NCBI RefSeq assembly: GCF_030819175.1
Contig: NZ_JAUTBJ010000002.1
Location: forward strand, 444,001-508,000
DNA from: Sphingomonas sp. SORGH_AS_0879
Lineage (GTDB): Bacteria > Pseudomonadota > Alphaproteobacteria > Sphingomonadales > Sphingomonadaceae
Reading direction: 5' to 3'
DNA length: 64,000 nucleotides
Shown: one piece after another, positions 1 through 64,000 of the stretch
Position numbering within the stretch: position 1 is the stretch's first letter
Layout of the letters: every line of letters begins with the position of its first letter
The notes under the pieces: generated by a model
Seen by the model: the letters and a program-made list of their open reading frames with translations, nothing else
Told to the model about the DNA's origin: nothing
Database searches by the model: none
Translations under genes and position numbers: made by a program

Positions 1-628
1 GCGAATCCTGCTCGCCCCGCTCTATCCGCAATATTGCGCGGCGACGACCGCGACAGCCAACGATCGCGCCTTCGCGCATCTGGCCACGATGCGCTGGCAG
101 CCCGCGATCCGGACGTTGCCGCCCTATTATGACGATCCGCTCTATATCGACGCGCTGAAGACCCAGGTGGAGACGCAACTCGCCACGCTGGACTTCGAGC
201 CCGAGGCGATCGTCGCCAGCTTCCACGGCATGCCGCAGCGGACGCTGGAACTGGGCGACCCCTATCATTGTCATTGCCGCAAGACCGCGCGCCTGCTGGC
301 GGACGCGATGGCCGACACGCTGAAGGGCCGCGAGTTGCTGGTCGCCTTCCAGTCGCGATTCGGGCGGGCCAAGTGGCTGGAACCCGCGACCGACGTGACG
401 CTGGAGGCGCTGCCTGCGCGCGGCATCCGCAAGGTGGCGATCCTCGCGCCGGGCTTTTCGGCGGATTGCATCGAGACGCTGGAGGAACTGGCGATCCGGG
501 GCCGCGAGAGCTTCGAAGGCGCGGGCGGCACCCATTTCGCCTATCTTCCCTGCCTCAACGATAGCGCGGTCGGGGTCGCGATGCTGCGCGGATTGATCGA
601 ACGCGAGCTTCAGGGCTGGTTGCCGTAA
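1..628 (+). CDS. hemH: Ferrochelatase, C-terminal part (5' end outside window)
   Basis: This is the C-terminal two thirds of ferrochelatase, which inserts Fe2+ into protoporphyrin IX in the last step of heme synthesis. The open frame runs in from the window edge (frame of base 2) with no start codon, so the gene is truncated by the window and not by mutation. Visible family features are the LYPQY segment, the SFHGMP motif carrying the conserved metal-site histidine, a CHCRK segment, the FQSRFG stretch and a late LEELAIRG helix with the conserved acidic residues. The protein ends at GWLP. The next gene, phaB, follows in the same direction after 85 bp. The family call is firm. Confidence 0.95.
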   Translation, partial: RILLAPLYPQYCAATTATANDRAFAHLATMRWQPAIRTLPPYYDDPLYIDALKTQVETQLATLDFEPEAIVASFHGMPQRTLELGDPYHCHCRKTARLLADAMADTLKGRELLVAFQSRFGRAKWLEPATDVTLEALPARGIRKVAILAPGFSADCIETLEELAIRGRESFEGAGGTHFAYLPCLNDSAVGVAMLRGLIERELQGWLP

Positions 629-713
629 CGTAATATTCCATTTCGGTCCGGCCTGGGCATTGCGGATGGCGCGTGCCCATTTTATGCCACAATCTGAAAA
701 TGGGAGAGGTTGA

Positions 714-1436
714 ATGGCACGGGTCGCGATTGTGACGGGTGGTACGCGCGGTATCGGCGAGGCGATCAGCCTGGCCTTGAAGGAGGCAGGCGTCACCGTC
801 GCCGCCAATTATGCGGGCAATGACGAACGCGCCCGGGCGTTTTCGGAGCGCACCGGCATCAAGGCCTATAAATGGGACGTCGCCGATCATGACGCGGTCC
901 AGGCGGGCGTCGCGCAGGTCGCCGAGGAACTGGGGCCGGTCGACATCGTCGTCAACAATGCGGGCATCACCCGTGACGGGACACTGCTCAAGATGACCTA
1001 CCAGATGTGGAAAGAGGTCATGGACACCAACCTTGGCGGTTGCTTCAACATGGCCAAGGCGGCGTTCCCCGGCATGCGCGAGCGCAAATGGGGACGCATC
1101 GTCAATATCGGCTCGATCAACGGCCAGGCTGGCCAATATGGTCAGGTCAATTATGCCGCCGCCAAGTCGGGTATCCATGGCTTCACCAAGGCGCTGGCGC
1201 AGGAGGGCGCGCGATTCGGCGTGACCGTCAACGCGATCGCGCCGGGCTATATCGACACCGACATGGTCGCCGCCGTCCCCGCCGATGTGCTGGAGAAGAT
1301 CGTCGCCAAGATCCCCGTCGGCCGCCTGGGCCAGGCGCATGAGATCGCACGCGGCGTCGCCTTCCTCTGCTCGGACGAGGCGGGCTTCGTGACCGGTTCG
1401 ACCCTGTCGATCAACGGCGGCCAGCATATGTATTAA
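714..1436 (+). CDS. phaB: Acetoacetyl-CoA reductase (PhaB-type SDR)
   Basis: This 240-residue short-chain dehydrogenase matches PhaB, the NADPH-dependent reductase that turns acetoacetyl-CoA into (R)-3-hydroxybutyryl-CoA for polyhydroxybutyrate synthesis. The Rossmann cofactor motif GGTRGIG is at residues 9-15, NNAG at 81-84, and the catalytic Ser134, Tyr147 and Lys151 are all present. The C-terminal segment (GSTLSINGGQHMY) is typical of PhaB and less like FabG. The ATG at 714 follows a GGGAGAGG ribosome binding site. No phaA or phaC lies next to it here. FabG activity is the main alternative. Confidence 0.93.
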   Translation: MARVAIVTGGTRGIGEAISLALKEAGVTVAANYAGNDERARAFSERTGIKAYKWDVADHDAVQAGVAQVAEELGPVDIVVNNAGITRDGTLLKMTYQMWKEVMDTNLGGCFNMAKAAFPGMRERKWGRIVNIGSINGQAGQYGQVNYAAAKSGIHGFTKALAQEGARFGVTVNAIAPGYIDTDMVAAVPADVLEKIVAKIPVGRLGQAHEIARGVAFLCSDEAGFVTGSTLSINGGQHMY

Positions 1437-1490
1437 AAGCGCGGGCTGGCTTTCCTTCCCTTGCAGGGGAGGAATATCATGCCTTCAACA

Positions 1491-1525
1491 AGAACGCCGA
1501 CCTCCGGTGGGGGAGATCGGCGTTC
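1491..1525. terminator. GC-rich hairpin between convergent genes
   Basis: Arms reading GAACGCCGA and TCGGCGTTC, extended by CTCC/GGAG, form a strong stem between phaB and the convergent glycine-zipper gene. There is no clear T-run, so it may stop transcription inefficiently on either strand. Confidence 0.45.
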
Positions 1526-1595
1526 CGTCCTCAATACGCTACGCGAGGAAGACTGGGGCGGGTGGGCAGGATACAGGCCCGCCCGCCCTAACCGT

Positions 1596-1934
1596 TTAGC
1601 GGCAATAGCCGGGGCGGCCGGACCGCTCGATCGCGCGGCCTGCCAGCGCGCCCGCGCCGCCGCCGATCAAAGTGCCCAGCGTCCGGTCGCCGCGCGTGTC
1701 GATGGTGCGACCCAGCAGGCCACCCGCGACCGCGCCGACGATGGTGCCCGTCGTGCCCGAGCGGCGGCACTTGCTGTCGCGATATTCCGCCGCCGCCCCG
1801 TCGCGATAGCCGCGATCATAGCGATCGGCATGATGCGCCCGCCGATACCGGTGCGCGTCCGCGGCGGTGGCGGGCAGGACGGCGCCGCCGAGCATCGCCA
1901 GCGTGGTCGCGGCCAGGGTCAGGGTCTTCATCAT
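1596..1934 (-). CDS. Small glycine-zipper envelope protein
   Basis: The 112-residue protein has an N-terminal signal peptide (roughly residues 1-25, ending ATAADA), a basic, tyrosine-rich middle, and a glycine-zipper segment (GTIVGAVAGGLLG, later GTLIGGGAGALAG) of the kind found in 17-kDa or Rickettsia-type surface antigens. It probably sits in the envelope; no enzymatic role is visible. Two ATG codons are adjacent (1932-1934 and 1929-1931), with a GGGAG ribosome site just upstream. A 182-residue plus-strand frame over the same bases is a composition shadow. Confidence 0.8.
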   Translation of the reverse strand: MMKTLTLAATTLAMLGGAVLPATAADAHRYRRAHHADRYDRGYRDGAAAEYRDSKCRRSGTTGTIVGAVAGGLLGRTIDTRGDRTLGTLIGGGAGALAGRAIERSGRPGYCR

Positions 1935-2113
1935 CGTCTCACTCCCGAAACTTCTCGATCGACGGTCCCGTCCGTCGTCGTTGACCCGGTAATGGGCGAT
2001 TCGGATTGAGCGCTTCCTGAATGCCGTCGTTATCTTTCGTTAAGGCAGCGATACGGTCGCATGCCCAAAGCGAATCAGGCTGTCGTGCTGCGCCGCAGCG
2101 CGTATGAGGCGCC

Positions 2114-3127
2114 ATGCGCATCCTGCTTTCCTGCCTGATGATACTGGCTTTCGTGCCGGGATGGGCGGGGCGTGATCGGCTGGCCCTCTATGAAGGCGCG
2201 CCGCAGATGGATGCGCGGCGGGTGGCGCTGGACCCGCGTGATCCGACGCGGCACCGCCTCGGGGCGCTGACTTATCTGGGCGGGGTCGAATTGACCGGTC
2301 GCTCTCCGGCGTTCGGCGGCTTTTCGTCGCTGACCGTATCGGGGGAGCATTTCATGCTGCTCAGCGACGGGGGCAATATCGTCCGCTTCGCCATGGGGGC
2401 GGACTGGAAGCCGCACGGGCTGCGCTTCGACAATCTGCCGTCGGGGCCCGCGACCGGGTGGCTGAAATCGGACCGCGACAGCGAGTCGCTGGCGGTCGAT
2501 CCGACCACTGGCACGCTGTGGGTGGGGTTCGAGAATTTCAACCAGATCTGGCGCTACGCCCCCGACTTCACGCGGGCGGAGGGTTATGTCGCGCCCCCGG
2601 CCATGGCGGACTGGCCGGGCAATGGCGGGCCCGAGTCGCTCGTGCGGATGCCCGATGGCCGATTCGTCACCATTTCCGAAGAGGCGAAGATCGACCGTCC
2701 GCGCTGGCGGGGTAGCGAAGAGACGCGGCGCTGGAGCCGCCAGGGGCTGATCTTCGCGGGCGATCCGCTCCGCCACCGGCCCCGGTCCTTCGCCTATCGG
2801 GTATCCCCCTATCACGATGTCGCGGACGCCGCCGCGCTGCCCGATGGGTCGCTGATCGTCGTCGAGCGGCGATTCCGCCTGCCGTTCCGCTTTTCGAACC
2901 GGATCATGCTCGTCCCCGCCGCCGAGGTTGCGCCGGGCAGGACGGCGCGGGGGCAATTGCTCGCCGAACTCGACGCGCCGCTGATCCACGACAATTTCGA
3001 GGGCGTGGCGGTGACCCGGGAAGCGGGGGAGACGATCCTGTGGCTGGTGTCGGACGATAACCAGACGCTGCTGGAGCGCAGCTATCTGCTGAAATTCCGA
3101 TTGGATCGGCGGTTCGCGGGGCGGTGA
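2114..3127 (+). CDS. Secreted phytase-like esterase domain protein
   Basis: The 337-residue protein has a short signal peptide (about residues 1-19) followed by the 'esterase-like activity of phytase' domain. This beta-propeller-like fold carries repeated DGG/DSES/GPESLVRMPDG-type motifs and a late IHDNFEGVAV segment. It is predicted to be periplasmic or extracellular and may hydrolyse phosphoesters; the activity of this family is poorly established. It converges on rpmB across an inverted-repeat element. The ATG at 2114 gives a good signal peptide. No Pho-box-like repeat is evident upstream of it. Confidence 0.85.
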   Translation: MRILLSCLMILAFVPGWAGRDRLALYEGAPQMDARRVALDPRDPTRHRLGALTYLGGVELTGRSPAFGGFSSLTVSGEHFMLLSDGGNIVRFAMGADWKPHGLRFDNLPSGPATGWLKSDRDSESLAVDPTTGTLWVGFENFNQIWRYAPDFTRAEGYVAPPAMADWPGNGGPESLVRMPDGRFVTISEEAKIDRPRWRGSEETRRWSRQGLIFAGDPLRHRPRSFAYRVSPYHDVADAAALPDGSLIVVERRFRLPFRFSNRIMLVPAAEVAPGRTARGQLLAELDAPLIHDNFEGVAVTREAGETILWLVSDDNQTLLERSYLLKFRLDRRFAGR

Positions 3128-3150
3128 TTCGGGTCAGGGTTTCCCTTGGC

Positions 3151-3229
3151 CTTCGACTTCGCTCAGGCTGAACGGATGTCGGTAGAAATTCCGATCCCCG
3201 AACCCCGATCAGCCTGAGCGAAGTCGAAG
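3151..3229. repeat. Intergenic REP-like inverted repeat, copy 1
   Basis: Arms CTTCGACTTCGCTCAGGCTG (3151-3170) and its inverted partner (3210-3229) flank a short loop between the phytase-like gene and rpmB. The same arm recurs at least four more times in this window, always between genes. Confidence 0.85.
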
Positions 3230-3271
3230 ACCACGCCCCGCACAAGCCCCACACCCCCAAAAACCTAACGA

Positions 3272-3304
3272 CGAAAACCCGCCGCTCCGAAGAGCGGCGG
3301 GCTT
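3272..3304 (-). terminator. Intrinsic terminator of rpmB
   Basis: On the minus strand a perfect 10-bp stem CCCGCCGCTC/GAGCGGCGGG with a TTCG loop is followed by TTTT. It lies about 27 bp past the rpmB stop codon. Confidence 0.85.
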
Positions 3305-3330
3305 CAACCCGTCAACCGGTCGTCCGCGAA

Positions 3331-3639
3331 TTACGCGGCGGCGGCTTCGGTCTTGGCGGCGGCCAGCTTCTTCACGACATCGCGCTTCAGGCGACGGACG
3401 CGAAGCGAAAGCTGATCGTCCGAGGTCTTGACCAGCCAGTTGTCCAGGCCGCCATTATGCTCGACCGAACGCAGGCCATGGGTCGAGACGCGCAGACGCA
3501 CGCTCTTCTCCAGCGAATCGGAAATCAGCGTCACGTTCTGCAGGTTCGGCAGGAACGTCCGCTTGGTCTTGTTGTTGGCGTGGGAAACATTGTTGCCCAC
3601 CTGCCGGCCCTTGCCGGTCAGCTCGCAAATGCGCGACAT
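3331..3639 (-). CDS. rpmB: 50S ribosomal protein L28
   Basis: The protein has 102 residues and opens [11 protein letters not shown], the hallmark of L28, followed by the basic core ([14 protein letters not shown]) and the conserved [13 protein letters not shown] segment. It is a structural protein of the large ribosomal subunit that interacts with 23S rRNA. The C-terminus carries an Ala-rich tail ([10 protein letters not shown]), common in alphaproteobacteria. A TTCG-loop terminator follows directly. Confidence 0.97.
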
Positions 3640-3789
3640 GATCGTTATCCTGGTTTCAGGCAGTGCCCGGAAAGGCCGCGCCGATACCCCGTCCCGGCGG
3701 GCACGTCAACCGATTCCCCGCTTGCCCTCGTGCAACCGCGTCGTCGGAAGGTGCGTTGTTACGGTCACGACCCTGTTGGAGCCAGAGCC

Positions 3790-4002
3790 ATGCGCGCCTT
3801 TCTTGTCCTTATCGGCATCGTCCTTCTCCTGGCGGCGGGTGCCATGGCGATGGGCTGGATCAGCATCGACCAGACCCGCCCCGCCGTCGTCCAGGCCCCG
3901 GCCTTCCGCGCTGAAGGGCCCAAGGTGTCGGTCGGCACGACCCAGAAGACCGTCGACGTGCCCACCGTCTCGGTCGAAAAGCCCGCCGATAACGCCCAGT
4001 AA
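3790..4002 (+). CDS. Small single-pass membrane protein, unknown
   Basis: The 70-residue product has an N-terminal hydrophobic segment (residues 3-22, LVLIGIVLLLAAGAMAMGW), then a short hydrophilic tail rich in Pro, Val and Lys that ends PADNAQ. It looks like a signal-anchor or a secreted small protein. I do not recognise a named family. A longer frame starts at 3457 inside the rpmB/promoter region, but the ATG at 3790 gives a clean hydrophobic N-terminus. It lies just upstream of, and in line with, the deaminase gene. Confidence 0.65.
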   Translation: MRAFLVLIGIVLLLAAGAMAMGWISIDQTRPAVVQAPAFRAEGPKVSVGTTQKTVDVPTVSVEKPADNAQ

Positions 4003-4056
4003 GCGAATCGCTCATCTACCCTTGTCCGCGTGACGGACGCGGGGCAGGGAGGGGCG

Positions 4057-4506
4057 ATGTTCCCGCTCCCCGCCCCGATGCGCGCCGCGCTCGACGCCGC
4101 TGCCCAGGCGGCGGCGCTGGGCGAAGTCCCGGTCGGCGCGGTGGTGGTGCGGGAAGGGGCGATCGTGGCGGTCGCCGCCAATGCGCCACGCCGTCTGAAC
4201 GACCCCACCGCCCATGCCGAGATCCAGGCGATTCGCGAGGCCGCCGCTCGACTCGGTCGCGACCGGCTGGAGGATTGCGATCTTTGGGTGACGCTGGAGC
4301 CGTGCGCGATGTGCGCGGGGGCCATCGCCCAGGCCCGGATCGCCCGGCTTTACTATGCCGCCAGCGACCCCAAAGGCGGCGCGGTGGAGCACGGACCGCG
4401 CTTCTTCACGCAGCCCACCTGTCACCATCGCCCGGAGCTCTATACCGGCATGGGGGAGGCCGAGGCGGCTGACTTGCTCCGGAATTTCTTCGCGGAACGG
4501 CGATAG
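4057..4506 (+). CDS. tadA: tRNA-adenosine / nucleoside deaminase
   Basis: This is a cytidine/deoxycytidylate-deaminase-fold zinc enzyme of the TadA type, which converts A34 to inosine in the anticodon of tRNA-Arg. With the start at 4057 it has 149 residues. The zinc/catalytic motif HAE is at 53-55 and PCAMC at 82-86, followed by the conserved YAASDPKGGA segment. I chose ATG 4057 over the upstream GTG (4030) because AGGGAGG sits about 6-9 bp before it. The next gene follows after 11 bp, suggesting co-transcription. A guanine-deaminase-like role is a less likely alternative. Confidence 0.88.
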   Translation: MFPLPAPMRAALDAAAQAAALGEVPVGAVVVREGAIVAVAANAPRRLNDPTAHAEIQAIREAAARLGRDRLEDCDLWVTLEPCAMCAGAIAQARIARLYYAASDPKGGAVEHGPRFFTQPTCHHRPELYTGMGEAEAADLLRNFFAERR

Positions 4507-4517
4507 GAGGACGGACG

Positions 4518-5030
4518 ATGTCGAAGCCATTGCGTGACGAAGCCATGGTCGATGGCGCTCCGTCCCGATCGGTGAGCATCAATCCCGATGACTTTCTGGA
4601 AACCGCGCAGGGCCGTGTCTGGACGCCCGAACGGGGCGAGGCGGCTTGGGATCAGTCCTACCGGGCGTTGGAGCAAGCGATCATGCAGCACGCAGGTCCG
4701 GTGCGGGTCGTTCTGGTCTGTGGGGTGCAAGGGGCGGGAAAGACGAGCTGGATCGCCGCCCGGCCCCCATGTCCGGGCGTCATCTATTACGATGCGGCGC
4801 TGCCGGGCGTTCGTCATCGGGCGAAGATCATCGCCATCGCCAGACGGTTCGGAGCCGCCATCGACGCGGTGTTCATCGATACGCCATTGGCCGTCGCGAT
4901 CGAACGCAATGCGTGCCGGTCGCCCGACAGGATCGTGCCGGTTTCCGCCATCCGGTCGGTTGCGGGGCAGTTCGAGTTGCCCTCGACCGATGAGGGTTTC
5001 GGCTCTGTCAGGATTTGCAAAGGGGTCTGA
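4518..5030 (+). CDS. P-loop kinase-like protein
   Basis: The 170-residue protein has a Walker A motif GVQGAGKT (residues 69-76) after a hydrophobic strand (VRVVLVC), then a segment VFIDTPLAVAIERN that resembles the lid/R-x-x-N region of small nucleoside or polynucleotide kinases. It is probably a kinase of the zeta-toxin/Pnk-like 'predicted kinase' class; substrate unknown. A strong AGGAGG ribosome site precedes the ATG, 11 bp after tadA. No antitoxin-like partner gene is visible next to it. Confidence 0.6.
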   Translation: MSKPLRDEAMVDGAPSRSVSINPDDFLETAQGRVWTPERGEAAWDQSYRALEQAIMQHAGPVRVVLVCGVQGAGKTSWIAARPPCPGVIYYDAALPGVRHRAKIIAIARRFGAAIDAVFIDTPLAVAIERNACRSPDRIVPVSAIRSVAGQFELPSTDEGFGSVRICKGV

Positions 5031-5052
5031 CAGCGACACGGTCTCGATCGCG

Positions 5053-5087
5053 AAAAAGGGCCCGGACGGCATCCCGTCCGAGCCCCT
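5053..5087 (-). terminator. Intrinsic terminator of the OmpA-family gene
   Basis: On the minus strand GGGCTCGGACGG/CCGTCCGGGCCC forms a stem with a GATG loop followed by TTTTT. It lies 24 bp past the stop codon of the OmpA-like gene and faces the end of the kinase-like gene. Confidence 0.85.
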
Positions 5088-5111
5088 TCGTTCGATTTCA
5101 AGGCGTGGCGA

Positions 5112-5789
5112 TCAGCGCAGATCGCCCTCGCGGATCGGCACGATCTTGATCTCGACGCGGCGGTTGGCGGCGCGGCCTTCCTCGGTGTCGTTGGAGGCGA
5201 TGGGCTGCGACTTGCCGAAGCCGCGCGTGCCGATGCGGGCGGGCTGCACCCCGCGCGAGGCGAGATAGTCGGCGACCGACACCGCGCGCTGTTCCGACAG
5301 GCGCTGGTTATACGCATCGCTGCCGGTCGAATCGGTATGGCCGTACACGTCGATATAGGTCTGCTTATATTGCGACAGAATGTCGGCGACCTGGTCCAGC
5401 GTCTGGCGGAACTGCGGCTGCACCTGCGACGAGTTGTACGCGAAGGTGATGCCCGAGGGCAGGTTCAGCAGCAGGTCGTCGCCCTGGCGGACCACCTGCA
5501 CATCGGTGCCCGCGGTCCGCGCGCGCAGGTCTCGCTCCTGCTTGTCCATGTATGCGCCGATCCCGGCCCCGGCCAGGCCGCCGATGCCGGCGCCCAGGAT
5601 CTTCTCGGTCCGGTCGCGCCGCCCGCCGACCAGATCACCCAGCAGATAGCCGCCCACCGCACCGCCGATGCCGCCGATCGCGGCCTTGGACAGGCGCTGC
5701 TGGCCCGTTTCAGGATCGGTCGTGCAGGCCGAGGTGGCGACCAGCGCCGACAGCGCGGCGGCGGCGAGGAATTTGGCGGAGGTCTTCAT
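5112..5789 (-). CDS. OmpA-family lipoprotein with glycine zipper
   Basis: The 225-residue protein has a lipoprotein signal with Cys22 in the lipobox (LVATSAC). A glycine-zipper segment follows (about 36-80, AAIGGIGGAVGGYLLG and GAGIGGLAGAGIGAY), and then a C-terminal OmpA peptidoglycan-binding domain (about 110-220). That domain carries the YGHTDSTG motif, the NQRLSEQRA helix and the NRRVEIKIVP ending. It should tie the outer membrane to peptidoglycan, like YiaD/Pal-type proteins. The start at 5789 is fixed by the signal peptide; the much longer upstream frame is an artefact. A strong terminator follows. Confidence 0.9.
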   Translation of the reverse strand: MKTSAKFLAAAALSALVATSACTTDPETGQQRLSKAAIGGIGGAVGGYLLGDLVGGRRDRTEKILGAGIGGLAGAGIGAYMDKQERDLRARTAGTDVQVVRQGDDLLLNLPSGITFAYNSSQVQPQFRQTLDQVADILSQYKQTYIDVYGHTDSTGSDAYNQRLSEQRAVSVADYLASRGVQPARIGTRGFGKSQPIASNDTEEGRAANRRVEIKIVPIREGDLR

Positions 5790-5930
5790 GCGGATAACCC
5801 TTGTTAGTTTGTCGCGTCTCATACCCCGAAACGCGAACCCGATCGCGCTTGTTCCGCAGGCGATCTGAACGGAACATGACGACGGGAGTTGTCGAAACCC
5901 TGTCCGGCCCGCTATGAGCACCCCATAACG

Positions 5931-7232
5931 ATGGCACCGCTGCCCCCCTTTCCGTGGATCGACGTCCTCATCATCCTCGCGCTTGTCGCGTTGAACGGGG
6001 TATTCGCGATGAGCGAGCTGGCGATCGTGTCGTCCCGTCGCGCCCGTCTGGAGGCGATGGCGCGCAACGGCCGCAAGGGCGCGCAGGCAGCCCTTACCCT
6101 GGCGGCCGATCCGGGCAAGTTCCTCTCGACCGTGCAGATCGGCATCACCCTGACCGGGATCATCGCGGGCGCCTATTCGGGCGCGAGCCTGGGCACGCCG
6201 ACGGCCGCCCGGCTGGAGGCGCTGGGCGTGCCAGCCGCGACCGCCGCGACGCTGGGCTTCGCGCTGGTCATCGGCCTGACCACCTATGCCTCGCTGATCC
6301 TGGGCGAGCTGGTGCCCAAGCAGTTCGCGCTGCGCAAGCCGGAGCCGATCGCAGCCTTTGTCGCCGTCCCCATGCGCTGGCTGGCGGTCGGGACCGCGCC
6401 GATCGTCTGGCTGCTCGATTCGACCAGCGGGGTGATCTTCAAGCTGCTGCGCCTGAACCGCGACAATGAGGATCAGGTGACCGCCGAGGAACTGCACCTG
6501 ATCGTCGCCGAGGCCTCCAAGTCCGGCGTGATCGAGGAGCATGAGCGCTCGATCATCTCGGGCGTCGTGCGGCTGGCCGATCGGCCGGTGCGTGAGGTGA
6601 TGACGCCGCGGACCGAGATCGACTGGCTCGACTGTACGCTGGGCGACGAGGCGATTCGCGCCAAGCTGCTGGAAAGCCCGCGCACCCGCCTGCCGGTGGG
6701 GGAGGGCTCGATCGACGCGGTGGTCGGCGTGGTGCAGGCGCGCGACATCGCCATGGCGCTGTTCCGGGGCGATCCGCTCGACCTGAAGCATCTGATGCGC
6801 AAGGCCCCCGTCGTCATCGACCGGATCGACGCGATGGACGTGCTGCTGGCGCTGCGCCAGGCGGAAGTGCCGATGGCGCTGATCCACGACGAGTACGGCC
6901 ATTTCGAAGGGATCGTGACCCCGTCCGACCTGCTGGCCGCGATCGCTGGCGAATTCGCCTCCGACGCCGATCCGGGCGAGGCGCCCTCCGTGGTCGAGCG
7001 CGACGACGGATCGCTGCTGGTCGCAGGCACCATGGCGGCGGATGCGCTGGCCGACCGGCTGGGCATCGACCTGCCCGACGACCGCGATTACGCGACCGTC
7101 GCGGGGCTGGCGCTGGCGGTGTTCCGCCATTTGCCGGGCGAGGGGGAAAGCTTCGTCGAACAGGGCTGGCGCTTCGAGGTGGTCGATCTCGACGGGCGGC
7201 GGATCGACAAGCTGCTGGTCAGCGAGGCGTAA
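5931..7232 (+). CDS. CorC/HlyC-type transporter-associated protein (CNNM-CBS)
   Basis: The 433-residue protein has an N-terminal DUF21/CNNM membrane domain with about four hydrophobic segments (first at 5-27) and the GELVPKQFAL signature. A pair of CBS domains follows (about 205-335, including the VREVMTPRTEI motif), then a C-terminal CorC_HlyC domain (about 350-430). The family is linked to Mg2+/Co2+ efflux; the 'hemolysin' name is historical. The ATG at 5931 was preferred to a TTG at 5889 because it puts the first membrane helix at the N-terminus. It is transcribed away from the OmpA-like gene. Confidence 0.88.
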   Translation: MAPLPPFPWIDVLIILALVALNGVFAMSELAIVSSRRARLEAMARNGRKGAQAALTLAADPGKFLSTVQIGITLTGIIAGAYSGASLGTPTAARLEALGVPAATAATLGFALVIGLTTYASLILGELVPKQFALRKPEPIAAFVAVPMRWLAVGTAPIVWLLDSTSGVIFKLLRLNRDNEDQVTAEELHLIVAEASKSGVIEEHERSIISGVVRLADRPVREVMTPRTEIDWLDCTLGDEAIRAKLLESPRTRLPVGEGSIDAVVGVVQARDIAMALFRGDPLDLKHLMRKAPVVIDRIDAMDVLLALRQAEVPMALIHDEYGHFEGIVTPSDLLAAIAGEFASDADPGEAPSVVERDDGSLLVAGTMAADALADRLGIDLPDDRDYATVAGLALAVFRHLPGEGESFVEQGWRFEVVDLDGRRIDKLLVSEA

Positions 7233-7294
7233 GGCAAGAGACCGATTCCGGCTGGCCGTTCCGGCGGTCGATGATGGGCCTGTAGGGGGGGCGC

Positions 7295-8324
7295 ATGAAA
7301 CGTCGTTTTCTTGCCGCATGGGGTGTCGGTGTGATTCTGGCGTCGATCTATTTGGCGAACGCCTCCTGGATCGCCAGTCCGCCCATGGGGCGACCCATCG
7401 TCGTTGCGCAGCGTGGCGTTCATCAGCTTTTCGACGGAAACTCCGACGATCCCAATGCCTGCAAGGCGGGGCATATCCTGCCGCCGCATCACCCGGCTTA
7501 TCGAAAATACGCTGCCCTCCATCCGCGCAGCCATCGATGCGGGCGCGGATATCGTCGAGGTGGATGTACGCGAAACGGCGGACGGCGAATTCATCCTGTT
7601 CCATGATATCGGGCTGGAGTGCCGCACGGACGGAGCGGGACTTGTCGGCAAGACGCCCTTCGATCGGATGAAGGCGTTGGATGTCGGCTATGGCTATACG
7701 GCGGACGGCGGCAAAACCTATCCGCTTCGGGGTGCCGGTCGGGGACTGATGACTACCCTGGACGAAGCGCTACGCACATTCCCGGCGCAGCGCTTCCTGG
7801 TGCAGATGAAGGACGGTCGGTCCGCCGGTCCGAACCTGGTATCCTATATCGACAAGCGGCATCCCGATGCATGGAGCCGCATCGCCTTGTTCGCGGACAC
7901 CCCGGCCACGATGGCGGCGAAGGCACTGCGTCCCGACGTTCCCGTTATCCATGATCGACGGGCCGCGAAATGCACCCTGACATATGCCGCGCTCGGGTGG
8001 ACCGGTTATGTCCCGCAGGCGTGCCGCGACGGCACGATCATCGTCGCGATGAATACTCGCGCGCTGGCCTGGGGCTGGCCCAACCGGTTTCTCGGGCGCA
8101 TGGCGAAGGCGCACGTCGACGTGATGCTGATCGGGTCGGTCTTCGGGCTGGGCGCGAACGATTTCACCCGGCTGGACCGTATCGAGGACCTTGCGCGTGT
8201 GCCGACCGGCTTCGATGGCCTGATCTGGACCGACCGGGTCGAGACGATCGGGCCGGCGGTTCGCAAGCGATGGCCCCTGGACCGGGACACCATGCCGCCC
8301 CGACACGCACCCTCAACCGTCTAG
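7295..8324 (+). pseudogene. Glycerophosphodiester phosphodiesterase, frameshifted
   Basis: Two overlapping frames encode the two parts of one GDPD-family protein. The first (from ATG 7295, hydrophobic anchor, then VVAQRGVHQ) breaks near 7481-7487; the second carries on with LIENTLPSIRAAIDAGADIVEVDVR and FILFHD. Dropping one C from CCGCCGC at about 7481 restores a single frame of about 340 residues. GDPDs cleave glycerophosphodiesters to glycerol-3-phosphate. The usual AHRG motif here reads AQRG, so a metal-site histidine also appears changed. The 3' end overlaps the convergent hydrolase by 12 bp. It may be a true pseudogene or a sequencing indel. Confidence 0.8.
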
Positions 8325-8873
8325 CGCGATATCCCCCGATGCCACCACCCGCGCGATCAGTGGGAAGATCTGCGCGATCGCGAACGCATGCAGTTCCGCC
8401 GAGCGCGAGGCGCAGGCGTCCTCGGCGATGACCACATCATAGGACAGTTCCCACGCCGAGCGGGCGGTCGACTCGACGCCCATATTTGTGGAGATGCCCG
8501 CGATCACCACGGTCCGAACGCCCCGCCGCCGCAATTGCAGGTCCAGGTCGGTGCCGGTGAACGCACCCCAATGATGCTTGAGCACCACGATATCGCCGGG
8601 CTGACGCAGATCGGGGACCAGTTCGCTGAAGTCCGGCGGCGTGCCCTGGGCGGGCAGGCTGGGGCGGTCGACATTCTGGCTGGGCATGGCTTCGGCCGTG
8701 AAGCCGACATGGACCAGCACCACCAGCGCGCCGGCCGCGCGGAACCGGTCGGCCAGCATCCTGGCGGTCCGCACCACTTCCTCACCCGAGCGTGGCCCCC
8801 CGGCATGGGGGACGATGCCCTGTTGCAGGTCGATGAGGATCAGCGCGGTGGTCTGGGGATCGAGCGTCGTCAT
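8313..8873 (-). CDS. Isochorismatase-fold hydrolase lacking the usual cysteine
   Basis: The 186-residue protein has the isochorismatase/nicotinamidase fold: catalytic Asp in LILIDLQQG (residue 15), the conserved lysine in VVLKHHWGAFTGTDLD, and the loop AGISTNMGVESTARSAWEL. In nicotinamidase-type members that loop holds the nucleophile cysteine (TNxCVExT); here it is glycine, as in true isochorismatases such as PhzD and EntB that cleave a vinyl ether without a cysteine. The substrate is unknown and no siderophore or phenazine genes lie nearby. It converges on the GDPD gene with a 12-bp overlap. Confidence 0.85.
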   Translation of the reverse strand: MTTLDPQTTALILIDLQQGIVPHAGGPRSGEEVVRTARMLADRFRAAGALVVLVHVGFTAEAMPSQNVDRPSLPAQGTPPDFSELVPDLRQPGDIVVLKHHWGAFTGTDLDLQLRRRGVRTVVIAGISTNMGVESTARSAWELSYDVVIAEDACASRSAELHAFAIAQIFPLIARVVASGDIALDG

Positions 8874-8907
8874 CGCGCCTCAACCGGTCGGGACGGTGCC
8901 TGTTCCG

Positions 8908-9603
8908 TCAGAGACGCCCGAACACCGCCTCGAACCCGGCCCGGTCACCCGCCGCCAGCAAACGCGCCTGTTCCAGCCAGCGGTCGCGCGCCATGCGGCC
9001 CGAGAACGGCCCGAGCTGCGCATCCAGGGCCTGTGCCTGCTGGTCGCTGAGCGCCGCCATGTCGCCGACCGTGGTGATGCCATGTTCGGCCAGCTTCTGG
9101 GTCAGCTTGGGGCCAAGGCCCTTCAGCAGCGTGATCGGCTGATCCTGGGGGCGCTCGGCAGAAGCGGCGGCGGTGGGAGCGGCCTCCGCCGCCGGACTGG
9201 CGGACATCGGCGCGGCGGCCGCGACCGGTTCGTCGCTCAGCGGTTCCGGCGCGGCGACGGGTTCCTCCGGCACGGCGGGGGCGGGCATGACCGGCGGTGC
9301 GGCGGGTGACGGAACCGGGGCGGGCGCGGGTGCCGCCTTGGGCTGGGTCAGCGCGGCTTCGCTCAAGGGCGCGGAATCGGGGGCGCGGACGGTCATGCCC
9401 GCATCCTGGGCATTCTCCTCCACCTGCCGTGCGGCATGGGTGCGGCGACGCTTCAGTCGCATGCCGATGATGATGACCGCGATCGCCGCCAGTGCGACGA
9501 TGGCGAGCAGGGCGAAGTGAATCGTCGTGATCGTCGCCACGCCATCGGGGATCAGGCTTTCAGCCGATGCGGCCCCCCCAGTTGCTGCCGTCGTGTCGTT
9601 CAT
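8908..9603 (-). CDS. Membrane-anchored helix-hairpin-helix protein
   Basis: The 231-residue protein has one transmembrane helix (about residues 28-47, FALLAIVALAAIAVIIIGM). A basic patch, a long Ala/Pro/Glu-rich linker (about 85-160), and a C-terminal helix-hairpin-helix module follow (PITLLKGLGPKLTQKLAEHGITTVGDMA). The HhH type is the one seen in the flap-endonuclease-like/RpL21-fused domains common in sphingomonads. It may tether nucleic acid or protein partners to the membrane; the function is unknown. It lies downstream of purD in the same direction, 50 bp away. Confidence 0.75.
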   Translation of the reverse strand: MNDTTAATGGAASAESLIPDGVATITTIHFALLAIVALAAIAVIIIGMRLKRRRTHAARQVEENAQDAGMTVRAPDSAPLSEAALTQPKAAPAPAPVPSPAAPPVMPAPAVPEEPVAAPEPLSDEPVAAAAPMSASPAAEAAPTAAASAERPQDQPITLLKGLGPKLTQKLAEHGITTVGDMAALSDQQAQALDAQLGPFSGRMARDRWLEQARLLAAGDRAGFEAVFGRL

Positions 9604-9653
9604 CGCATCACCCTATTGTCCCATCGCCCCGATCGCGAGCCCAATCGACGGAG

Positions 9654-10940
9654 TTACACTGCGGTTCCCGTTGCGTCCGCTTCGCGCGCCATCTCGCGCC
9701 AGCCGATATCGCGGCGGCAAAAGCCATCGGGAAAGCGGATCGCGTCGACCGCGCGGTACGCGGCGGCCTGCGCCTCGCCCACGGTGGCGGCGCTGGCGGT
9801 GACGGCCAGCACCCGGCCGCCGCTGGCGACCAGCCGATCGCCGTCCATCCGGGTCCCCGCCTGGAACACCACCGCGCCGGTCGCCTCGGCGGCGTCGATC
9901 GCGTCGATGCTGCCGCCCGACTTGGGCGTACCGGGATAGCCCGCCGCCGCCATCACCACGGTCAGCGCCGGATCGTCCGAGAAAGCGGGGGCGGGCAGTT
10001 CGGCCAGTCGCCCCTCCGCCACCGCCAGCATCACCGCCAGCAGATCGCCTTGGAACCGCAGCATCAGCACCTGGCATTCGGGATCGCCGAAGCGGGCATT
10101 ATATTCGATCAGTTTGGGCCCCTGCTCGGTCAGCATCAGCCCGGCATAGAGCACACCGGAAAAGGGCGTCCCCTCGGCGCGCAACGTGTCCACGGTGGGC
10201 CGCACGATCCGGTCGATCGCCTGTTGCTCCAGTTCGGGCGTCAGCACGCGAGCGGGGCTGTACGCGCCCATGCCGCCGGTATTGGGGCCGGTATCGCCAT
10301 CGCCGACGCGCTTGTGATCCTGTGCCGAGCCGAAGGGGAGCAGAGCCTCGCCATCCGTCAGGACGAAGAGGCTGGCCTCTTCGCCATCCAGAAACTCCTC
10401 GATCACCACTTCGGCACCGGGAACGGAGAACAGGTCGTTGATCGCCGCCTCGGCCTCGGCCTTGGTGAAGGCGACCGTCACGCCCTTGCCCGCCGCCAGT
10501 CCATCGGCCTTGATGACCACCGGCAGGCCGAAGGTCGTGGCGAGCGCGGCCTGCGCCTCCTCCAGCGTGTTCACGCGGACATAACCGGCGGTCGGGATGT
10601 CGGCGCGGCGGCACAGATCCTTGGTGAAGCCCTTCGACCCCTCCAGTTGCGCGGCGGCCTTGCCGGGCCCGAACACCGGCACGCCCTCGGCGCGCAGCGA
10701 ATCGGCGAGACCATCGACCAAAGGCGCTTCGGGGCCGACCACGACCAGGCCGATATCGCGGTCCTTCACGAACGCCACCACGGCGGCGTGATCGGTCGCG
10801 TTCAAGGCCACGCACGTCGCGTGGTTCGCGATACCGGGGTTGCCGGGCGCGGCGTAGAGCGTATCTAACCCGTTCGACTGTGCCAGCTTCCATGCCAGCG
10901 CATGTTCGCGGCCACCCGATCCCAGCAACAGGACGTTCAT
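9654..10940 (-). CDS. purD: Phosphoribosylamine-glycine ligase
   Basis: This is the ATP-grasp enzyme (428 residues) that joins glycine to phosphoribosylamine in step two of purine synthesis. The N-terminus [18 protein letters not shown] is diagnostic, followed by APGNPGI, the ATP-grasp core ([17 protein letters not shown]), [32 protein letters not shown] and the metal-binding [10 protein letters not shown]. Length is normal for the family. Its start codon overlaps that of xseA on the other strand (CATG at 10938-10941), so both promoters must lie inside the neighbouring coding region or the messages are leaderless. Confidence 0.97.
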
Positions 10941-12345
10941 GCCCGATCCTTATCCCTATGACGAAAGTGCGAGGCTGGTAGCCGAGGAGATCGCCGGCGA
11001 CAACGCGCTCGCGCTATCGGTCGGCGAACTCAGCCTGAAGCTGAAGCGGATGGTGGAGGGCGAATTCGGCCATGTCCGCCTGCGCGGCGAGATTTCCGGC
11101 TATAAGCGCGCGACCTCGGGCCATGTCTATATGAGCCTGAAGGACGAGAATGCGGTCATCGACGCGGTGATGTGGAAGGGCGCGGCCAACACGCTGCCCT
11201 TCCAGCCGCAGGACGGGGTGGAGGTGATCGCCACCGGTCGCCTGACCACTTTCCCCGGCCGGTCCAAATACCAGATCGTCGTCGAGCGGATGGAGTTGGC
11301 GGGCGCGGGCGCGCTGATGGCGTTGCTCGAAAAGCTGAAGGCCAAGCTGGCGGGCGAGGGGTTGTTCGACCGGGATCGGAAAAAGCCGTTGCCCTTCATG
11401 CCGCCTGTCATCGGCGTCGTCACCTCGCCTACGGGTGCGGTCATTCGCGACATCCTCCACCGGCTGGAGGATCGCTGCCCGACCCATGTCATCGTCTGGC
11501 CGGTCAAGGTGCAGGGCGAGGGATCGGCCAGGGAGGTCGCCGCCGCGATCCAGGGCTTCGACGCGATTGCGCCGGGCGGGCCGGTGCCGCGCCCGGATCT
11601 GGTGATCGTCGCGCGCGGCGGCGGCTCGATCGAGGACTTGTGGTCCTTCAACGAGGAGATCGTGGTCCGCGCGGTCGCCGAATGCTCCATCCCGATCATC
11701 TCGGCGGTGGGGCATGAGACCGACACGACGCTGTGCGACTATGCCGCCGACCTGCGCGCGCCCACACCCACGGCGGCGGCGGAGATCGCGGTGCCGGTGC
11801 TCGCCGATCTGCGCCTGACCGTCGCCAGCCATCGCCAGCGCACCGAGCGTTGCGCGCGCCGCTATGTCGAGCGCGGTCGCGAACGGCTGGACGCGATGGC
11901 GCGGCTGCTGCCCAAGCGCGACCAGTTGCTGGGGCCGCAGCGCCAGCGGGCGGATGAAGCGGGCGCGCGGCTGGACCGGGGCTTGGAGCGGCGGGTCACG
12001 CTGGCGCGCGGCGGGCTGGACCGGGCGGGCGCGGCGCTGCGCCCCGCAATCCTCGAACGGCAGGTCGAGCGCGGGCGCGACCGGCTGGCCGCGACCTGGC
12101 GGCTGGTCCAGTCGCTCAACCCCGACCGCATCCTGGAGCGCGGCTATGCCCGCATCACCGCGCGACCGGGCGGCGCGACCCTGTCCTCGGCGGATGCGGC
12201 GCGGGCGGCGGACACGCTGACCCTGCGCTTCCGCGACGGCACGGTCGATGTGGCGGTGGAGAAGGCCGGGGTTGAGCGCCCCGCACCCAAAACCTATGAC
12301 AAGCCCAAGCGGGAGCCCAAGGCCGACCAGCCGACGCTTCTCTGA
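10939..12345 (+). CDS. xseA: Exodeoxyribonuclease VII large subunit
   Basis: This 468-residue catalytic subunit of ExoVII degrades single-stranded DNA in repair. It has an N-terminal OB-fold (about 25-115, with [22 protein letters not shown]), the nuclease core ([18 protein letters not shown], then [16 protein letters not shown] and [28 protein letters not shown]), a coiled-coil arm rich in Arg/Leu, and a C-terminal RGYARI barrel segment. It starts at an ATG that overlaps the purD start on the other strand. The DUF2093 gene follows after 19 bp. xseB is not in the window. Confidence 0.96.
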
Positions 12346-12364
12346 TGCCTTCGAAAGAGCCAAT

Positions 12365-12565
12365 ATGTTGATGTCGAATACCGATCGCCCCGCGCGGCTG
12401 CACTATATGGCCAACGGCTTTCGTGTGCTGGCGCCCGGCGACCATGTCGTCTGCGCGGTGACCGGGCGGCGCATTCCGCTGGAAGACCTGAAATATTGGA
12501 GCGCGGCGCGGCAGGAAGCCTATGCCGATGCGGAGGCGACCGCCAAGGTGCTCAGCCCGCAATGA
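12365..12565 (+). CDS. DUF2093 protein
   Basis: The 66-residue protein matches DUF2093, a small alphaproteobacterial family of unknown role often placed after xseA. Key segments are RLHYMANGFRVLAPGDHVVCAVTG and IPLEDLKYWSAARQEAY. A second in-frame ATG lies at 12371. Its TGA stop overlaps the ATG of the following M23 peptidase gene (ATGA at 12562-12565), which suggests translational coupling. Confidence 0.85.
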   Translation: MLMSNTDRPARLHYMANGFRVLAPGDHVVCAVTGRRIPLEDLKYWSAARQEAYADAEATAKVLSPQ

Positions 12566-13452
12566 GGCTGGGCGGCGGAGGGATGGCGCTGCTGCTGGCC
12601 GGATGCGTCGCGCCGAGCGGGCTCGTATCGACTCCGGTTGCAACCTTCGCGCCGCAATCCGCCGCCGCGCCCGCTGCTCCGCCTGCCGTGCCGCTTACCC
12701 CGTTCCGCTGGACCGGGGAACTCAGCCAAGGGGGCTTGATACGGGGGCAGGCCCCCGCCGGTGCGGTATCGGTGACGCTGAACGGCGAAGCGATCCCGCT
12801 CGCCCCCGATGGCGCGTTCCTGGCCGGGTTCGATCGCGATGCCGGACCCTCGGCCGAACTGGTCGCGACTCTGCGCGACGGGAGACAGGTGCGCCAGCCG
12901 CTCGCCATCGCACCACGCGCCTGGCGGATCGAGCGGCTGGATCGGTTGCCCAAATATCCTGTGCCCGATCCCGAGTTCCAACGGCTGCGCCCTCCCGAAC
13001 TGGCACAAATCCGCGCGGCCCGCGCGCAGGCGACGGGTGCGGATGGCTGGCGCCAGACCCTGCAATGGCCGCTGACCGGGCGCATCTCGGGCCTGTTCGG
13101 CGCGCAGCGCGTCTATCGCGGCGAGCCGGGCAGCTATCACTCCGGCACCGATGTCGCCGCGACCACCGGCACCATCGTCCGCGCGCCCGCCGATGGCGTG
13201 GTGATCCTGGCGGCGGACCAGCCCTTCACGCTGGAGGGGCATCTGCTGATGCTCGACCACGGCCAGGGACTCAACAGCGCCTTTCTGCACCTGTCGCGCA
13301 TCGACGTCCGCGTCGGCGATCACATCCGCCAGGGCCAACCGATCGGCGCGGTCGGCGCGACCGGCCGCGCGACGGGGCCGCACCTGCACTGGAGCCTGCA
13401 ATGGCGCGGGCGCAAGCTCGATCCGCTACTGGTGACGGGGCCGATGCGGTGA
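12562..13452 (+). CDS. M23-family peptidoglycan metallopeptidase (lipoprotein)
   Basis: The 296-residue protein starts MRLGGGGMALLLAGC, a short lipoprotein signal with the lipid-bearing Cys at 15. A central all-beta segment is followed by a C-terminal LytM/M23 domain. Zinc ligands are visible in SYHSGTDVA (H-x3-D) and GPHLHWSL (H-x-H). It is predicted to cleave peptide cross-links in peptidoglycan, or to act as an amidase activator if degenerate, but the metal site looks complete. It is the last gene of the xseA-DUF2093 operon and overlaps the preceding stop codon. Confidence 0.9.
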   Translation: MRLGGGGMALLLAGCVAPSGLVSTPVATFAPQSAAAPAAPPAVPLTPFRWTGELSQGGLIRGQAPAGAVSVTLNGEAIPLAPDGAFLAGFDRDAGPSAELVATLRDGRQVRQPLAIAPRAWRIERLDRLPKYPVPDPEFQRLRPPELAQIRAARAQATGADGWRQTLQWPLTGRISGLFGAQRVYRGEPGSYHSGTDVAATTGTIVRAPADGVVILAADQPFTLEGHLLMLDHGQGLNSAFLHLSRIDVRVGDHIRQGQPIGAVGATGRATGPHLHWSLQWRGRKLDPLLVTGPMR

Positions 13453-13478
13453 TGGATCGCCGAGGAAGGCGGGTGCCG

Positions 13479-13991
13479 CTAGCGAATCCGTTTGGTCAGG
13501 ACCGAACGCTCGCCTGCGATCGATAGACGATAGCCGCCCATAGCCGCTTCCTTGACCGTTACCCCGGTGCCTGGCTTGGGCGGGAAGGATAGCACTTCCA
13601 GCGTCTGCCACACCGAACCGTTGGCCAATTGGATATCGAAGCGGCCATAGGCCTTGGCCGGGGCAATGGCGACGATCTTGCTGTCGAGTTGGCGCACCGC
13701 GGTCGCATCGTCGGACGCGCCACCGCCGAACATCTCGCCGGTCGGGGTGGTCAGCCCGAAGCGTTGTTGCTTGCGCGCCACGACCGTTTTCCTGTCCAGC
13801 ACCATCAGGTCGCCGGATGCCCGTGCATTCGCCAGCACGTCCGCCGCACGATCATAGCAGCGCAATCGTGCTGCATCGCCGCGAACTTCGCGGCAGGCGG
13901 TTAACTCGTCAACCGTCCTGGAACGGTCGTCGATACGCTGCGCCGCAGCAGCTGACGATAGGCAAACCGCTAAAATGATCTGGACTTTCAT
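13479..13991 (-). CDS. Secreted hypothetical protein
   Basis: The 170-residue product has a signal peptide (about 1-17, IILAVCLSSAAAAQ), then a Cys-containing helix (ELTACREVRGDAARLRCYDRAADVL) seen at the N-terminus of many sphingomonad exported proteins. A beta-rich C-terminal half contains VWQTLEVLSFPPKPGTGV and ends LTKRIR. It is likely periplasmic and disulfide-bonded. I do not recognise a named family. It diverges from the first TonB-dependent receptor gene, sharing a 221-bp upstream region. Confidence 0.75.
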   Translation of the reverse strand: MKVQIILAVCLSSAAAAQRIDDRSRTVDELTACREVRGDAARLRCYDRAADVLANARASGDLMVLDRKTVVARKQQRFGLTTPTGEMFGGGASDDATAVRQLDSKIVAIAPAKAYGRFDIQLANGSVWQTLEVLSFPPKPGTGVTVKEAAMGGYRLSIAGERSVLTKRIR

Positions 13992-14048
13992 CGACTTCGG
14001 TATCCTTCGTGCGTTTCCGGCGGGTTTGATGAAATTTTAATGCACGTT

Positions 14049-14068
14049 CTGTGACGGTTATGTCACAG
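14049..14068. promoter_or_regulatory. Palindrome / Pho-box-like element upstream of receptor 1
   Basis: CTGTGAC-GGTTAT-GTCACAG is a perfect 7-bp inverted repeat, 145 bp before the receptor start. Read another way, CTGTGAC and ATGTCAC are heptamers 11 bp apart (7-4-7), the layout of a PhoB box (consensus CTGTCAT). It may serve either divergent gene. Confidence 0.5.
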
Positions 14069-14212
14069 CCCCGATAAACCTGAAGATATGGGCCCAAATC
14101 CAGGGGTTTGGGTTTGCAACCGACTCTAACGCCTTTGTAATAAAATGGCAGCACCCGGTTAAATCCGGGTCGAAAACGTCAGGTCACAAGGCCGACAAAA
14201 GGGGTTAAGTCT

Positions 14213-17158
14213 ATGAAAACAAATGCTCGCGTACGCCTGCTGGCGTCCACGTTGCTGATGGGTGCAGGCATTTTCGCTGCTCCCGGTCAGGCGCAGGTCG
14301 TGCCGCAGGACCCGGCCGCCCAACAGACGAACACCGACGGCACGCCCGTCACCAGCGAGTCCAGCCAGGGCGATATCGTCGTCACCGGTACGCTGATCCG
14401 CAACCCGAATCTGGTCTCGTCGAGCCCGGTCGCGGTCGTTGGTCGCGAAGAACTGACGCTGCGTCAGACCAACACCGCCGAGGAAGTGCTGCGTCAGCTG
14501 CCCGGCGCGGTGCCCGGCATCGGCACGGCTGTCAATAACGGCAATGGCGGCGCGTCGTTCGTCAACCTGCGCAACCTCGGTTCGAACCGAAACCTCGTCC
14601 TGATCGATGGCAAGCGCATCGCGACAGCGGGGCTCAGCGGCCAGACCGACCTCAACAACATTCCGCTCGCCCTGCTGGAGCGGATGGACGTCCTGACCGG
14701 CGGTGCATCGACCTCGTACGGCGCGGATGCGGTGTCGGGCGTCGTCAACTTCGTCACCCGCTCGGACTTCTCCGGCGTCGATGCCTCGGCCAGCCAGCAG
14801 ATTTCGCAGCGCGGCGACGGCAACTACTTCCGTGCCGACGTCACCATCGGTGCGAATTTCGACGATGGCCGCGGCAATGCCGTATTCAGCGTCGGTTACC
14901 AGGAAGCCGATCCCATCTATCAGGGCGATCGCCGCTACTCGTCGAACACGATCAGCTCGACCACCGGTAGCGCCGCCGCCGGTTCGCCGACTTCGGTGCC
15001 GACCTCGCTCGGCCTGGACGGACAGTCCGACCTGCTGCAGGTGAATCCTGGCAGCAACCTGCTGGTCGCGCCCTATCAGGACTTCAATTTCAGCCCGTAC
15101 AACATCTTCTTCACGCCGTTTAAGCGCTACAACATGTACGGCGCGGCGCATTACGACGTGTCGGATACCGTCACCGTCTATACCCGCGGGCTGTTCTCGA
15201 AGAACCGGGTGTCGACCATCATCGCACCGTCGGGCATCTTCGGCGAGTCGCTGACCATTCCGGGCAACAATCCGTATCTGCCGACGGGCATCCGCAGCCA
15301 GCTTTGCGCGGCCGCCGGAATCACCGATGCGGCGGCTTGCGCGGCGAACGCCGCCATTCCGATGCCGGAAGTCTATCGCCGTACGGTCGAACTCGGGCCG
15401 CGCGTCAGCGAATTTGAAACGACGCTGTTCGACTATACCGCCGGCGTCCGCCTGAACCTGACCAAGTCGCTGAACCTGGACGTTTACGGATCCTATGGCG
15501 AAAGCCAGAACACCCAGACCCAGTCGGGTTATGTGTTGCGTTCGCGCGTCCAGCAGGCGCTGAATGCCGATAACACCACGACCTGCACCGTCACGACCAA
15601 TGGCTGCGTGCCGCTCAACCTGTTCGGTCAGGCGGGCAGCATCACGCCGCAGCAGGCCGCGTTCCTGAACGGTCAGAGCACGATCACCACCAAGACCCAG
15701 CTGTCGCAGGTCCATGCGCTGCTGAACGGTGATTTCGGTTTCGCTTCGCCCGCCGCGTCCACCCCGATCAGCTTCGCGGTCGGTGCGGAATATCGCGATT
15801 ACGGCGCGCAGCGTATCCCCGACGCCTATGCCCTGGTTCCGGGCGAACTGGGCGGCGCGGGCGGCGCGGTCCTGCCGGTCAATGGCGGCTTCAACGTCAC
15901 CGAATTCTTCGGTGAGGTCATCGCCCCGCTGGTCGAAGACAAGCCGTTCTTCCGCAACCTGACCATCGAAGGCGGTATCCGCCAGTCGCGTTACAAGATC
16001 GACGCCACCGGCAACCCCAGCTTCAATGCCACCACCTGGAAGGCTGGCGGTAGCTGGGAACCGATCGCCGACTTCAAGGTGCGCGGTAACTACCAGCGTG
16101 CGGTTCGTGCGCCCAACATCAGCGAACTGTTCGCGCCGGTGTCGACCTATCTGGTCAACCTGACCGTCGATCCGTGCGCCGGCGCCGCTCCGACCAGCAA
16201 CGCCAATCTGGCGGCGATCTGTCTGGCACAGGGCGCTCCGGCGGCGGTGATCGGTTCGATCGCGAACCCGGCTTCGGGCCAGCCCAACGCCACCGGCGGC
16301 GGCAATCCGAACATCCGTCCGGAAGTCGCCGATACCTTCACCGTGGGGGCCATCCTGACCCCGCGCACGCTGGTCGAAGGGCTGACGATCAGCGTCGATT
16401 ACTTCAACATCAAGATCAACCAGGCGATCACCGAAGCGACCCCGGCGGACATTCTGTCTGCCTGCTTCGGCAACATCACGGCGGCCTCGGCCACGTCGAC
16501 GGCCTGCACCAGCATCCGTCGCAGCACCACGACGGGCCGTCTCAGCGGTTCGTCGGCAACGGTGGCGGGCTTGCCGCAGCCGTTGACCAATGCTGGCCGC
16601 ATCGCGACCGATGGTATCGACCTGACCGCCGATTACCGTCGTGACCTGGGCTTCGCGAAGCTGAACCTGAACTTCCAGGGCACCTGGACGAACAGCAACA
16701 CCTTCCAGGCCTCGCCCAGCTCGGTCGTTCGCGAATGCGTCGGCTATTACAGCGCCAACTGTCTGACCATCCAGCCGAAGTTCGCCTGGAATCAGCGCAC
16801 CACGCTGACCTTTGGTGATGTCGACCTGTCGCTGCTGTGGCGTCATATCGATGCTGTCCGGTACGAGCCGGGTCTGACCCCGCTCTTCTCGGGCACGATC
16901 ACGGGCAACACCCCGATCGCCGGCCAGGTCTGGAACTTCAACCGGATCAAGGCCTATAACTATCTCGATCTCGGCACGCGCATCCGTGCCACCGAGAATT
17001 TCGAGTTGTCGATCCTGGTCACCAACCTGCTCGACAAGCAGCCGCCGATCGTCGGATCGAACGCCGGTTCGACCTCGTTCAACAGCGGCAACACCTATCC
17101 GTCGACCTATGACACGGTCGGTCGCGGCTTCCGCGTTCAGGGTCGCGTCCACTTCTAA
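14213..17158 (+). CDS. TonB-dependent receptor 1
   Basis: The 981-residue outer-membrane receptor has a signal peptide (1-28, ending GQAQ), a TonB-box-like GDIVVTG at 53-59, a plug domain (about 60-190, VLRQLPGAVPG, NLRNLGSNRNLVLIDGKRI, GGASTSYGADAVSGVVNFV) and a 22-strand barrel ending in the aromatic VHF. It imports a large or scarce ligand using TonB energy; the substrate is not predictable here. A strong terminator follows. The upstream region holds a Pho-box-like palindrome. Neighbours are two more receptors and an Asp/Asn hydroxylase. Confidence 0.95.
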   Translation: MKTNARVRLLASTLLMGAGIFAAPGQAQVVPQDPAAQQTNTDGTPVTSESSQGDIVVTGTLIRNPNLVSSSPVAVVGREELTLRQTNTAEEVLRQLPGAVPGIGTAVNNGNGGASFVNLRNLGSNRNLVLIDGKRIATAGLSGQTDLNNIPLALLERMDVLTGGASTSYGADAVSGVVNFVTRSDFSGVDASASQQISQRGDGNYFRADVTIGANFDDGRGNAVFSVGYQEADPIYQGDRRYSSNTISSTTGSAAAGSPTSVPTSLGLDGQSDLLQVNPGSNLLVAPYQDFNFSPYNIFFTPFKRYNMYGAAHYDVSDTVTVYTRGLFSKNRVSTIIAPSGIFGESLTIPGNNPYLPTGIRSQLCAAAGITDAAACAANAAIPMPEVYRRTVELGPRVSEFETTLFDYTAGVRLNLTKSLNLDVYGSYGESQNTQTQSGYVLRSRVQQALNADNTTTCTVTTNGCVPLNLFGQAGSITPQQAAFLNGQSTITTKTQLSQVHALLNGDFGFASPAASTPISFAVGAEYRDYGAQRIPDAYALVPGELGGAGGAVLPVNGGFNVTEFFGEVIAPLVEDKPFFRNLTIEGGIRQSRYKIDATGNPSFNATTWKAGGSWEPIADFKVRGNYQRAVRAPNISELFAPVSTYLVNLTVDPCAGAAPTSNANLAAICLAQGAPAAVIGSIANPASGQPNATGGGNPNIRPEVADTFTVGAILTPRTLVEGLTISVDYFNIKINQAITEATPADILSACFGNITAASATSTACTSIRRSTTTGRLSGSSATVAGLPQPLTNAGRIATDGIDLTADYRRDLGFAKLNLNFQGTWTNSNTFQASPSSVVRECVGYYSANCLTIQPKFAWNQRTTLTFGDVDLSLLWRHIDAVRYEPGLTPLFSGTITGNTPIAGQVWNFNRIKAYNYLDLGTRIRATENFELSILVTNLLDKQPPIVGSNAGSTSFNSGNTYPSTYDTVGRGFRVQGRVHF

Positions 17159-17188
17159 GGACCGGTTCGCGATCGCAATCGCCGAGGG

Positions 17189-17219
17189 AAAGGGCGGTCC
17201 GCAAGGGCCGCCCTTTTTC
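17189..17219 (+). terminator. Intrinsic terminator of receptor 1
   Basis: GGGCGGTCC-GCAA-GGGCCGCCC followed by TTTTT lies about 30 bp after the receptor stop codon, separating it from the hydroxylase gene. Confidence 0.88.
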
Positions 17220-17301
17220 GTTGGGAATTGCAGGCTGTTAATCCCCGAAACAGCGCGGACGGCGCTTGTAACCCGCCCGGTTCCCCCCGCATAACGGCAT
17301 C

Positions 17302-18597
17302 ATGACCCAGCCGCTTCCCGCCCCCGCCATGTCGTTGCTCCAGCAGGCCCAGGCCGCGCAGGCACGGGGCGATGGACCGGGGGGGCGTCGTTTGTTGAAA
17401 CAGGCCCTGGCGCAGGTGGCCGATCATCCGATCCTGTGCAACGCGATGGGGATGAGCCTGTTGTCGACCGACCCGGCGGGGGCGGCCGACTGGTTCGAGC
17501 GGGCGATCCAAAGCGACTCCGATGCACCGCCCCTATGGATGAACCTGGCGACCGCGCGGCGCGACCAGGGCGATGTGGCGGGCGAGCGCGAGGCGCTGCT
17601 TCAAGTGCTCCACCGCGATCAGCGGCACGTCATGGCCAATGTCCGCATGGCCGAATGGCACGACCGGGCCGGAGAAGAATCGCAGGCGCAGTTCCGCTGG
17701 CATGGGGTCGCGACGGTCTTGCAGTCCCTGCCCGAACGGTCGGCGGGACTCGACCAGTTGCTCGCTCATGCCCAGGCGCGGATAGCCGCCCGTGCACAGG
17801 CGCTGGGCGATCAACTCGACGCCGCGCTGGCGCCGGATTGGGGGGATGTGCCTGCCAGCCGGCGGCGGCGGTTCGATCGGTGCGTCGATGCGCTGCTCGG
17901 GCGGCGGGCGATCTACCACAATGTCTGCCACGGGGTGCATTTCCCCTTCCTGCCCGCCGACGAGTTTTTCGACCCGGCACATTTCCCCTGGTTCGCCGAG
18001 CTGGAAGCGGCGACGCCTGCGATCCGGGCCGAGTTGGAGGCGCTGCTCGCGCGGCCGGACAGCGGTTTCACGCCCTATGTCGCGATGGAGGCCGGGACCC
18101 CGGAGAATAAATGGACGGCGCTCGACCATTCCGAGGCTTGGAGCGCCCGCTATCTCTGGCGCTACGGCGTGCGCGACGCGGATATGGCCGCGGCCTGCCC
18201 GCAGACGATGGCGTTGCTCGATCGGCTGCCGCTGGCGCATATTCCGGGGAAGGGGCCGACCGCCTTCTTTTCGGTCCTGAAACCCGGCACGCGTCTGCCT
18301 GCGCATACCGGGGTCAGCAATGTTCGGGCGATCGTGCACCTGCCACTGATCGTACCCGAGGGCTGCGGGTTCCGCGTCGGCGGCGAAACGCGCGCCTGGG
18401 TCGAGGGGCAGGCCTTCGCCTTTGACGACACGATCGAGCACGAGGCATGGAATGACAGCGCGGAATTGCGGGCGGTCCTCATTCTCGATGCCTGGAATCC
18501 GCATCTGGCCGACGACGAACGACGGATGCTGCAAAATCTGTTCGTCGCACTCGGAAAGATCGAGGGAGCGAAGACGCTCGCCGCGCTGGCCGAATAG
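17302..18597 (+). CDS. Aspartyl/asparaginyl beta-hydroxylase with TPR N-terminus
   Basis: The 431-residue protein has tetratricopeptide-like helices in its N-terminal third (LLQQAQAAQARGDGPGGRRLL, ADWFERAIQSDSDAP) and a C-terminal Asp_Arg_Hydrox (2-oxoglutarate/Fe2+ oxygenase) domain. The two iron-binding histidines are visible in RLPAHTGVSN and TIEHEAWNDS, together with the conserved HLPLIVPEGCGFRVGGE strand. Such enzymes hydroxylate Asp or Asn side chains in proteins or peptides. It sits between two receptor genes and has its own short upstream region. The substrate is unknown; a link to the receptors is inference from position. Confidence 0.88.
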   Translation: MTQPLPAPAMSLLQQAQAAQARGDGPGGRRLLKQALAQVADHPILCNAMGMSLLSTDPAGAADWFERAIQSDSDAPPLWMNLATARRDQGDVAGEREALLQVLHRDQRHVMANVRMAEWHDRAGEESQAQFRWHGVATVLQSLPERSAGLDQLLAHAQARIAARAQALGDQLDAALAPDWGDVPASRRRRFDRCVDALLGRRAIYHNVCHGVHFPFLPADEFFDPAHFPWFAELEAATPAIRAELEALLARPDSGFTPYVAMEAGTPENKWTALDHSEAWSARYLWRYGVRDADMAAACPQTMALLDRLPLAHIPGKGPTAFFSVLKPGTRLPAHTGVSNVRAIVHLPLIVPEGCGFRVGGETRAWVEGQAFAFDDTIEHEAWNDSAELRAVLILDAWNPHLADDERRMLQNLFVALGKIEGAKTLAALAE

Positions 18598-18649
18598 CTC
18601 CGGAGCGGGGTTTTACTCGCATTCGACGTGATTCCGGCTGTTATGGTCG

Positions 18650-18667
18650 GGGTCATCACCTTGTCAT
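18650..18667 (+). promoter_or_regulatory. Pho-box-like repeat, distal
   Basis: GGGTCAT-CACC-TTGTCAT: two heptamers with a 4-bp spacer, each close to the PhoB half-site CTGTCAT. It lies 427 bp before the receptor 2 start. Confidence 0.5.
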
Positions 18668-18823
18668 GATCTGCGGACGGGCCATCGCGCGGCTCGGCCA
18701 ATCCGTGCGGCCGCGGCAGATAGCGGCAATAAACTAACACCGTTTTCGGAGGCGATTTTATCTGCTGCCCTTGGGGGGCGGCATCCATTCGTGCGCCTAC
18801 ATCCCCATTCGATTTCATAACAT

Positions 18824-18927
18824 ATGTCATCAATACTGACATCGTTTGCATGTCACTTACGCGTCATGTTCGCGTCATTCTGACGTTCTGGTGACGGTCC
18901 TGTCATATGAGACAGTGCTTGTGTCAT
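18824..18927 (+). promoter_or_regulatory. Cluster of Pho-box-like repeats before receptor 2
   Basis: Heptamers ATGTCAC (18850), GCGTCAT (18861) and GCGTCAT (18872) follow each other at exact 11-bp steps with 4-bp spacers. A perfect CTGTCAT is at 18900, GTGTCAT at 18921 and ATGTCAT at 18824. TGAC on the other strand at 18881 and 18892 is also 11 bp apart. This is the architecture bound by PhoB/OmpR-type regulators. Confidence 0.55.
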
Positions 18928-19093
18928 TTATGCGACAGGCGCACGGTTGTGATGATTTCCCCTGATTTCTGGCCTTTACACGAGCCATGGTTCGTCTCAA
19001 TCAAGCAACATTCCGTTAGCAAATGGGATTTTTCTTTCACGCGAGCGGTGACCCTTCCGGCCAGAAGGTCGGGAGGAAGAGAAAAAAGGGGTA

Positions 19094-22000
19094 ATGAACA
19101 TGACCAATTCGTGGATCGGTCAGCGCAGGCTCGGCCTGCTCGCGACGGTCGCGCCGCTTTCGCTGGCGCTCGTCTCTCCGGCCTGGGCGCAGAGCGTGCC
19201 CGACGCCAACCAGAATGCCGAAAACAACGCCCAGGTCGCACAGGGGGCCGAACAGGCCGATGCCGGCCAGGGCGGCGATATCGTCGTCACCGGCTCGATC
19301 ATCCGCGGCGCCGATGTCGGCCCGTCGCCGGTGTCGACCATCACCACCGAGAATCTCGACGCGCGCGGTATCAACACGGTGCAGGCGGGTATCCAGGCGC
19401 TGGCGTCGAACAACGGCCCGGCGCTGACCAACTCGTTCACCGCCAATGGCGCGTTCGCGTCCGGTGCGTCGTCGGTGTCGCTGCGCGGTCTGTCGACCAA
19501 CTCGACGCTGGTCCTGTTCGACGGTCTGCGCGCCGCTTATTATCCGCTGTCGGATGACGGCACGCGCAACTTCGTCGACCTGAACACCATCCCCGACGAC
19601 ATCGTCGACCGCGTCGAAGTGCTGCGCGATGGTGCGTCGTCCAGCTATGGCGCGGACGCGATCGCGGGCGTGGTCAACATCATCACCAAGCGTTCGGTCA
19701 AGGGCATCATGGGCCGCGCCGAGGCCGGTATTTCCGAGCGCGGCTATAACGCCAACCAGCGCCTCTCGCTGACCGCCGGTACCGGCGACCTCGATGAGCA
19801 GGGCTATAACGCCTATATCAGCGGCTTCTACTATCGCTCCGAGGGCGTGAAGGCGCGTCAGGTGCCGTCGCCGTACAACAGCAGCGACGAGCGCGGCATC
19901 TGTTCCGACCGCACCGGCTCGCTAGTCTGCGGCCCCAACAACATCGCCAACGGGCTGGACGCCAACAACCAGTATACCAATGGCTTCGCGATCAACACGC
20001 CGAACTTCTTTGTGCGCCCGGCGGATGCGACCAACACGACGGCGCTCGGTCGCTATCAGTTGCTGAACCCGACGGCGGGCTGCCTCACCGGCAATCCGTA
20101 CAACCCGACCGCGTCCGAACTGGCGCTGCCGATCAACGCGACCGCGCCGGGCACCGTCTGCCAGGTCGATAGCCAGCGTCTGTACGGCAACATCACGCCC
20201 GACATCGAGCGTGTCGGCGGTTCGGCGCGCTTCACCGCCAAGATCGGTGATACGTCGGAAGCCTATCTGCAGGTCAATTTCCAGCAGGCGACGACCAGCT
20301 ATACCGGCACCCCCACGGTGCTGCGCGCCAATGCGCCCGCCGGTATCCTGTTCCCGCAATATTCGACGTCGCAGAACGCCACGCCCGCGATCGATCCCAA
20401 CTCGGCGATCCTGGCGCTGCCGGTCTATATCTGCCCGCGCACGACCGTCGGCGCCTGCACCGCGACCAACGGCACGCTGAACCCGAACAACCCGTTCGCC
20501 GCGGCGGGCCAGGTCGCGCGTCTGGTCGGCATGCTGCCGAACAGCTTCGAATCGACCCGGACCCGCAGCCGCGTCTATCGCGCCGCCTTCGGGATCAACG
20601 GCACGATCTTCGACGATGTCGATTATCGCTTCGACGCGACCGCGATGCACACCGATCTGCGCCTGGAGCAGAACGGCTATGTGTACATCCAGCACCTGCT
20701 CGATGTGATCAAGGACGGCAGCTACAACTTCATCAACCCCGGCCAGAACAGCCAGGCGACGCTGAACTATCTGACGCCGACCAACATCACCAACGACAGT
20801 TCGGACCTGTTGCAGGCGCAGTTCACCCTGGGCAAGGCGATCATGACGCTGCCGGGCGGCGATCTTCGCCTCGCGGTCGGCGGCTCGATCTTCTACGAAG
20901 CGATCGATGCGCCCAGCGCCAACTCGGACGAGAACGGCCCGACCCAGCGCTATTTCCGCCTGAACGCCTTCGGCACCAAGGGCAACCGCACCGTTTCGTC
21001 GGCCTTCTACGAGGTCAATGCGCCGGTGTTCGACCAGCTGACCCTGAACGCCTCGGGCCGTTACGACCATTATTCGAGCGGCCAGAGCGCCTTCTCGCCC
21101 AAGTTCGGCGCGATCTTCAAGCCGATCCGCCAGGTCTCGTTGCGCGGCACCTATTCGCGCGGTTTCCGCATTCCCTCCTTCGGCGAGGCGAACGCGCTGC
21201 CCACGACCGGTTACGTGACCCAGTCGCTGAGCAGCATCCCGGATGCCTTCCTGCGTCAGTACAGCATCAATCCGGGCGCCGGACAGATCTGTTCGCAGAA
21301 CACGCCGACCAACTGCTCGGGCTATATCTCGAACTATTCGATCGGCCAGACGACGCTGGCGTCGCAGAATCTGGACCCGGAAAAGTCGCGCAGCTTCACC
21401 GCCGGGATCAAGGTCGATCCGGTGCGCGGCCTGTCCTTCACGGTCGATTACTATAACATCCGCAAGACCGGGGCGATCACCACGCCCGACCTGTCGCCCG
21501 CCATCGCGGCCTATTACGCGGGCACCGCGATCCCGGCCGGCTTCACGGTCATCCCGGATGCCGTCGACGTCAACAACCCCACCGCGACGCCGAAGATCGC
21601 CTTCGTCCGCTCGCAGCTGATCAATGCGCAGACGATCAAGTCGGAGGGCATCGATTTCGGGGTCAACGGCTTCTACGACTTCGGTGCGGTCCGCTGGACC
21701 ACCAACCTCAACGCCAGCCTGATCCTCGAGCTGAGCACGACGGTGGACGGCGTGCGCCAGACCTATGTCGACACGCTGGGCAACTTCAACCTGACCGCCG
21801 GTTCGGGCACGTTCGAGTGGAAGGGCAACTGGGTCAACACCTTCGACTTCGGCAACTTCGCACTGTCGGGTACGGTCAACTACACCTCGGGCTATGACCT
21901 GTCGGCCATGGACCAGGGCGATGCGTACAAGGATTGCGGCCAGGCCCCGGCCTATTTCGGTTGCCGCGTGAAGAGCTACATCACGGCGGATGCGAACGCG

Positions 22001-22171
22001 TCGTTCAAGGTCAACGACAAGTTCACCTTCTACGTGAACGTACTGAACGTCTTCAACCGCCTGCCTCCGATCGATCCGGTGACCTACGGCGCGTATCTGT
22101 ACAACGCGGTGCAGGGCGGCGACGGCATCTTCGGCCGCCAGTTCCGCGCGGGCGCCAAGTTCAACTTCTAA
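19094..22171 (+). CDS. TonB-dependent receptor 2
   Basis: The 1025-residue outer-membrane receptor has a signal peptide (1-33, ending WAQ), TonB-box-like GDIVVTG at 61-67, a plug domain (GVSLRGLSTNSTLVLFDGLR, LRDGASSSYGADAIAGVVNII) and a barrel ending in KFNF. It is similar in type to receptor 1 but longer. The ligand is unknown. It is expressed from a region dense in 11-bp-phased GTCA repeats and ends in a double-hairpin terminator, so it appears to be monocistronic. Confidence 0.95.
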   Translation: MNMTNSWIGQRRLGLLATVAPLSLALVSPAWAQSVPDANQNAENNAQVAQGAEQADAGQGGDIVVTGSIIRGADVGPSPVSTITTENLDARGINTVQAGIQALASNNGPALTNSFTANGAFASGASSVSLRGLSTNSTLVLFDGLRAAYYPLSDDGTRNFVDLNTIPDDIVDRVEVLRDGASSSYGADAIAGVVNIITKRSVKGIMGRAEAGISERGYNANQRLSLTAGTGDLDEQGYNAYISGFYYRSEGVKARQVPSPYNSSDERGICSDRTGSLVCGPNNIANGLDANNQYTNGFAINTPNFFVRPADATNTTALGRYQLLNPTAGCLTGNPYNPTASELALPINATAPGTVCQVDSQRLYGNITPDIERVGGSARFTAKIGDTSEAYLQVNFQQATTSYTGTPTVLRANAPAGILFPQYSTSQNATPAIDPNSAILALPVYICPRTTVGACTATNGTLNPNNPFAAAGQVARLVGMLPNSFESTRTRSRVYRAAFGINGTIFDDVDYRFDATAMHTDLRLEQNGYVYIQHLLDVIKDGSYNFINPGQNSQATLNYLTPTNITNDSSDLLQAQFTLGKAIMTLPGGDLRLAVGGSIFYEAIDAPSANSDENGPTQRYFRLNAFGTKGNRTVSSAFYEVNAPVFDQLTLNASGRYDHYSSGQSAFSPKFGAIFKPIRQVSLRGTYSRGFRIPSFGEANALPTTGYVTQSLSSIPDAFLRQYSINPGAGQICSQNTPTNCSGYISNYSIGQTTLASQNLDPEKSRSFTAGIKVDPVRGLSFTVDYYNIRKTGAITTPDLSPAIAAYYAGTAIPAGFTVIPDAVDVNNPTATPKIAFVRSQLINAQTIKSEGIDFGVNGFYDFGAVRWTTNLNASLILELSTTVDGVRQTYVDTLGNFNLTAGSGTFEWKGNWVNTFDFGNFALSGTVNYTSGYDLSAMDQGDAYKDCGQAPAYFGCRVKSYITADANASFKVNDKFTFYVNVLNVFNRLPPIDPVTYGAYLYNAVQGGDGIFGRQFRAGAKFNF

Positions 22172-22176
22172 CCCCA

Positions 22177-22235
22177 GGTCCGCTTGCGGACCCAACTGAA
22201 GGGGGCGGTTCCTTTGCGGGAGCCGCCCCCTTTTT
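22177..22235 (+). terminator. Double-hairpin terminator of receptor 2
   Basis: A first stem GGTCCGC/GCGGACC lies just after the stop codon. It is followed by a second (GGGGGCGG.../...CCGCCCCC) with TTTTT. The same two-stem design follows receptor 3. Confidence 0.88.
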
Positions 22236-22510
22236 CATGGCGTAGGCATGAGATTCCAAAGATCCTGATTCGCGAGAGGATGGCCCGCCTATCGGCGACC
22301 AACATCCATGCCCCGCCGACACCGACTTCTAACTGTGTTGCTGTATTGCATATATATATCGATAATACGGGCGAAGCTAAGTTGTTGGCATTCAGGATCT
22401 TTGCTGCCGACTTTTGATGCAATCATTTACAGGCACGAGAACGACTGTTGCATTTTGCGCACATCGTGCTGTGAAAAACGTATAAAGTGTCAAAAAGCCT
22501 TTGTAAGAGC

Positions 22511-22539
22511 ACGTCATCTTCCTGACATATGTTGGTCAT
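22511..22539 (+). promoter_or_regulatory. Pho-box-like triple repeat before receptor 3
   Basis: ACGTCAT-CTTC-CTGACAT-ATGT-TGGTCAT: three heptamers in exact 11-bp steps. CTGACAT differs from the PhoB half-site CTGTCAT at one base. The element ends 58 bp before the ATG. Confidence 0.58.
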
Positions 22540-22597
22540 CGCCCGTTCAGGGTGGCGAAAAGGCGTCGATCGGGCGCCTTTCGAGGGGGAAATAAAA

Positions 22598-25500
22598 ATG
22601 AGCAAACAAGGGCTGTTTTCGAAGACCTTCCTGCGTCATGGCGCGGCGCTGCACGCCGTTGCCTTGCTGGGTGCCGGGGCGACCATGGTGGCCCTCGCGG
22701 CGCCCGCGACCGCGCAGGACTATACGCAGGTGAACGCCACCGGCCGTGTCCAGGGGACTGATGGCAAGGCGATTGGCGGTGCGACCGTCACCGTGACGTC
22801 GGCGGCGCAGGGCTTTACCCGCAGCGCGACGACGCAGGCGGACGGCTCCTATGTGATCTCGGCGCTTCCGCAGGGAACCTACAGCTTCTCGATCACCGCC
22901 GATGGCTATGACAGCTTCACCGATCCGGCCGTTCGCCTGATTCAGGGCCGCGCCGCCAACCAGTTCAACCTTCAGCCGGTGAATGCCGGAACCAGCGGCG
23001 ATATCGTCGTGACCGCGGGCCGCGTGCAAGTCGTCGATTTCAGCAGCAACACGATCGGCCAGACGATCGACGTGGCCGATGTCGCCATGCGCACCCCGGT
23101 CGGTCGCGACCTGACCTCGGTCGTGCTGTTGGCACCGGGCGCAGTCGGCGGTGACAACCGTTTTGCTTCGCTGCCTTCGATCAACGGCGCGTCGATTTCG
23201 GAAAACGTCTATTATATCAATGGTTTAAACGTCACGCAGTTCCGCAACGGTCTTGGCGCAGCGGGTGTGCCGTTCGAATTCTATCAGACCGTGCAGACCA
23301 AGATCGGCGGCATTCCGGCCGAATTCGGTCGCTTCACCGGCGGCATGATCAACTCGACCACCAAGTCGGGCTCCAATGAGTGGCATGGCGGCATCATGTT
23401 CAACTGGCAGCCGAATAGCTTGGTTTCCAAGACGCGCAACACCTATGCCGCCGACAATGATTCGGCCTATTCCGATCGTCATGAGATGATTGCGCAACTT
23501 TCGGGGCCGATCATCAAGGACCATCTGTTCTTCTACGGCCTCTACAACGCGCGCGATATTCGCGATGGGCAAGGCTATACGGGCGCAGTCTCTGCGACGG
23601 GCACCGGCGCCAATGGTTGTGCGAGCAATCCCGCGCTTTGCGCGAATTTCGCGGACCTCAACACCTTTGGTCAGCAGATCGTCGGCACCTCTTACAGCCA
23701 GAACCGTAACACCAGCCCGTTCTGGGGCGGCAAGATCGACGCGGTGATCGTCGATGGCCAGCGACTGGAAGCGACCTATTGGAACACGACGGGGCGCCGG
23801 GTTGAGAATGTCTATGGCACCAGCCGGTACACGCTGGCGAGCGGTCAACGCTACAATCTGAACACCAACAATCCGGGCGGTTACATCGCCACCAACATCT
23901 ACCAGTCGGGCGGTGAAAACTACGTCTTCCGTTACACGGGCAGCTTTACGCAGTGGCTGACCCTGTCGGCGGCCTATGGTGTCAACAAGAACCGCGATAC
24001 GACCGAATCCAGCCTGCCCAACCTGCCGTCGGTGACGGACCAGCGGAACGGCGCCAATAGCGGCATCGGTAACACCCTGAGCAACGCTTCGATCAATTTC
24101 GACAAGCGTACCTTCTACCGCGCGGATGCCGATGTCCGGTTTGAACTTCTCGGATCGCATCACATTCGCGGCGGTTACGACCGGGAAGATCTGGACGAAG
24201 ATTCGATCAGCGTCGCCAATGGTGGCGCGCAATACACGCTTCTGACCGCTTCGGGTACGGCGGCGACGATCGATCCGGTCATCGGGTTGCCCGGCGGCAC
24301 GAGCTATATCAAGGGGCGTGTCTTCCGCACGGGTGGTCAGTTCTCCACGCGTAACACGGCCTTCTACGTTCAGGATGACTGGCATCTTCTCAACGATCGC
24401 CTGAATCTGAATTTGGGTATCCGTAACGATCGGTTCGAGAACAAGAATGGCGCCGGGCAGACCTTCTTCCTCGCCAAGAACCAGTGGGGCCCCCGCTTGG
24501 GTGCAAGCGTCGATCCGTTGGGTGATGGCCGCACCAAGTTCTTTGGTTCCTATAGCCGTTATTTCATCCCCGTTGCGGTGAACACCAATGTCCGGTTGGC
24601 CGGTGGTGAACTCGACTATGACGCCTATTATCAGTTCGGTGGGCTGATGGCCGATAATACGCCGATCCTTGGCGCACCGATCACGACCGGTTCTGGTTTC
24701 ACGGCATGCCCGGGAAATTCGCCGGCAGGCACCGCTTGCAGCTTGCGCAACGACGGAACCGTACCGAGCACGGCTTCTGTGGTGGCGTCGAATCTCAAGC
24801 CGCAATCGGTTGATGAGATTGTCTTGGGTGTGGAACAGCGCGTGGCCAACCGGATCAAGGTCGGGTTCAACTTCACGCAGACGAAACTGAACAACTCGCT
24901 GGAAGATGCGGCGCTCGATCAGGCGATCGTTCCCTACTGCATCGCGCAGGGCAAGGCAGCGGCGGATTGCCGCGACATTTGGAACGGCGTCCATCAGTTC
25001 GCGCTGATCAATCCGGGCCGCGATGTCGCGGTGACGCTCAGCGATCCGTTGCCGGGTGAGACGACGCCGCGTCAGGTGGTGCTGTCGGCGGCCTCGCTGC
25101 AATATCCGCAGGCGCAGCGCGTCTATCGCGCCGTCAACTTCACGTTCGAACGTGAATGGGATGGCGTGTGGTCGCTGAATGCGAATTACACCTATTCCAA
25201 GCTGTACGGGAATATCGAGGGTGGCGTGCGTTCGGACAACGCGCAAAGCGACTCTGGTCTGACTACCGCGTTCGACTTGCCCGTGCTGGTCAACGGCACC
25301 TATGGCTATCTGCCCAACGACCGTCGCCACAACTTCAAGGCTTGGGGTTCGTACAAGGCGGCGGAATGGCTGACGCTGGGCTTCACCGGTTCGGTCAGCG
25401 CACCGCGCAAGTTCGGTTGCTATGGTCGTCCGCCCGCGAGTGCCGATTTCGACGCCACGGCGCCGGGTGGTATCACGGGTCTCTACTACAACACGAGCGG

Positions 25501-25864
25501 CGCCTATTGTAACGTCGTCAACGGTTCGGTCGTCCGTAATCCCAATGGCTTCACCGTGATCAACGATCCGTTCAATCGGGCTGGTGGCGCGCGCCCCAGC
25601 ACGTTGCAGGTCGTCAACCGCGGTTCGCAGCTGAAGTCGGACTGGCTCGCGCTGCTCAACCTCGATGCGACGGTCGCGGTGCCGACCGATGCCTTCACGG
25701 GCTTCGTCCGTATCTCGGTCTTCAACGTCTTCAACTCGAAGCCGGTGCTGCGGGTGGCGGAAACGGGAACCACCTCCGCCGGTGCGCCGCAGCCGGTCTA
25801 TTCCCTGCCGACCTCGTATAATGCTGGCCGTTCGGCCCGCATTCAGTTCGGCGTCAACTTCTAA
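22598..25864 (+). CDS. TonB-dependent receptor 3 with carboxypeptidase-regulatory-like domain
   Basis: The 1088-residue receptor of the Oar-like type has a signal peptide (1-40, ATAQ), a CarboxypepD_reg-like beta sandwich (about 46-127, VQGTDGKAIGGATVTVTSA, ADGSYVISALPQGTYSFS), TonB-box-like GDIVVTAG (134-141), a plug (TKIGGIPAEFGRFTGGMINS) and a barrel ending IQFGVNF. Oar-like receptors are often linked to import or export of peptides and other polymers. ATG 22598 was chosen because it follows GAGGGGGAAA and gives a clean signal peptide; an upstream frame extends to 22529. Codons such as GGT, GAT and TTG seem commoner than in receptor 2, judged by eye. Confidence 0.93.
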   Translation: MSKQGLFSKTFLRHGAALHAVALLGAGATMVALAAPATAQDYTQVNATGRVQGTDGKAIGGATVTVTSAAQGFTRSATTQADGSYVISALPQGTYSFSITADGYDSFTDPAVRLIQGRAANQFNLQPVNAGTSGDIVVTAGRVQVVDFSSNTIGQTIDVADVAMRTPVGRDLTSVVLLAPGAVGGDNRFASLPSINGASISENVYYINGLNVTQFRNGLGAAGVPFEFYQTVQTKIGGIPAEFGRFTGGMINSTTKSGSNEWHGGIMFNWQPNSLVSKTRNTYAADNDSAYSDRHEMIAQLSGPIIKDHLFFYGLYNARDIRDGQGYTGAVSATGTGANGCASNPALCANFADLNTFGQQIVGTSYSQNRNTSPFWGGKIDAVIVDGQRLEATYWNTTGRRVENVYGTSRYTLASGQRYNLNTNNPGGYIATNIYQSGGENYVFRYTGSFTQWLTLSAAYGVNKNRDTTESSLPNLPSVTDQRNGANSGIGNTLSNASINFDKRTFYRADADVRFELLGSHHIRGGYDREDLDEDSISVANGGAQYTLLTASGTAATIDPVIGLPGGTSYIKGRVFRTGGQFSTRNTAFYVQDDWHLLNDRLNLNLGIRNDRFENKNGAGQTFFLAKNQWGPRLGASVDPLGDGRTKFFGSYSRYFIPVAVNTNVRLAGGELDYDAYYQFGGLMADNTPILGAPITTGSGFTACPGNSPAGTACSLRNDGTVPSTASVVASNLKPQSVDEIVLGVEQRVANRIKVGFNFTQTKLNNSLEDAALDQAIVPYCIAQGKAAADCRDIWNGVHQFALINPGRDVAVTLSDPLPGETTPRQVVLSAASLQYPQAQRVYRAVNFTFEREWDGVWSLNANYTYSKLYGNIEGGVRSDNAQSDSGLTTAFDLPVLVNGTYGYLPNDRRHNFKAWGSYKAAEWLTLGFTGSVSAPRKFGCYGRPPASADFDATAPGGITGLYYNTSGAYCNVVNGSVVRNPNGFTVINDPFNRAGGARPSTLQVVNRGSQLKSDWLALLNLDATVAVPTDAFTGFVRISVFNVFNSKPVLRVAETGTTSAGAPQPVYSLPTSYNAGRSARIQFGVNF

Positions 25865-25865
25865 C

Positions 25866-25926
25866 CCCGGGGTTCGCTAGCGAACCCTGATCGGGGGCGG
25901 CTCCTTCGGGAGCCGCCCCTTTTTTG
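25866..25926. terminator. Double-hairpin terminator between receptor 3 and clpB
   Basis: Stem GGGTTCG/CGAACCC is followed by GGGGCGGCTCC-TTCG-GGAGCCGCCCC and TTTTTT. It lies between convergent genes and may also help to end clpB transcription. Confidence 0.88.
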
Positions 25927-25933
25927 GAAGGCT

Positions 25934-28513
<2,580 letters not shown>

Positions 28514-28539
28514 CTGGTCTTCCTGTCGCTTTCCAGGTC

Positions 28540-28567
28540 AGATGGTGTTGCAATTTAGCAACACAAG
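28540..28567 (-). promoter_or_regulatory. Sigma-32-type heat-shock promoter of clpB with overlapping palindrome
   Basis: On the minus strand CTTGTG (28567-28562), a 14-bp spacer and CACCATCT (28547-28540) resemble the RpoH consensus (CTTGAA...CCCCATnT). The spacer coincides with a perfect palindrome GTGTTGC-AATTTA-GCAACAC (28545-28564), a possible operator. It lies 27 bp before the clpB start. Confidence 0.6.
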
Positions 28568-28725
28568 GGGTGAGGGGAATTTCCGTCCCGCGCAACATGG
28601 GATGGCCGTTTCGATTGCGAAAGGGTGGCGCGCTTTCGGACGATATTTCCTTGTCTTCGGCGGATTGTGGTCCGCCGAAGCGCCGCTATGCTCGCACCAT
28701 ACACCGCGTGGGGAGAGTCAAAGAA

Positions 28726-31569
28726 ATGCGTATCAAGTCCGTGGCGCTGGCCGGCGTCGCCGCCCTTGCGTTCGTCCTGCCGGTTCACGCGCCCGTCATG
28801 GCCCAGGCCGCGTCCGCCAAGGCGACCGCGACCGCCAAGCCCGCGCCCGTCTCGACGCTCGTGAAGGCGGTCGATATCCCCTATCAGACCTTCACCCTGC
28901 AAAATGGCCTGCGCGTGGTCGTCCACACCGACCGCAAGGCGCCCGTCGTCGCGGTCAGCGTCTGGTACGATGTCGGCTCCAAGCATGAGCCCAAGGGCAA
29001 GACGGGCTTCGCGCATCTGTTCGAGCATTTGATGTTCAACGGGTCGGAGAATGCGCCAGGCGACTTCTTCGCGCCGCTGAAATCGGTGGGTGCGACCGAC
29101 TATAACGGCACCACCTATTTCGACCGGACCAATTATTTCGAGACGGTGCCGACCGCCGCGCTCGACCGCGCGCTGTTCCTGGAATCGGACCGTATGGGCT
29201 ATCTGCTCGGCGCGGTGACGCAAGGCGTGCTCGACGAGCAGCGCGGCGTCGTCCAGAACGAAAAGCGACAGGGCGACAACCAGCCCTATGGCCTGACCCA
29301 GTATAAGGTGCTGGAGGGGCTGTTCCCCGCCGGGCATCCCTATGCGCACAGCACGATCGGTTCGATGGCGGACCTCGACGCCGCGTCGCTGGAGACGGTG
29401 AAGGACTGGTTCCGTCAGCATTACGGCCCGAACAATGCCGTGCTGGTGCTGGCGGGCGATATCGATGTCGCGACCGCCAAACCCTTGGTGGAAAAATATT
29501 TCGGCGCGATCAAGCCCGGCCCCAAGAGCGTGTTGCCGACCGTTTCCATCCCGACGCTACCCGCCCCCGTCAGCGAGGTGATGAAGGACCGCGTGGCGGC
29601 GGTGATGATCAGCCGCAACTGGGCCGTGCCGGGGCTGAACGATCCCGAAAGCGCCTCGCTGGTCGTGGCGGGTTCGATCCTGGGCGGGCTGGCCTCGTCG
29701 CGGCTGGACAATATCCTGGTCAAGCAGGAGAAGCTGGCGGTGCGGGTGTCGGCCAGCGACCGCCTCTTCTCGCAGGTCGGCATGTTCAACATGATGGCGA
29801 TCGTCCGTCCCGGCGTCGATCCGGCGCAGGTCGACAAGCGGATGGGCGAAATCCTCACCGACTTCCTGAAGAACGGCCCGACCGAGGACGAGGTGCGGCG
29901 CGCCGTCACCCGCTTCGTATCGGGCCGGGTCGAGGGGCTGGAATCGGTCGGCGGCTTCGGCGGCAAGGCGGTCGCGCTGGCCGAGGGCGCGCTCTACTCG
30001 AACGATCCGGGCAAATATAAGAAGCAGTTGCTGGCGATCGCGGCGCAGACGCCCGCGACCGTGAAGGCGGCGGCGGACAAATGGCTGTCGCGCCCCGCCT
30101 ATACGCTGACCGTCGTGCCGGGTGCGCGCGATGCCTATGAAGAGGCCAAGGTGCCGCCGCGCGCCGATGTTCCCGCCGCCCCCGACCAGCCCGCCAAGGG
30201 CACGCGCGGGGCCCTGCCCGAAGTGGGTCAGGTCAAGCCGCTGAGCTTCCCCACTGTCGAGCGCAGCCGGTTGGCGAACGGGATCGAACTGATCTACGCG
30301 CAGCGGACCGCCGTGCCGGTGACGCAGATCGCGATGTCGTTCGACGCCGGGATCGCCGCCGATGTGCCGGGCAAGCTGGGCACGCAGCGCATGATGCAGT
30401 CGATGCTGGACGAAGGCACGACGCATCGTACCACCATCATGATCGCCGAGGAGCAGGAGCGGCTGGGCGCGTCGATCGGGTCGGGCGCATCGAACGATCG
30501 CACCACGGTCCATCTCGACGTGCCGAGCGCGAACCTCGATCCGGCGCTGGCCCTCTATGCCGACGTCATCCGCAATCCCGCCTTCCCCGAGGCGGAACTG
30601 GCGCGGGTGAAGACCCAGACGCTGGCGGGCATCAAACAGGAACTGACCAGCCCGCAAGGCTTGGCGGGCCGCGTCCTGCCGCCGCTCGTCTATGGGCCGA
30701 CCAGCCCCTATGCCAAGGCGCAGGGGCTGGGCGATCCGGCCGCCGTGGCGGCGCTGACCCGTGCCGATCTGGTCACCTTCCATCAGGCCTGGCTCCGCCC
30801 CGACAAGGCGAAGATCTTCATCACGTCGGACCGTCCGCTGGCCGAGGTGAAGGCGGCGCTTGACCGCGTCTTCGGCGACTGGCGCGGGACAGGGGCGGCG
30901 GGCAGCAAGAGCTTCACCGCGGGGCAGCCCTCGGCACCGAAGATCGTGCTGATCAACCGGCCCGACAGCCCGCAGTCGATGATCCTGGCCGGTCTGCCGA
31001 CGACGCTGAAGGGCATCGACGACATGCTGCCGGTGAACACCGCCAACGATGCGCTGGGCGGCAGCTTCCTCAGCCGGATCAACACCGACATCCGTGAGAA
31101 CAAGCACTGGTCCTATGGCGTGCGAGGTGGCTTCCAGAGTTCGGAATTCGCCGCGCCCTATGTCATGTCGGCCCCGGTTCAAGCGGACAAGACCGGCCCG
31201 TCGATCGACGCGCTGCGCACCGACGTCACCGAATTCCTGACCACCAAGCCGATGGATCAGGTCGAGTTCGATCGCGCCATCACCGGCGCGATCCGTTCGC
31301 TGTCGGGCAGCTTCGAAACGTCCGACGCGGTCCTGTCGGCGATGCAGACCAACGACCTGCTGCGCCGCCCGGACAATTACTATGCCACGATCACCCGGCG
31401 TTACCAGGCGCTGACCCGCGACGAACTGAACAAGTCGATCCAGGCGGCGTTGAGCCCCAAGGATTTCATCTGGGTCGTGGTCGGCGATGCCAAGACGGTC
31501 AAGCCGCAGATCGATACGCTGGGCCTGCCCGTCGAGGTGATCGAGGCGTCCGCGGTCGTCGGGCAGTAA
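28726..31569 (+). CDS. M16-family (insulinase-like) zinc protease
   Basis: The 947-residue protein has a signal peptide (about 1-27, HAPVMAQ) and tandem M16 modules. The N-terminal active module carries the inverted zinc motif HLFEHLMF (H-x2-E-H) after GFA, with the third ligand region downstream (VVQNEKRQGDNQPYG). The C-terminal module (ERSRLANGIELIYAQRTAVPV onward) is probably the inactive partner half. Expected to be a periplasmic peptidase. ATG 28726 was chosen over an upstream extension because a GGGAGAG ribosome site precedes it and a signal peptide follows it. The next small gene starts 26 bp later. Confidence 0.93.
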   Translation: MRIKSVALAGVAALAFVLPVHAPVMAQAASAKATATAKPAPVSTLVKAVDIPYQTFTLQNGLRVVVHTDRKAPVVAVSVWYDVGSKHEPKGKTGFAHLFEHLMFNGSENAPGDFFAPLKSVGATDYNGTTYFDRTNYFETVPTAALDRALFLESDRMGYLLGAVTQGVLDEQRGVVQNEKRQGDNQPYGLTQYKVLEGLFPAGHPYAHSTIGSMADLDAASLETVKDWFRQHYGPNNAVLVLAGDIDVATAKPLVEKYFGAIKPGPKSVLPTVSIPTLPAPVSEVMKDRVAAVMISRNWAVPGLNDPESASLVVAGSILGGLASSRLDNILVKQEKLAVRVSASDRLFSQVGMFNMMAIVRPGVDPAQVDKRMGEILTDFLKNGPTEDEVRRAVTRFVSGRVEGLESVGGFGGKAVALAEGALYSNDPGKYKKQLLAIAAQTPATVKAAADKWLSRPAYTLTVVPGARDAYEEAKVPPRADVPAAPDQPAKGTRGALPEVGQVKPLSFPTVERSRLANGIELIYAQRTAVPVTQIAMSFDAGIAADVPGKLGTQRMMQSMLDEGTTHRTTIMIAEEQERLGASIGSGASNDRTTVHLDVPSANLDPALALYADVIRNPAFPEAELARVKTQTLAGIKQELTSPQGLAGRVLPPLVYGPTSPYAKAQGLGDPAAVAALTRADLVTFHQAWLRPDKAKIFITSDRPLAEVKAALDRVFGDWRGTGAAGSKSFTAGQPSAPKIVLINRPDSPQSMILAGLPTTLKGIDDMLPVNTANDALGGSFLSRINTDIRENKHWSYGVRGGFQSSEFAAPYVMSAPVQADKTGPSIDALRTDVTEFLTTKPMDQVEFDRAITGAIRSLSGSFETSDAVLSAMQTNDLLRRPDNYYATITRRYQALTRDELNKSIQAALSPKDFIWVVVGDAKTVKPQIDTLGLPVEVIEASAVVGQ

Positions 31570-31595
31570 GCGTCGGGATTTAAGGGAGAGAGACT

Positions 31596-31895
31596 ATGGC
31601 CGATATCGACGGCACCTGGAACTGCACCGTCAAGTCGCCGCTGGGCGATCAGGACATGACGCTGACCGTCCGGACCGAGGGCGATCGCTTCACCGGCTCG
31701 GGCGGCGGCCAGATGGGCGCGATGGAGATCGAAGGCGACGTGTCGGGCAATACGATCACGTGGAAGATGTCGATCAGCTCGCCCATGCCCATGACGCTGG
31801 ATTGCGAAGCGACCGCCGATGGCGACACGCTGACCGGCTCGGTCGGCGCGGGCGCGTTCGGCAGCTTCCCGTTGTCGGGGACGCGCGCGGGGTGA
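31596..31895 (+). CDS. Small beta-rich hypothetical protein
   Basis: The 99-residue protein has alternating polar/hydrophobic strands (GTWNCTVKSPLGDQDMTLTV, DRFTGSGGGQMGAMEIEGDVSGNTITW) and ends PLSGTRAG. The pattern suggests a small calycin-like or open barrel fold, as in many sphingomonad proteins of unknown role. A GGGAGAGAG ribosome site precedes the ATG. It lies 26 bp after the M16 protease, so probably co-transcribed, and is followed by a terminator. Confidence 0.75.
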   Translation: MADIDGTWNCTVKSPLGDQDMTLTVRTEGDRFTGSGGGQMGAMEIEGDVSGNTITWKMSISSPMPMTLDCEATADGDTLTGSVGAGAFGSFPLSGTRAG

Positions 31896-31916
31896 CCTTC
31901 CTGCGGTGAGATGGGG

Positions 31917-31953
31917 AAGGGCGGTGCGTCGGTGGACGGGCCGCCCTTTTTCG
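31917..31953 (+). terminator. Intrinsic terminator after M16 protease operon
   Basis: GGGCGG/CCGCCC arms (AAGGGCGGTGC...GGGCCGCCC) are followed by TTTTT, 22 bp past the small gene. Confidence 0.78.
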
Positions 31954-31960
31954 TTGGGGT

Positions 31961-32075
31961 GCCCTTGGCCTTCGACTTCGCTCAGGCTGAACGGCGTATG
32001 GGATGTGGGGCCGGGGGAAGCTTCCCGGTCTGATACCCAACCTCCGTTCAGGCTGAGCGAAGTCGAAGCCCAAGG
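31961..32075. repeat. REP-like inverted repeat, copy 2
   Basis: Arm CTTGGCCTTCGACTTCGCTC... (31963-31994) and its inverted partner (32044-32074) lie about 50 bp apart. This is the longest-armed copy in the window (about 31 bp). It sits between a terminator and the DUF885 gene promoter region. Confidence 0.85.
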
Positions 32076-32155
32076 GACAAACCCCCGCCACATAACCGGT
32101 TCAATTCCCGCCAAATCCCGTTACGCTGAACCCCAAAGACAAAAAGGGGACCAGC

Positions 32156-33961
32156 ATGATCGACCGTCGGCATTTCCTGGGCGGCACCGCCGCGATGGCG
32201 GTGGCTGCGCAAGGCGAGGGCGTCCTGGCCCAGGCCACCGCGTCCACGCCACTCAACGCGCTCTTCGACACGCTGGTCCAGGAACAGCTCCGCCGCAGCC
32301 CGGAGGCGGCGACCAATCTCGGCCTCGACACCGGGGCCAATGCCGATCTTCGCTCGAAACTGTCCGATCAGTCGGCTACCGGCATCGCGGCGGCCAAGGC
32401 GGCGACCAAAGCCGATCTCGCCCGTTTGCAGGCGATCGACCCCGCCAGCCTGTCGCCGGAGGAGCGGATCGATCTGGAATCGATCCTTTACACCCGCCGC
32501 TCGGCGCAAAGCGTGCAGGCGTTCGACTTCGGCGGGACCTCCTATGGCCCCAGCCCCTATGTCGTATCGCAATTGTCGGGCGCCTATCAGTCAGTCCCCG
32601 ACTTTCTCGACACCAAGCACAAGATCGCGAGCGCGGGCGATGCCGACGCCTATCTGATGCGGCTCCGCGCCTTCGCAAGCCAGATGGATGCGCAGACCGA
32701 GCGGATGCGCCATGACGCCGGGCAGGGGGTGGTGCCGCCCGACTTCATCCTCGACCTGGCGCTAGAGCAGATGGCCAAGACCCGCCAGCCCGCAGGGCAA
32801 GCGCTGGTCGTCCAGTCGCTTGCCCGCCGCGCTGCTGAGAAGGGGCTGGGGGACCGCTATGCCGCGCAGGCCGCGAAGATCTATGAGGCGGAGGTGCTCC
32901 CCGCGCTAGACCGCCAGATCGCCTATGCCCGGACGCTGCGCGCCAAGGCCACGCATGACGCCGGGATATGGAAATTGCGCGAGGGCGCGGCCTATTACCC
33001 GGTCGCGCTCAAGGCCAACACGACGACCAGCTTCTCGCCCGACGAGGTGCACCGTTTCGGTCGCGATCAGGCGGCGATGCTGTCGTCGCGGCTCGACGCA
33101 CTGTTGAAGACGCAGGGCTTAACCAAGGGGACGGTGGGCGAGCGGATGGCCGCGCTCTACAAGAACCCGGACCAGCTCTATCCCAATACCGACGAGGGCA
33201 AGCGCGCCGCCATCGCCTATTGCAACGAACGGCTGGACGCGATCCGCACCCGCCTGCCGCAGGCGTTCGAGCGGATACCGCCCTATGGCTTCGAGGTGCG
33301 CCGCGTGCCGCCCCAGACCGAGGCGGGCGCGGCGGCGGCCTTCGCGCAAGGGCCCGCCATCGACGGCTCGCGCCCCGGCCTGGTCTATTTCAACCTGAAG
33401 GACAGCGCCGACTGGCCCAAATTCTGCCTGGCGACGACGGTCTATCACGAGGGGCTGCCGGGGCATCAGATGGAGGGCGGGCTTGCCCTGTCCAACACGC
33501 GCCTGCCGCTGATCCGCAAGATCAACGGCTTTTCCGGCTATGGCGAGGGCTGGGCACTCTATGCCGAACAACTGGCTGACGAGATGGGCATGTATGAGGA
33601 CGATCCGCTGGGGCGGCTGGGATATCTCAAATTCCTGCTGTTCCGGGCCAATCGCTGCGTCGTGGATACCGGTCTGCATCACCTGCGCTGGACCCGCGAA
33701 CAGGCGATCCGCCATTTCGTCGAAGCCGAAGGCGAGGCGGAAGGCTTCGCCACGCGCGAGGTGGAACGCTATTGCGTCAATCCGGGCCAGGCGGCGAGCT
33801 ACAAGCTGGGCCATTCGGTGTTCGTCGACATTCGCGATCTGGCGAAGAAGCGACAAGGCGACCGTTTCGACCTGAAGGCGTTCCATACCGCCGTCCTGCG
33901 CCATGGCCGTGTCCCCCTCGACGTGCTGCGCCGGATCGGAGAGGAGTGGGCGCGGGCTTGA
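32156..33961 (+). CDS. DUF885-family metallohydrolase
   Basis: The 601-residue protein has a short N-terminal RRHFLGGTAAM segment, suggestive of Tat export, and the long alpha-helical DUF885 domain. The metal-binding signature YHEGLPGHQMEGG is near residue 430, followed by GYGEGWALYAEQL, the second conserved acidic site. This family resembles M3/M32-like peptidases, and some members hydrolyse peptides or amides; the substrate is unknown. The ATG at 32156 follows a weak purine-rich stretch. The TonB-like gene lies 46 bp downstream. Confidence 0.87.
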   Translation: MIDRRHFLGGTAAMAVAAQGEGVLAQATASTPLNALFDTLVQEQLRRSPEAATNLGLDTGANADLRSKLSDQSATGIAAAKAATKADLARLQAIDPASLSPEERIDLESILYTRRSAQSVQAFDFGGTSYGPSPYVVSQLSGAYQSVPDFLDTKHKIASAGDADAYLMRLRAFASQMDAQTERMRHDAGQGVVPPDFILDLALEQMAKTRQPAGQALVVQSLARRAAEKGLGDRYAAQAAKIYEAEVLPALDRQIAYARTLRAKATHDAGIWKLREGAAYYPVALKANTTTSFSPDEVHRFGRDQAAMLSSRLDALLKTQGLTKGTVGERMAALYKNPDQLYPNTDEGKRAAIAYCNERLDAIRTRLPQAFERIPPYGFEVRRVPPQTEAGAAAAFAQGPAIDGSRPGLVYFNLKDSADWPKFCLATTVYHEGLPGHQMEGGLALSNTRLPLIRKINGFSGYGEGWALYAEQLADEMGMYEDDPLGRLGYLKFLLFRANRCVVDTGLHHLRWTREQAIRHFVEAEGEAEGFATREVERYCVNPGQAASYKLGHSVFVDIRDLAKKRQGDRFDLKAFHTAVLRHGRVPLDVLRRIGEEWARA

Positions 33962-34007
33962 CCGGGAACGGCATCGCGGTGATCCTTCCATCCGGGAGAC
34001 TATCGCG

Positions 34008-34820
34008 ATGCAGGGCAGCGTTCGGGGCCGGCAGGACAAGTGGCGACGGCTGGCGGCCGTCGTCGCCACGGTCGCGGTTCATGCCGCGATCGTGGCGCTG
34101 TTGATCCTGGGGTCATCGCGGGTCCGGCGGATCGACGATTCCCGGCGGTCGAGCCTGACCTTGTTCGAGGTGCCGCCCTTGCCCGAACCGCCACCCCTGC
34201 CGGTGCCGCCCCCGCCGGTTACGCCCGCCCCCGTGAAGCGCGAGAGCCTCGCGGTGCGTCCGACCGCAGGGGGCGGAGCGCCTCGCCCCGCGCCTGTCCC
34301 CGCCGCGCAGCAAGCCGCCCCTGTTGCGGTCGCACCCGCGCATTTCGATATGGTCGATCTGCCCGCCCCGGCGGCGGGGCTCAGCGCCGAACCGCCGCTG
34401 CTTGTCGGGACGGCGGTGTCCGACGGACGGGGCGCGGGCATCGCCAGTGGCCACGGCACCGGTGGTGAGGGGCGGGGCACCGGCAATGGACGTGGCGACG
34501 GCGACGGGCCGGGGGAAGGGCGCTTGCGCTTCGCGCTGGCCGAATGGATCGAAAAGCCGTCACAGTCCCAGATCGACGCCGCGTTTCCCAAGATGGCGCG
34601 AAGCGGTGGTATCAGCGGCGTGGCGGTGCTGCTCTGCGTCGTTCCCACACCGGGCAGGCCCAAAAGCTGCTCGGTCGCCGCCGAAAGACCCAGCAGGCGC
34701 GGCTTCGGGGAGGCGGCGCTCGGCCTCTATCCCCAATTCCGCATACGCCCGGTCATGAAGGGGGATCAGGTCGTCCAGGCGCAGGTCTTGGTGCCGATGG
34801 CCTTCGACATCCGGCGATAG
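34008..34820 (+). CDS. TonB-like energy transducer
   Basis: The 270-residue protein has one N-terminal membrane helix (about 16-36, VVATVAVHAAIVALLILG) and a proline-rich periplasmic spacer (VPPLPEPPPLPVPPPPVTP). A Gly-rich stretch (about 145-175) and a TonB C-terminal domain follow (GISGVAVLLCVVPTPGRP...FRIRP...VQAQVLVPMAF). It should couple the proton gradient to outer-membrane receptors. No exbB/exbD is adjacent. ATG 34008 follows GGGAG and fits the helix position; a longer frame from 33903 overlaps the DUF885 gene. It could serve the three receptors in the window, but that is inference. Confidence 0.82.
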   Translation: MQGSVRGRQDKWRRLAAVVATVAVHAAIVALLILGSSRVRRIDDSRRSSLTLFEVPPLPEPPPLPVPPPPVTPAPVKRESLAVRPTAGGGAPRPAPVPAAQQAAPVAVAPAHFDMVDLPAPAAGLSAEPPLLVGTAVSDGRGAGIASGHGTGGEGRGTGNGRGDGDGPGEGRLRFALAEWIEKPSQSQIDAAFPKMARSGGISGVAVLLCVVPTPGRPKSCSVAAERPSRRGFGEAALGLYPQFRIRPVMKGDQVVQAQVLVPMAFDIRR

Positions 34821-34829
34821 GCGGGAGCC

Positions 34830-35885
34830 TTACCGCACCACCCGCGTGATATGCCCCATCTTGCGCCCCGGCCGCGACTCGCCCTTGCCATAGAGATGCA
34901 GGTGCGCGCCCTTTTCGGTCAGCGCCGGTTCCCACACGTCGTCGCCGATCAGGTTTTCCATCTGCACCCGCGCACCGGTCAGCGCGGTGTCGCCCAGCGG
35001 AAGGCCGCAGATCGCGCGGATGTGATTCTCGAACTGTGAGGTTTCGGCGCCCTCGATCGTCCAGTGGCCGGAATTGTGGACGCGTGGGGCCATCTCGTTG
35101 AAGACGGGGCCGTTCTCGGTGGCGAAGAACTCGCAGGCGAGGACGCCGACATAGCCCAGCTCCTCGGCGATGCGCAGCGCCAGCGCGGTCGCCTCCTCGG
35201 CCTGGGCGGCGATCTCGGGCGGGGCGGGCAGCGTGGAGGTGCGCAGGATCGCATCACGGTGGACATTGTGTGGCGGGTCGTAGCGGACCGTCGCGCCATC
35301 GATCCCGCGCGCGACCAGGATCGAGAATTCGTGGGTGAAATGGATGAACCCCTCCAGCACCGCCGGACCGCCGATCGCTTCCCAGGCGGCGGGGGCATCG
35401 GACAGGTCGCGGATCAGCGCCTGCCCCTTGCCGTCATAGCCGAAGCGCGTGGTCTTCAGGATGGCGGGGCAGCCGATCCGTTCCAGCGCGGCGGTCAGGT
35501 CGGCGGCGCAATGGACCTCCGCCCATGGAGCCGGACGGCCGCCGACCTTCTCGACGAAGCTCTTCTCGGCGATCCGGTCCTGCGCGACGCGAAGGGCCGC
35601 GGGGGCGGGGTGGACCGGGAGCCGCTCGGCCAGCCATTCGACCGGCGTCACGTCGACATTCTCGAACTCATAGGTCACCACGTCGCAGGCGGCGACGAAA
35701 TCGGCCAGGACGACCTTGTTGTGATAATCGGCACGGGTCAGCGAAGAGGCGGTCTGCGCGGCGACGCTTTCCTCGTCCGGGGCCAGCACATGGGTGCGAT
35801 AGCCCAATTGCGCCGCGGCCACCGCCAGCATCCGGCCCAACTGGCCGCCGCCCAATATCCCGATCGTCGAACCCGGCTTCAGCAT
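34830..35885 (-). CDS. purK: N5-carboxyaminoimidazole ribonucleotide synthase
   Basis: This 351-residue ATP-grasp enzyme carboxylates AIR to N5-CAIR in purine synthesis. It opens with [42 protein letters not shown] carries the ATP-grasp lysine, and [30 protein letters not shown] is the diagnostic C-terminal signature. The ATG at 35885 sits 5 bp after where the intact purE stop would be, the normal purE-purK arrangement. Because purE upstream is frameshifted, the two genes now share one uninterrupted frame. Confidence 0.95.
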
Positions 35886-35890
35886 CACAC

Positions 35891-36371
<481 letters not shown>

Positions 36372-36750
36372 ATCCGCAGTTCCGCCTTGCCCCCTTCGGC
36401 CCCGGTGCCGTGGGGAAGCGGGCTGACTAGCGGGGCGGGGCGAGGGGGGCAACCTTCCGTATACGTTCGGGCATAACTTAGCGGATTTTGGTTCGCGCAG
36501 AGGCGCGGAGGACGCAGAGGCTCTGGATTTGCCGCGCTGGCAACCTTGTTTCGACCGGAAGACGAGGTCGCTTTGTTGAAAAGAGACGGCGTTGCGGCGG
36601 AACCTGCCATCTCTGTGCCCTCCGCGCCTCTGCGCGAACCAAATCTTCGTGACTTCGCGGCTTCGCGTGAACCAATTTTGATTTCACGCGAAGCCGCGAT
36701 GACGCGAAGAGACAAGGCGCAAAGGGCGGGAGCCCCTGTCTCCCGATCGC
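36372..36750. other. 379-bp gene-free spacer between purE and gpmA
   Basis: I see no credible gene; frames here have no family features and are products of repeats. Most of the stretch is a nested inverted-repeat unit (36490-36709), annotated separately. Confidence 0.7.
36490..36709. repeat. Nested inverted-repeat unit (second repeat family)
   Basis: One pair of 30-bp arms (36490-36519 and 36611-36640, beginning GGTTCGCGCAGAGGCGCGGA) matches at about 28 of 30 positions. A second pair (36645-36670 and 36684-36709, core TTCGCGGCTTCGCGTGA) forms a tight hairpin. Both share a CGCGAACC/CGTGAACC edge. Confidence 0.8.
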
Positions 36751-37437
36751 TTAGCGTTCGGACAGATAGTAGCGGTCGGTCGGGGTCAGGTCGTCGGCCA
36801 GTTCATAGACGATCGGCTGGCCGGTCGGGATTTCGAGACCCGTGATCTCGTCGTCCGGGATGTTCGACAGATGCTTGACCAGCGCGCGCAGCGAGTTGCC
36901 GTGCGCGGAGATCAGCACGCGGTTGCCGTCGCGCAGGGCCGGCGCGATGCGCTCCTCCCAATAGGGCAGGACGCGCTCGATCGTGTCCTTCAGGCTTTCG
37001 GTGGCGGGCACCGGAATGCCCGCATAGCGACGGTCGCTCGACAGGTCATATTCGCCGCCCGCTTCCGCCGGGGGCGGGGGCACGTCGAAGCTGCGGCGCC
37101 AGATCTTGACCTGCTCGTCGCCATGCTTGGCCGCCGTCTCGGCCTTGTCCAGGCCGGTCAGCCCGCCATAATGGCGCTCGTTCAGCCGCCAATGCTTCTC
37201 GGTCGGCAGCCATAACCGGCCCATCGTCTCCAGCGCCAGGTTCAGCGTCTTGATCGCGCGGGTCTGAAGGCTGGTGAAGGTCAGGTCGAAGTCGAGGCCC
37301 TTCTCGGCCATCATCGCGCCCGCCGCGCGGGCTTCGGCGGCGCCTTGCGCGGTCACGTCGACATCCCACCAACCGGTGAAGCGGTTCTCCAGATTCCAGG
37401 CGGACTGGCCGTGGCGGATCAGGACGAGCTGGGGCAT
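36751..37437 (-). CDS. gpmA: 2,3-bisphosphoglycerate-dependent phosphoglycerate mutase
   Basis: The 228-residue enzyme interconverts 3- and 2-phosphoglycerate in glycolysis and gluconeogenesis. The phospho-histidine motif [10 protein letters not shown] is at residues 6-15, followed by [21 protein letters not shown] with the acidic catalytic residue, and the second histidine in [15 protein letters not shown]. Length and all key residues are normal. It is separated from purE by a repeat-filled spacer. Confidence 0.97.
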
Positions 37438-37494
37438 GGAAACTCCTTCAAAGTGATGATGCCCGCATAGAGCGATGACGCCTCGGGGTCGAGA

Positions 37495-37719
37495 TCAGCC
37501 GCGAAAACGGCCCTGGGTCGAGGCGGGGTTGGCCTTCAGCACACGGCCCATCCGTGTCGGCCGGTCGAGCAGCTCGCCACCGCAATCAGGGCAGGTCTCG
37601 TCCAGTTCGTCGGCGCATTCCGCGCAAAAGGTGGTTTCCAGCGAGCAGATGAACGCACCGCCCTGGCTCGGGGGCAGGTCCGCGCCGCAGCGCTCGCAAT
37701 CGGGTCGCATCTCCAGCAT
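37495..37719 (-). CDS. DUF1272 zinc-ribbon-like protein
   Basis: The 74-residue protein has four CxxC-type pairs (CERCGADLP, FICSLETTFCAEC, CPDCGGEL), matching DUF1272. It is likely a small zinc-binding protein of unknown function. Its ATG overlaps the glmM stop by one base (TGATG at 37717-37721), so translation is probably coupled to glmM. Confidence 0.87.
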   Translation of the reverse strand: MLEMRPDCERCGADLPPSQGGAFICSLETTFCAECADELDETCPDCGGELLDRPTRMGRVLKANPASTQGRFRG

Positions 37720-39059
37720 CAGGCGGCCACCTCGCGCACCACGTCGCAGATTCGGTCCACAAGGGCCTCGACCTGGCGCTTGTCCTCGCCCTCGGCCATC
37801 ACGCGGATGACGGGCTCGGTGCCCGAGGGGCGGATGACCAGACGGCCGGTCCCGGCCAGTTCGGCCTCGGCGGCGGCGATGACGGCCTGCACCTTTTCAT
37901 GCTCCAGCGGCTTGCCGCCCGCGAAGCGGACATTCTTCAGCAACTGGGGCAGCGGGTCGAAGCGGTGCAGCACCTCGCTGGCGGGTGCGCCCGCGCGCTT
38001 GATCTCGGCCAGCACCTGGAGCGCGGCGACCAGCCCGTCGCCGGTCGTCGCATAGTCGGACAGGATGATGTGTCCCGACTGCTCGCCGCCGACATTGTAA
38101 CCGCGTGCGCGCATCGCCTCCAGCACATGGCGGTCGCCGACCTTGGTGCGGACAAGGCCCAGCCCCTGCGCCCCCAGATGCCGCTCCAGCCCCAGGTTCG
38201 ACATGACGGTGGCGACCAGCCCGCCGCCCGCCAGCCGTCCCTCGCGGGCATAGCTGGTCGCGATGGTCGCCATCAACTGGTCGCCATCGACCACGGTGCC
38301 GGTTTCGTCGACGACGATCAGCCGGTCGGCATCGCCGTCCAGCGCGATGCCGATGTCCGCGCCGCTCGCCACCACCGTCTCGGCCAGCGTCTGCGGCGCG
38401 GTGGAGCCGACGCCGTCATTGATATTGGTGCCGTTGGGGGTCACGCCGATCGCCACCACGTCCGCGCCCAATTCCCACAGGGCGGCGGGGGCGACCTTGT
38501 ACGCCGCGCCGTTCGCGCAATCGATCACGACGCGCAGGCCATCGAGGCGCAGCGACTGGGGGAAGGTCGACTTGGCGAAGTGGATATAGCGGCCCGCCGC
38601 GTCATCGACCCGCCGCGCGCGACCGATCCTGCCCGAGGCGACCAGCGGCACGTCCTGTTCGATCAGCGTCTCGATCGCTTCCTCCGCCTCGTCCGACAGC
38701 TTGTAGCCGTCGGGACCGAACAGCTTGATGCCGTTGTCGGCAAAGGGATTATGGCTGGCCGAGATCATCACGCCCATATCGGCGCGCATCGAATGGGTCA
38801 GCATCGCGACGGCGGGGGTGGGGAGCGGCCCCAGCAGCACCACGTCCATGCCCACGCTGGTGAACCCGGCGACCAGCGCCGATTCGAGCATATAGCCCGA
38901 CAGCCGCGTATCCTTGCCGATCACCACCCGGTGGCGATGCTCGCCGCGCTGGAAATAGGCGCCCGCCGCCATGCCGACCTTCATCGCCATCTCGGCCGTC
39001 ATCACCGCGCCGTTGGTCGCACCGCGAATGCCATCGGTGCCGAAATATTTTCTTGCCAT
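37719..39059 (-). CDS. glmM: Phosphoglucosamine mutase
   Basis: The 446-residue enzyme converts glucosamine-6-phosphate to glucosamine-1-phosphate for cell-wall UDP-GlcNAc. It opens [13 protein letters not shown]. The active-site phosphoserine loop is [20 protein letters not shown] (about 95-114), the metal site is ALDGDADRL, the sugar loop is GGEQSGHI, and the C-terminal phosphate loop is [15 protein letters not shown]. The start at 39059 is fixed by family alignment; the upstream frame extension is spurious. DUF1272 follows with an overlapping start. Confidence 0.97.
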
Positions 39060-39172
39060 GCGGCCAGATCCCTGCCGGATTAAGAGGAAACATGTTGAGG
39101 TCGCGACCCGTTTAGCGCGACCTTGGCAAAAGCTCAAAAGAACCCCAAAAACATAAGGAAACCAACGGCCCC

Positions 39173-40417
39173 ATGTCGCGCGCCACCTTGATCCTGTTGT
39201 GCCTCGCCGCCGGTTTGCTGACCGGGGTGGCGATGGGGGCGTGGTCGCCCATGGCGGCGGATAGCGGGGTGGCGGTGGCGCGCCCGTTGGGGACGCTGTG
39301 GCTCAACGGGTTGCAGATGACGGTGATCCCGCTGGTCGTCACGCTGCTGATCACCGGGGTTACCGCGACGGCGCAGGCGGCGCAGGCCGGGCGGATCGCG
39401 GCGCGGGCGATCGCCACCTTTCTGGGGCTGGTCGCGCTGACCGGGACGATGGCGGCACTGGTCACGCCGGGGCTGTTGCGCCTGCTGCCCATTCCGCGCA
39501 GCGCGGCGGAGGCGTTGAAGGCGGCGCTGGGCCATGCCGAGCCGGTCGCCCCGCCGCCGCCCATGGCCGAGTTCGTGACCGCGATCGTGCCGACCAACAT
39601 CTTCGCCGCCGCCACCAACAACGCGCTGCTGTCGCTGATCCTGTTCACGCTGGCCTTCGCCTTCGCCATCACCCGGATCGAGGGGGAGGGGCGCGAGACG
39701 CTGCTGCGGGTCTTCACCGCGATCCGCGATGCGATGCTGGTGCTGATCGGCTGGGTGTTGTGGCTGGCGCCGCTGGGCGTCTTCGCGCTGGCCTTCGTGG
39801 TGGGGGCGACGGCCGGGGGCGGGGCGTTCCGCGCACTGGCGCATTACATCACGATCATCGCCAGTGTCGGGGTGATCGTCATCCTGATGGCCTATGGCGT
39901 CGCGGTGCTGGTGGCGCGGGTGCCGGTGGGGCGCTTCGCCCGTGCGCTGGCTCCGGCGCAGGCGGTCGCCATCTCCACTCAAAGCTCGCTCGCCAGCCTT
40001 CCCGCGATGATCCAGGGGGCCGAAACGCTGCGGATCGCCCCCGCCACCGCCGGACTGGTCCTGCCCATGGCGGTGGCGATGTTCCGCGCGACCCAGCCCG
40101 CGATGAACGTCGCGGTGTCGCTCTATATCGCCGACTGGTTCGGCATCGTGCCTGGCATGGCCTCGGTGGTCGCGGCCGTGGTGGTGGCGATCCTGTGCTC
40201 GCTGGGCTCGGCCAGCCTGCCAGCACAGATCACCTTCTTCGCTTCGATCGCGCCGGTCTGCGTCGCGCTGGGCGTGCCCGCCGCGCCGCTGGGGCTGTTG
40301 ATCGCGGTGGAGACGATTCCCGACATCTTCCGTACCCTCGGCAATGTCAGCATGGACCTTGCCGCCACCGCGACCGTTTCCCGCTTGAGCCATGGGACGG
40401 ACGAGGACATGTCGTGA
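39173..40417 (+). CDS. Sodium/dicarboxylate symporter (SDF family)
   Basis: The 414-residue membrane protein of the DAACS/glutamate transporter family has about eight hydrophobic segments plus the reentrant-loop serine motif [15 protein letters not shown] later region ([29 protein letters not shown]) corresponds to TM7/HP2, where the usual NMDGT is altered. It probably imports dicarboxylates or acidic amino acids with Na+ or H+. It is transcribed away from glmM. The aldo/keto reductase remnant begins 1 bp after its stop. Confidence 0.9.
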
Positions 40418-40418
40418 A

Positions 40419-40718
40419 ATGTACGGGCGGGCGGACGAGGCGGAGAGCATCGCCACCATCCAGCGCGCCTGCGAGGGCTGGCTCAAGCGGCTGGGGGTCG
40501 AGACGATCGACCTGTTCTACCAGCACGGGGTCGATCCCAACGTCCCCATCGAGGATACGGTCGGCGCGATGGGGCGCGCGACGCTGGAGCATTCGATGAA
40601 GGCGACGGAGGTCGCCTTTTCGGCGGAGGATCTGGCGAAGCTGGACGAAGCCTCCCCGCGTGGCGCTACGGCGGGCCCGCGCCATGGTGAACGCGCGATG
40701 GCGACGACGCGGCTGTGA
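40419..40718 (+). pseudogene. Aldo/keto reductase remnant
   Basis: A 99-codon frame is assembled from separated pieces of an aldo/keto reductase. It has the active-site MYG segment, then GWLKRLGVETIDLFYQHGVDPNVPIEDTVGAM (normally mid-protein), then a C-terminal piece with FSAEDLAKLDEASPRGATAGPR. Intact relatives run to about 330 residues; the first ~55 residues, the stretch after MYG, and about 150 residues of barrel including the lysine region are missing. The pieces are still in one frame. It is not expected to be functional. Confidence 0.8.
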
Positions 40719-40742
40719 GCCGCATGTCCCAAATCCTACCGT

Positions 40743-40830
40743 CCGTTCGCACTGAGCGAAGTCGAAGTGCTAGGGATCCCGCTCATGGTTAGTTCGGGGC
40801 GTGGGCTTCGACTTCGCTCAGACTGAACGG
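40743..40830. repeat. REP-like inverted repeat, copy 3
   Basis: Arms 40743-40767 (CCGTTCGCACTGAGCGAAGT...) and 40806-40830 are inverted relative to copies 1, 2, 4 and 5: the arm order is swapped. It lies between the reductase remnant and the convergent POT transporter gene. Confidence 0.82.
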
Positions 40831-40833
40831 AGG

Positions 40834-40879
40834 TCGGGAAGGGGAGCGGTCGGCGACATGTCCCGACCGCCCCTTCCGA
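40834..40879 (-). terminator. Hairpin after POT transporter gene
   Basis: GGAAGGGG-A-GCGGTCGG pairs with CCGACCGCCCCTTCC around an ACATGT-containing loop, directly after the transporter stop. There is no T-run, so strength is uncertain. Confidence 0.55.
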
Positions 40880-40880
40880 A

Positions 40881-42467
40881 TCAAAGCGGCTTCTGCTCCA
40901 ACCGGGTATCGATCCCCGCCGCCGCCGGTTCGGCGAGTTCCTTGTCCCCCGCCAGCGCACCCTCGGCCTTGAGCAGATCGAGATGCATCAGCTTCGCGAT
41001 GAAGGGCGACACCACCAGCACGACGACGCCGATCCCGATCGAGAACCAGCCGATTCGCGTATAGACGTCGAGCACCTTGTCCGGCCCCGCGCCTTCGCCA
41101 CCCGTGGCCTGCGCGATCAGCCCGGCGATGAAATTGCCCGCCGCCGTCGCGAGGAACCACGTTCCCATCATCAGGCCCGTCATGCTGGGCAGCGACAGCC
41201 GCGTCATCGCCGACAGCCCGACCGGGGAGAAGCACAGCTCCGCCATGGTGTGGATCAGATAGACGAGGATGACGAAGATCACCGGCGTCGGCGCACCCGC
41301 ATAGGCCGCCGCACCCGCGACCAGCACCAGGAAGCCCGCACCCACGCTGACCAGCCCGATGCCGAACTTGAACGGCGCGCTCGGCTCCAGCCCGCGCTTG
41401 GCGAGGATCGTCCAGATCGCGGCGAAGACCGGGGCGAGCAGGATGATGAAGATCGAATTGACCGACTGGAAGGCCGAGGCCGGGATCGTCCAGCCGAGCA
41501 GGCTGCGATCCACCGAGCGGTCGGTATAGACGTTGAGCGAAGAACCCGCCTGCTCGAACAGGGCCCAGAAGAGCGGGCACAGCGCGATCAGGAACAGCGC
41601 GGCCAATATGCGGTCGCGGTCGACGCGGGGCAGGGTGAACACGGCGCGCCACAGGATGAAGCCGATGGTGCCGATGCTGAACACGATCAGCAGCATGCCG
41701 ACCGCATCCTGATGCCGGATCAACTGCCACGTCACCAGCGTCGCGACGATCGCCCCCAGATAGATCAGCCACTCGCGCGACAGACCGGCCACCACCGGCG
41801 CGCGCAGCATAGGGAGCGAGGGGGCCTCCCCCGCGCCGTGCAGTTCACGCTTGAGGCCGATAAAGGCGATCAGCCCCAGCAACATGCCGATGCCCGCCGC
41901 GCCGAAGCCATAGGCCCAGCCCACCGTCTCGCCCAGCACGCCGCACACGATCGGCCCCAGCGCGCCGCCACCGTTGATGCCCATATAGAAGATCGAGAAG
42001 GCGGGATCGCGCCGCATGTCGTCACGCGCGTAAAGCTGTCCCACCAGCACCGAGATATTGGCTTTGAGGAAACCGGTGCCGATGACGATCGACGCCAGCG
42101 CCAGATAGAATCCTTCCAGATAGACGCCCTGCGCGCCCTGCGGCCCCTCCAGTGCGGCGATCAGCAGATGGCCGAAGGCGATGAACACCCCGCCCGCCAG
42201 TACCGCGCGTCTGGCCCCCAGATAACGGTCGGCCAGATAGCCGCCGATCACCGGGGTGAAATAGACCAGCGACATATAGGCGGCATAGACGCCGAAGGCC
42301 GGTTCGTCGGTGAACAGGAAATGCTTGGTCAGGTAGAAGACCAGGATGGCGCGCATTCCGTAGAACGAAAAGCGCTCCCACATCTCGGTGAAGAACAACA
42401 GGAACAGGCCTCGGGGATGGCCCAAAACCGTCTTGCCGCGCGCGGCGGCCTCATACGCAGTCGCCAT
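40881..42467 (-). CDS. POT-family proton-coupled peptide transporter
   Basis: This 528-residue major-facilitator protein has about 14 hydrophobic segments. The N-terminal helix carries the FFTEMWERFSFYGMRA motif (ExxER proton-coupling signature) and GGYLADRYLGARR, and GINGGGALGPIVCG and FSPVGLSAMTRLSLP are typical of PTR2/DtpA di- and tripeptide transporters. The true start is the ATG at 42467; the very long upstream frame is antisense to the nitroreductase gene. It is transcribed divergently from the nitroreductase. Confidence 0.93.
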   Translation of the reverse strand: MATAYEAAARGKTVLGHPRGLFLLFFTEMWERFSFYGMRAILVFYLTKHFLFTDEPAFGVYAAYMSLVYFTPVIGGYLADRYLGARRAVLAGGVFIAFGHLLIAALEGPQGAQGVYLEGFYLALASIVIGTGFLKANISVLVGQLYARDDMRRDPAFSIFYMGINGGGALGPIVCGVLGETVGWAYGFGAAGIGMLLGLIAFIGLKRELHGAGEAPSLPMLRAPVVAGLSREWLIYLGAIVATLVTWQLIRHQDAVGMLLIVFSIGTIGFILWRAVFTLPRVDRDRILAALFLIALCPLFWALFEQAGSSLNVYTDRSVDRSLLGWTIPASAFQSVNSIFIILLAPVFAAIWTILAKRGLEPSAPFKFGIGLVSVGAGFLVLVAGAAAYAGAPTPVIFVILVYLIHTMAELCFSPVGLSAMTRLSLPSMTGLMMGTWFLATAAGNFIAGLIAQATGGEGAGPDKVLDVYTRIGWFSIGIGVVVLVVSPFIAKLMHLDLLKAEGALAGDKELAEPAAAGIDTRLEQKPL

Positions 42468-42596
42468 GCCGGCGTTTACTCCATCGGGATCGCCCCTCGC
42501 GCGCCGCGCGGCGTGCCAAGGGGCGTAATGATTCAGTAACCTAACGCCAAAGCCGCGACTGTAAATATGATGCGCGACGACGTAAGGATCGATCGC

Positions 42597-43199
42597 ATGA
42601 CACCCACGACCTTCAACGACCGCTCGACCCCGCTCTCCCTGCTCGCCACCCGCCGATCGGGCAAGCCGCGCGATCTGGTCGCGCCCGGCCCCGACGACGC
42701 GCAACTGGCCGAGATGCTGGCGATCGCGGCGCGCACCCCCGACCATGGCAAGCTGGCCCCATGGCGTTTCGTGATCGTGCGGGCCGAGGCGCGGGCCCGA
42801 CTGGCGGAGGTCATCACCGCCGCCTATCGCGCCGAACGGCCACAGGCGAGCGGTACGGAGATCGCCGCGCTGGAACAGTTCGCGCATCAGGCCCCCGGCC
42901 TTGTCGTCGTCCTGTCCAGCCCGAAGACCGACAGCCATATTCCGTTGTGGGAACAGGAATTGTCGGCGGGCGCGGCGTGCATGAACCTGCTCCATGCCGC
43001 CCATGCCATGGGCTATGCCGGGGGCTGGCTGACTGGCTGGCCCGCCTTTTCGGATGCGGTGCGCGATGCGTTCGGGGCCGCGCCGGAGCGGATCGTCGGC
43101 TTCGTCTTCCTCGGCACGCCCGGCCGCGCGCTGGAGGAACGGCCGCGCCCCGATATGGCGCGGATCGTATCGATCTGGAACGGATCGCGCGAGGCCTGA
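42597..43199 (+). CDS. Nitroreductase-family (YdjA-like) flavoprotein
   Basis: The 200-residue FMN-dependent oxidoreductase has an N-terminal LLATRRSGKPRDL phosphate/flavin-contact segment, then IAARTPDHGKLAPWRFVIV, AGAACMNLLHAAHAMGYAGGWLTGW and GFVFLGTPG, as in YdjA-type small nitroreductases. Substrate unknown. ATG 42597 was preferred to an upstream ATG at 42567 because AAGGA lies 9 bp before it. A GntR-type regulator follows in the same direction after 71 bp. Confidence 0.9.
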   Translation: MTPTTFNDRSTPLSLLATRRSGKPRDLVAPGPDDAQLAEMLAIAARTPDHGKLAPWRFVIVRAEARARLAEVITAAYRAERPQASGTEIAALEQFAHQAPGLVVVLSSPKTDSHIPLWEQELSAGAACMNLLHAAHAMGYAGGWLTGWPAFSDAVRDAFGAAPERIVGFVFLGTPGRALEERPRPDMARIVSIWNGSREA

Positions 43200-43270
43200 G
43201 TGCGACAAGACTGCAAACGTTATCGCAGTCCGCCCTCGACATCGCGTCCAAGCCGCTGTATTAACTCGGC

Positions 43271-43627
43271 ATGACAGCTCTTAGCGGTGACGACAGCCCG
43301 GTTTATATCCGTCTGCGCGGGACGATCGCGGCGGGTATCCTGAATGGCACCTATCGGACGGGGGACCAGCTTCCCTCGGTGCGTGCGCTGGCGGCGGAGC
43401 AGGGGGCCAATCCCCTGACGGTCGCCAAGGCCTATCAGAGCTTTCAGGACGACGGCTATGTCGAGGTGCGGCGCGGGGTCGGCATGTTCGTCATGCCGGG
43501 CGCCGCCGATCGCCTGCGCGCCGCCGAGCGGCAGAGTTTCCTGACGGTGCAATGGCCGCGCATCCGCGATCATATCGAGCTTTTGGGCCTCGACGCCACC
43601 GATCTGCTGCCCGTCGAGCGGGTCTGA
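43271..43627 (+). CDS. GntR-family regulator (YtrA-like)
   Basis: The 118-residue protein has an N-terminal winged helix-turn-helix of the GntR class (YIRLRGTIAAGILNGTYRTGDQLPSVRALAAEQGAN then VAKAYQSFQDDGYVEVRRGVGMFV). Only a short C-terminal helix follows, without an effector domain, as in the YtrA subfamily. It probably represses nearby genes. The 3' 58 bp overlap the convergent PepSY gene in coding sequence. Confidence 0.9.
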   Translation: MTALSGDDSPVYIRLRGTIAAGILNGTYRTGDQLPSVRALAAEQGANPLTVAKAYQSFQDDGYVEVRRGVGMFVMPGAADRLRAAERQSFLTVQWPRIRDHIELLGLDATDLLPVERV

Positions 43628-44652
43628 CGGCGGGGGGCGGTCCGGCACCGGGTCGCCCAGCCGATCAGTCCCGTCATCGCCAGCATCGCCGCCGCCAGCC
43701 CGGCGATCGAGGCGGTGGCTCGCCAGAACCAAGGCATGTCGCGTGCCGTGTGAAGCCGCCGCACCCAGGACAGGCTGGCGGGGGCGGCACGCTCGGGCGC
43801 GGCGACCGCCGTGGCGCTGTCGTCCGCGACCTTGATGACATGGGGCCCTTCAAAACGCGCTGTCCAGTCGGGGGAGCGCTGGGTCGGCCAGTCTATCGAG
43901 ACCAGCCGTCCCCGCGCCTCATGCCGCGCGCTGGCGACGACGCGCTCGACCGACAGGGTCGTGCGCTCTACCGGCGGCGCGACGTGATCCGATCGCCATG
44001 CCACCCCCTCGCCGGTCAGCGTCGCCAACAGTCCGGGAAAGGCGAGCGCGGTGCCGGTCAGAATCATCACCAGCACCAGCGGCAGCGACCACAGGCCGAT
44101 GCGCCAATGCCATCTTGCCGCCCCGGATTCGGATTTTCGGGCGGTGCGCCTGGCCCTGTCGCGAGGCCGCACCCAGGGGCCGGTCAGGCAGAGCAGCACC
44201 AGCATGACGCCCGCCACCCCGACGATGGCTCGCCCCGCGTCGCCCAGGAACAGCCCGTCGTGCAGCCGTCGCAGCCATCCGCTCGCCCCGCCGCCATGCG
44301 CCCCCTTGCCCAGCACCCGCGCGGTGGGGGGATCGAGGAACAGCAGGCGCTGGTCCTGCCCATGCGCGTCGCTCAGCAGGACGAGGACGGGGGTCGATCC
44401 CGACTCCAGCGACAGGCTGGCGATCCGCTGACCCGGCGCCATCGCGGATCGCGCGGCCGTGACATAGGCCCTGGGGGCCAGTCGCGTCTCGCCGCTGACC
44501 CGGTAATGCGCGGGCGCGGCGATCCGATCGAGCACGGGGGCCCAGACCAAAATCGCCCCCGACAGCGCGACGGCCAAGGCGACCAGCCCGATCGCCAGCC
44601 CCAGCCAGCGATGGACGCGCATTCCGCTGAGAGGAAAGGTGATTCCGGCCAC
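43570..44652 (-). CDS. PepSY-associated membrane protein
   Basis: The 360-residue protein has an N-terminal helix (RVHRWLGLAIGLVALAVALSGAILVW), two more central helices (AIVGVAGVMLVLLCLTGPW; GLWSLPLVLVMILTGTALAFP), a periplasmic PepSY-like stretch, and a last helix (ASIAGLAAAMLAMTGLIGW). A conserved WHWRIG histidine follows the third loop. PepSY_TM proteins often accompany siderophore receptors and may act as ferric or flavin reductases. Its 3' end overlaps the GntR gene by 58 bp. No iron-receptor gene is directly adjacent. Confidence 0.83.
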   Translation of the reverse strand: MAGITFPLSGMRVHRWLGLAIGLVALAVALSGAILVWAPVLDRIAAPAHYRVSGETRLAPRAYVTAARSAMAPGQRIASLSLESGSTPVLVLLSDAHGQDQRLLFLDPPTARVLGKGAHGGGASGWLRRLHDGLFLGDAGRAIVGVAGVMLVLLCLTGPWVRPRDRARRTARKSESGAARWHWRIGLWSLPLVLVMILTGTALAFPGLLATLTGEGVAWRSDHVAPPVERTTLSVERVVASARHEARGRLVSIDWPTQRSPDWTARFEGPHVIKVADDSATAVAAPERAAPASLSWVRRLHTARDMPWFWRATASIAGLAAAMLAMTGLIGWATRCRTAPRRQTRSTGSRSVASRPKSSI

Positions 44653-44986
44653 ATAAACCCCGAAACAGACGGCGCGCCCTGCCGGAGCGAAGGGGTGGCG
44701 TCAATCGGACTCCAACCCGCGCCGCCGTTCAGCTTGAGCGGAATCGGAGCCCATGTCCTGTCAGCGCCGCCGACTGAGTGGCGCAGGGCATAGCGATTTC
44801 CCTGGCCTTCGACTTCGCTCAGGCCGAACGGAATGGGGGGGTATTGGCCTTGATGTTCTGGGCAGCGGGAACTCCACGACGGCGTCGTATGCGCGAAACG
44901 TGGTGGATTCCCGTCTCGCCTGCATCCCCGCTCCGTTCAGGCTGAGCGAAGTCGAAGCCCACGCCCTGCGTCCTCCGCGCGCGATA
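44653..44986. other. 334-bp spacer, repeat-filled
   Basis: No gene is visible between the PepSY gene start and the RHH gene end, both on the minus strand. It holds REP-like copy 4 and, at about 44728-44749, a diverged single arm (TTCAGCTTGAGCGGAATCGG). Confidence 0.65.
44807..44957. repeat. REP-like inverted repeat, copy 4
   Basis: Arms at 44807-44831 and 44933-44957 carry the CTTCGACTTCGCTCAGGC core; their loop is about 101 bp, the longest of the five copies. Confidence 0.83.
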
Positions 44987-45232
44987 TCACCGCCGCAGGA
45001 ACAGCCACGACCGGATCGCGCTCGCCAGATTGGGCGGGTCGTCCGCCGTGATCCGCAACGCATCGATCTCCGCCACCAGCGCCGATAGCGGCAGGCCGTG
45101 CGCCACCGCCGCCTCTTCCAGCGCGGTCCAGAACACCGGTTCCAGACTGATCGAGGTCTGGTGCCCGGCGATGGTGATCGACCGCTTCACCGGCCCGACA
45201 AAGCCCTGCGCCGGGGCCGCGATCCGGCTCAT
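44987..45232 (-). CDS. Ribbon-helix-helix domain protein
   Basis: The 81-residue protein matches the alphaproteobacterial RHH_4 type: [39 protein letters not shown], a short strand then two helices. Possibly DNA-binding. Its ATG overlaps the cobT stop (ATGA at 45229-45232), so it is the last gene of the cobS-cobT unit and probably translationally coupled. Confidence 0.85.
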
Positions 45233-47052
45233 TCGGTGTCGAACAGACTGGCCAGTTGCTCGATGATCGTGCCGCCCAGTTGCTCGGCGTCCATGATCGT
45301 CACCGCGCGCGCATAGTAACGGGTCACGTCATGGCCGATGCCGATGGCGACCAGTTCGACCGGGCTCTTGGTTTCGATCCAGCCGATCACCTGGCGCAGA
45401 TGCCGCTCCAGATAGCTGCCCGAATTGACCGACAGGGTGGAGTCGTCCACCGGCGCGCCGTCGGAGATGACCATCAGGATGCGCCGCTCCTCGGGCCGCG
45501 CGACCAGGCGGCCATGCGCCCAGAGCAGCGCCTCGCCGTCGATATTCTCCTTGAGCAGCCCCTCGCGCATCATCAGGCCCAGATTGTTGCGCGCGCGCCG
45601 CCATGGCTCGTCGGCCTGTTTGTAGACGATGTGGCGAATGTCGTTCAGCCGCCCCGGCTGCGGCGGACGCCCGGCGGCGAGCCAGGTTTCGCGGGCTTGT
45701 CCGCCCTTCCACGCGCGGGTGGTGAAGCCGAGGATCTCGGTCTTCACCCCGCACCGCTCCAGCGTACGCGCGAGGATGTCGGCGGAGATGGCGGCGATGC
45801 CGATCGGCCGCCCGCGCATCGACCCTGAATTGTCGATCAGCAGCGTCACGACGGTATCGCGGAAATCGGTATCCCGCTCGATCTTGTAGGACAGCGACAG
45901 GCCGGGATTGACCACCACGCGCGCCAGCCGCGCCGCGTCGAGTATGCCCTCTTCCTGATCGAAGTCCCAGGACCGCGACTGCTGCGCCATCAACCGCCGT
46001 TGCAGCCGGTTGGCGAGTTTCGACACCGCCGATTGCAGATGCGCCAATTGCTGGTCGAGATAGCCGCGAAGCCGCGCCAGTTCGTCCGCGTCGCACAGTT
46101 CGCCCGCCGCGATCACCTCGTCGAACTGGGTGGTCCAGGGCTTATAGTCGAACTGCGCCGACGGATCGTTCAGCGGGCGGTTGGGGCGGGTCGGCTGGCT
46201 GCCTTCGTCGCCCTCGTCACCGGGATCGCCGTCGAGATCGTCGAAGGACTCCTGGCTCTGGTCCTGCGATTCGCCGTCCTCGCTGTCGGAATCGCGCTTC
46301 TCGGCGCGCGCCTCTACCTCGCCTTCGCCCTGGCCCTGTTCGTCATTATCCTCGTCGCTCTCGTCCTCGTTCTGCTGTTCTTCGCCCTCCTGATCGTCGC
46401 CGCCTTCATCCGCCTCTTCGGGTTCGGCGGGCGGCTCGGCGAGTTCGAGGTCGGCGAGCATCCGCGCGGCGAGCGTCTGGAACGCCTTCTGGTCGTCCAT
46501 CGCCCCCGCCAGCGCGTCGAGATCGGTCGCGCCCTCCAGCCAGTCGCGGACCAGCGCCAGCGCGGGCGCGGTCTCGGCAGGGGAGGGGCGGCCCGTCATC
46601 CGCTCGCGCAGCAGCAGGCCGAGCGCGGTCGACAACGGCACCTCGTCCCGGTTGCGCGCCCGCGTCAACGGATCGGAGCGCAACCTGACGTCGAGCGCAT
46701 GGGCGAGGTTATCCCCGATCCCGGCATAGCCGCGCGCGCCCAGCGCCTCGACCCGCGCCGTCTCCACCGCGTCGTACACCGCGCGCGCCACCGCCTCGAC
46801 CGGGGCGGCCTTGGCGTGGAGCGCGGTGTCGTGCAGCTTCAGCCGGAGCGCGAAGGCGTCGGCAAAGCCGCGCGCCTCCGCCACCTGATCGGCGGGCAGC
46901 GCGCGGCCGGGCATGGGCACGCGGATATGCTTGCCCGAAGAGGTCGGCGCATCGGCGGTGAAGGCCAGCTCCACCTCCGGCTCCTGCGCGATCGTGCGCG
47001 CGGTGCCGCCGAGAACCGCCTTGAACCGGTCGAGGGGGGTGTCGTTCGCCAT
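45229..47052 (-). CDS. cobT: CobT-like cobaltochelatase subunit
   Basis: The 607-residue protein matches CobT, the VWA-domain partner of the CobS AAA+ subunit. It has an N-terminal helical region, a strongly acidic Glu/Asp/Gln stretch (about 225-310), and a C-terminal von Willebrand A domain with the MIDAS motif [10 protein letters not shown]. In cobalamin makers CobS, CobT and CobN insert Co2+ into hydrogenobyrinate diamide. No cobN or other cobalamin genes are seen here, so the pair may serve another metal or remodelling job. ATG 47052 was chosen by family N-terminus; cobS ends 5 bp upstream. Confidence 0.9.
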
Positions 47053-47057
47053 CGGGA

Positions 47058-48062
47058 TCAGGCGCGGCCGACGACGCTTTCGGGCAGGTCCTTGCCGAAC
47101 ACGCGCTGATAATATTCCGCCACCAGCGCGCGTTCGTTTTCGTCGCACTTGTTGAGGAAGGACAGGCGGAAGGCGAAGCCCGGATCGCCGAAGATCAGCG
47201 TGTTCTGCGCCCAGGTGATGACCGTGCGCGGGCTCATCACGGTCGAGATATCGCCGTTGATGAAGCCCTTGCGGGTCATGTCGGCGACGCGGACCATGTT
47301 CTCGACCAGTTGCTTGCCGTCGGGCTTGTCATATTCGCCCGACTTGGCGAGCACGATCTGCGCCTCGGTCGCGGCGGGCAGATAGTTGAGCGTGACCACG
47401 ATGTTCCAGCGGTCCATCTGGCCCTGGTTGATCTGTTGCGTGCCGTGATAGAGGCCGCTCGTGTCGCCCAGGCCCACCGTGTTGGCGGTGGCGAACAGGC
47501 GGAACCACTTGTTCGGGCGGATGACGCGATTCTGGTCGAGCAGGGTCAGCTTGCCCTCGGTTTCCAGCACGCGCTGGATCACGAACATCACGTCCGGGCG
47601 GCCCGCATCATATTCGTCGAAGACGAGCGCGGTCGGCGTCTGGAGCGCCCAGGGGAGCAAGCCCTCGCGGAACTCGGTCACCTGCTGGCCGTCCTTCAGG
47701 ACGATGGCGTCGCGACCGATCAGGTCGATCCGGCTGATATGCGCGTCCAGGTTGATGCGGATGCACGGCCAGTTGAGGCGCGCGGCCACCTGCTCGATAT
47801 GGCTTGACTTGCCGGTGCCGTGATAGCCCTGCACCATCACGCGGCGGTTGTGCGCAAAGCCCGCCAGGATCGCCAGCGTCGTGTCGGGATCGAACACATA
47901 GGCGGGATCGAGATCGGGGACGCGCTCGTCCGCTTCGGAGAAGGCGGGCACCTCCATATCGGTATCGATGCCGAACAGGTCGCGCACCGACACCATCTTG
48001 TCGGGCGCATCGAGAATCGTGGTGTCGCGGCTGTCGGGAAGCGTATTCGGGATGTTGGTCAT
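47058..48062 (-). CDS. cobS: CobS-like AAA+ cobaltochelatase subunit
   Basis: The 334-residue AAA+ ATPase of the MoxR/CobS class has Walker [10 protein letters not shown] (about 79-87), Walker [10 protein letters not shown], sensor motifs around [22 protein letters not shown], and a C-terminal helical part ending [14 protein letters not shown]. It forms the chaperone-like ring that drives CobT. It is the first gene of a cobS-cobT-RHH unit. It lies just downstream of a J-domain gene on the same strand, a common sphingomonad arrangement. Confidence 0.93.
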
Positions 48063-48184
48063 CAGGCCCTCGTCTCGTCGCTCAACGCCTTAGGGCAATG
48101 GCGGCTCCCGACTCAATGGCAAGGATCGTCAAGAAGCACGTCGATGGGCGATTGCAGAGCACGCGGTTCGGGCTGCGGGCGTCA

Positions 48185-48207
48185 ATCCTCCCCGCGCCGG
48201 GGAGGAT
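48185..48207 (-). terminator. Hairpin after J-domain gene
   Basis: ATCCTCCCCG-CGC-CGGGGAGGAT is a near-perfect palindrome starting 4 bp past the J-domain stop codon, with no T-run. It may attenuate transcription into cobS or protect the 3' end. Confidence 0.55.
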
Positions 48208-48210
48208 CGA

Positions 48211-48825
48211 TCAGGCGAAGGCTGGTGCCTGACGCAATTGTTGATAGGCGGCGATCACCTTTTGCAGCCGCGCCTCCTGGCTGCGGTCGCCACCGTTCCG
48301 GTCGGGGTGATAGCGTCGGACCAGTTCGCTATAGCGTCGCCGCAGCGCGCTCCGGTCGGCATTCGCCTCCAGTCCCAGCACCTTCAGGCTTTCGCGATCC
48401 TGCCCCGATAGCGGCTTGCCGTCCGAGCGTTCGGGCGCGGTTTCGCGGCGATAGCGCGCGGCGATGGCGTCGAGCGGATCGGAGAAATCGGCCCAGCGCG
48501 GCCCCGGATCGGTGCCGCCCTGCGCAAAGGCGCGCGTCTCGCGCTCCCAGCCCGAATAGGGGCGCTGCGCACGGTGGATCTCGTCCGCGCTCATCCCGTC
48601 GAAGAAATTGTATCGGCTGTTGAACGCGCGGACATGCTCCAGGCAGAACCAACGAAACCGGCCCGGCCCGTCGCCGCTGCGTGTGCCCTCGGGCGGGGGC
48701 GCGCGGAACTCGCCCGCCTGTTCGCAACCGGCGTGATCGCAGGCGCGGCCCGTATTCTCGACGCGGCCATGGAAACGCGCGCCCGGTTTCTCCTTGGGGG
48801 TATCGCTGCTCGACCGACGAGTCAC
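48211..48825 (-). CDS. J-domain (DnaJ-like) protein
   Basis: The 204-residue protein has an N-terminal module with paired Cys/His (RACDHAGCEQAGEFRAP, FCLEHVRAFNSRYNFF) that may bind metal. A C-terminal J-domain follows (SLKVLGLEANADRSALRRRYSELVRRYHPDRNGGD, with the essential HPD). It is expected to stimulate an Hsp70. The start is a GTG at 48825; no upstream ATG fits, and the frame above it overlaps bolA. It diverges from bolA with 39 bp between starts. Confidence 0.85.
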   Translation of the reverse strand: MTRRSSSDTPKEKPGARFHGRVENTGRACDHAGCEQAGEFRAPPPEGTRSGDGPGRFRWFCLEHVRAFNSRYNFFDGMSADEIHRAQRPYSGWERETRAFAQGGTDPGPRWADFSDPLDAIAARYRRETAPERSDGKPLSGQDRESLKVLGLEANADRSALRRRYSELVRRYHPDRNGGDRSQEARLQKVIAAYQQLRQAPAFA

Positions 48826-48864
48826 TTTGTCCGCTTGTCCCGAAAAACCGTCTATATAGGGGCC

Positions 48865-49149
48865 ATGACCGATATCACCACCGCACCGATCGCCGATCAG
48901 ATCACCGCCCGCCTGACGGCGGCGCTGTCGCCCACTTTGCTCGAAGTCATCAACGAAAGCGCGATGCATCGCGGCCATCTGGGCGATGACGGCACGGGCG
49001 AGAGCCATTTCCGCGTCATCGTCGAATCGCCGCTTTTCGCCGGCCAGTCGCGCGTCGCCCGCCAGCGTCTGGTGAACCGCGCGCTCGCCGATCTGTTGTC
49101 CGAGCGTATCCATGCGCTGGCGATCAGCGCGAAGGCACCCGGAGAATAA
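48865..49149 (+). CDS. bolA: BolA-family protein
   Basis: The 94-residue protein contains the BolA fold with the conserved ESHFRVIVESPLFAGQSRVARQRLVNRAL helix-strand region and invariant His. BolA proteins partner monothiol glutaredoxins in iron-sulfur trafficking and stress. The ATG at 48865 is chosen over longer frames that run antisense into the J-domain gene. A GST gene follows after 4 bp, forming a bolA-GST-NUDIX-pirin run. Confidence 0.9.
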   Translation: MTDITTAPIADQITARLTAALSPTLLEVINESAMHRGHLGDDGTGESHFRVIVESPLFAGQSRVARQRLVNRALADLLSERIHALAISAKAPGE

Positions 49150-49153
49150 GCGA

Positions 49154-49846
49154 ATGTCCTATGACCTATGGTACTGGCCCGGCCTGCCGGGACGTGGCGA
49201 GTTCGTCCGGCTGGTGCTGGAGGCCGCGGGTCTTCCCTACCGCGACCGTGGCCCGGAAGAGGGGGCCGAGGCGCTGCTCGCCGATATGGAGCGGGGCGAG
49301 CGCCCGCCCTTCGCGCCGCCCTATCTGCGGGTCGAGGGACAGGCGATCGCCCAGGTCGCCAACATCCTGCACTGGCTGACCGAGCGGCATGATCTCGCGC
49401 CGCAGGCCGACCGAGTCTGGCTCCTCCAGCTGCAACTGACGATCAGCGACATGGTGGCGGAGGTGCACAACGTGCATCACCCGGTCGCGACCGGCACCTA
49501 TTATCATGAACAGAAGCCCGAGGCCGCCCGCGCCGCCCAACAGTTCGGCAAGGACCGTATCCCCAAATTCCTCGGCTATTTCGAGCGTTCGCTGGACGGC
49601 CGGGACTGGATGGCGGGCGGCCGCTGGTCGCCGGTCGACACCTCGCTGTTCCAGTTGATCGAGGGTCTGCGCTACATGTTTCCGAAGCGGATGGCGGCGG
49701 TCGAGGGGGATTATCCCGCGCTGATCGCGCTTCACGACCGGGTGAAGACGCTGCCCGCTATCGCCGCCTATCTAGACAGCGACCGCCGACAGGCGTTCAA
49801 TGAGGATGGAATTTTCCGCCATTACCCGGAGCTTGATGCCGCATGA
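49154..49846 (+). CDS. Glutathione S-transferase-like protein
   Basis: The 230-residue protein has an N-terminal thioredoxin-like half (YDLWYWPGLPGRGEFVRLVLEAAGLPYRD, then GQAIAQVANILHWLTERHDL, the GSH-binding loop) and a helical C-terminal half (about 90-220). It probably conjugates or isomerises electrophiles with glutathione. The ATG at 49154 lies 4 bp after bolA; the stop overlaps the NUDIX start as ATGA (49843-49846). Confidence 0.88.
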   Translation: MSYDLWYWPGLPGRGEFVRLVLEAAGLPYRDRGPEEGAEALLADMERGERPPFAPPYLRVEGQAIAQVANILHWLTERHDLAPQADRVWLLQLQLTISDMVAEVHNVHHPVATGTYYHEQKPEAARAAQQFGKDRIPKFLGYFERSLDGRDWMAGGRWSPVDTSLFQLIEGLRYMFPKRMAAVEGDYPALIALHDRVKTLPAIAAYLDSDRRQAFNEDGIFRHYPELDAA

Positions 49847-50304
49847 TTCGCCAGCCCCGTCCCGCCGCGCGCATCCTGCTGGTCGATGCGGTCGGACGGA
49901 CGCTGATGTTCCGTTTCACCCCCGATGATCGCCCGCCCTTTTGGTGCACGCCCGGCGGCGCGGTCGATCCCGGCGAGACTTACGAGGACGCCGCCCGTCG
50001 CGAATTGCTGGAGGAAACCGGGCTCGACCGCGATTGCGGGCCGCAGGTCGCAAGGCGTCAGGTCGAGTTCCGCACCATCGAGGGTGTCGAGGTCGAGGCG
50101 GACGAGCGCTACTTCCGCGTCGACATCGATGCGCATGAGGTGACGGGCGCGGGCCACACCGCGCTCGAACAGCGGGTCATGCAGAGCTGGCGCTGGTTCT
50201 CCCGCGCCGAACTGGCGGCACATGCCGAACCCTATTTCCCGACCGACCTGATCGACTTGCTCGACGCGACGGAGCCGACCCCTACGGAGCAAAGATATGT
50301 TTGA
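49843..50304 (+). CDS. NUDIX hydrolase
   Basis: The 153-residue protein carries a full Nudix box GGAVDPGETYEDAARREL-LEETGL (about 43-66). This family hydrolyses nucleoside diphosphates linked to another group; the exact substrate is not readable. Translation is coupled at both ends: the start overlaps the GST stop, and the last 8 bp overlap the pirin gene start. Confidence 0.93.
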   Translation: MIRQPRPAARILLVDAVGRTLMFRFTPDDRPPFWCTPGGAVDPGETYEDAARRELLEETGLDRDCGPQVARRQVEFRTIEGVEVEADERYFRVDIDAHEVTGAGHTALEQRVMQSWRWFSRAELAAHAEPYFPTDLIDLLDATEPTPTEQRYV

Positions 50305-51196
50305 CGATTTCCTGCTGCGCACCCTGCAACCCTCGACGCATGATCTGGGCGGGTTCAAGGTGCACCGCACGCTCCCCAACAAGGAGCGGACGATGGTCGG
50401 CCCCTTCCTGTTCTTCGACCAGATGGGCCCGGCGCAACTGCTGCCCGGCTCCGGCATCGATGTGCGGCCGCATCCGCATATCAACCTGGCGACCGTCACC
50501 TATCTGTTCGACGGCGCGATCGGGCACCGCGATTCGCTGGGCACGAACCTGGTGATCGAGCCGGGTGCGGTGAACCTGATGACGGCGGGCCACGGCATCG
50601 TCCATTCCGAACGCTCGCCGAGCGAGGCCCGGCCGCAGGGGCCGAAGCTTTCGGGCATCCAGACCTGGCTGGCGCTTCCGGAAGCGCAGGAGGAAATGGA
50701 CCCGGCGTTCGAGCATGTCCCCGCCGGTGCACTGCCCAAGATCGAGGGGCAGGGCGCGACCGCACGGATCATCATGGGCTCGCTATGGGGCGAGCGGGCG
50801 CCGACCACGACCTATGCGGGCACCATCTATGCCGACATCGCGCTGGAGCCGGGCGGGAGCATACCGATCGATGCGAGCGCGGAGGAGCGCGCGGTCTATT
50901 GCGCGCTGGGCGAGGCGAGCCTGGAGGGCATGACGCTGGAGCCGCAGCGGCTCTACATCCTGAAGCCCGGGATCGCGGCGACGCTGCGGTCGGAAGGCGG
51001 CGGGCGGGTGATGCTGTGCGGCGGCGATGCCTTCACCACGCCCCGGCATGTCTGGTGGAATTTCGTCTCCTCCCGCCGCGAGCGGATCGAGGAGGCCAAG
51101 CGGGCGTGGAAGGCGCGGGAATTTCCGACCGTGCCGGGCGATGACCTGGAGCGGATCGAGATACCGGAGGTGCCGAAGACGGTGAGTTATCCGTGA
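50297..51196 (+). CDS. Pirin-family protein 1
   Basis: The 299-residue bicupin has the pirin metal motif VRPHPHINLATVTYLFDGAIGHRDSLG and GHGIVHSERSP in the N-terminal cupin, and a Pirin_C domain with FVSSRRERIEEAKRAWK near the end. Pirins bind Fe and some oxidise quercetin or act as redox-sensing coregulators. It starts inside the NUDIX stop region (8-bp overlap) and is the last gene in the bolA unit. A repeat-rich spacer follows. A second, shorter pirin lies at 52.3 kb. Confidence 0.93.
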   Translation: MFDDFLLRTLQPSTHDLGGFKVHRTLPNKERTMVGPFLFFDQMGPAQLLPGSGIDVRPHPHINLATVTYLFDGAIGHRDSLGTNLVIEPGAVNLMTAGHGIVHSERSPSEARPQGPKLSGIQTWLALPEAQEEMDPAFEHVPAGALPKIEGQGATARIIMGSLWGERAPTTTYAGTIYADIALEPGGSIPIDASAEERAVYCALGEASLEGMTLEPQRLYILKPGIAATLRSEGGGRVMLCGGDAFTTPRHVWWNFVSSRRERIEEAKRAWKAREFPTVPGDDLERIEIPEVPKTVSYP

Positions 51197-51207
51197 GGAT
51201 GTTCAAG

Positions 51208-51310
51208 CCCCTCTCCCGGTAGGGGTGGTGAGGGGCAAGGGCCGCGAGTGCTGGTCCCGGTGAAATCCTTTGCCCTCCCCCGGCCCCTCGCGCTTGCGGG
51301 AGGGGAGAGT
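51208..51310. repeat. GC-rich inverted repeat of CCCTCTCCC type
   Basis: CCCCTCTCCCGGTAGGGG... at the left and ...CGCGCTTGCGGGAGGGGAGAG at the right can fold into a long interrupted stem just after the pirin stop. It may act as a terminator, but it has no T-run. Confidence 0.6.
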
Positions 51311-51333
51311 GTGTGGAGAGGTTTCAGCGTGGC

Positions 51334-51412
51334 CTTCGACTTCGCTCAGGCTGAACGGAGGTTGGAATACCGGCCTGATTCCCCGCCCCGTTCAGGCTGA
51401 GCGAAGTCGAAG
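51334..51412. repeat. REP-like inverted repeat, copy 5
   Basis: Arms at 51334-51358 and 51388-51412 with a 29-bp loop are nearly perfect complements over 25 bp and have the same core as the other copies. Confidence 0.85.
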
Positions 51413-51540
51413 GCCATGGGAAAAGGCACCCCCCAGTCTCGATCCGCGATACAGGTCCCGCAAATGGTCGAGCCCAAACCTCCGTATGGTTTCGCGGTGC
51501 CGTCAAAGCGCCGAAAAGAGGCCATCGGAAGGAGCGCGCG

Positions 51541-52209
51541 ATGCCATTCAGTTCTTGCAGCCAGGATGCGGGTCAGCGGACCGGTGCCGTCATTCCTTTC
51601 GGGGCGCTCGACGCGGGCGGCGCGCAGGAGGCCAATCATCGGATCGCGAACAGCCTGCAACTGGTTTCGGCGATGTTGTCCTCGCAGGTCCGCGAACTGG
51701 CGGACCCGATCGCCCGGGATGCGTTGGACCGCTCGGTGCAGCGGGTCGCGGCGATCGCCGGTGTCCATCGCCAACTCTATCTTTCGCAGGAACGCGATCG
51801 GGTCGACATTGCCGGCTACCTCGTCGATCTGGTGGAGGGCCTGCGGCGCAGCTTCTCGGCGGACGCCCGCCATCGCCGCATCGACCTGGAGGTCGAGCCC
51901 GCGGTCGTGCCCGCCAGCTTCGCGGCGATCATCGGCGTCGTCGTGACCGAATTGGTCATCAATGCCTGCAAGCACGCCTACCATCCCGACCAGCCCGGCG
52001 GGATCGAGGTGATCGTGACCACGGGGCCGGAGCGCATCTTCTCGCTCCTCGTCCGCGACCATGGCCATGGCAGGCCAGCGGATGCGCGATCCGACGGGCT
52101 GGGGGATCGTCTGCTCGAACTGATGGCCCGGCGGCTCAAGGCGCGGGGCGGCTATTCGGAGGGTCGCGCGGGAACGACCTATATGATGACCGGCCTCATC
52201 CCGGCGTGA
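51541..52209 (+). CDS. HWE/HisKA_2-type sensor histidine kinase, short
   Basis: The 222-residue soluble kinase has an HisKA_2-type phospho-acceptor helix (EANHRIANSLQLVSAML, His near residue 34) and a C-terminal HATPase domain (VTELVINACKHAYHPDQPGG, then RDHGHG). It has no membrane helix and no sensory domain, so input must come from a partner or from its ~28 N-terminal residues. No response regulator is next to it. In alphaproteobacteria such kinases often feed the general stress response (PhyR/EcfG); that link is inference. Confidence 0.85.
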   Translation: MPFSSCSQDAGQRTGAVIPFGALDAGGAQEANHRIANSLQLVSAMLSSQVRELADPIARDALDRSVQRVAAIAGVHRQLYLSQERDRVDIAGYLVDLVEGLRRSFSADARHRRIDLEVEPAVVPASFAAIIGVVVTELVINACKHAYHPDQPGGIEVIVTTGPERIFSLLVRDHGHGRPADARSDGLGDRLLELMARRLKARGGYSEGRAGTTYMMTGLIPA

Positions 52210-52254
52210 CCTTGTCCGCCGCCGGGCCGCCCGACGCCCTCGCATTCCATGGCA

Positions 52255-52288
52255 AGGGGAGGCCGGGCGGCGATGCCCGACCTCCCCT
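52255..52288. terminator. Shared hairpin between convergent genes
   Basis: AGGGGAGG-CCGGGC pairs with GCCCG-ACCTCCCCT around a short loop, between the kinase (ends 52209) and pirin 2 (ends 52314). It could stop both. Confidence 0.6.
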
Positions 52289-52313
52289 CTCTGCCTTTCG
52301 ACCCGGTTGCGGA

Positions 52314-53012
52314 TCAGGCGGCGTCGACCATGACGACTTCGCTGTCCTCGATCGCCGTCACGCGGATCACATCCTGATCCTTGATGGCGGCGCCGTCGCG
52401 TGCGTTGACGGCGATGCCGTCGATCTCGACCGCGCCGGTCGCGGGGACGAGATAGGCGCGACGATCCTTGCCGATCGGATATTCGACGGTTTCCCCGGCC
52501 TTCAGCGTGGCGCCGACCACCCGCGCATCGGTGCGGATCGGCAGCGCGTCCGTGTCGTCGTCGAAGCCCGAGGCGAGGATGACGAACTGTCCGGCGCGTT
52601 CGCCCTTGGGGAAGGGACGGGCGCCCCAGCTCGGCTTTTCGCCGGTGCGGGTGGGCTGGATCCAGATCTGGAAGATCTTCGTCGTGACGTCTTCCTTGTT
52701 ATACTCGGCATGGGCGATGCCGGTGCCCGCGCTCATCACCTGGACGTCGCCCGCTTCCGTGCGGCCCGAATTGCCCAGATTGTCCTGATGGGTGATCGCC
52801 CCCTCGCGGACATAGGTGATGATTTCCATGTCGCGGTGCGGGTGGGGCGGAAAGCCGGACTGCGGCGCGATGGTGTCGTCGTTCCACACGCGCAGATTGC
52901 CCCAGCTCGTGCGGGCGGGATCATAATAGTTGGCGAACGAGAAATGATGCTTGGCGTCGAGCCAGCCGTGGTTGGCACCGCCGAGGCTGCTGAAGGGGCG
53001 AAGTTCGATCAT
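52314..53012 (-). CDS. Pirin-family protein 2 (YhaK/YhhW-like)
   Basis: The 232-residue protein is of the quercetinase-like pirin group: MIELRPFSSLGGANHGWLDAKHHFSFANYYDP, the metal site PPHPHRDMEIITYVREGAITHQDNLG and GTGIAHAEYN, and a C-terminal cupin typical of YhhW/YhaK. Possible roles are flavonoid dioxygenase or redox-sensing protein. ATG 53012 is chosen by family start. It diverges from the LysR-TMEM175 gene with 112 bp between starts, the usual placement of a LysR target. Confidence 0.92.
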   Translation of the reverse strand: MIELRPFSSLGGANHGWLDAKHHFSFANYYDPARTSWGNLRVWNDDTIAPQSGFPPHPHRDMEIITYVREGAITHQDNLGNSGRTEAGDVQVMSAGTGIAHAEYNKEDVTTKIFQIWIQPTRTGEKPSWGARPFPKGERAGQFVILASGFDDDTDALPIRTDARVVGATLKAGETVEYPIGKDRRAYLVPATGAVEIDGIAVNARDGAAIKDQDVIRVTAIEDSEVVMVDAA

Positions 53013-53124
53013 GGCGTTTCTCCGGGGCCGTGCGCTGGATCGTCGGCCGATGACGAGGATGTAGGCGGGCAGGATCGTCCCGATCAGCCGGATAAATTCG
53101 CTCGCTCTTTTCGAGGAAATTGAA

Positions 53125-54645
53125 ATGAGCGAACCGGGCACCCCGACATTCGACCAGCTCCGCATCTTCCTGACGGTGGTGGACACCGGCAGCTTCGCGG
53201 CGGCGGGCCGCAAGCTGAACCGCGCGGTGTCGGTCATCAGCTACGGCATCACCAATTTGGAGGCGCAACTCGGCGTCACGCTGTTCGATCGCGAGGGGAC
53301 GCGGAAGCCCCGGCTGACCGAGGCGGGCCAGGCCGTCCTGGCCGAGGCGCGCATGGTCGCGGGTGGGATCGACGGGCTGAAGGCCAAGGTGAAGGGGCTG
53401 CTCGACGGGCTCGAAGCCGAGGTGAATCTGGCGGTGGACGTCATGCTGCCCGCGCGACGGCTGGGCGAGGTGCTCCGCGCTTTCGCCGCCCGCTTCCCCA
53501 CGGTGACGTTGCGGCTGCATGTCGAGGCACTGGGGGCGGTCGCGGCGCTGGTGCTGGAGGGAAGGGCGGTGGTCGGCCTGTCCGGTCCGCTCGCCAGCGG
53601 GTTCGACGGACTGGAATCCCTGGCGGCGGGAAGCGTCGAGATGGTGCCCGTCGCGGCGCCCGACCATCCGCTCGCGCGATATGACCGCATCCCGCCGGGG
53701 GCCGGGCGCGAGCATGTCCAGCTGGTCCTGACCGACCGGTCGCCCTTGACCGAAGGGCGCGATTTCGCCGTGCTGTCGCCGCGCACATGGCGGCTGGCGG
53801 ACCTGGGCGCCAAGCACCAGTTGCTCCGCGAGGGTATCGGCTGGGGCAACATGCCGCTGCCGTTGATCGCCCCCGATCTGGTCGCGGGCACGCTGAAGCG
53901 GCTGGCGATGCCGGACGATCCCGGCGGCATGTACCGCTTCTGCGGCATCTGGCGCCGCGACACCCCGCCCGGGCCCGCCGCATCCTGGCTGATCGCCGGC
54001 ATATGGTCGAACTCGGCCATGGCGATGGCGATCCGGCGGGTCGGGGCGATGTCTGACCGGCGGGGCGGGATGAGGCCGACGCGGCTGGAGGCGTTCACCG
54101 ACGGCGTCGTCGCGATCATCATCACCATCATGGTCCTGGAACTGAAGGTGCCGACAGGCGGCGATCTCCGCGACCTGGAGGGCATCGCGCCCCTTCTGCT
54201 CGCCTATGTCCTCAGCTTCATCAATGTCGGTCTCTACTGGAACAACCATCATCACATGCTGCACGCGACCGACCGGATCGACGGACGGGTGCTGTGGGCC
54301 AATCTGTTCCTGCTGTTCTGGCTCAGCCTCGTGCCGTTCGTGATACGCTGGCTCGACGACAGCGGCTTCGCGGAGGGGGCCACGGCCGCCTATGGAATCG
54401 TGCTCGGCATGTCCTCGGTCGGGTATCAGCTGACCGAACGGGCGATCATCGCCTGCAACGGACCGGGATCGGCGGTCGCCCGGGCGATCCGTCGCGACGG
54501 GAAGGGATGGGGGAGCATCGCGGTCTATGCCGCGGCCGTGCCGCTCGCCTATGCCAGCCGATGGGTGGCGATCGCCCTGTATGTCGGGGTGGTCGCCCTG
54601 TGGTTCGTCCCGGATCGACGGATCGCCCGAATCCTGGAAGGCTGA
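53125..54645 (+). CDS. LysR-type regulator fused to TMEM175-like channel domain
   Basis: This is one uninterrupted 506-codon frame. Residues 1-60 are a LysR winged helix (FDQLRIFLTVVDTGSFAAAGRKLNRAVSVISYGI). Residues 90-305 are a LysR substrate-binding domain. Residues 316-506 are a full DUF1211/TMEM175 membrane domain (MRPTRLEAFTDGVVAIIITIMVLELKVP, NHHHMLHATDRIDGRVLWANL, WLSLVPFVIRWL) with about six hydrophobic segments. These are normally separate proteins: a regulator and a K+ channel-like protein. An internal ATG at 54070 after GGGGCGGG could also start the channel alone. A lost stop codon or a true membrane-tethered regulator are both possible. Confidence 0.85.
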   Translation: MSEPGTPTFDQLRIFLTVVDTGSFAAAGRKLNRAVSVISYGITNLEAQLGVTLFDREGTRKPRLTEAGQAVLAEARMVAGGIDGLKAKVKGLLDGLEAEVNLAVDVMLPARRLGEVLRAFAARFPTVTLRLHVEALGAVAALVLEGRAVVGLSGPLASGFDGLESLAAGSVEMVPVAAPDHPLARYDRIPPGAGREHVQLVLTDRSPLTEGRDFAVLSPRTWRLADLGAKHQLLREGIGWGNMPLPLIAPDLVAGTLKRLAMPDDPGGMYRFCGIWRRDTPPGPAASWLIAGIWSNSAMAMAIRRVGAMSDRRGGMRPTRLEAFTDGVVAIIITIMVLELKVPTGGDLRDLEGIAPLLLAYVLSFINVGLYWNNHHHMLHATDRIDGRVLWANLFLLFWLSLVPFVIRWLDDSGFAEGATAAYGIVLGMSSVGYQLTERAIIACNGPGSAVARAIRRDGKGWGSIAVYAAAVPLAYASRWVAIALYVGVVALWFVPDRRIARILEG

Positions 54646-54673
54646 GCGGCCACCGCTTCGACGGAAAATCGTG

Positions 54674-55849
54674 TCATTCGACCTGCGGCAGCGCGAAGCG
54701 GAATATCGATCCCGCGCTCGCCTTCGAGACATGCTCCAGCGTGCCGCCATGATCCTCCACGATCTGGCGCGAGATACGCAGGCCCAGGCCGAGGCCGGTC
54801 GCCCTGGTCGAATGAAAGCCCTCGAACAGATGCTCCTGGTCGGATGCGGAGATGCCCGGTCCGCTGTCTTCGACCTCGACGACGATCATGCCGCCGTCCC
54901 GCCGACCCCGGACCTTGAGCGCGCGGCTCCAGCAGCGGGCCTCCGCCATGGCCTGTGCGGCGTTCATCATCAGGTTGATCAGCACCTGTCGCAGCTGAAC
55001 GCCGTCCGCCCATACGGAACCCAGGTCGACGGGCAGGTCGAGCGACAGTGTCGCCTGGCGGCTGGCGAATTCCTGTTGCAGGAAGTCGACCGTCTCCTCG
55101 ATCAGGGGCCGGACCGCGCAGCGCGTGCGTTCCTCCCGCTTGTTGGCTGCCATCGCGCGAAGCCGGGCGACCGTCTCCTCCGCCTTGCCCGCGCCGAGCA
55201 CGATCGTGTCGAGACAGTCCTCGACCTGGCGGAGATCGACCTGGGGCTGGCGCAGCCATCGCAGCGCCGCCTGTGCCGATGTCATCATCGCGCTCAGCGG
55301 TTGCCGCACCTCATGCGCGATCGTCGCCGACATGATGCCCAGCGTCGACAGCCGGTCGGCATGGGCCATCCGGGCGCGCAGATGGACCGCATCCTTTTCC
55401 GCCAGCACCTGATCGCTCACATCCACCAGGCCGAAGGTCAGCGCGCCGGGCGGGGCGTCCTCCTCGCGCCAGCTGCTGAAGCGGACATGCAGGGTCGCGC
55501 CGGGGGCCTTGAGAGCAAGCCGTGCCCGGAAACAGGCCTGCGGCTCGGCCGACGCCGCGATGGCCTGGACCAGATGATCCGCCTCGGCAAAGGGCCAGAC
55601 TGCGCCGACCGGAACCGGCAGGTCGCTCTCCGCGAGGCCGAGCATCGTCCCCGCGCGGCAATTCACCGCCACCAGACGGGTTTCCCCGAACAGCCGCCGC
55701 AACAGGTCATGCCGCTTGGCCGTGGTCAGGCCCCGCTCCGCCAGCGCGGTGGCGAGCGCCCCGGCGGCGGTGGCATCGAGCCGCCCGAGCGCGAGGCCCA
55801 TGGCGTCGACCATGCGGCTCGATGCCGTCAGGGGAAGGCGCGGCGGCAT
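54674..55849 (-). CDS. Soluble PAS-type sensor histidine kinase
   Basis: The 391-residue kinase has an N-terminal helical region (about 1-65), a PAS-like sensor (about 65-170) and a HisKA domain with the phospho-acceptor in SATIAHEVRQPLSAMMT. The HATPase_c domain shows NLMMNAAQAM, EDSGPGI and GLGLGLRIS. No membrane helix is seen. ATG 55849 follows GAGGGG; the alpha/beta hydrolase gene ends 7 bp upstream, so it is the last gene of the long minus-strand run. No response regulator is adjacent. Confidence 0.9.
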   Translation of the reverse strand: MPPRLPLTASSRMVDAMGLALGRLDATAAGALATALAERGLTTAKRHDLLRRLFGETRLVAVNCRAGTMLGLAESDLPVPVGAVWPFAEADHLVQAIAASAEPQACFRARLALKAPGATLHVRFSSWREEDAPPGALTFGLVDVSDQVLAEKDAVHLRARMAHADRLSTLGIMSATIAHEVRQPLSAMMTSAQAALRWLRQPQVDLRQVEDCLDTIVLGAGKAEETVARLRAMAANKREERTRCAVRPLIEETVDFLQQEFASRQATLSLDLPVDLGSVWADGVQLRQVLINLMMNAAQAMAEARCWSRALKVRGRRDGGMIVVEVEDSGPGISASDQEHLFEGFHSTRATGLGLGLRISRQIVEDHGGTLEHVSKASAGSIFRFALPQVE

Positions 55850-55856
55850 GGTCCCC

Positions 55857-56678
55857 TCAGTCGGCGATAAACTGCAACAGGTCCTGGTTGAGCCGGTCCT
55901 TGTGCGTGAAGAGCACGCCGTGGGGAGCGCCCTCATAGACCTTGAGGGTCGCATTCGGGAACAGCTCGGCGGCCTGGCGTGCGGTCGCGTCGAAGGGAAC
56001 GAAGGCGTCCTGTTCGCCGTGGATGACCAGCACCGGCACGTCGAAGCCCGCGATGTCGTCGCGATAGTCGGTCGTGGCGCATGCCGTCACCGCATCGTGC
56101 GCGGCCTTGAGCGACCCCTGCAAGGCCATATGGTGGACATGGGCGAGCCTGCCCTCCGAAACCTCGCTGTTCGGATCGTTCGTCGCGAAGAACAGGCGTG
56201 CGAAGCCGCGAAGAAACTCGGCGCGGTCCTCCAGCAAGCCGCTGCGGACATTGTCGAAGACGATCTGCGGCACCCCGCACGGATAATCCTCGCTCTGGCC
56301 CAGCTTGGGGGTGGTCGCGCCGATCAGGACGACGCGCGCCACGCGGGCCGATCCGTGCCGCCCGACATAGCGGGTGACCTCGCCCCCGCCCATGGCATAG
56401 CCGACCAGGGTGACGCGACGCAGATCGAGGTGATCGAGCAGTTCGGCCAGATCGTCGGCGAAGCTGTCGTGATCGTAACCGTCCCAGGGCTGATCCGAGC
56501 GGCCGAAGCCGCGACGGTCGTGCGCGACCACGCGATACCCGTGCGAGGCGAGGAACATCATCTGGTTTTCCCACATGTCCGCGTTCAACGGCCAGCCATG
56601 GGCGAAGACCACCGGATCGCCCGTGCCCCAGTCCTTGTAATAGAGCCGGGTTCCATCCCCAAGGGTCAGCATCGGCAT
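55857..56678 (-). CDS. Alpha/beta hydrolase (chloroperoxidase-like), nucleophile Ser replaced by Ala
   Basis: The 273-residue alpha/beta hydrolase belongs to the cofactor-free haloperoxidase/esterase group: VVFAHGWPLNADMWENQM, DRRGFGRSDQPWDGYD, the nucleophile elbow, HGEQDAFVPFD (acid) and GAPHGVLFTH (histidine). The elbow normally reads GFSMGGGE; here it is GYAMGGGE, with Ala95 (codon GCC at 56396-56394) where the catalytic Ser should be. The rest of the triad is intact. It may be inactive, a binding protein, or use another chemistry. ATG 56678 follows a GGGAGAAAT ribosome site. Confidence 0.9.
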   Translation of the reverse strand: MPMLTLGDGTRLYYKDWGTGDPVVFAHGWPLNADMWENQMMFLASHGYRVVAHDRRGFGRSDQPWDGYDHDSFADDLAELLDHLDLRRVTLVGYAMGGGEVTRYVGRHGSARVARVVLIGATTPKLGQSEDYPCGVPQIVFDNVRSGLLEDRAEFLRGFARLFFATNDPNSEVSEGRLAHVHHMALQGSLKAAHDAVTACATTDYRDDIAGFDVPVLVIHGEQDAFVPFDATARQAAELFPNATLKVYEGAPHGVLFTHKDRLNQDLLQFIAD

Positions 56679-56772
56679 GATATTTCTCCCGTCCCGCACC
56701 CCGAAACTAGCCTGGGCGGGGGATCGGGGCTTCCCCCGATCGGGTGCGTCCTGGCCCACACGAAAGGGTGGA

Positions 56773-57480
56773 TCAGCCCCCGGCGGGCTGGCGCGCGGAC
56801 GGGTGGCGTGTGCAGGCCAGCGTGCCGCCGAATATGGTCGCACCGGCCAGCGCGAGCGGGGCCGCCAGCCCGAAGCTCCGCATCAGGACTGCTCCGAGCA
56901 ACGCCCCGAGGAAGATCGCGAAGACCGCGCCGAGGCGCCGGGACCAGTTCGGGTTGGTGCCGCCGGCCGCCGCCGAGTCCGCCGCGATGCCGGTGATCGT
57001 CAGGGTCAGCACGGTGGTCGTCAGGTCGGGCACCTTGAGCTGGCGGATGGTGGCGTTGCGATAGCCCATCGCGATTGCGGTCAGCGCGATGATCGCAAAG
57101 ACGCGGAGGCGATCGGGCGCGGAGATGTCGAACCCGACCGCGATCAGCGCCGCCGCCCAGAGCAGCCCCGCTTCGATCAGCGCCGACCGGATCAGCCAGC
57201 CGCCGAGCGGCTTTCCGACCTGGCGGCGCGCCATCCGGCCCGCGAGGAGCGCGCCGAGCATGAAGGTGAGGATCGCCGCGACATAGACCGGCCAGTGAAA
57301 GCCGGGCGTCCCCGCCGCGGCAAAGCCCAGGAACACGATATTTCCGGTCATGTTGGCGGTGAACACCTTGCCCAGGCCCAGCACGCTCGCGGCATCGACC
57401 AGCCCGGTCGTCGCCGACAGGAGCAGCAGCAATTTGGGGAGTGGGGAGGGGGAGGTCGCGGGCGCGGCGGCTGGTGCCAT
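56773..57480 (-). CDS. YoaK-family (DUF1275) membrane protein
   Basis: The 235-residue protein has about six hydrophobic segments and the family signature LGKVFTANMTGNIVFLG near residue 40, then LRVFAIIALTAIAMGYRNATIRQLKVPDLTTTVLTLTITG. It is likely an inner-membrane transporter or permease-like protein of unknown substrate. It lies 10 bp after the porin gene, and 94 bp separate it from the next gene, the largest gap inside the run. Confidence 0.9.
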   Translation of the reverse strand: MAPAAAPATSPSPLPKLLLLLSATTGLVDAASVLGLGKVFTANMTGNIVFLGFAAAGTPGFHWPVYVAAILTFMLGALLAGRMARRQVGKPLGGWLIRSALIEAGLLWAAALIAVGFDISAPDRLRVFAIIALTAIAMGYRNATIRQLKVPDLTTTVLTLTITGIAADSAAAGGTNPNWSRRLGAVFAIFLGALLGAVLMRSFGLAAPLALAGATIFGGTLACTRHPSARQPAGG

Positions 57481-57490
57481 GATAGTCTCC

Positions 57491-58882
57491 TCAGAATCGG
57501 AAATTCGCCTCCAGCCCCAGCATCACGATCGTGTGGGCCGGGCCGGTCTGCTTGATGAAGTCGCCAGGTGCGAAGGCCGACAGCGACCCGGACAGGTTGA
57601 GTTCCGGCGTCGCCTGCCAGTCGATCGCCGCTTCCGCCTCCGCACCGATGAACCGGGCGGTCGCCGATCCTGCGGGGCGGATGAGGTTGCCGGGGATGTC
57701 GTAAAGGCCATCGGCCTTGGCGAAGCGCCAATAGGCCATCGTCGCGACGCTGCCCGAGACGTTGCCGCCGAACGACGCGGTGACCCGCGGGTTCACCGAG
57801 ATGATGTTGTAGGGGCCGACCGGCGACAATTCGCCGAAATATTTGCCCTTGGGGAACAGTGCGTTGAACGTGCCCAGATGCCTGTCGTCGGGATTGCGAT
57901 CCCCGCTGGCGATATTCATGCGCAGGGTCGCGTCGGGCATCCATCGTAGCTGATCGAACCGGTGCCCGCCCTCGACCGCGACGGTCCAGGCGGAGATCGG
58001 TCGGTCCGCGAAGCGCCCGAACTGGTACACGCCCTCGGCATTCCAGTGCCAGCCGTCCCGCTTGCCGGACAAGCGCGCGCCGAGGCTGTGGCGCAACTCG
58101 CGCCCTTCCGTCCCGCCGAACCGCGCCGCGCGGTTGCGATAGCCGAGATAATAGAGGTCGATCCCGCCGCGGGACGCATAAGCCCCCCAAAGCGACTTGG
58201 TGCGCGAGCGTCGGTCGTCGAACGTGCCCATGCCCGGCTGTACGGGCTGGACCGCGATCAGGCTGACCGTCGCGCTGCCCAGCGAGGCGAGCGCGCGGAA
58301 ACCGTCGAACGCCAGCGGCACATTGGGGCCGTATCGCGTGCCGACCAGGCGTTCGGTGCCGAGCGCGATCATCTGGCGCCCGGCGCGAAGCGTCATGCCA
58401 TATCCTTCGCGATCGCCGGTCATGGCGTCGCCGAGACGCACGTCCGCGAAGCCCTGGAGCAGATCGACCCGCGTCTGGTCGATCGGCCCGGCCTGTGGCG
58501 CGACGCCGATGGCATAGGCGGCGATCGGCTGGACGAAGGCGCGCACGCGACCCATGTGCAGATCGGCATGGGGGACGAGCCGCACCCATTGATAGCCGTC
58601 ATTCGGAGCGGCGGCGCCACCCCAGAGATTGTCACGATAGCTTTCGTTGCGGACGCGCAGTTCGACGCCGGTCGTCGCATAGGCATCTTCGGCAAGCGGG
58701 ATGTATTTGAACGCCTCGGTCCAGCGACCGGTGCGGTCGGCGGGATCGGCGAGATGCGACCAGTCCTCGTCATAGCGGGTCGTGGTCAGGGTCGGGGGCT
58801 GCCATGCCTCCAGCGTCTGCGCGGCGACGGGGGCCGCAAGGCCCATCGCCAGCGCCGAAGCCGCGAGCGTGAAGCTACGCAC
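57491..58882 (-). CDS. Alginate-export-type outer-membrane porin
   Basis: The 463-residue protein has a signal peptide (1-21, APVAAQ) and a beta-barrel pattern with many alternating strands (ATTGVELRVRNESYRDNLWGG, RAGRQMIALGTERLVGTRYGPN). It belongs to the Alginate_exp (AlgE-like) domain family and ends with the C-terminal phenylalanine NFRF. In non-alginate producers such proteins are generic outer-membrane channels. Its start overlaps the DoxX stop by 8 bp. Confidence 0.87.
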   Translation of the reverse strand: MRSFTLAASALAMGLAAPVAAQTLEAWQPPTLTTTRYDEDWSHLADPADRTGRWTEAFKYIPLAEDAYATTGVELRVRNESYRDNLWGGAAAPNDGYQWVRLVPHADLHMGRVRAFVQPIAAYAIGVAPQAGPIDQTRVDLLQGFADVRLGDAMTGDREGYGMTLRAGRQMIALGTERLVGTRYGPNVPLAFDGFRALASLGSATVSLIAVQPVQPGMGTFDDRRSRTKSLWGAYASRGGIDLYYLGYRNRAARFGGTEGRELRHSLGARLSGKRDGWHWNAEGVYQFGRFADRPISAWTVAVEGGHRFDQLRWMPDATLRMNIASGDRNPDDRHLGTFNALFPKGKYFGELSPVGPYNIISVNPRVTASFGGNVSGSVATMAYWRFAKADGLYDIPGNLIRPAGSATARFIGAEAEAAIDWQATPELNLSGSLSAFAPGDFIKQTGPAHTIVMLGLEANFRF

Positions 58883-59312
58883 GACGCCGTTCGCGTTCGG
58901 CGACCAGCGCCGCCAGGACGAAGCCGCCGATCAGGCCGAGATGCTCGAAAAAGGCGTTGGTGGCCATGAAGCGGTCCTGCCCGGCAGGCATGGTCCAGAA
59001 GGCGTTGGCGGTGAAGGCGGCGAGCAATGTGAACACGCCAAGCATACCCGCGCCGAGCCAGATCAGGCGGCCCGACAGGATCAGCAGCGGTCCGACGATC
59101 TCGACGGCGATCGTGAGCGCGGCCCAAAGCTGCGGCGCGTTCATCCCGAAATGGGCCTGTTCGGCCACCGCTGCGGGCCAGTCGCTCGCCTTGACGACGC
59201 CGCCCAGCAGATAGGCGCCGACCAATAGCAGGCGCGCGAGGAACCAGGTTGGGCGCCATTCGAGCACGGCGTCGACGAAGCGCGGTTCGCCGGAGGGGCG
59301 GCCGGGCGTCAC
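58875..59312 (-). CDS. DoxX-family membrane protein
   Basis: The 145-residue protein has four hydrophobic segments (LARLLLVGAYLLGGVVKASDW; LWAALTIAVEIVGPLLILSG; LIWLGAGMLGVFTLLAAFTANAFW; LGLIGGFVLAALVAER), as in DoxX/DoxD-type quinone or thiol-redox-associated proteins. It overlaps the VOC gene stop (ATGA at 59309-59312) and the porin start, so all three are tightly coupled. Confidence 0.88.
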   Translation of the reverse strand: MTPGRPSGEPRFVDAVLEWRPTWFLARLLLVGAYLLGGVVKASDWPAAVAEQAHFGMNAPQLWAALTIAVEIVGPLLILSGRLIWLGAGMLGVFTLLAAFTANAFWTMPAGQDRFMATNAFFEHLGLIGGFVLAALVAERERRRA

Positions 59313-60205
59313 TTCCCGCTGCCCGCATGCACCTCGGCGATATAGCCGCCGGGGAATTGCAGCATGACGGCGCGGCGATCGCCGACGGTATAGGGCGGGA
59401 CGATGACCTTCACATCGGCGGCCACCGCGCGGGCCAGCGTGGCGTCGAAGTCCGCAACCTCATAGCCGGTCAGCTCGCGCCCGTAAGGCCAGGTCAGCGC
59501 GCCATCGGTGACCAGCAGCGTGGTTCGGCCATAACCGGATGTCAGCCGGATGCGGCGATAGGGCTTGCCCGGCTGGCCGATCTCCTCGCCGGGGGCCGCG
59601 CGATCGTCGGACAGGATGCTGGCGTGGGCAAAGCGGGTCCAGCTGCGGACATAGGCATCCGCCGTGTCGGCGGTCAGGTAGACGCGGCTCTCCGGCACGC
59701 TGGCGGGCGCGGGGTAATCGGGCGTCTTGGTGTGCCAGTAGAGTTGCATCACGCTGCCGCCCGGCCATTGGACCAGCGTGTCGCGGCCGATCGGGTCGGG
59801 GAAGGTGTCGACCACCCGGACCGCCCCGGCGGCGCGCGCGGCGGCGACGGCACCGTCCATGTCCTTGACGAGATAGCCGACGCGCTCCTCGCCGAAGGGA
59901 TAGGGGATCGGCGTCACGAAGCCGAAGACCGAGACGCTGCCGACCGGCGTGATGACGACTTGCGACCGCGTCCGGCTGGGGGTCGGCGTCACTTGGAAAA
60001 TGCCGCCCGGATTGGGCTTGCCGCCAAAGGTGGCGACGAAGCTCTGGATGAACCGGTCGAAGTCGGCGACCGGCACATAGACATGGGTCGTGTCATATTG
60101 CGGACCGACCGAATAGTCCGCGCTCGCAGGCTGGCGGGCGGCGACCGGCACGGCGGGCGTCGCACCGAACAGCGCGACGGCGAGCAGGAGGATCGTGCGC
60201 TTCAT
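59309..60205 (-). CDS. Exported VOC (glyoxalase-fold) protein
   Basis: The 298-residue protein has a signal peptide (about 1-24, AVPVAAR) and two VOC/glyoxalase-like modules: the first from about 40 (DTTHVYVPVADFDRFIQSFV) with RVGYLVKDMDGAVAAARAAG, the second from about 170 (RVYLTADTADAYVRSWTRF) with GYEVADFDATLARAVAADVKVIVPP. Such proteins bind metal or small electrophiles; periplasmic export is unusual for glyoxalases. ATG 60205 follows AGGGAGA, with the amidohydrolase stop 14 bp upstream. Confidence 0.85.
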   Translation of the reverse strand: MKRTILLLAVALFGATPAVPVAARQPASADYSVGPQYDTTHVYVPVADFDRFIQSFVATFGGKPNPGGIFQVTPTPSRTRSQVVITPVGSVSVFGFVTPIPYPFGEERVGYLVKDMDGAVAAARAAGAVRVVDTFPDPIGRDTLVQWPGGSVMQLYWHTKTPDYPAPASVPESRVYLTADTADAYVRSWTRFAHASILSDDRAAPGEEIGQPGKPYRRIRLTSGYGRTTLLVTDGALTWPYGRELTGYEVADFDATLARAVAADVKVIVPPYTVGDRRAVMLQFPGGYIAEVHAGSGK

Positions 60206-60219
60206 CGTCTTGTTCTCCC

Positions 60220-62151
60220 TCATACCGCCCAGCAGCCGCAGCCGAGCGAACCCCAGAAGCTCTGCACGTCCGCCGCCGGCACGTTCGCGCCCAGGGCGGC
60301 GGCATGGTCGTGGCCGTGGACGGAGCAGGCGCTGGCGCAACCACAGGCACTGGCGAGTTTCGCGCTCGCCTCGGGCGCGCGGTGATAGCCGCCGAACGTC
60401 GCGACCGGCGACCAGTCGGGCATCGGGCGCGGCAGGGCGGGCGCGAGCGTCGCGAAGTCGCCGTCGCCGTGCACGACCTGGCCGCCCAGCAGCGTCAGGA
60501 CGGAGCGGATGTGTGGAATGGCGCTTTCCGGCACCGCGAAATAATCGTCGGACAGCACCGCCAGATCGGCGAGTTGCCCCGCCTTGATCTGCCCCTTCTT
60601 GCCGACCTCGTTGGAGAACCAGGTGTTCTCGTGCGTCCACATCCGAAGCGCCTTTTCGCGGCTGACGCGATTGGCGCCGGGGTAGAGTGAGAGGCCGCCG
60701 ACGGTCTTTCCCGTCACCAGCCAGTTCAGCGACACCCAGGGATTATAGCTGGCGACCCGCGTCGCATCGGTGCCCGCGCCGACCGGAATGCCCGCCGCGA
60801 GCATCCGGGCGATCGGCGGCGTCCGCTCGGCGGCCCTGGCGCCATAGCGTTCGACGAAATATTCGCCCTGATAGGCCATGCGATGCTGCACCGCGATGCC
60901 GCCGCCCAGGGCGGCGATCCGGTCGATATTGCGGTCGCTGATCGTCTCGGCATGGTCGAAGAACCAGTTGATGCCGGTCAGCGGAATGTCGCGATGGACC
61001 TTTTCATAGACGTCGAGCGCGCGGCCGATCGTCTGGTCATAGGTCGCGTGAAGCCGCCAGGGCCAGCGATGCTCCGCCAGCAGACGGATCACGGGTTCGA
61101 GGTCGCCCTCCATGCCGGGCGGCATGTCCGGTCGCTCGACGCGGAAATCCTCGAAATCGGCAGCGGAGTAGACCAGCATCTCGCCCGCGCCATTGTGGCG
61201 ATAGCTGTCGTCGCCCTGGCCGGGCTTCACCTGTTTCACCCAGCCCTGAAAGTCGGCCAGCTCCTCCTTCGGCTTCTGCGTGAACAGATTGTAGCTGATG
61301 CGCAGCGTGAGCTGGCCGTCGGCGTGGAGCTGTTCGATGATCCGATAGTCGTCGGGATAATTCTGAAAGCCGCCGCCCGCGTCGATCACCCCGGTCACGC
61401 CCAGCCCGTTCATCTCCCGCATGAAGTGGCGGGTCGAGTTGATCTGATAGTCGGGCGGCAGCTTGGGCCCCTTGGCGAGAGTCGAATAGAGGATGGTCGC
61501 GTTCGGCCGGGCCAGCAGCAGGCCGGTCGGGTTGCCGCGCGCATCGCGCACGATCTCGCCGCCGGGCGGGTTCGGCGTGTCCCTTGTATAGCCGACCACG
61601 CGAAGCGCCGCGGCGTTCAGCAGCGCGCGGTCATAGAGGTGGAGGATGAAGACTGGCGTGTCGGGCGCCACGGCGTTCAGCTCGGCGATGGTCGGCAGGC
61701 GCTTTTCGGCGAACTGATGCTCGGTAAAGCCGCCGACGACGCGAACCCATTGCGGCGCGGGCGTGTTGTCCACCTGTCGCTTCAGCATCGCCATGGCGTC
61801 GGCCAGCGTCGCCACGCCGTCCCAGCGCAGCTCCATATTATAGTTCAGCCCGCCACGGATGATGTGCATATGGCTGTCGATCAGCCCCGGAATCACCCGG
61901 CGTCCGCCTACGTCGATGACGGTGGCGTCGGCCTTGGCTGCCGCGCGGGCCTCGCTCTCGCTGCCGACCGCCAGGAAGCGGCCGTCACGGATGGTGATCG
62001 CCTCGGCCTGCGGGTTCTCGCGATCGAGCGTCGCGACGCGGGCGTTGAGGATCAGCAGGTCGGTCATGGGCGGATTCCTGTTGGCGGCGATCAGCGGAAG
62101 CATGGCGGTGGCGGCACCGCCCAGGACGACGGCGCGCCGGGTGGCGGTCAT
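60220..62151 (-). CDS. Amidohydrolase (YtcJ-like) with Cys/His-rich C-terminal tail
   Basis: The 643-residue amidohydrolase superfamily (TIM-barrel) enzyme has metal ligands in IDSHMHI (about 92-98), further histidines in RLHATYDQT and FFDHAE, and the Asp in GAGTDATRV. The N-terminus TRRAVVLGGAATAM suggests Tat export; this start is supported because its ATG overlaps the XapX stop (ATGA). The last ~45 residues add a Cys/His-rich tail (ACGCASACSVHGHDH ... GCGCW) that may bind an extra metal. Exact substrate unknown; amides, ureas or lactams are typical. Confidence 0.88.
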   Translation of the reverse strand: MTATRRAVVLGGAATAMLPLIAANRNPPMTDLLILNARVATLDRENPQAEAITIRDGRFLAVGSESEARAAAKADATVIDVGGRRVIPGLIDSHMHIIRGGLNYNMELRWDGVATLADAMAMLKRQVDNTPAPQWVRVVGGFTEHQFAEKRLPTIAELNAVAPDTPVFILHLYDRALLNAAALRVVGYTRDTPNPPGGEIVRDARGNPTGLLLARPNATILYSTLAKGPKLPPDYQINSTRHFMREMNGLGVTGVIDAGGGFQNYPDDYRIIEQLHADGQLTLRISYNLFTQKPKEELADFQGWVKQVKPGQGDDSYRHNGAGEMLVYSAADFEDFRVERPDMPPGMEGDLEPVIRLLAEHRWPWRLHATYDQTIGRALDVYEKVHRDIPLTGINWFFDHAETISDRNIDRIAALGGGIAVQHRMAYQGEYFVERYGARAAERTPPIARMLAAGIPVGAGTDATRVASYNPWVSLNWLVTGKTVGGLSLYPGANRVSREKALRMWTHENTWFSNEVGKKGQIKAGQLADLAVLSDDYFAVPESAIPHIRSVLTLLGGQVVHGDGDFATLAPALPRPMPDWSPVATFGGYHRAPEASAKLASACGCASACSVHGHDHAAALGANVPAADVQSFWGSLGCGCWAV

Positions 62152-62405
62152 GCCGCGCGCTCGGCGGCTTCGTTGTTGGAGGGCAGTCGGCCCAGCACAT
62201 GCTCGGAGCAGGAGGTGCGGATCGTCGCGGCCTCCTGTCGGCTCGCGAACAGGCTCTTGGCGAGCGGTACGACCTGTTCGCCGACCAATATGCCCAGCAG
62301 CCCCACCAGCGCGATCGCCGGTGGAGCGGGCGACCGTACCTTGAGCAGTCCGTAGATGACGCCGACAAGCACGCCCGCCGCGATCGAGATCAGGTACGGC
62401 CGCAT
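62148..62405 (-). CDS. XapX-domain membrane protein
   Basis: The 85-residue protein has two hydrophobic helices (LISIAAGVLVGVIYGLLK; AIALVGLLGILVGEQVVPLAK) with the PxPxAxALVGLLGILxGE signature of XapX (DUF1427). It then carries a soluble tail with one Cys. XapX proteins often sit beside YcaC hydrolases and amidohydrolases, as here. Its stop overlaps the amidohydrolase start, and it starts 3 bp after the YcaC gene. Confidence 0.9.
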   Translation of the reverse strand: MRPYLISIAAGVLVGVIYGLLKVRSPAPPAIALVGLLGILVGEQVVPLAKSLFASRQEAATIRTSCSEHVLGRLPSNNEAAERAA

Positions 62406-62408
62406 GGC

Positions 62409-63068
62409 TCAGTGACCGCCTTCGGAGGCGCCGAACATCGTCCTGGCATAGGTGATGCCCAGGCCGTAGCCGCCGCCGAACTTCTTCGCGACCCCGGTGG
62501 TGGCGTCATAGGTTTCGGTCCGCGCCCAGTCGCGCTGCAACTCCAGCAGATATTGAAGCGCGGTCATCGGCTTGGCACCGAGCTGGATCATCCGCTGGCA
62601 GGCGCGCTCATGCGCCTCCTCCGAAATGTCGCCGCAGGCGTCCGAGATGAAATAGCAGTCGAAGCCCTGGTCGATCGCCGACGCGACCGGCCCGACGATG
62701 CAGACGCTGGTCCACAGACCGGCGAAGACGATCCGCTCCTTGCCGATGCGGTTGACCTCCCCGATCACGGCGGCGTCCTCCCAGGTGTTCATCGAGGTGC
62801 GGTCGAACATCGCCTGGCCGGGGAAGGGCGCGGTGACCTCGTCGAACATCGGGCCGGAAAAGCTCTTCTCGGCGACGGTCGTCAGGATCGTGGACACGCC
62901 GAATGCGGCTGCCGCATGGCTGACGAGCGCGGCGTTGTTGCGGAGCAGTTCGGGCGCGATCGACTTGGTCGCAAAGGACATTTGCGACTGGAAGTCGATC
63001 AGGACGAGCATGTGGTCGGTGGGGGTGATGAGCGACTTGCCCGGGGTCGGCGTGGCGGTGATCGGCAT
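62409..63068 (-). CDS. YcaC-type isochorismatase-fold hydrolase
   Basis: The 219-residue hydrolase has the full catalytic set: Asp in MLVLIDFQSQM, Lys in TTVAEKSFSG and the nucleophile Cys in AGLWTSVCIVGPV. The C-terminal part has ISEEAHERACQRMIQLGAKPMT, typical of the YcaC group. Substrate unknown. It contrasts with the Cys-less relative at 8.3 kb. ATG 63068 follows AGGAAA. It appears to be the first gene of the tight run down to the sensor kinase. Confidence 0.92.
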   Translation of the reverse strand: MPITATPTPGKSLITPTDHMLVLIDFQSQMSFATKSIAPELLRNNAALVSHAAAAFGVSTILTTVAEKSFSGPMFDEVTAPFPGQAMFDRTSMNTWEDAAVIGEVNRIGKERIVFAGLWTSVCIVGPVASAIDQGFDCYFISDACGDISEEAHERACQRMIQLGAKPMTALQYLLELQRDWARTETYDATTGVAKKFGGGYGLGITYARTMFGASEGGH

Positions 63069-63222
63069 GGCTCGATTTCCTTTCTTCGGCTGCGCGCATC
63101 CGGCCCGGACCCCGGTCCGGGGCAGGGTTCGGATCTGCGGTGTTCGGATGTCTTGTGGTGGCGCGTCGGTCGGCGGTCTTGGACGATCGTGACGCGAAGA
63201 GGACGCGGCGAACGCGCCGCGA

Positions 63223-63537
63223 TCAGAGGGACAACAGGCCGAGCGCGTCGATCTGCGCCTGCGAGAAGCCATGGGTCGCCAGCGGCGGCGCAAGGTCATC
63301 GGCGGCCCGGCGCCGGCGGCGGCTCGCGCATACGAACCGGCGGACCGCCTCCAACCGGGGATCGGCGAGCGATGTGGGGCGGTTCTGGCCGAAGACCAGC
63401 GCCGCCGCCCGGCCGAGGATGCCCGCCGGTGCATCCCGGGACTGCTCGGCGCAACCGCAGCGCTCGGCGTCCTGAAGGGCGATGGAGACGGCGGCCCATT
63501 CGTGGCGGGACAGCGTGGGTTCGGCGGTGGCGGACAT
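63223..63537 (-). CDS. Small conserved-type hypothetical protein
   Basis: The 104-residue soluble protein has helical segments (SRHEWAAVSIALQDAERCGCAEQS; ADPRLEAVRRFVCASRRRRRAAD; GFSQAQIDALGLLSL) and a CGC plus a later Cys. I do not recognise a characterised family. ATG 63537 follows GGGAGC; the 57-residue upstream extension looks spurious. It lies 154 bp upstream of the YcaC gene on the same strand and may be its first co-transcribed member. Confidence 0.7.
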   Translation of the reverse strand: MSATAEPTLSRHEWAAVSIALQDAERCGCAEQSRDAPAGILGRAAALVFGQNRPTSLADPRLEAVRRFVCASRRRRRAADDLAPPLATHGFSQAQIDALGLLSL

Positions 63538-63758
63538 GGACAGGCTCCCGTTATGGCAACCCGATCGTGCGCGCCCCGGTCCCGAAGCGGCAGCCGTAAA
63601 AGTCCGATCCATTTGTTCGACCGAATGGAAAAGCGGCGGCTTCCGGGGCCCCCACGCACAGCGAGAGCCGCCCGGCCCGTTCGTGCAAGTGGCGCATCGG
63701 ATATGCAATCGCCGGTCCGGTCATCCGGGGCACCACGCTCCCACGAAGGGAGACGAAC

Positions 63759-63872
63759 ATGGCACCGGAACCGGATCAGGACGATGAGGATGGGCGCGAG
63801 GAACGGCTCGACGAGGCGATCGAGGAGAGTTTCCCGGCCAGCGATCCGCCCGCGACCGGCGACTTCGCCTGA
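63759..63872 (+). CDS. 37-residue acidic protein
   Basis: A short frame has a good ribosome site (AAGGGAGA) and an ATG at 63759. The product is very acidic (PEPDQDDEDGREERLDEAIEE) and ends in SFPASDPPATGDF, a C-terminal pattern (EESFPASDPP) that recurs in many small proteobacterial proteins. Function unknown. Confidence 0.7.
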   Translation: MAPEPDQDDEDGREERLDEAIEESFPASDPPATGDFA

Positions 63873-63976
63873 CAGGGGCCAGCCGACGTGCGGATCGTGC
63901 CAATTGCAACGCGCTTCTACAATCGCCGGGCGATCGAACGGGGCAGGGTGCGGGAAACCGAAAAGGGAAACCCGCC

Positions 63977-64000
63977 ATGCTTCATCATCAGGATCGATCC
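63977..64000 (+). CDS. Possible gene start, cut by window edge
   Basis: An ATG at 63977 after AAAAGGGAAAC opens eight codons (MLHHQDRS) before the window ends. The ribosome site is reasonable, but too little sequence remains to identify it. Confidence 0.35.

Follow-up and report, generated by a model that had tools for sequence, protein, structure and literature searches.

The described system closest to the hydrolase-kinase pair analysed here is the RsbQ-RsbP, or RsbQ-PAS, module, in which an alpha/beta hydrolase gene is followed by the gene of a protein with an N-terminal PAS domain, a coiled coil and an output (PMC3183031). RsbQ-PAS modules with histidine kinase outputs have been reported in Gram-negative bacteria (Nadezhdin et al. 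2011, PMC3183031). RsbQ requires its Ser-Asp-His triad and is said to differ from arylesterases and haloperoxidases by its cavity and a loop, and the RsbP-PAS domains carry no DIT (PMC3183031). Of the other proteins at the locus, YcaC has a described counterpart, whose nucleophilic cysteine reacts with electrophiles (PMC4519933). Text searches of the literature found no functional study of a ycaC-xapX-amidohydrolase operon.

The window, that is, the whole stretch of DNA analysed, covers 64 kb of Sphingomonas sp. SORGH_AS_0879. A sequence-only reading had suggested that ten tightly packed minus-strand genes serve either to take up and degrade an amide or a reactive compound, or to respond to the stress it causes. 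We find instead two modules: a conserved operon around ycaC, xapX and an amidohydrolase gene (Module A), and a pair made of an alpha/beta hydrolase and a histidine kinase (Module B), which resembles RsbQ-RsbP minus the nucleophile, given the predicted PAS domain of the kinase.

Organization of the locus

The features are, in order of position:

52314..53012, minus: pirin family protein (Pirin + Pirin_C_2; PF02678 6e-36, PF17954 2e-18), divergent from lysR
53091..53124, minus: putative composite operator TTC-N9-GAA-N13-TTTATC in the pirin/lysR promoter; exact match, same arrangement in relatives
53125..54645, plus: lysR in one frame with TMEM175; ancestrally probably two genes with an overlap, LysR (~309 aa) then TMEM175
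54674..55849, minus: soluble histidine kinase; HATPase_c, HisKA, and a predicted coiled coil and N-terminal PAS (Module B)
55857..56678, minus: alpha/beta hydrolase that lacks the nucleophile (elbow GYAMGG) but retains Asp and His (Module B)
56773..57480, minus: YoaK/DUF1275 membrane protein, PF06912 2.1e-35
57491..58882, minus: outer-membrane porin, alginate-export family, PF13372 5.7e-65
58875..59312, minus: DoxX membrane protein, PF07681 4.3e-14
59309..60205, minus: predicted exported VOC-type protein, PF13669 3e-5, N-terminal hydrophobic stretch
60220..62151, minus: Amidohydro_3 protein, PF07969 2.1e-130, Tat-like start, conserved Cys/His tail
62148..62405, minus: XapX (DUF1427) small membrane protein, PF07235 5.5e-35, TIGR03510
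62409..63068, minus: YcaC-type cysteine hydrolase (isochorismatase fold), PF00857 5.4e-23, 1yac 3.3e-29
~63166..63193 (approximate), minus: lineage-specific motif CACG-A-TCGTCCAAGACC before ycaC, in place of the LysR operator; suggestive only
63223..63537, minus: small Cys-containing ORF, no Pfam match, kept in four other loci

All ten minus-strand genes exist, and the family proposed earlier fits nine of them; the exception is the small Cys ORF, for which Pfam gave no match. Tight packing holds for the seven genes from ycaC to yoaK and for the hydrolase-kinase pair, but two gaps break the run. Within Module A (ycaC, xapX, amidohydrolase, VOC, DoxX, porin, yoaK), the junctions calculated from coordinates range from -8 to +14 bp: +3 (ycaC-xapX), -4 (xapX-amidohydrolase), +14 (amidohydrolase-VOC), -4 (VOC-DoxX), -8 (DoxX-porin) and +10 (porin-yoaK). 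Module B starts 94 bp beyond yoaK, with 7 bp between hydrolase and kinase, and 154 bp lie between the end of the small Cys ORF and the start of ycaC. The kinase and lysR-TMEM175 are convergent, 28 bp apart, and pirin is encoded on the same strand as the run. Sphingomonas sp. TDK1 has the hydrolase-kinase pair and Module A on different contigs; Module B is thus separable, and a reading of the ten genes as one unit is not supported.

The single frame shared by lysR and TMEM175 had been taken as a fusion. An open frame of 506 aa could indeed point to a genuine one-strain fusion that couples the regulator to a membrane channel; we consider this very improbable and rejected it, because all 120 homologues listed, of 3298 passing, have LysR domains only (308-333 aa, none fused), because the two genes stand apart in three other genomes (G262, G294 and G171), and because the other frame of the window still encodes HMVELGHGDGDPAGRGDV-stop, which resembles the LysR ends of relatives. 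By this comparison, the single frame reflects either a recent change of frame or a mistake in the assembly.

Other assignments were also discarded. PADLOC-DB gave no match for the six window proteins submitted, and a known anti-phage defence system was rejected. Rfam gave no match across 49000-64000, and an AhpD-like identity for a right-flank gene (L205:12543-13106) was dropped after Pfam found no match.

Module A is a conserved gene set

The sequence-only reading had named absence of conservation as its refutation; the gene set proved to be conserved far beyond one strain. Relatives are encoded in at least 585 of 592 candidate stretches. Around the best 80 amidohydrolase loci (best tblastn matches, same strand, within 6.5 kb), we counted ycaC at 78, xapX at 77, doxX at 65, porin at 56 and yoaK at 43, and ycaC, xapX and the amidohydrolase gene stand together within 2.5 kb at 75. 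At E<=1e-100 the amidohydrolase is encoded by 47 of 398 phylum genomes, and the distribution of XapX is patchy (23/298 family genomes). Judged by gene neighbourhoods, Module A is a widespread, conserved proteobacterial gene set.

The amidohydrolase has the Amidohydro_3 domain (PF07969) with its HxH, two His and Asp pattern, residues that we take to be metal ligands. Its Cys/His-rich tail, already noticed in the window, is real: GC[G/S]CWAV closes the sequence of 79 of 81 aligned relatives, which also contain HGH[D/N]H, and in 46 sequences with identity down to 58% both the tail residues (C609, H612, H614, H616, C638, C640) and H94, H96, H368, H400 and D462 are invariant. In the structure model the tail has pLDDT below 50 and no confidently predicted fold. 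A Tat-type start is plausible, since a simple pattern of twin Arg plus a hydrophobic stretch is found in 71 of 97 loci (the window copy included), a few being doubtful by eye. The predicted fold is closest to 3igh and 3icj, both uncharacterised and ~18-19% identical in the fold match, then to triazine hydrolases. The protein shares fold and metal-ligand pattern with YtcJ-like Amidohydro_3 proteins but adds the invariant tail and, in many members, the Tat-like start.

YcaC shares with 1yac and 4wgf (PMC4519933) the isochorismatase fold and the Asp, Arg and Cys region, which is conserved in the ycaC set; it differs as a distinct subfamily inside a fixed operon. The window protein has the PF00857 domain with the catalytic Cys, and the SVC region is conserved in 45 aligned sequences. 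XapX scores 68.4 bits against the TIGR03510 model (cut-off 27.8). For the VOC protein the proposed export is backed by the N-terminal hydrophobic stretch, whereas the family match (PF13669, 3e-5) falls under Pfam's own cut-off.

In close relatives, OsmC, thiamine-pyrophosphate (TPP) enzyme and old-yellow-enzyme family genes lie near Module A, but none is among the 25 commonest families in a broader survey of 129 neighbours, which were picked out of 1516 predicted ORFs with filters on length, distance and codons. The commonest families there include response regulators (20), MFS transporters (19) and ferritin/Dps (6).

A putative LysR operator in relatives

In relatives, the composite pattern TTC-N9-GAA-N13-TTTATC recurs with fixed spacing upstream of ycaC and in the gap that separates pirin from lysR. 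First spotted by eye in the same loci and then counted, it yielded 51 sites in 2.13 Mb vs 2 on the reversed sequences (103 sequences, of which L045 and L212 are one genome region); 22 lie before ycaC and 16 at pirin/lysR. Since the same putative operator stands at both places, LysR can be tied to the ycaC operon in relatives. The pirin/lysR site is the only exact operator in the window and one of two in the genome, and the operator is missing before ycaC in this strain. The link of LysR to the ycaC operon is therefore supported for the relatives, not for this strain. With one mismatch allowed, this genome has 11 sites vs 4 in the backward control, and a wider LysR regulon was rejected on these counts. 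A second promoter motif, TCGTCCAA, gave 15 matches vs 6 in the control and is thus suggestive only.

The hydrolase of Module B lacks its nucleophile

The absence of the serine, noted earlier from the window, is real and conserved. Among the 120 homologues listed of 6502 proteins, the 27 closest all share the GYAMGG elbow with the window protein, and the next 93 all keep the Ser. The serine-less hydrolases form one clade (support 100/99; tree without the fragment P0027), and dN/dS is 0.07-0.12 in six pairs. Clade-wide conservation and dN/dS exclude a pseudogene or a random loss, and by these measures the lost serine is held under purifying selection. Asp224 and His253 are retained across the clade, as are the oxyanion-side Trp and Met; pocket-side changes at positions 94, 95, 122, 200, 205 and 226 were fixed along with the serine loss.

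The closest solved structures are arylesterases and non-haem chloroperoxidases (3hi4, 3hea, 1va4, 1a8s), with which the hydrolase shares fold, length, Asp, His, HGWP and GGG; the nucleophilic serine of the arylesterase and non-haem haloperoxidase elbow is absent. Relative to 3hi4 (chain positions), the changes are Ser94 to Ala, Phe93 to Tyr, Val121 to Thr, Phe198 to Cys and Ile224 to Phe, and identity to serine-bearing relatives is 59-61% at best. No RsbQ name appears among the best 60 of 64 solved-structure matches, the top ones being arylesterases; given this and the missing triad Ser, membership of the RsbQ family was rejected. Many relatives carry another alpha/beta hydrolase between ycaC and xapX, but that protein has GHSTGG, is 41-51% identical and was rejected as an orthologue.

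The clade was found in 1 of 385 genomes of the class (the window's own) and in none of the 151 genomes of the G703 family; its plasmid relatives amounted to 99 records, every one below 60% identity.

The hydrolase gene is paired with a kinase gene

As in RsbQ-PAS modules, the hydrolase gene lies directly upstream of a gene with a predicted PAS domain, 7 bp apart in the window and adjacent in five genomes. The tentative assignment of PAS and coiled coil comes from the kinase model (PAS-like fold 20-143, helix 145-199, pTM 0.46) and from a profile match to PAS-FixL 4gcz over 55-389; Pfam called no PAS family in the kinase. Module B differs from RsbQ-PAS in a hydrolase without catalytic Ser throughout its clade and nearest to arylesterases and haloperoxidases, and from RsbP in a PAS end, DVSD, that is DIT-like.

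The kinase subfamily (E<=1e-60) occurs in 5 of 30 genomes, the hydrolase directly before it in all five. In S. trueperi, both genes have decayed together. Across 137 family genomes, two further kinase matches at E<=1e-60 (G012, G046) have 37-39% identity vs 47-97% within the subfamily. For 7 of the 14 closest hydrolases, the longest contig equals in size that of a kinase-subfamily protein (read by eye); none of the 12 rhizobial-branch hydrolases (P0015-P0026) has a subfamily kinase on a contig of equal size. As the loci covered lie outside the rhizobial branch, the evidence for the pairing is confined to Sphingomonas. The serine-type hydrolases P0054 and P0061 also have contigs equal in size to those of the kinase-subfamily proteins P0153 and P0156, a match that might be coincidental or might contradict the pairing.

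Discussion

We propose, with a probability of about 0.5, that Module A handles one small molecule and that Module B is a hydrolase-kinase sensor. Sequence comparison shows that the gene set and the amidohydrolase tail are conserved, that relatives share an operator, that the loss of the serine is maintained by purifying selection and that the hydrolase and kinase genes are paired. In the scheme, the porin would admit the molecule to the periplasm, the Tat-exported metal amidohydrolase with its Cys/His tail would hydrolyse it, in the cytoplasm YcaC would cleave another amide-type bond, and the inner-membrane roles would fall to DoxX, XapX and YoaK; we infer all these substrates. Module A and pirin would both fall within a regulon of the neighbouring LysR. 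The hydrolase, with its Asp-His pair and remodelled pocket but no nucleophile, would bind a ligand and act as a protein partner that switches the PAS domain of the cytosolic kinase, whose gene follows after 7 bp; Module B would report on the compound of Module A. Ligand, hydrolase-kinase contact, direction of signalling and this reporting role are all putative.

What Module A handles can be read in two ways, both tentative. It may serve the catabolism of one particular amide or heterocycle rather than a response to stress: porin family, apparently Tat-exported amidohydrolase and cytosolic cysteine hydrolase give a plausible order of uptake and two hydrolyses, the distribution is patchy, and the amidohydrolase model is nearest to 3igh/3icj and then to triazine hydrolases. 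To this extent the uptake and breakdown proposed earlier remains plausible. However, downstream pathway genes are absent, the window operon has no inner-membrane transporter beyond YoaK, XapX and DoxX, which are not known to be transporters, and the MFS_3 genes near relatives are presumably more often exporters. It may just as well protect the cell from reactive electrophiles or oxidants, as suggested by the neighbouring OsmC, old-yellow-enzyme and TPP-enzyme genes in close relatives, by Dps-type ferritin (6/129 neighbours) and by the reactivity of the YcaC cysteine toward electrophiles (PMC4519933); against this reading, the first three families are rare in the wider sample and no core enzyme has a known redox reaction.

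For Module B, cofactor-free dioxygenases of the alpha/beta hydrolase fold use an Asp-His general base without a nucleophile. The serine-less hydrolase could likewise be a nucleophile-independent enzyme (Asp-His general base, or lyase), the kinase merely sharing its transcript, and the kept Asp224 and His253, the kept oxyanion-side Trp and Met, the fixed pocket changes and the strong purifying selection all agree with this. We nevertheless hold it to be unlikely: the kinase stays adjacent when the pair relocates and both genes decay together, which fits a signalling role better, and no ring-cleavage or lyase partner gene was found next to the pair in TDK1.

The sensor reading of Module B implies that the serine-less hydrolase may act as a receptor for a soluble sensor kinase. 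Its strongest form, in which a true receptor binds without turnover, gates the PAS kinase and belongs to a portable cassette that took over control of the LysR/pirin amidohydrolase operon, is rather doubtful; its logic would be a bacterial counterpart of hydrolase-fold hormone receptors. If true, this takeover would explain the missing LysR operator before ycaC in this lineage.

Study of the Module A operon could show what YcaC, XapX and pirin-linked LysR regulators do. RsbQ-type modules presumably depend on hydrolase chemistry, which would produce or unmask their signal. A conserved version that lacks the nucleophile yet still has a PAS kinase as its partner would uncouple ligand binding from catalysis, and such a natural pair would make the receptor question directly testable.

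Gene content and layout

The sequence-only reading described ten minus-strand genes, and all ten were found where it had placed them. The features are:

50297-51196, plus strand: second, two-domain pirin (Pfam)
51541-52209, plus strand: HisKA_2-type kinase (Pfam)
52314-53012, minus strand: pirin, divergent from lysR
54674-55849, minus strand: soluble histidine kinase (Module B)
55857-56678, minus strand: serine-less alpha/beta hydrolase (Module B)
56773-63068, minus strand: ycaC, xapX, amidohydrolase, voc, doxX, porin and yoaK (Module A)
63223-63537, minus strand: small Cys ORF

Pfam families in the cluster were pirin, LysR plus TMEM175, HATPase_c/HisKA, alpha/beta hydrolase, DUF1275, Alginate_exp, DoxX, Amidohydro_3, DUF1427/XapX and isochorismatase. 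The Pfam match of the VOC-gene product fell under the model's own cut-off, and the Cys ORF had no Pfam match. The seven genes from ycaC to yoaK are joined by junctions of -8 to +14 bp. The hydrolase-kinase pair lies 94 bp beyond yoaK, with 7 bp between its two genes, and the Cys ORF lies 154 bp upstream of ycaC. This ORF, without a family, is kept in four other loci with the motifs EW-AV...CGC and RRFVC. Immediately left of the cluster are the HisKA_2-type kinase gene and the two-domain pirin, which shares 27% identity with the pirin of the cluster across the core. To the right of the window, the same genome (L205 7977-17217) carries three further alpha/beta hydrolase relatives; two have the elbows GHSTGG and GFSMGG, and in the third no elbow matched the pattern. 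The same flank has a gene of the metallo-beta-lactamase fold, a kinase of PAS type and ORFs resembling response regulators.

A LysR-TMEM175 fusion had also been proposed, and this did not hold: the 506-aa frame is not common to relatives. Among the matches listed, 120/120 homologues of its product are LysR proteins of 308-333 aa, close relatives carry LysR and TMEM175 as two genes, and the window's other frame still encodes the normal LysR ending. A genuine fusion protein is thus rejected.

Conservation and possible function of Module A

Scanning species genomes with the amidohydrolase gave at least 592 pattern matches, and 585 of those listed were relatives. The sequence-only reading had looked to a neighbourhood survey for the same gene set, and the Module A genes indeed recur across the best 80 amidohydrolase loci (77-90% identity). 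Counting a gene as present when its best hit lay on the same strand within 6.5 kb, we found ycaC in 78/80, xapX in 77/80, doxX in 65/80, porin in 56/80, yoaK in 43/80 and voc in 29/80; ycaC, xapX and the amidohydrolase fell inside 2.5 kb in 75/80. Gene content thus indicates that Module A is conserved as a set. At E<=1e-100 the amidohydrolase was detected in 47/398 genomes of the phylum and in 0/6 other genomes of the window's genus in that search; XapX was detected in 23/298 family genomes and in 0/5 other genus members in the family search. Because the set is conserved and distributed in this way across phylum, family and genus, Module A is an old but accessory set. A similar short ORF (VTLIIRH/VTLVISH...EFPGHLG), likened by eye to antibiotic-biosynthesis-monooxygenase proteins, lies upstream of the amidohydrolase in distant members:

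L219 8786-9340
L220 10313-10858
L224 7125-7709

H94, H96, H368, H400 and D462 of the amidohydrolase fold are invariant in 46 sequences with identity down to 58%, as are C609, H612, H614, H616, C638 and C640 of a tail beyond the Pfam domain. The terminus GC[G/S]CWAV was present in 79/81 relatives, and the model leaves the tail unstructured (residues 598-643, pLDDT below 50). The tail may hold a metal site. A twin-arginine-like start was found in 71/97 loci by a simple pattern. Among solved structures, 3igh and 3icj, both uncharacterised, come closest in fold, followed by triazine hydrolases and imidazolonepropionases.

We reason that a substrate may enter through the porin, be hydrolysed in the periplasm by the amidohydrolase and be hydrolysed again by YcaC. 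Two rival roles for Module A, defence against electrophiles and catabolism of amides, are given equal weight. The YcaC cysteine reacts with electrophiles, according to PMC4519933, and the stress-type genes for OsmC, a TPP enzyme and old yellow enzyme near Module A in close relatives favour defence; however, the commonest of 129 sampled neighbours of the 80 loci were response regulators (20), MFS transporters (19, 15 of them matching MFS_3 models) and ferritin/Dps (6).

A candidate operator shared by lysR and ycaC

The motif TTTATCCG, with at most one mismatch, occurred between pirin and lysR in 17/19 loci and upstream of ycaC in 23/57; random windows and shuffled sequences gave 3-4%. A TTC-N9-GAA element stands upstream of it at constant spacing. 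This composite element, first spotted in the very loci where it was later counted, gave 51 sites in 2.13 Mb and 2 in the reversed-sequence control. Sites lay upstream of ycaC (22), between pirin and lysR (16), at the Cys gene or its divergent side (4), upstream of voc (2) and yoaK (2), at the hydrolase (1), doxX (1) and the divergent side of ycaC (1); 2 had no assignment. This is the pattern expected of a LysR-type operator that serves both the promoter of the regulator gene and the operon under its control. Operator sites also stand near relatives of the small Cys ORF.

The window retains the composite site at pirin/lysR only. Upstream of its ycaC, a CGTCCAAGACC-like motif, only weakly above control when taken alone, stands in place of the candidate LysR operator and is common to three relatives' genomes (G262, G294, G171) and locus L048. 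The lineage's ycaC promoters carry CGTCCAA(G/T)ACC instead of the operator (window 63166-63193; loci L045, L048, L206, L209, L212).

The hydrolase-kinase pair

Arylesterases and haloperoxidases are the nearest matches of the hydrolase (3hi4, E 6.8e-103), whose nucleophile elbow is GYAMGG. Among the best 120 of 6502 homologues, the elbow residue was Ala in 27/27 of the closest (70-89% identity; named carriers include Sphingomonas, Rhizobium and Neorhizobium) and Ser in 93/93 of the next (54-61%). The Ala group forms one side of a tree branch with support 100/99. Ten positions are fixed differently between the groups, including, in 3hi4 numbering, Ser94 to Ala, Phe93 to Tyr, Val121 to Thr, Phe198 to Cys, Phe203 to Tyr and Ile224 to Phe; we take Val121, Phe198 and Ile224 to line the esterase pocket. 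Decay as the explanation of the lost serine is excluded by these fixed replacements, by a dN/dS of 0.07-0.12 in six pairwise comparisons and by retention of Asp222 and His251. Sequence comparison thus indicates that the hydrolase is remodelled, not decayed.

The kinase subfamily is small: 44 proteins share 47-97% identity, which then falls to 43% or less. A member was found in 5/30 genomes searched, preceded by the serine-less hydrolase in 5/5: the window, G262 (the two adjoin by tblastn), G294, Sphingomonas sp. TDK1 (3 bp apart on a 279-kb contig, with Module A on a different contig) and S. trueperi (L231 6798-8255, both genes broken, side by side). In metagenomic and genomic protein sets, the longest contigs were of equal size for a subfamily kinase and 7/14 of the closest hydrolases, 0/12 rhizobial-branch hydrolases and two serine-type hydrolases. 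The kinase model has a PAS-like fold (20-143), a long helix (145-199) and then the kinase core. Pfam named no PAS domain in it; residues 55-389 gave a profile match to PAS-FixL hybrids such as 4gcz, also the top Foldseek match, at a low whole-chain TM-score of 0.38.

In Bacillus, the RsbQ hydrolase gene lies directly upstream of that of the PAS protein RsbP; according to PMC3183031, the two make contact at PAS, RsbQ depends on its catalytic triad, and 45 hydrolase-PAS pairs are known, with kinases as partners in Gram-negative bacteria. Because the window pair is arranged in this way too but its hydrolase belongs to a different branch and lacks the nucleophile, it would work, by analogy, like an RsbQ-RsbP module without being a member. 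The main rival holds that the serine-less hydrolase is an enzyme needing no nucleophile. The most economical reading is that it serves as a ligand receptor for the kinase.
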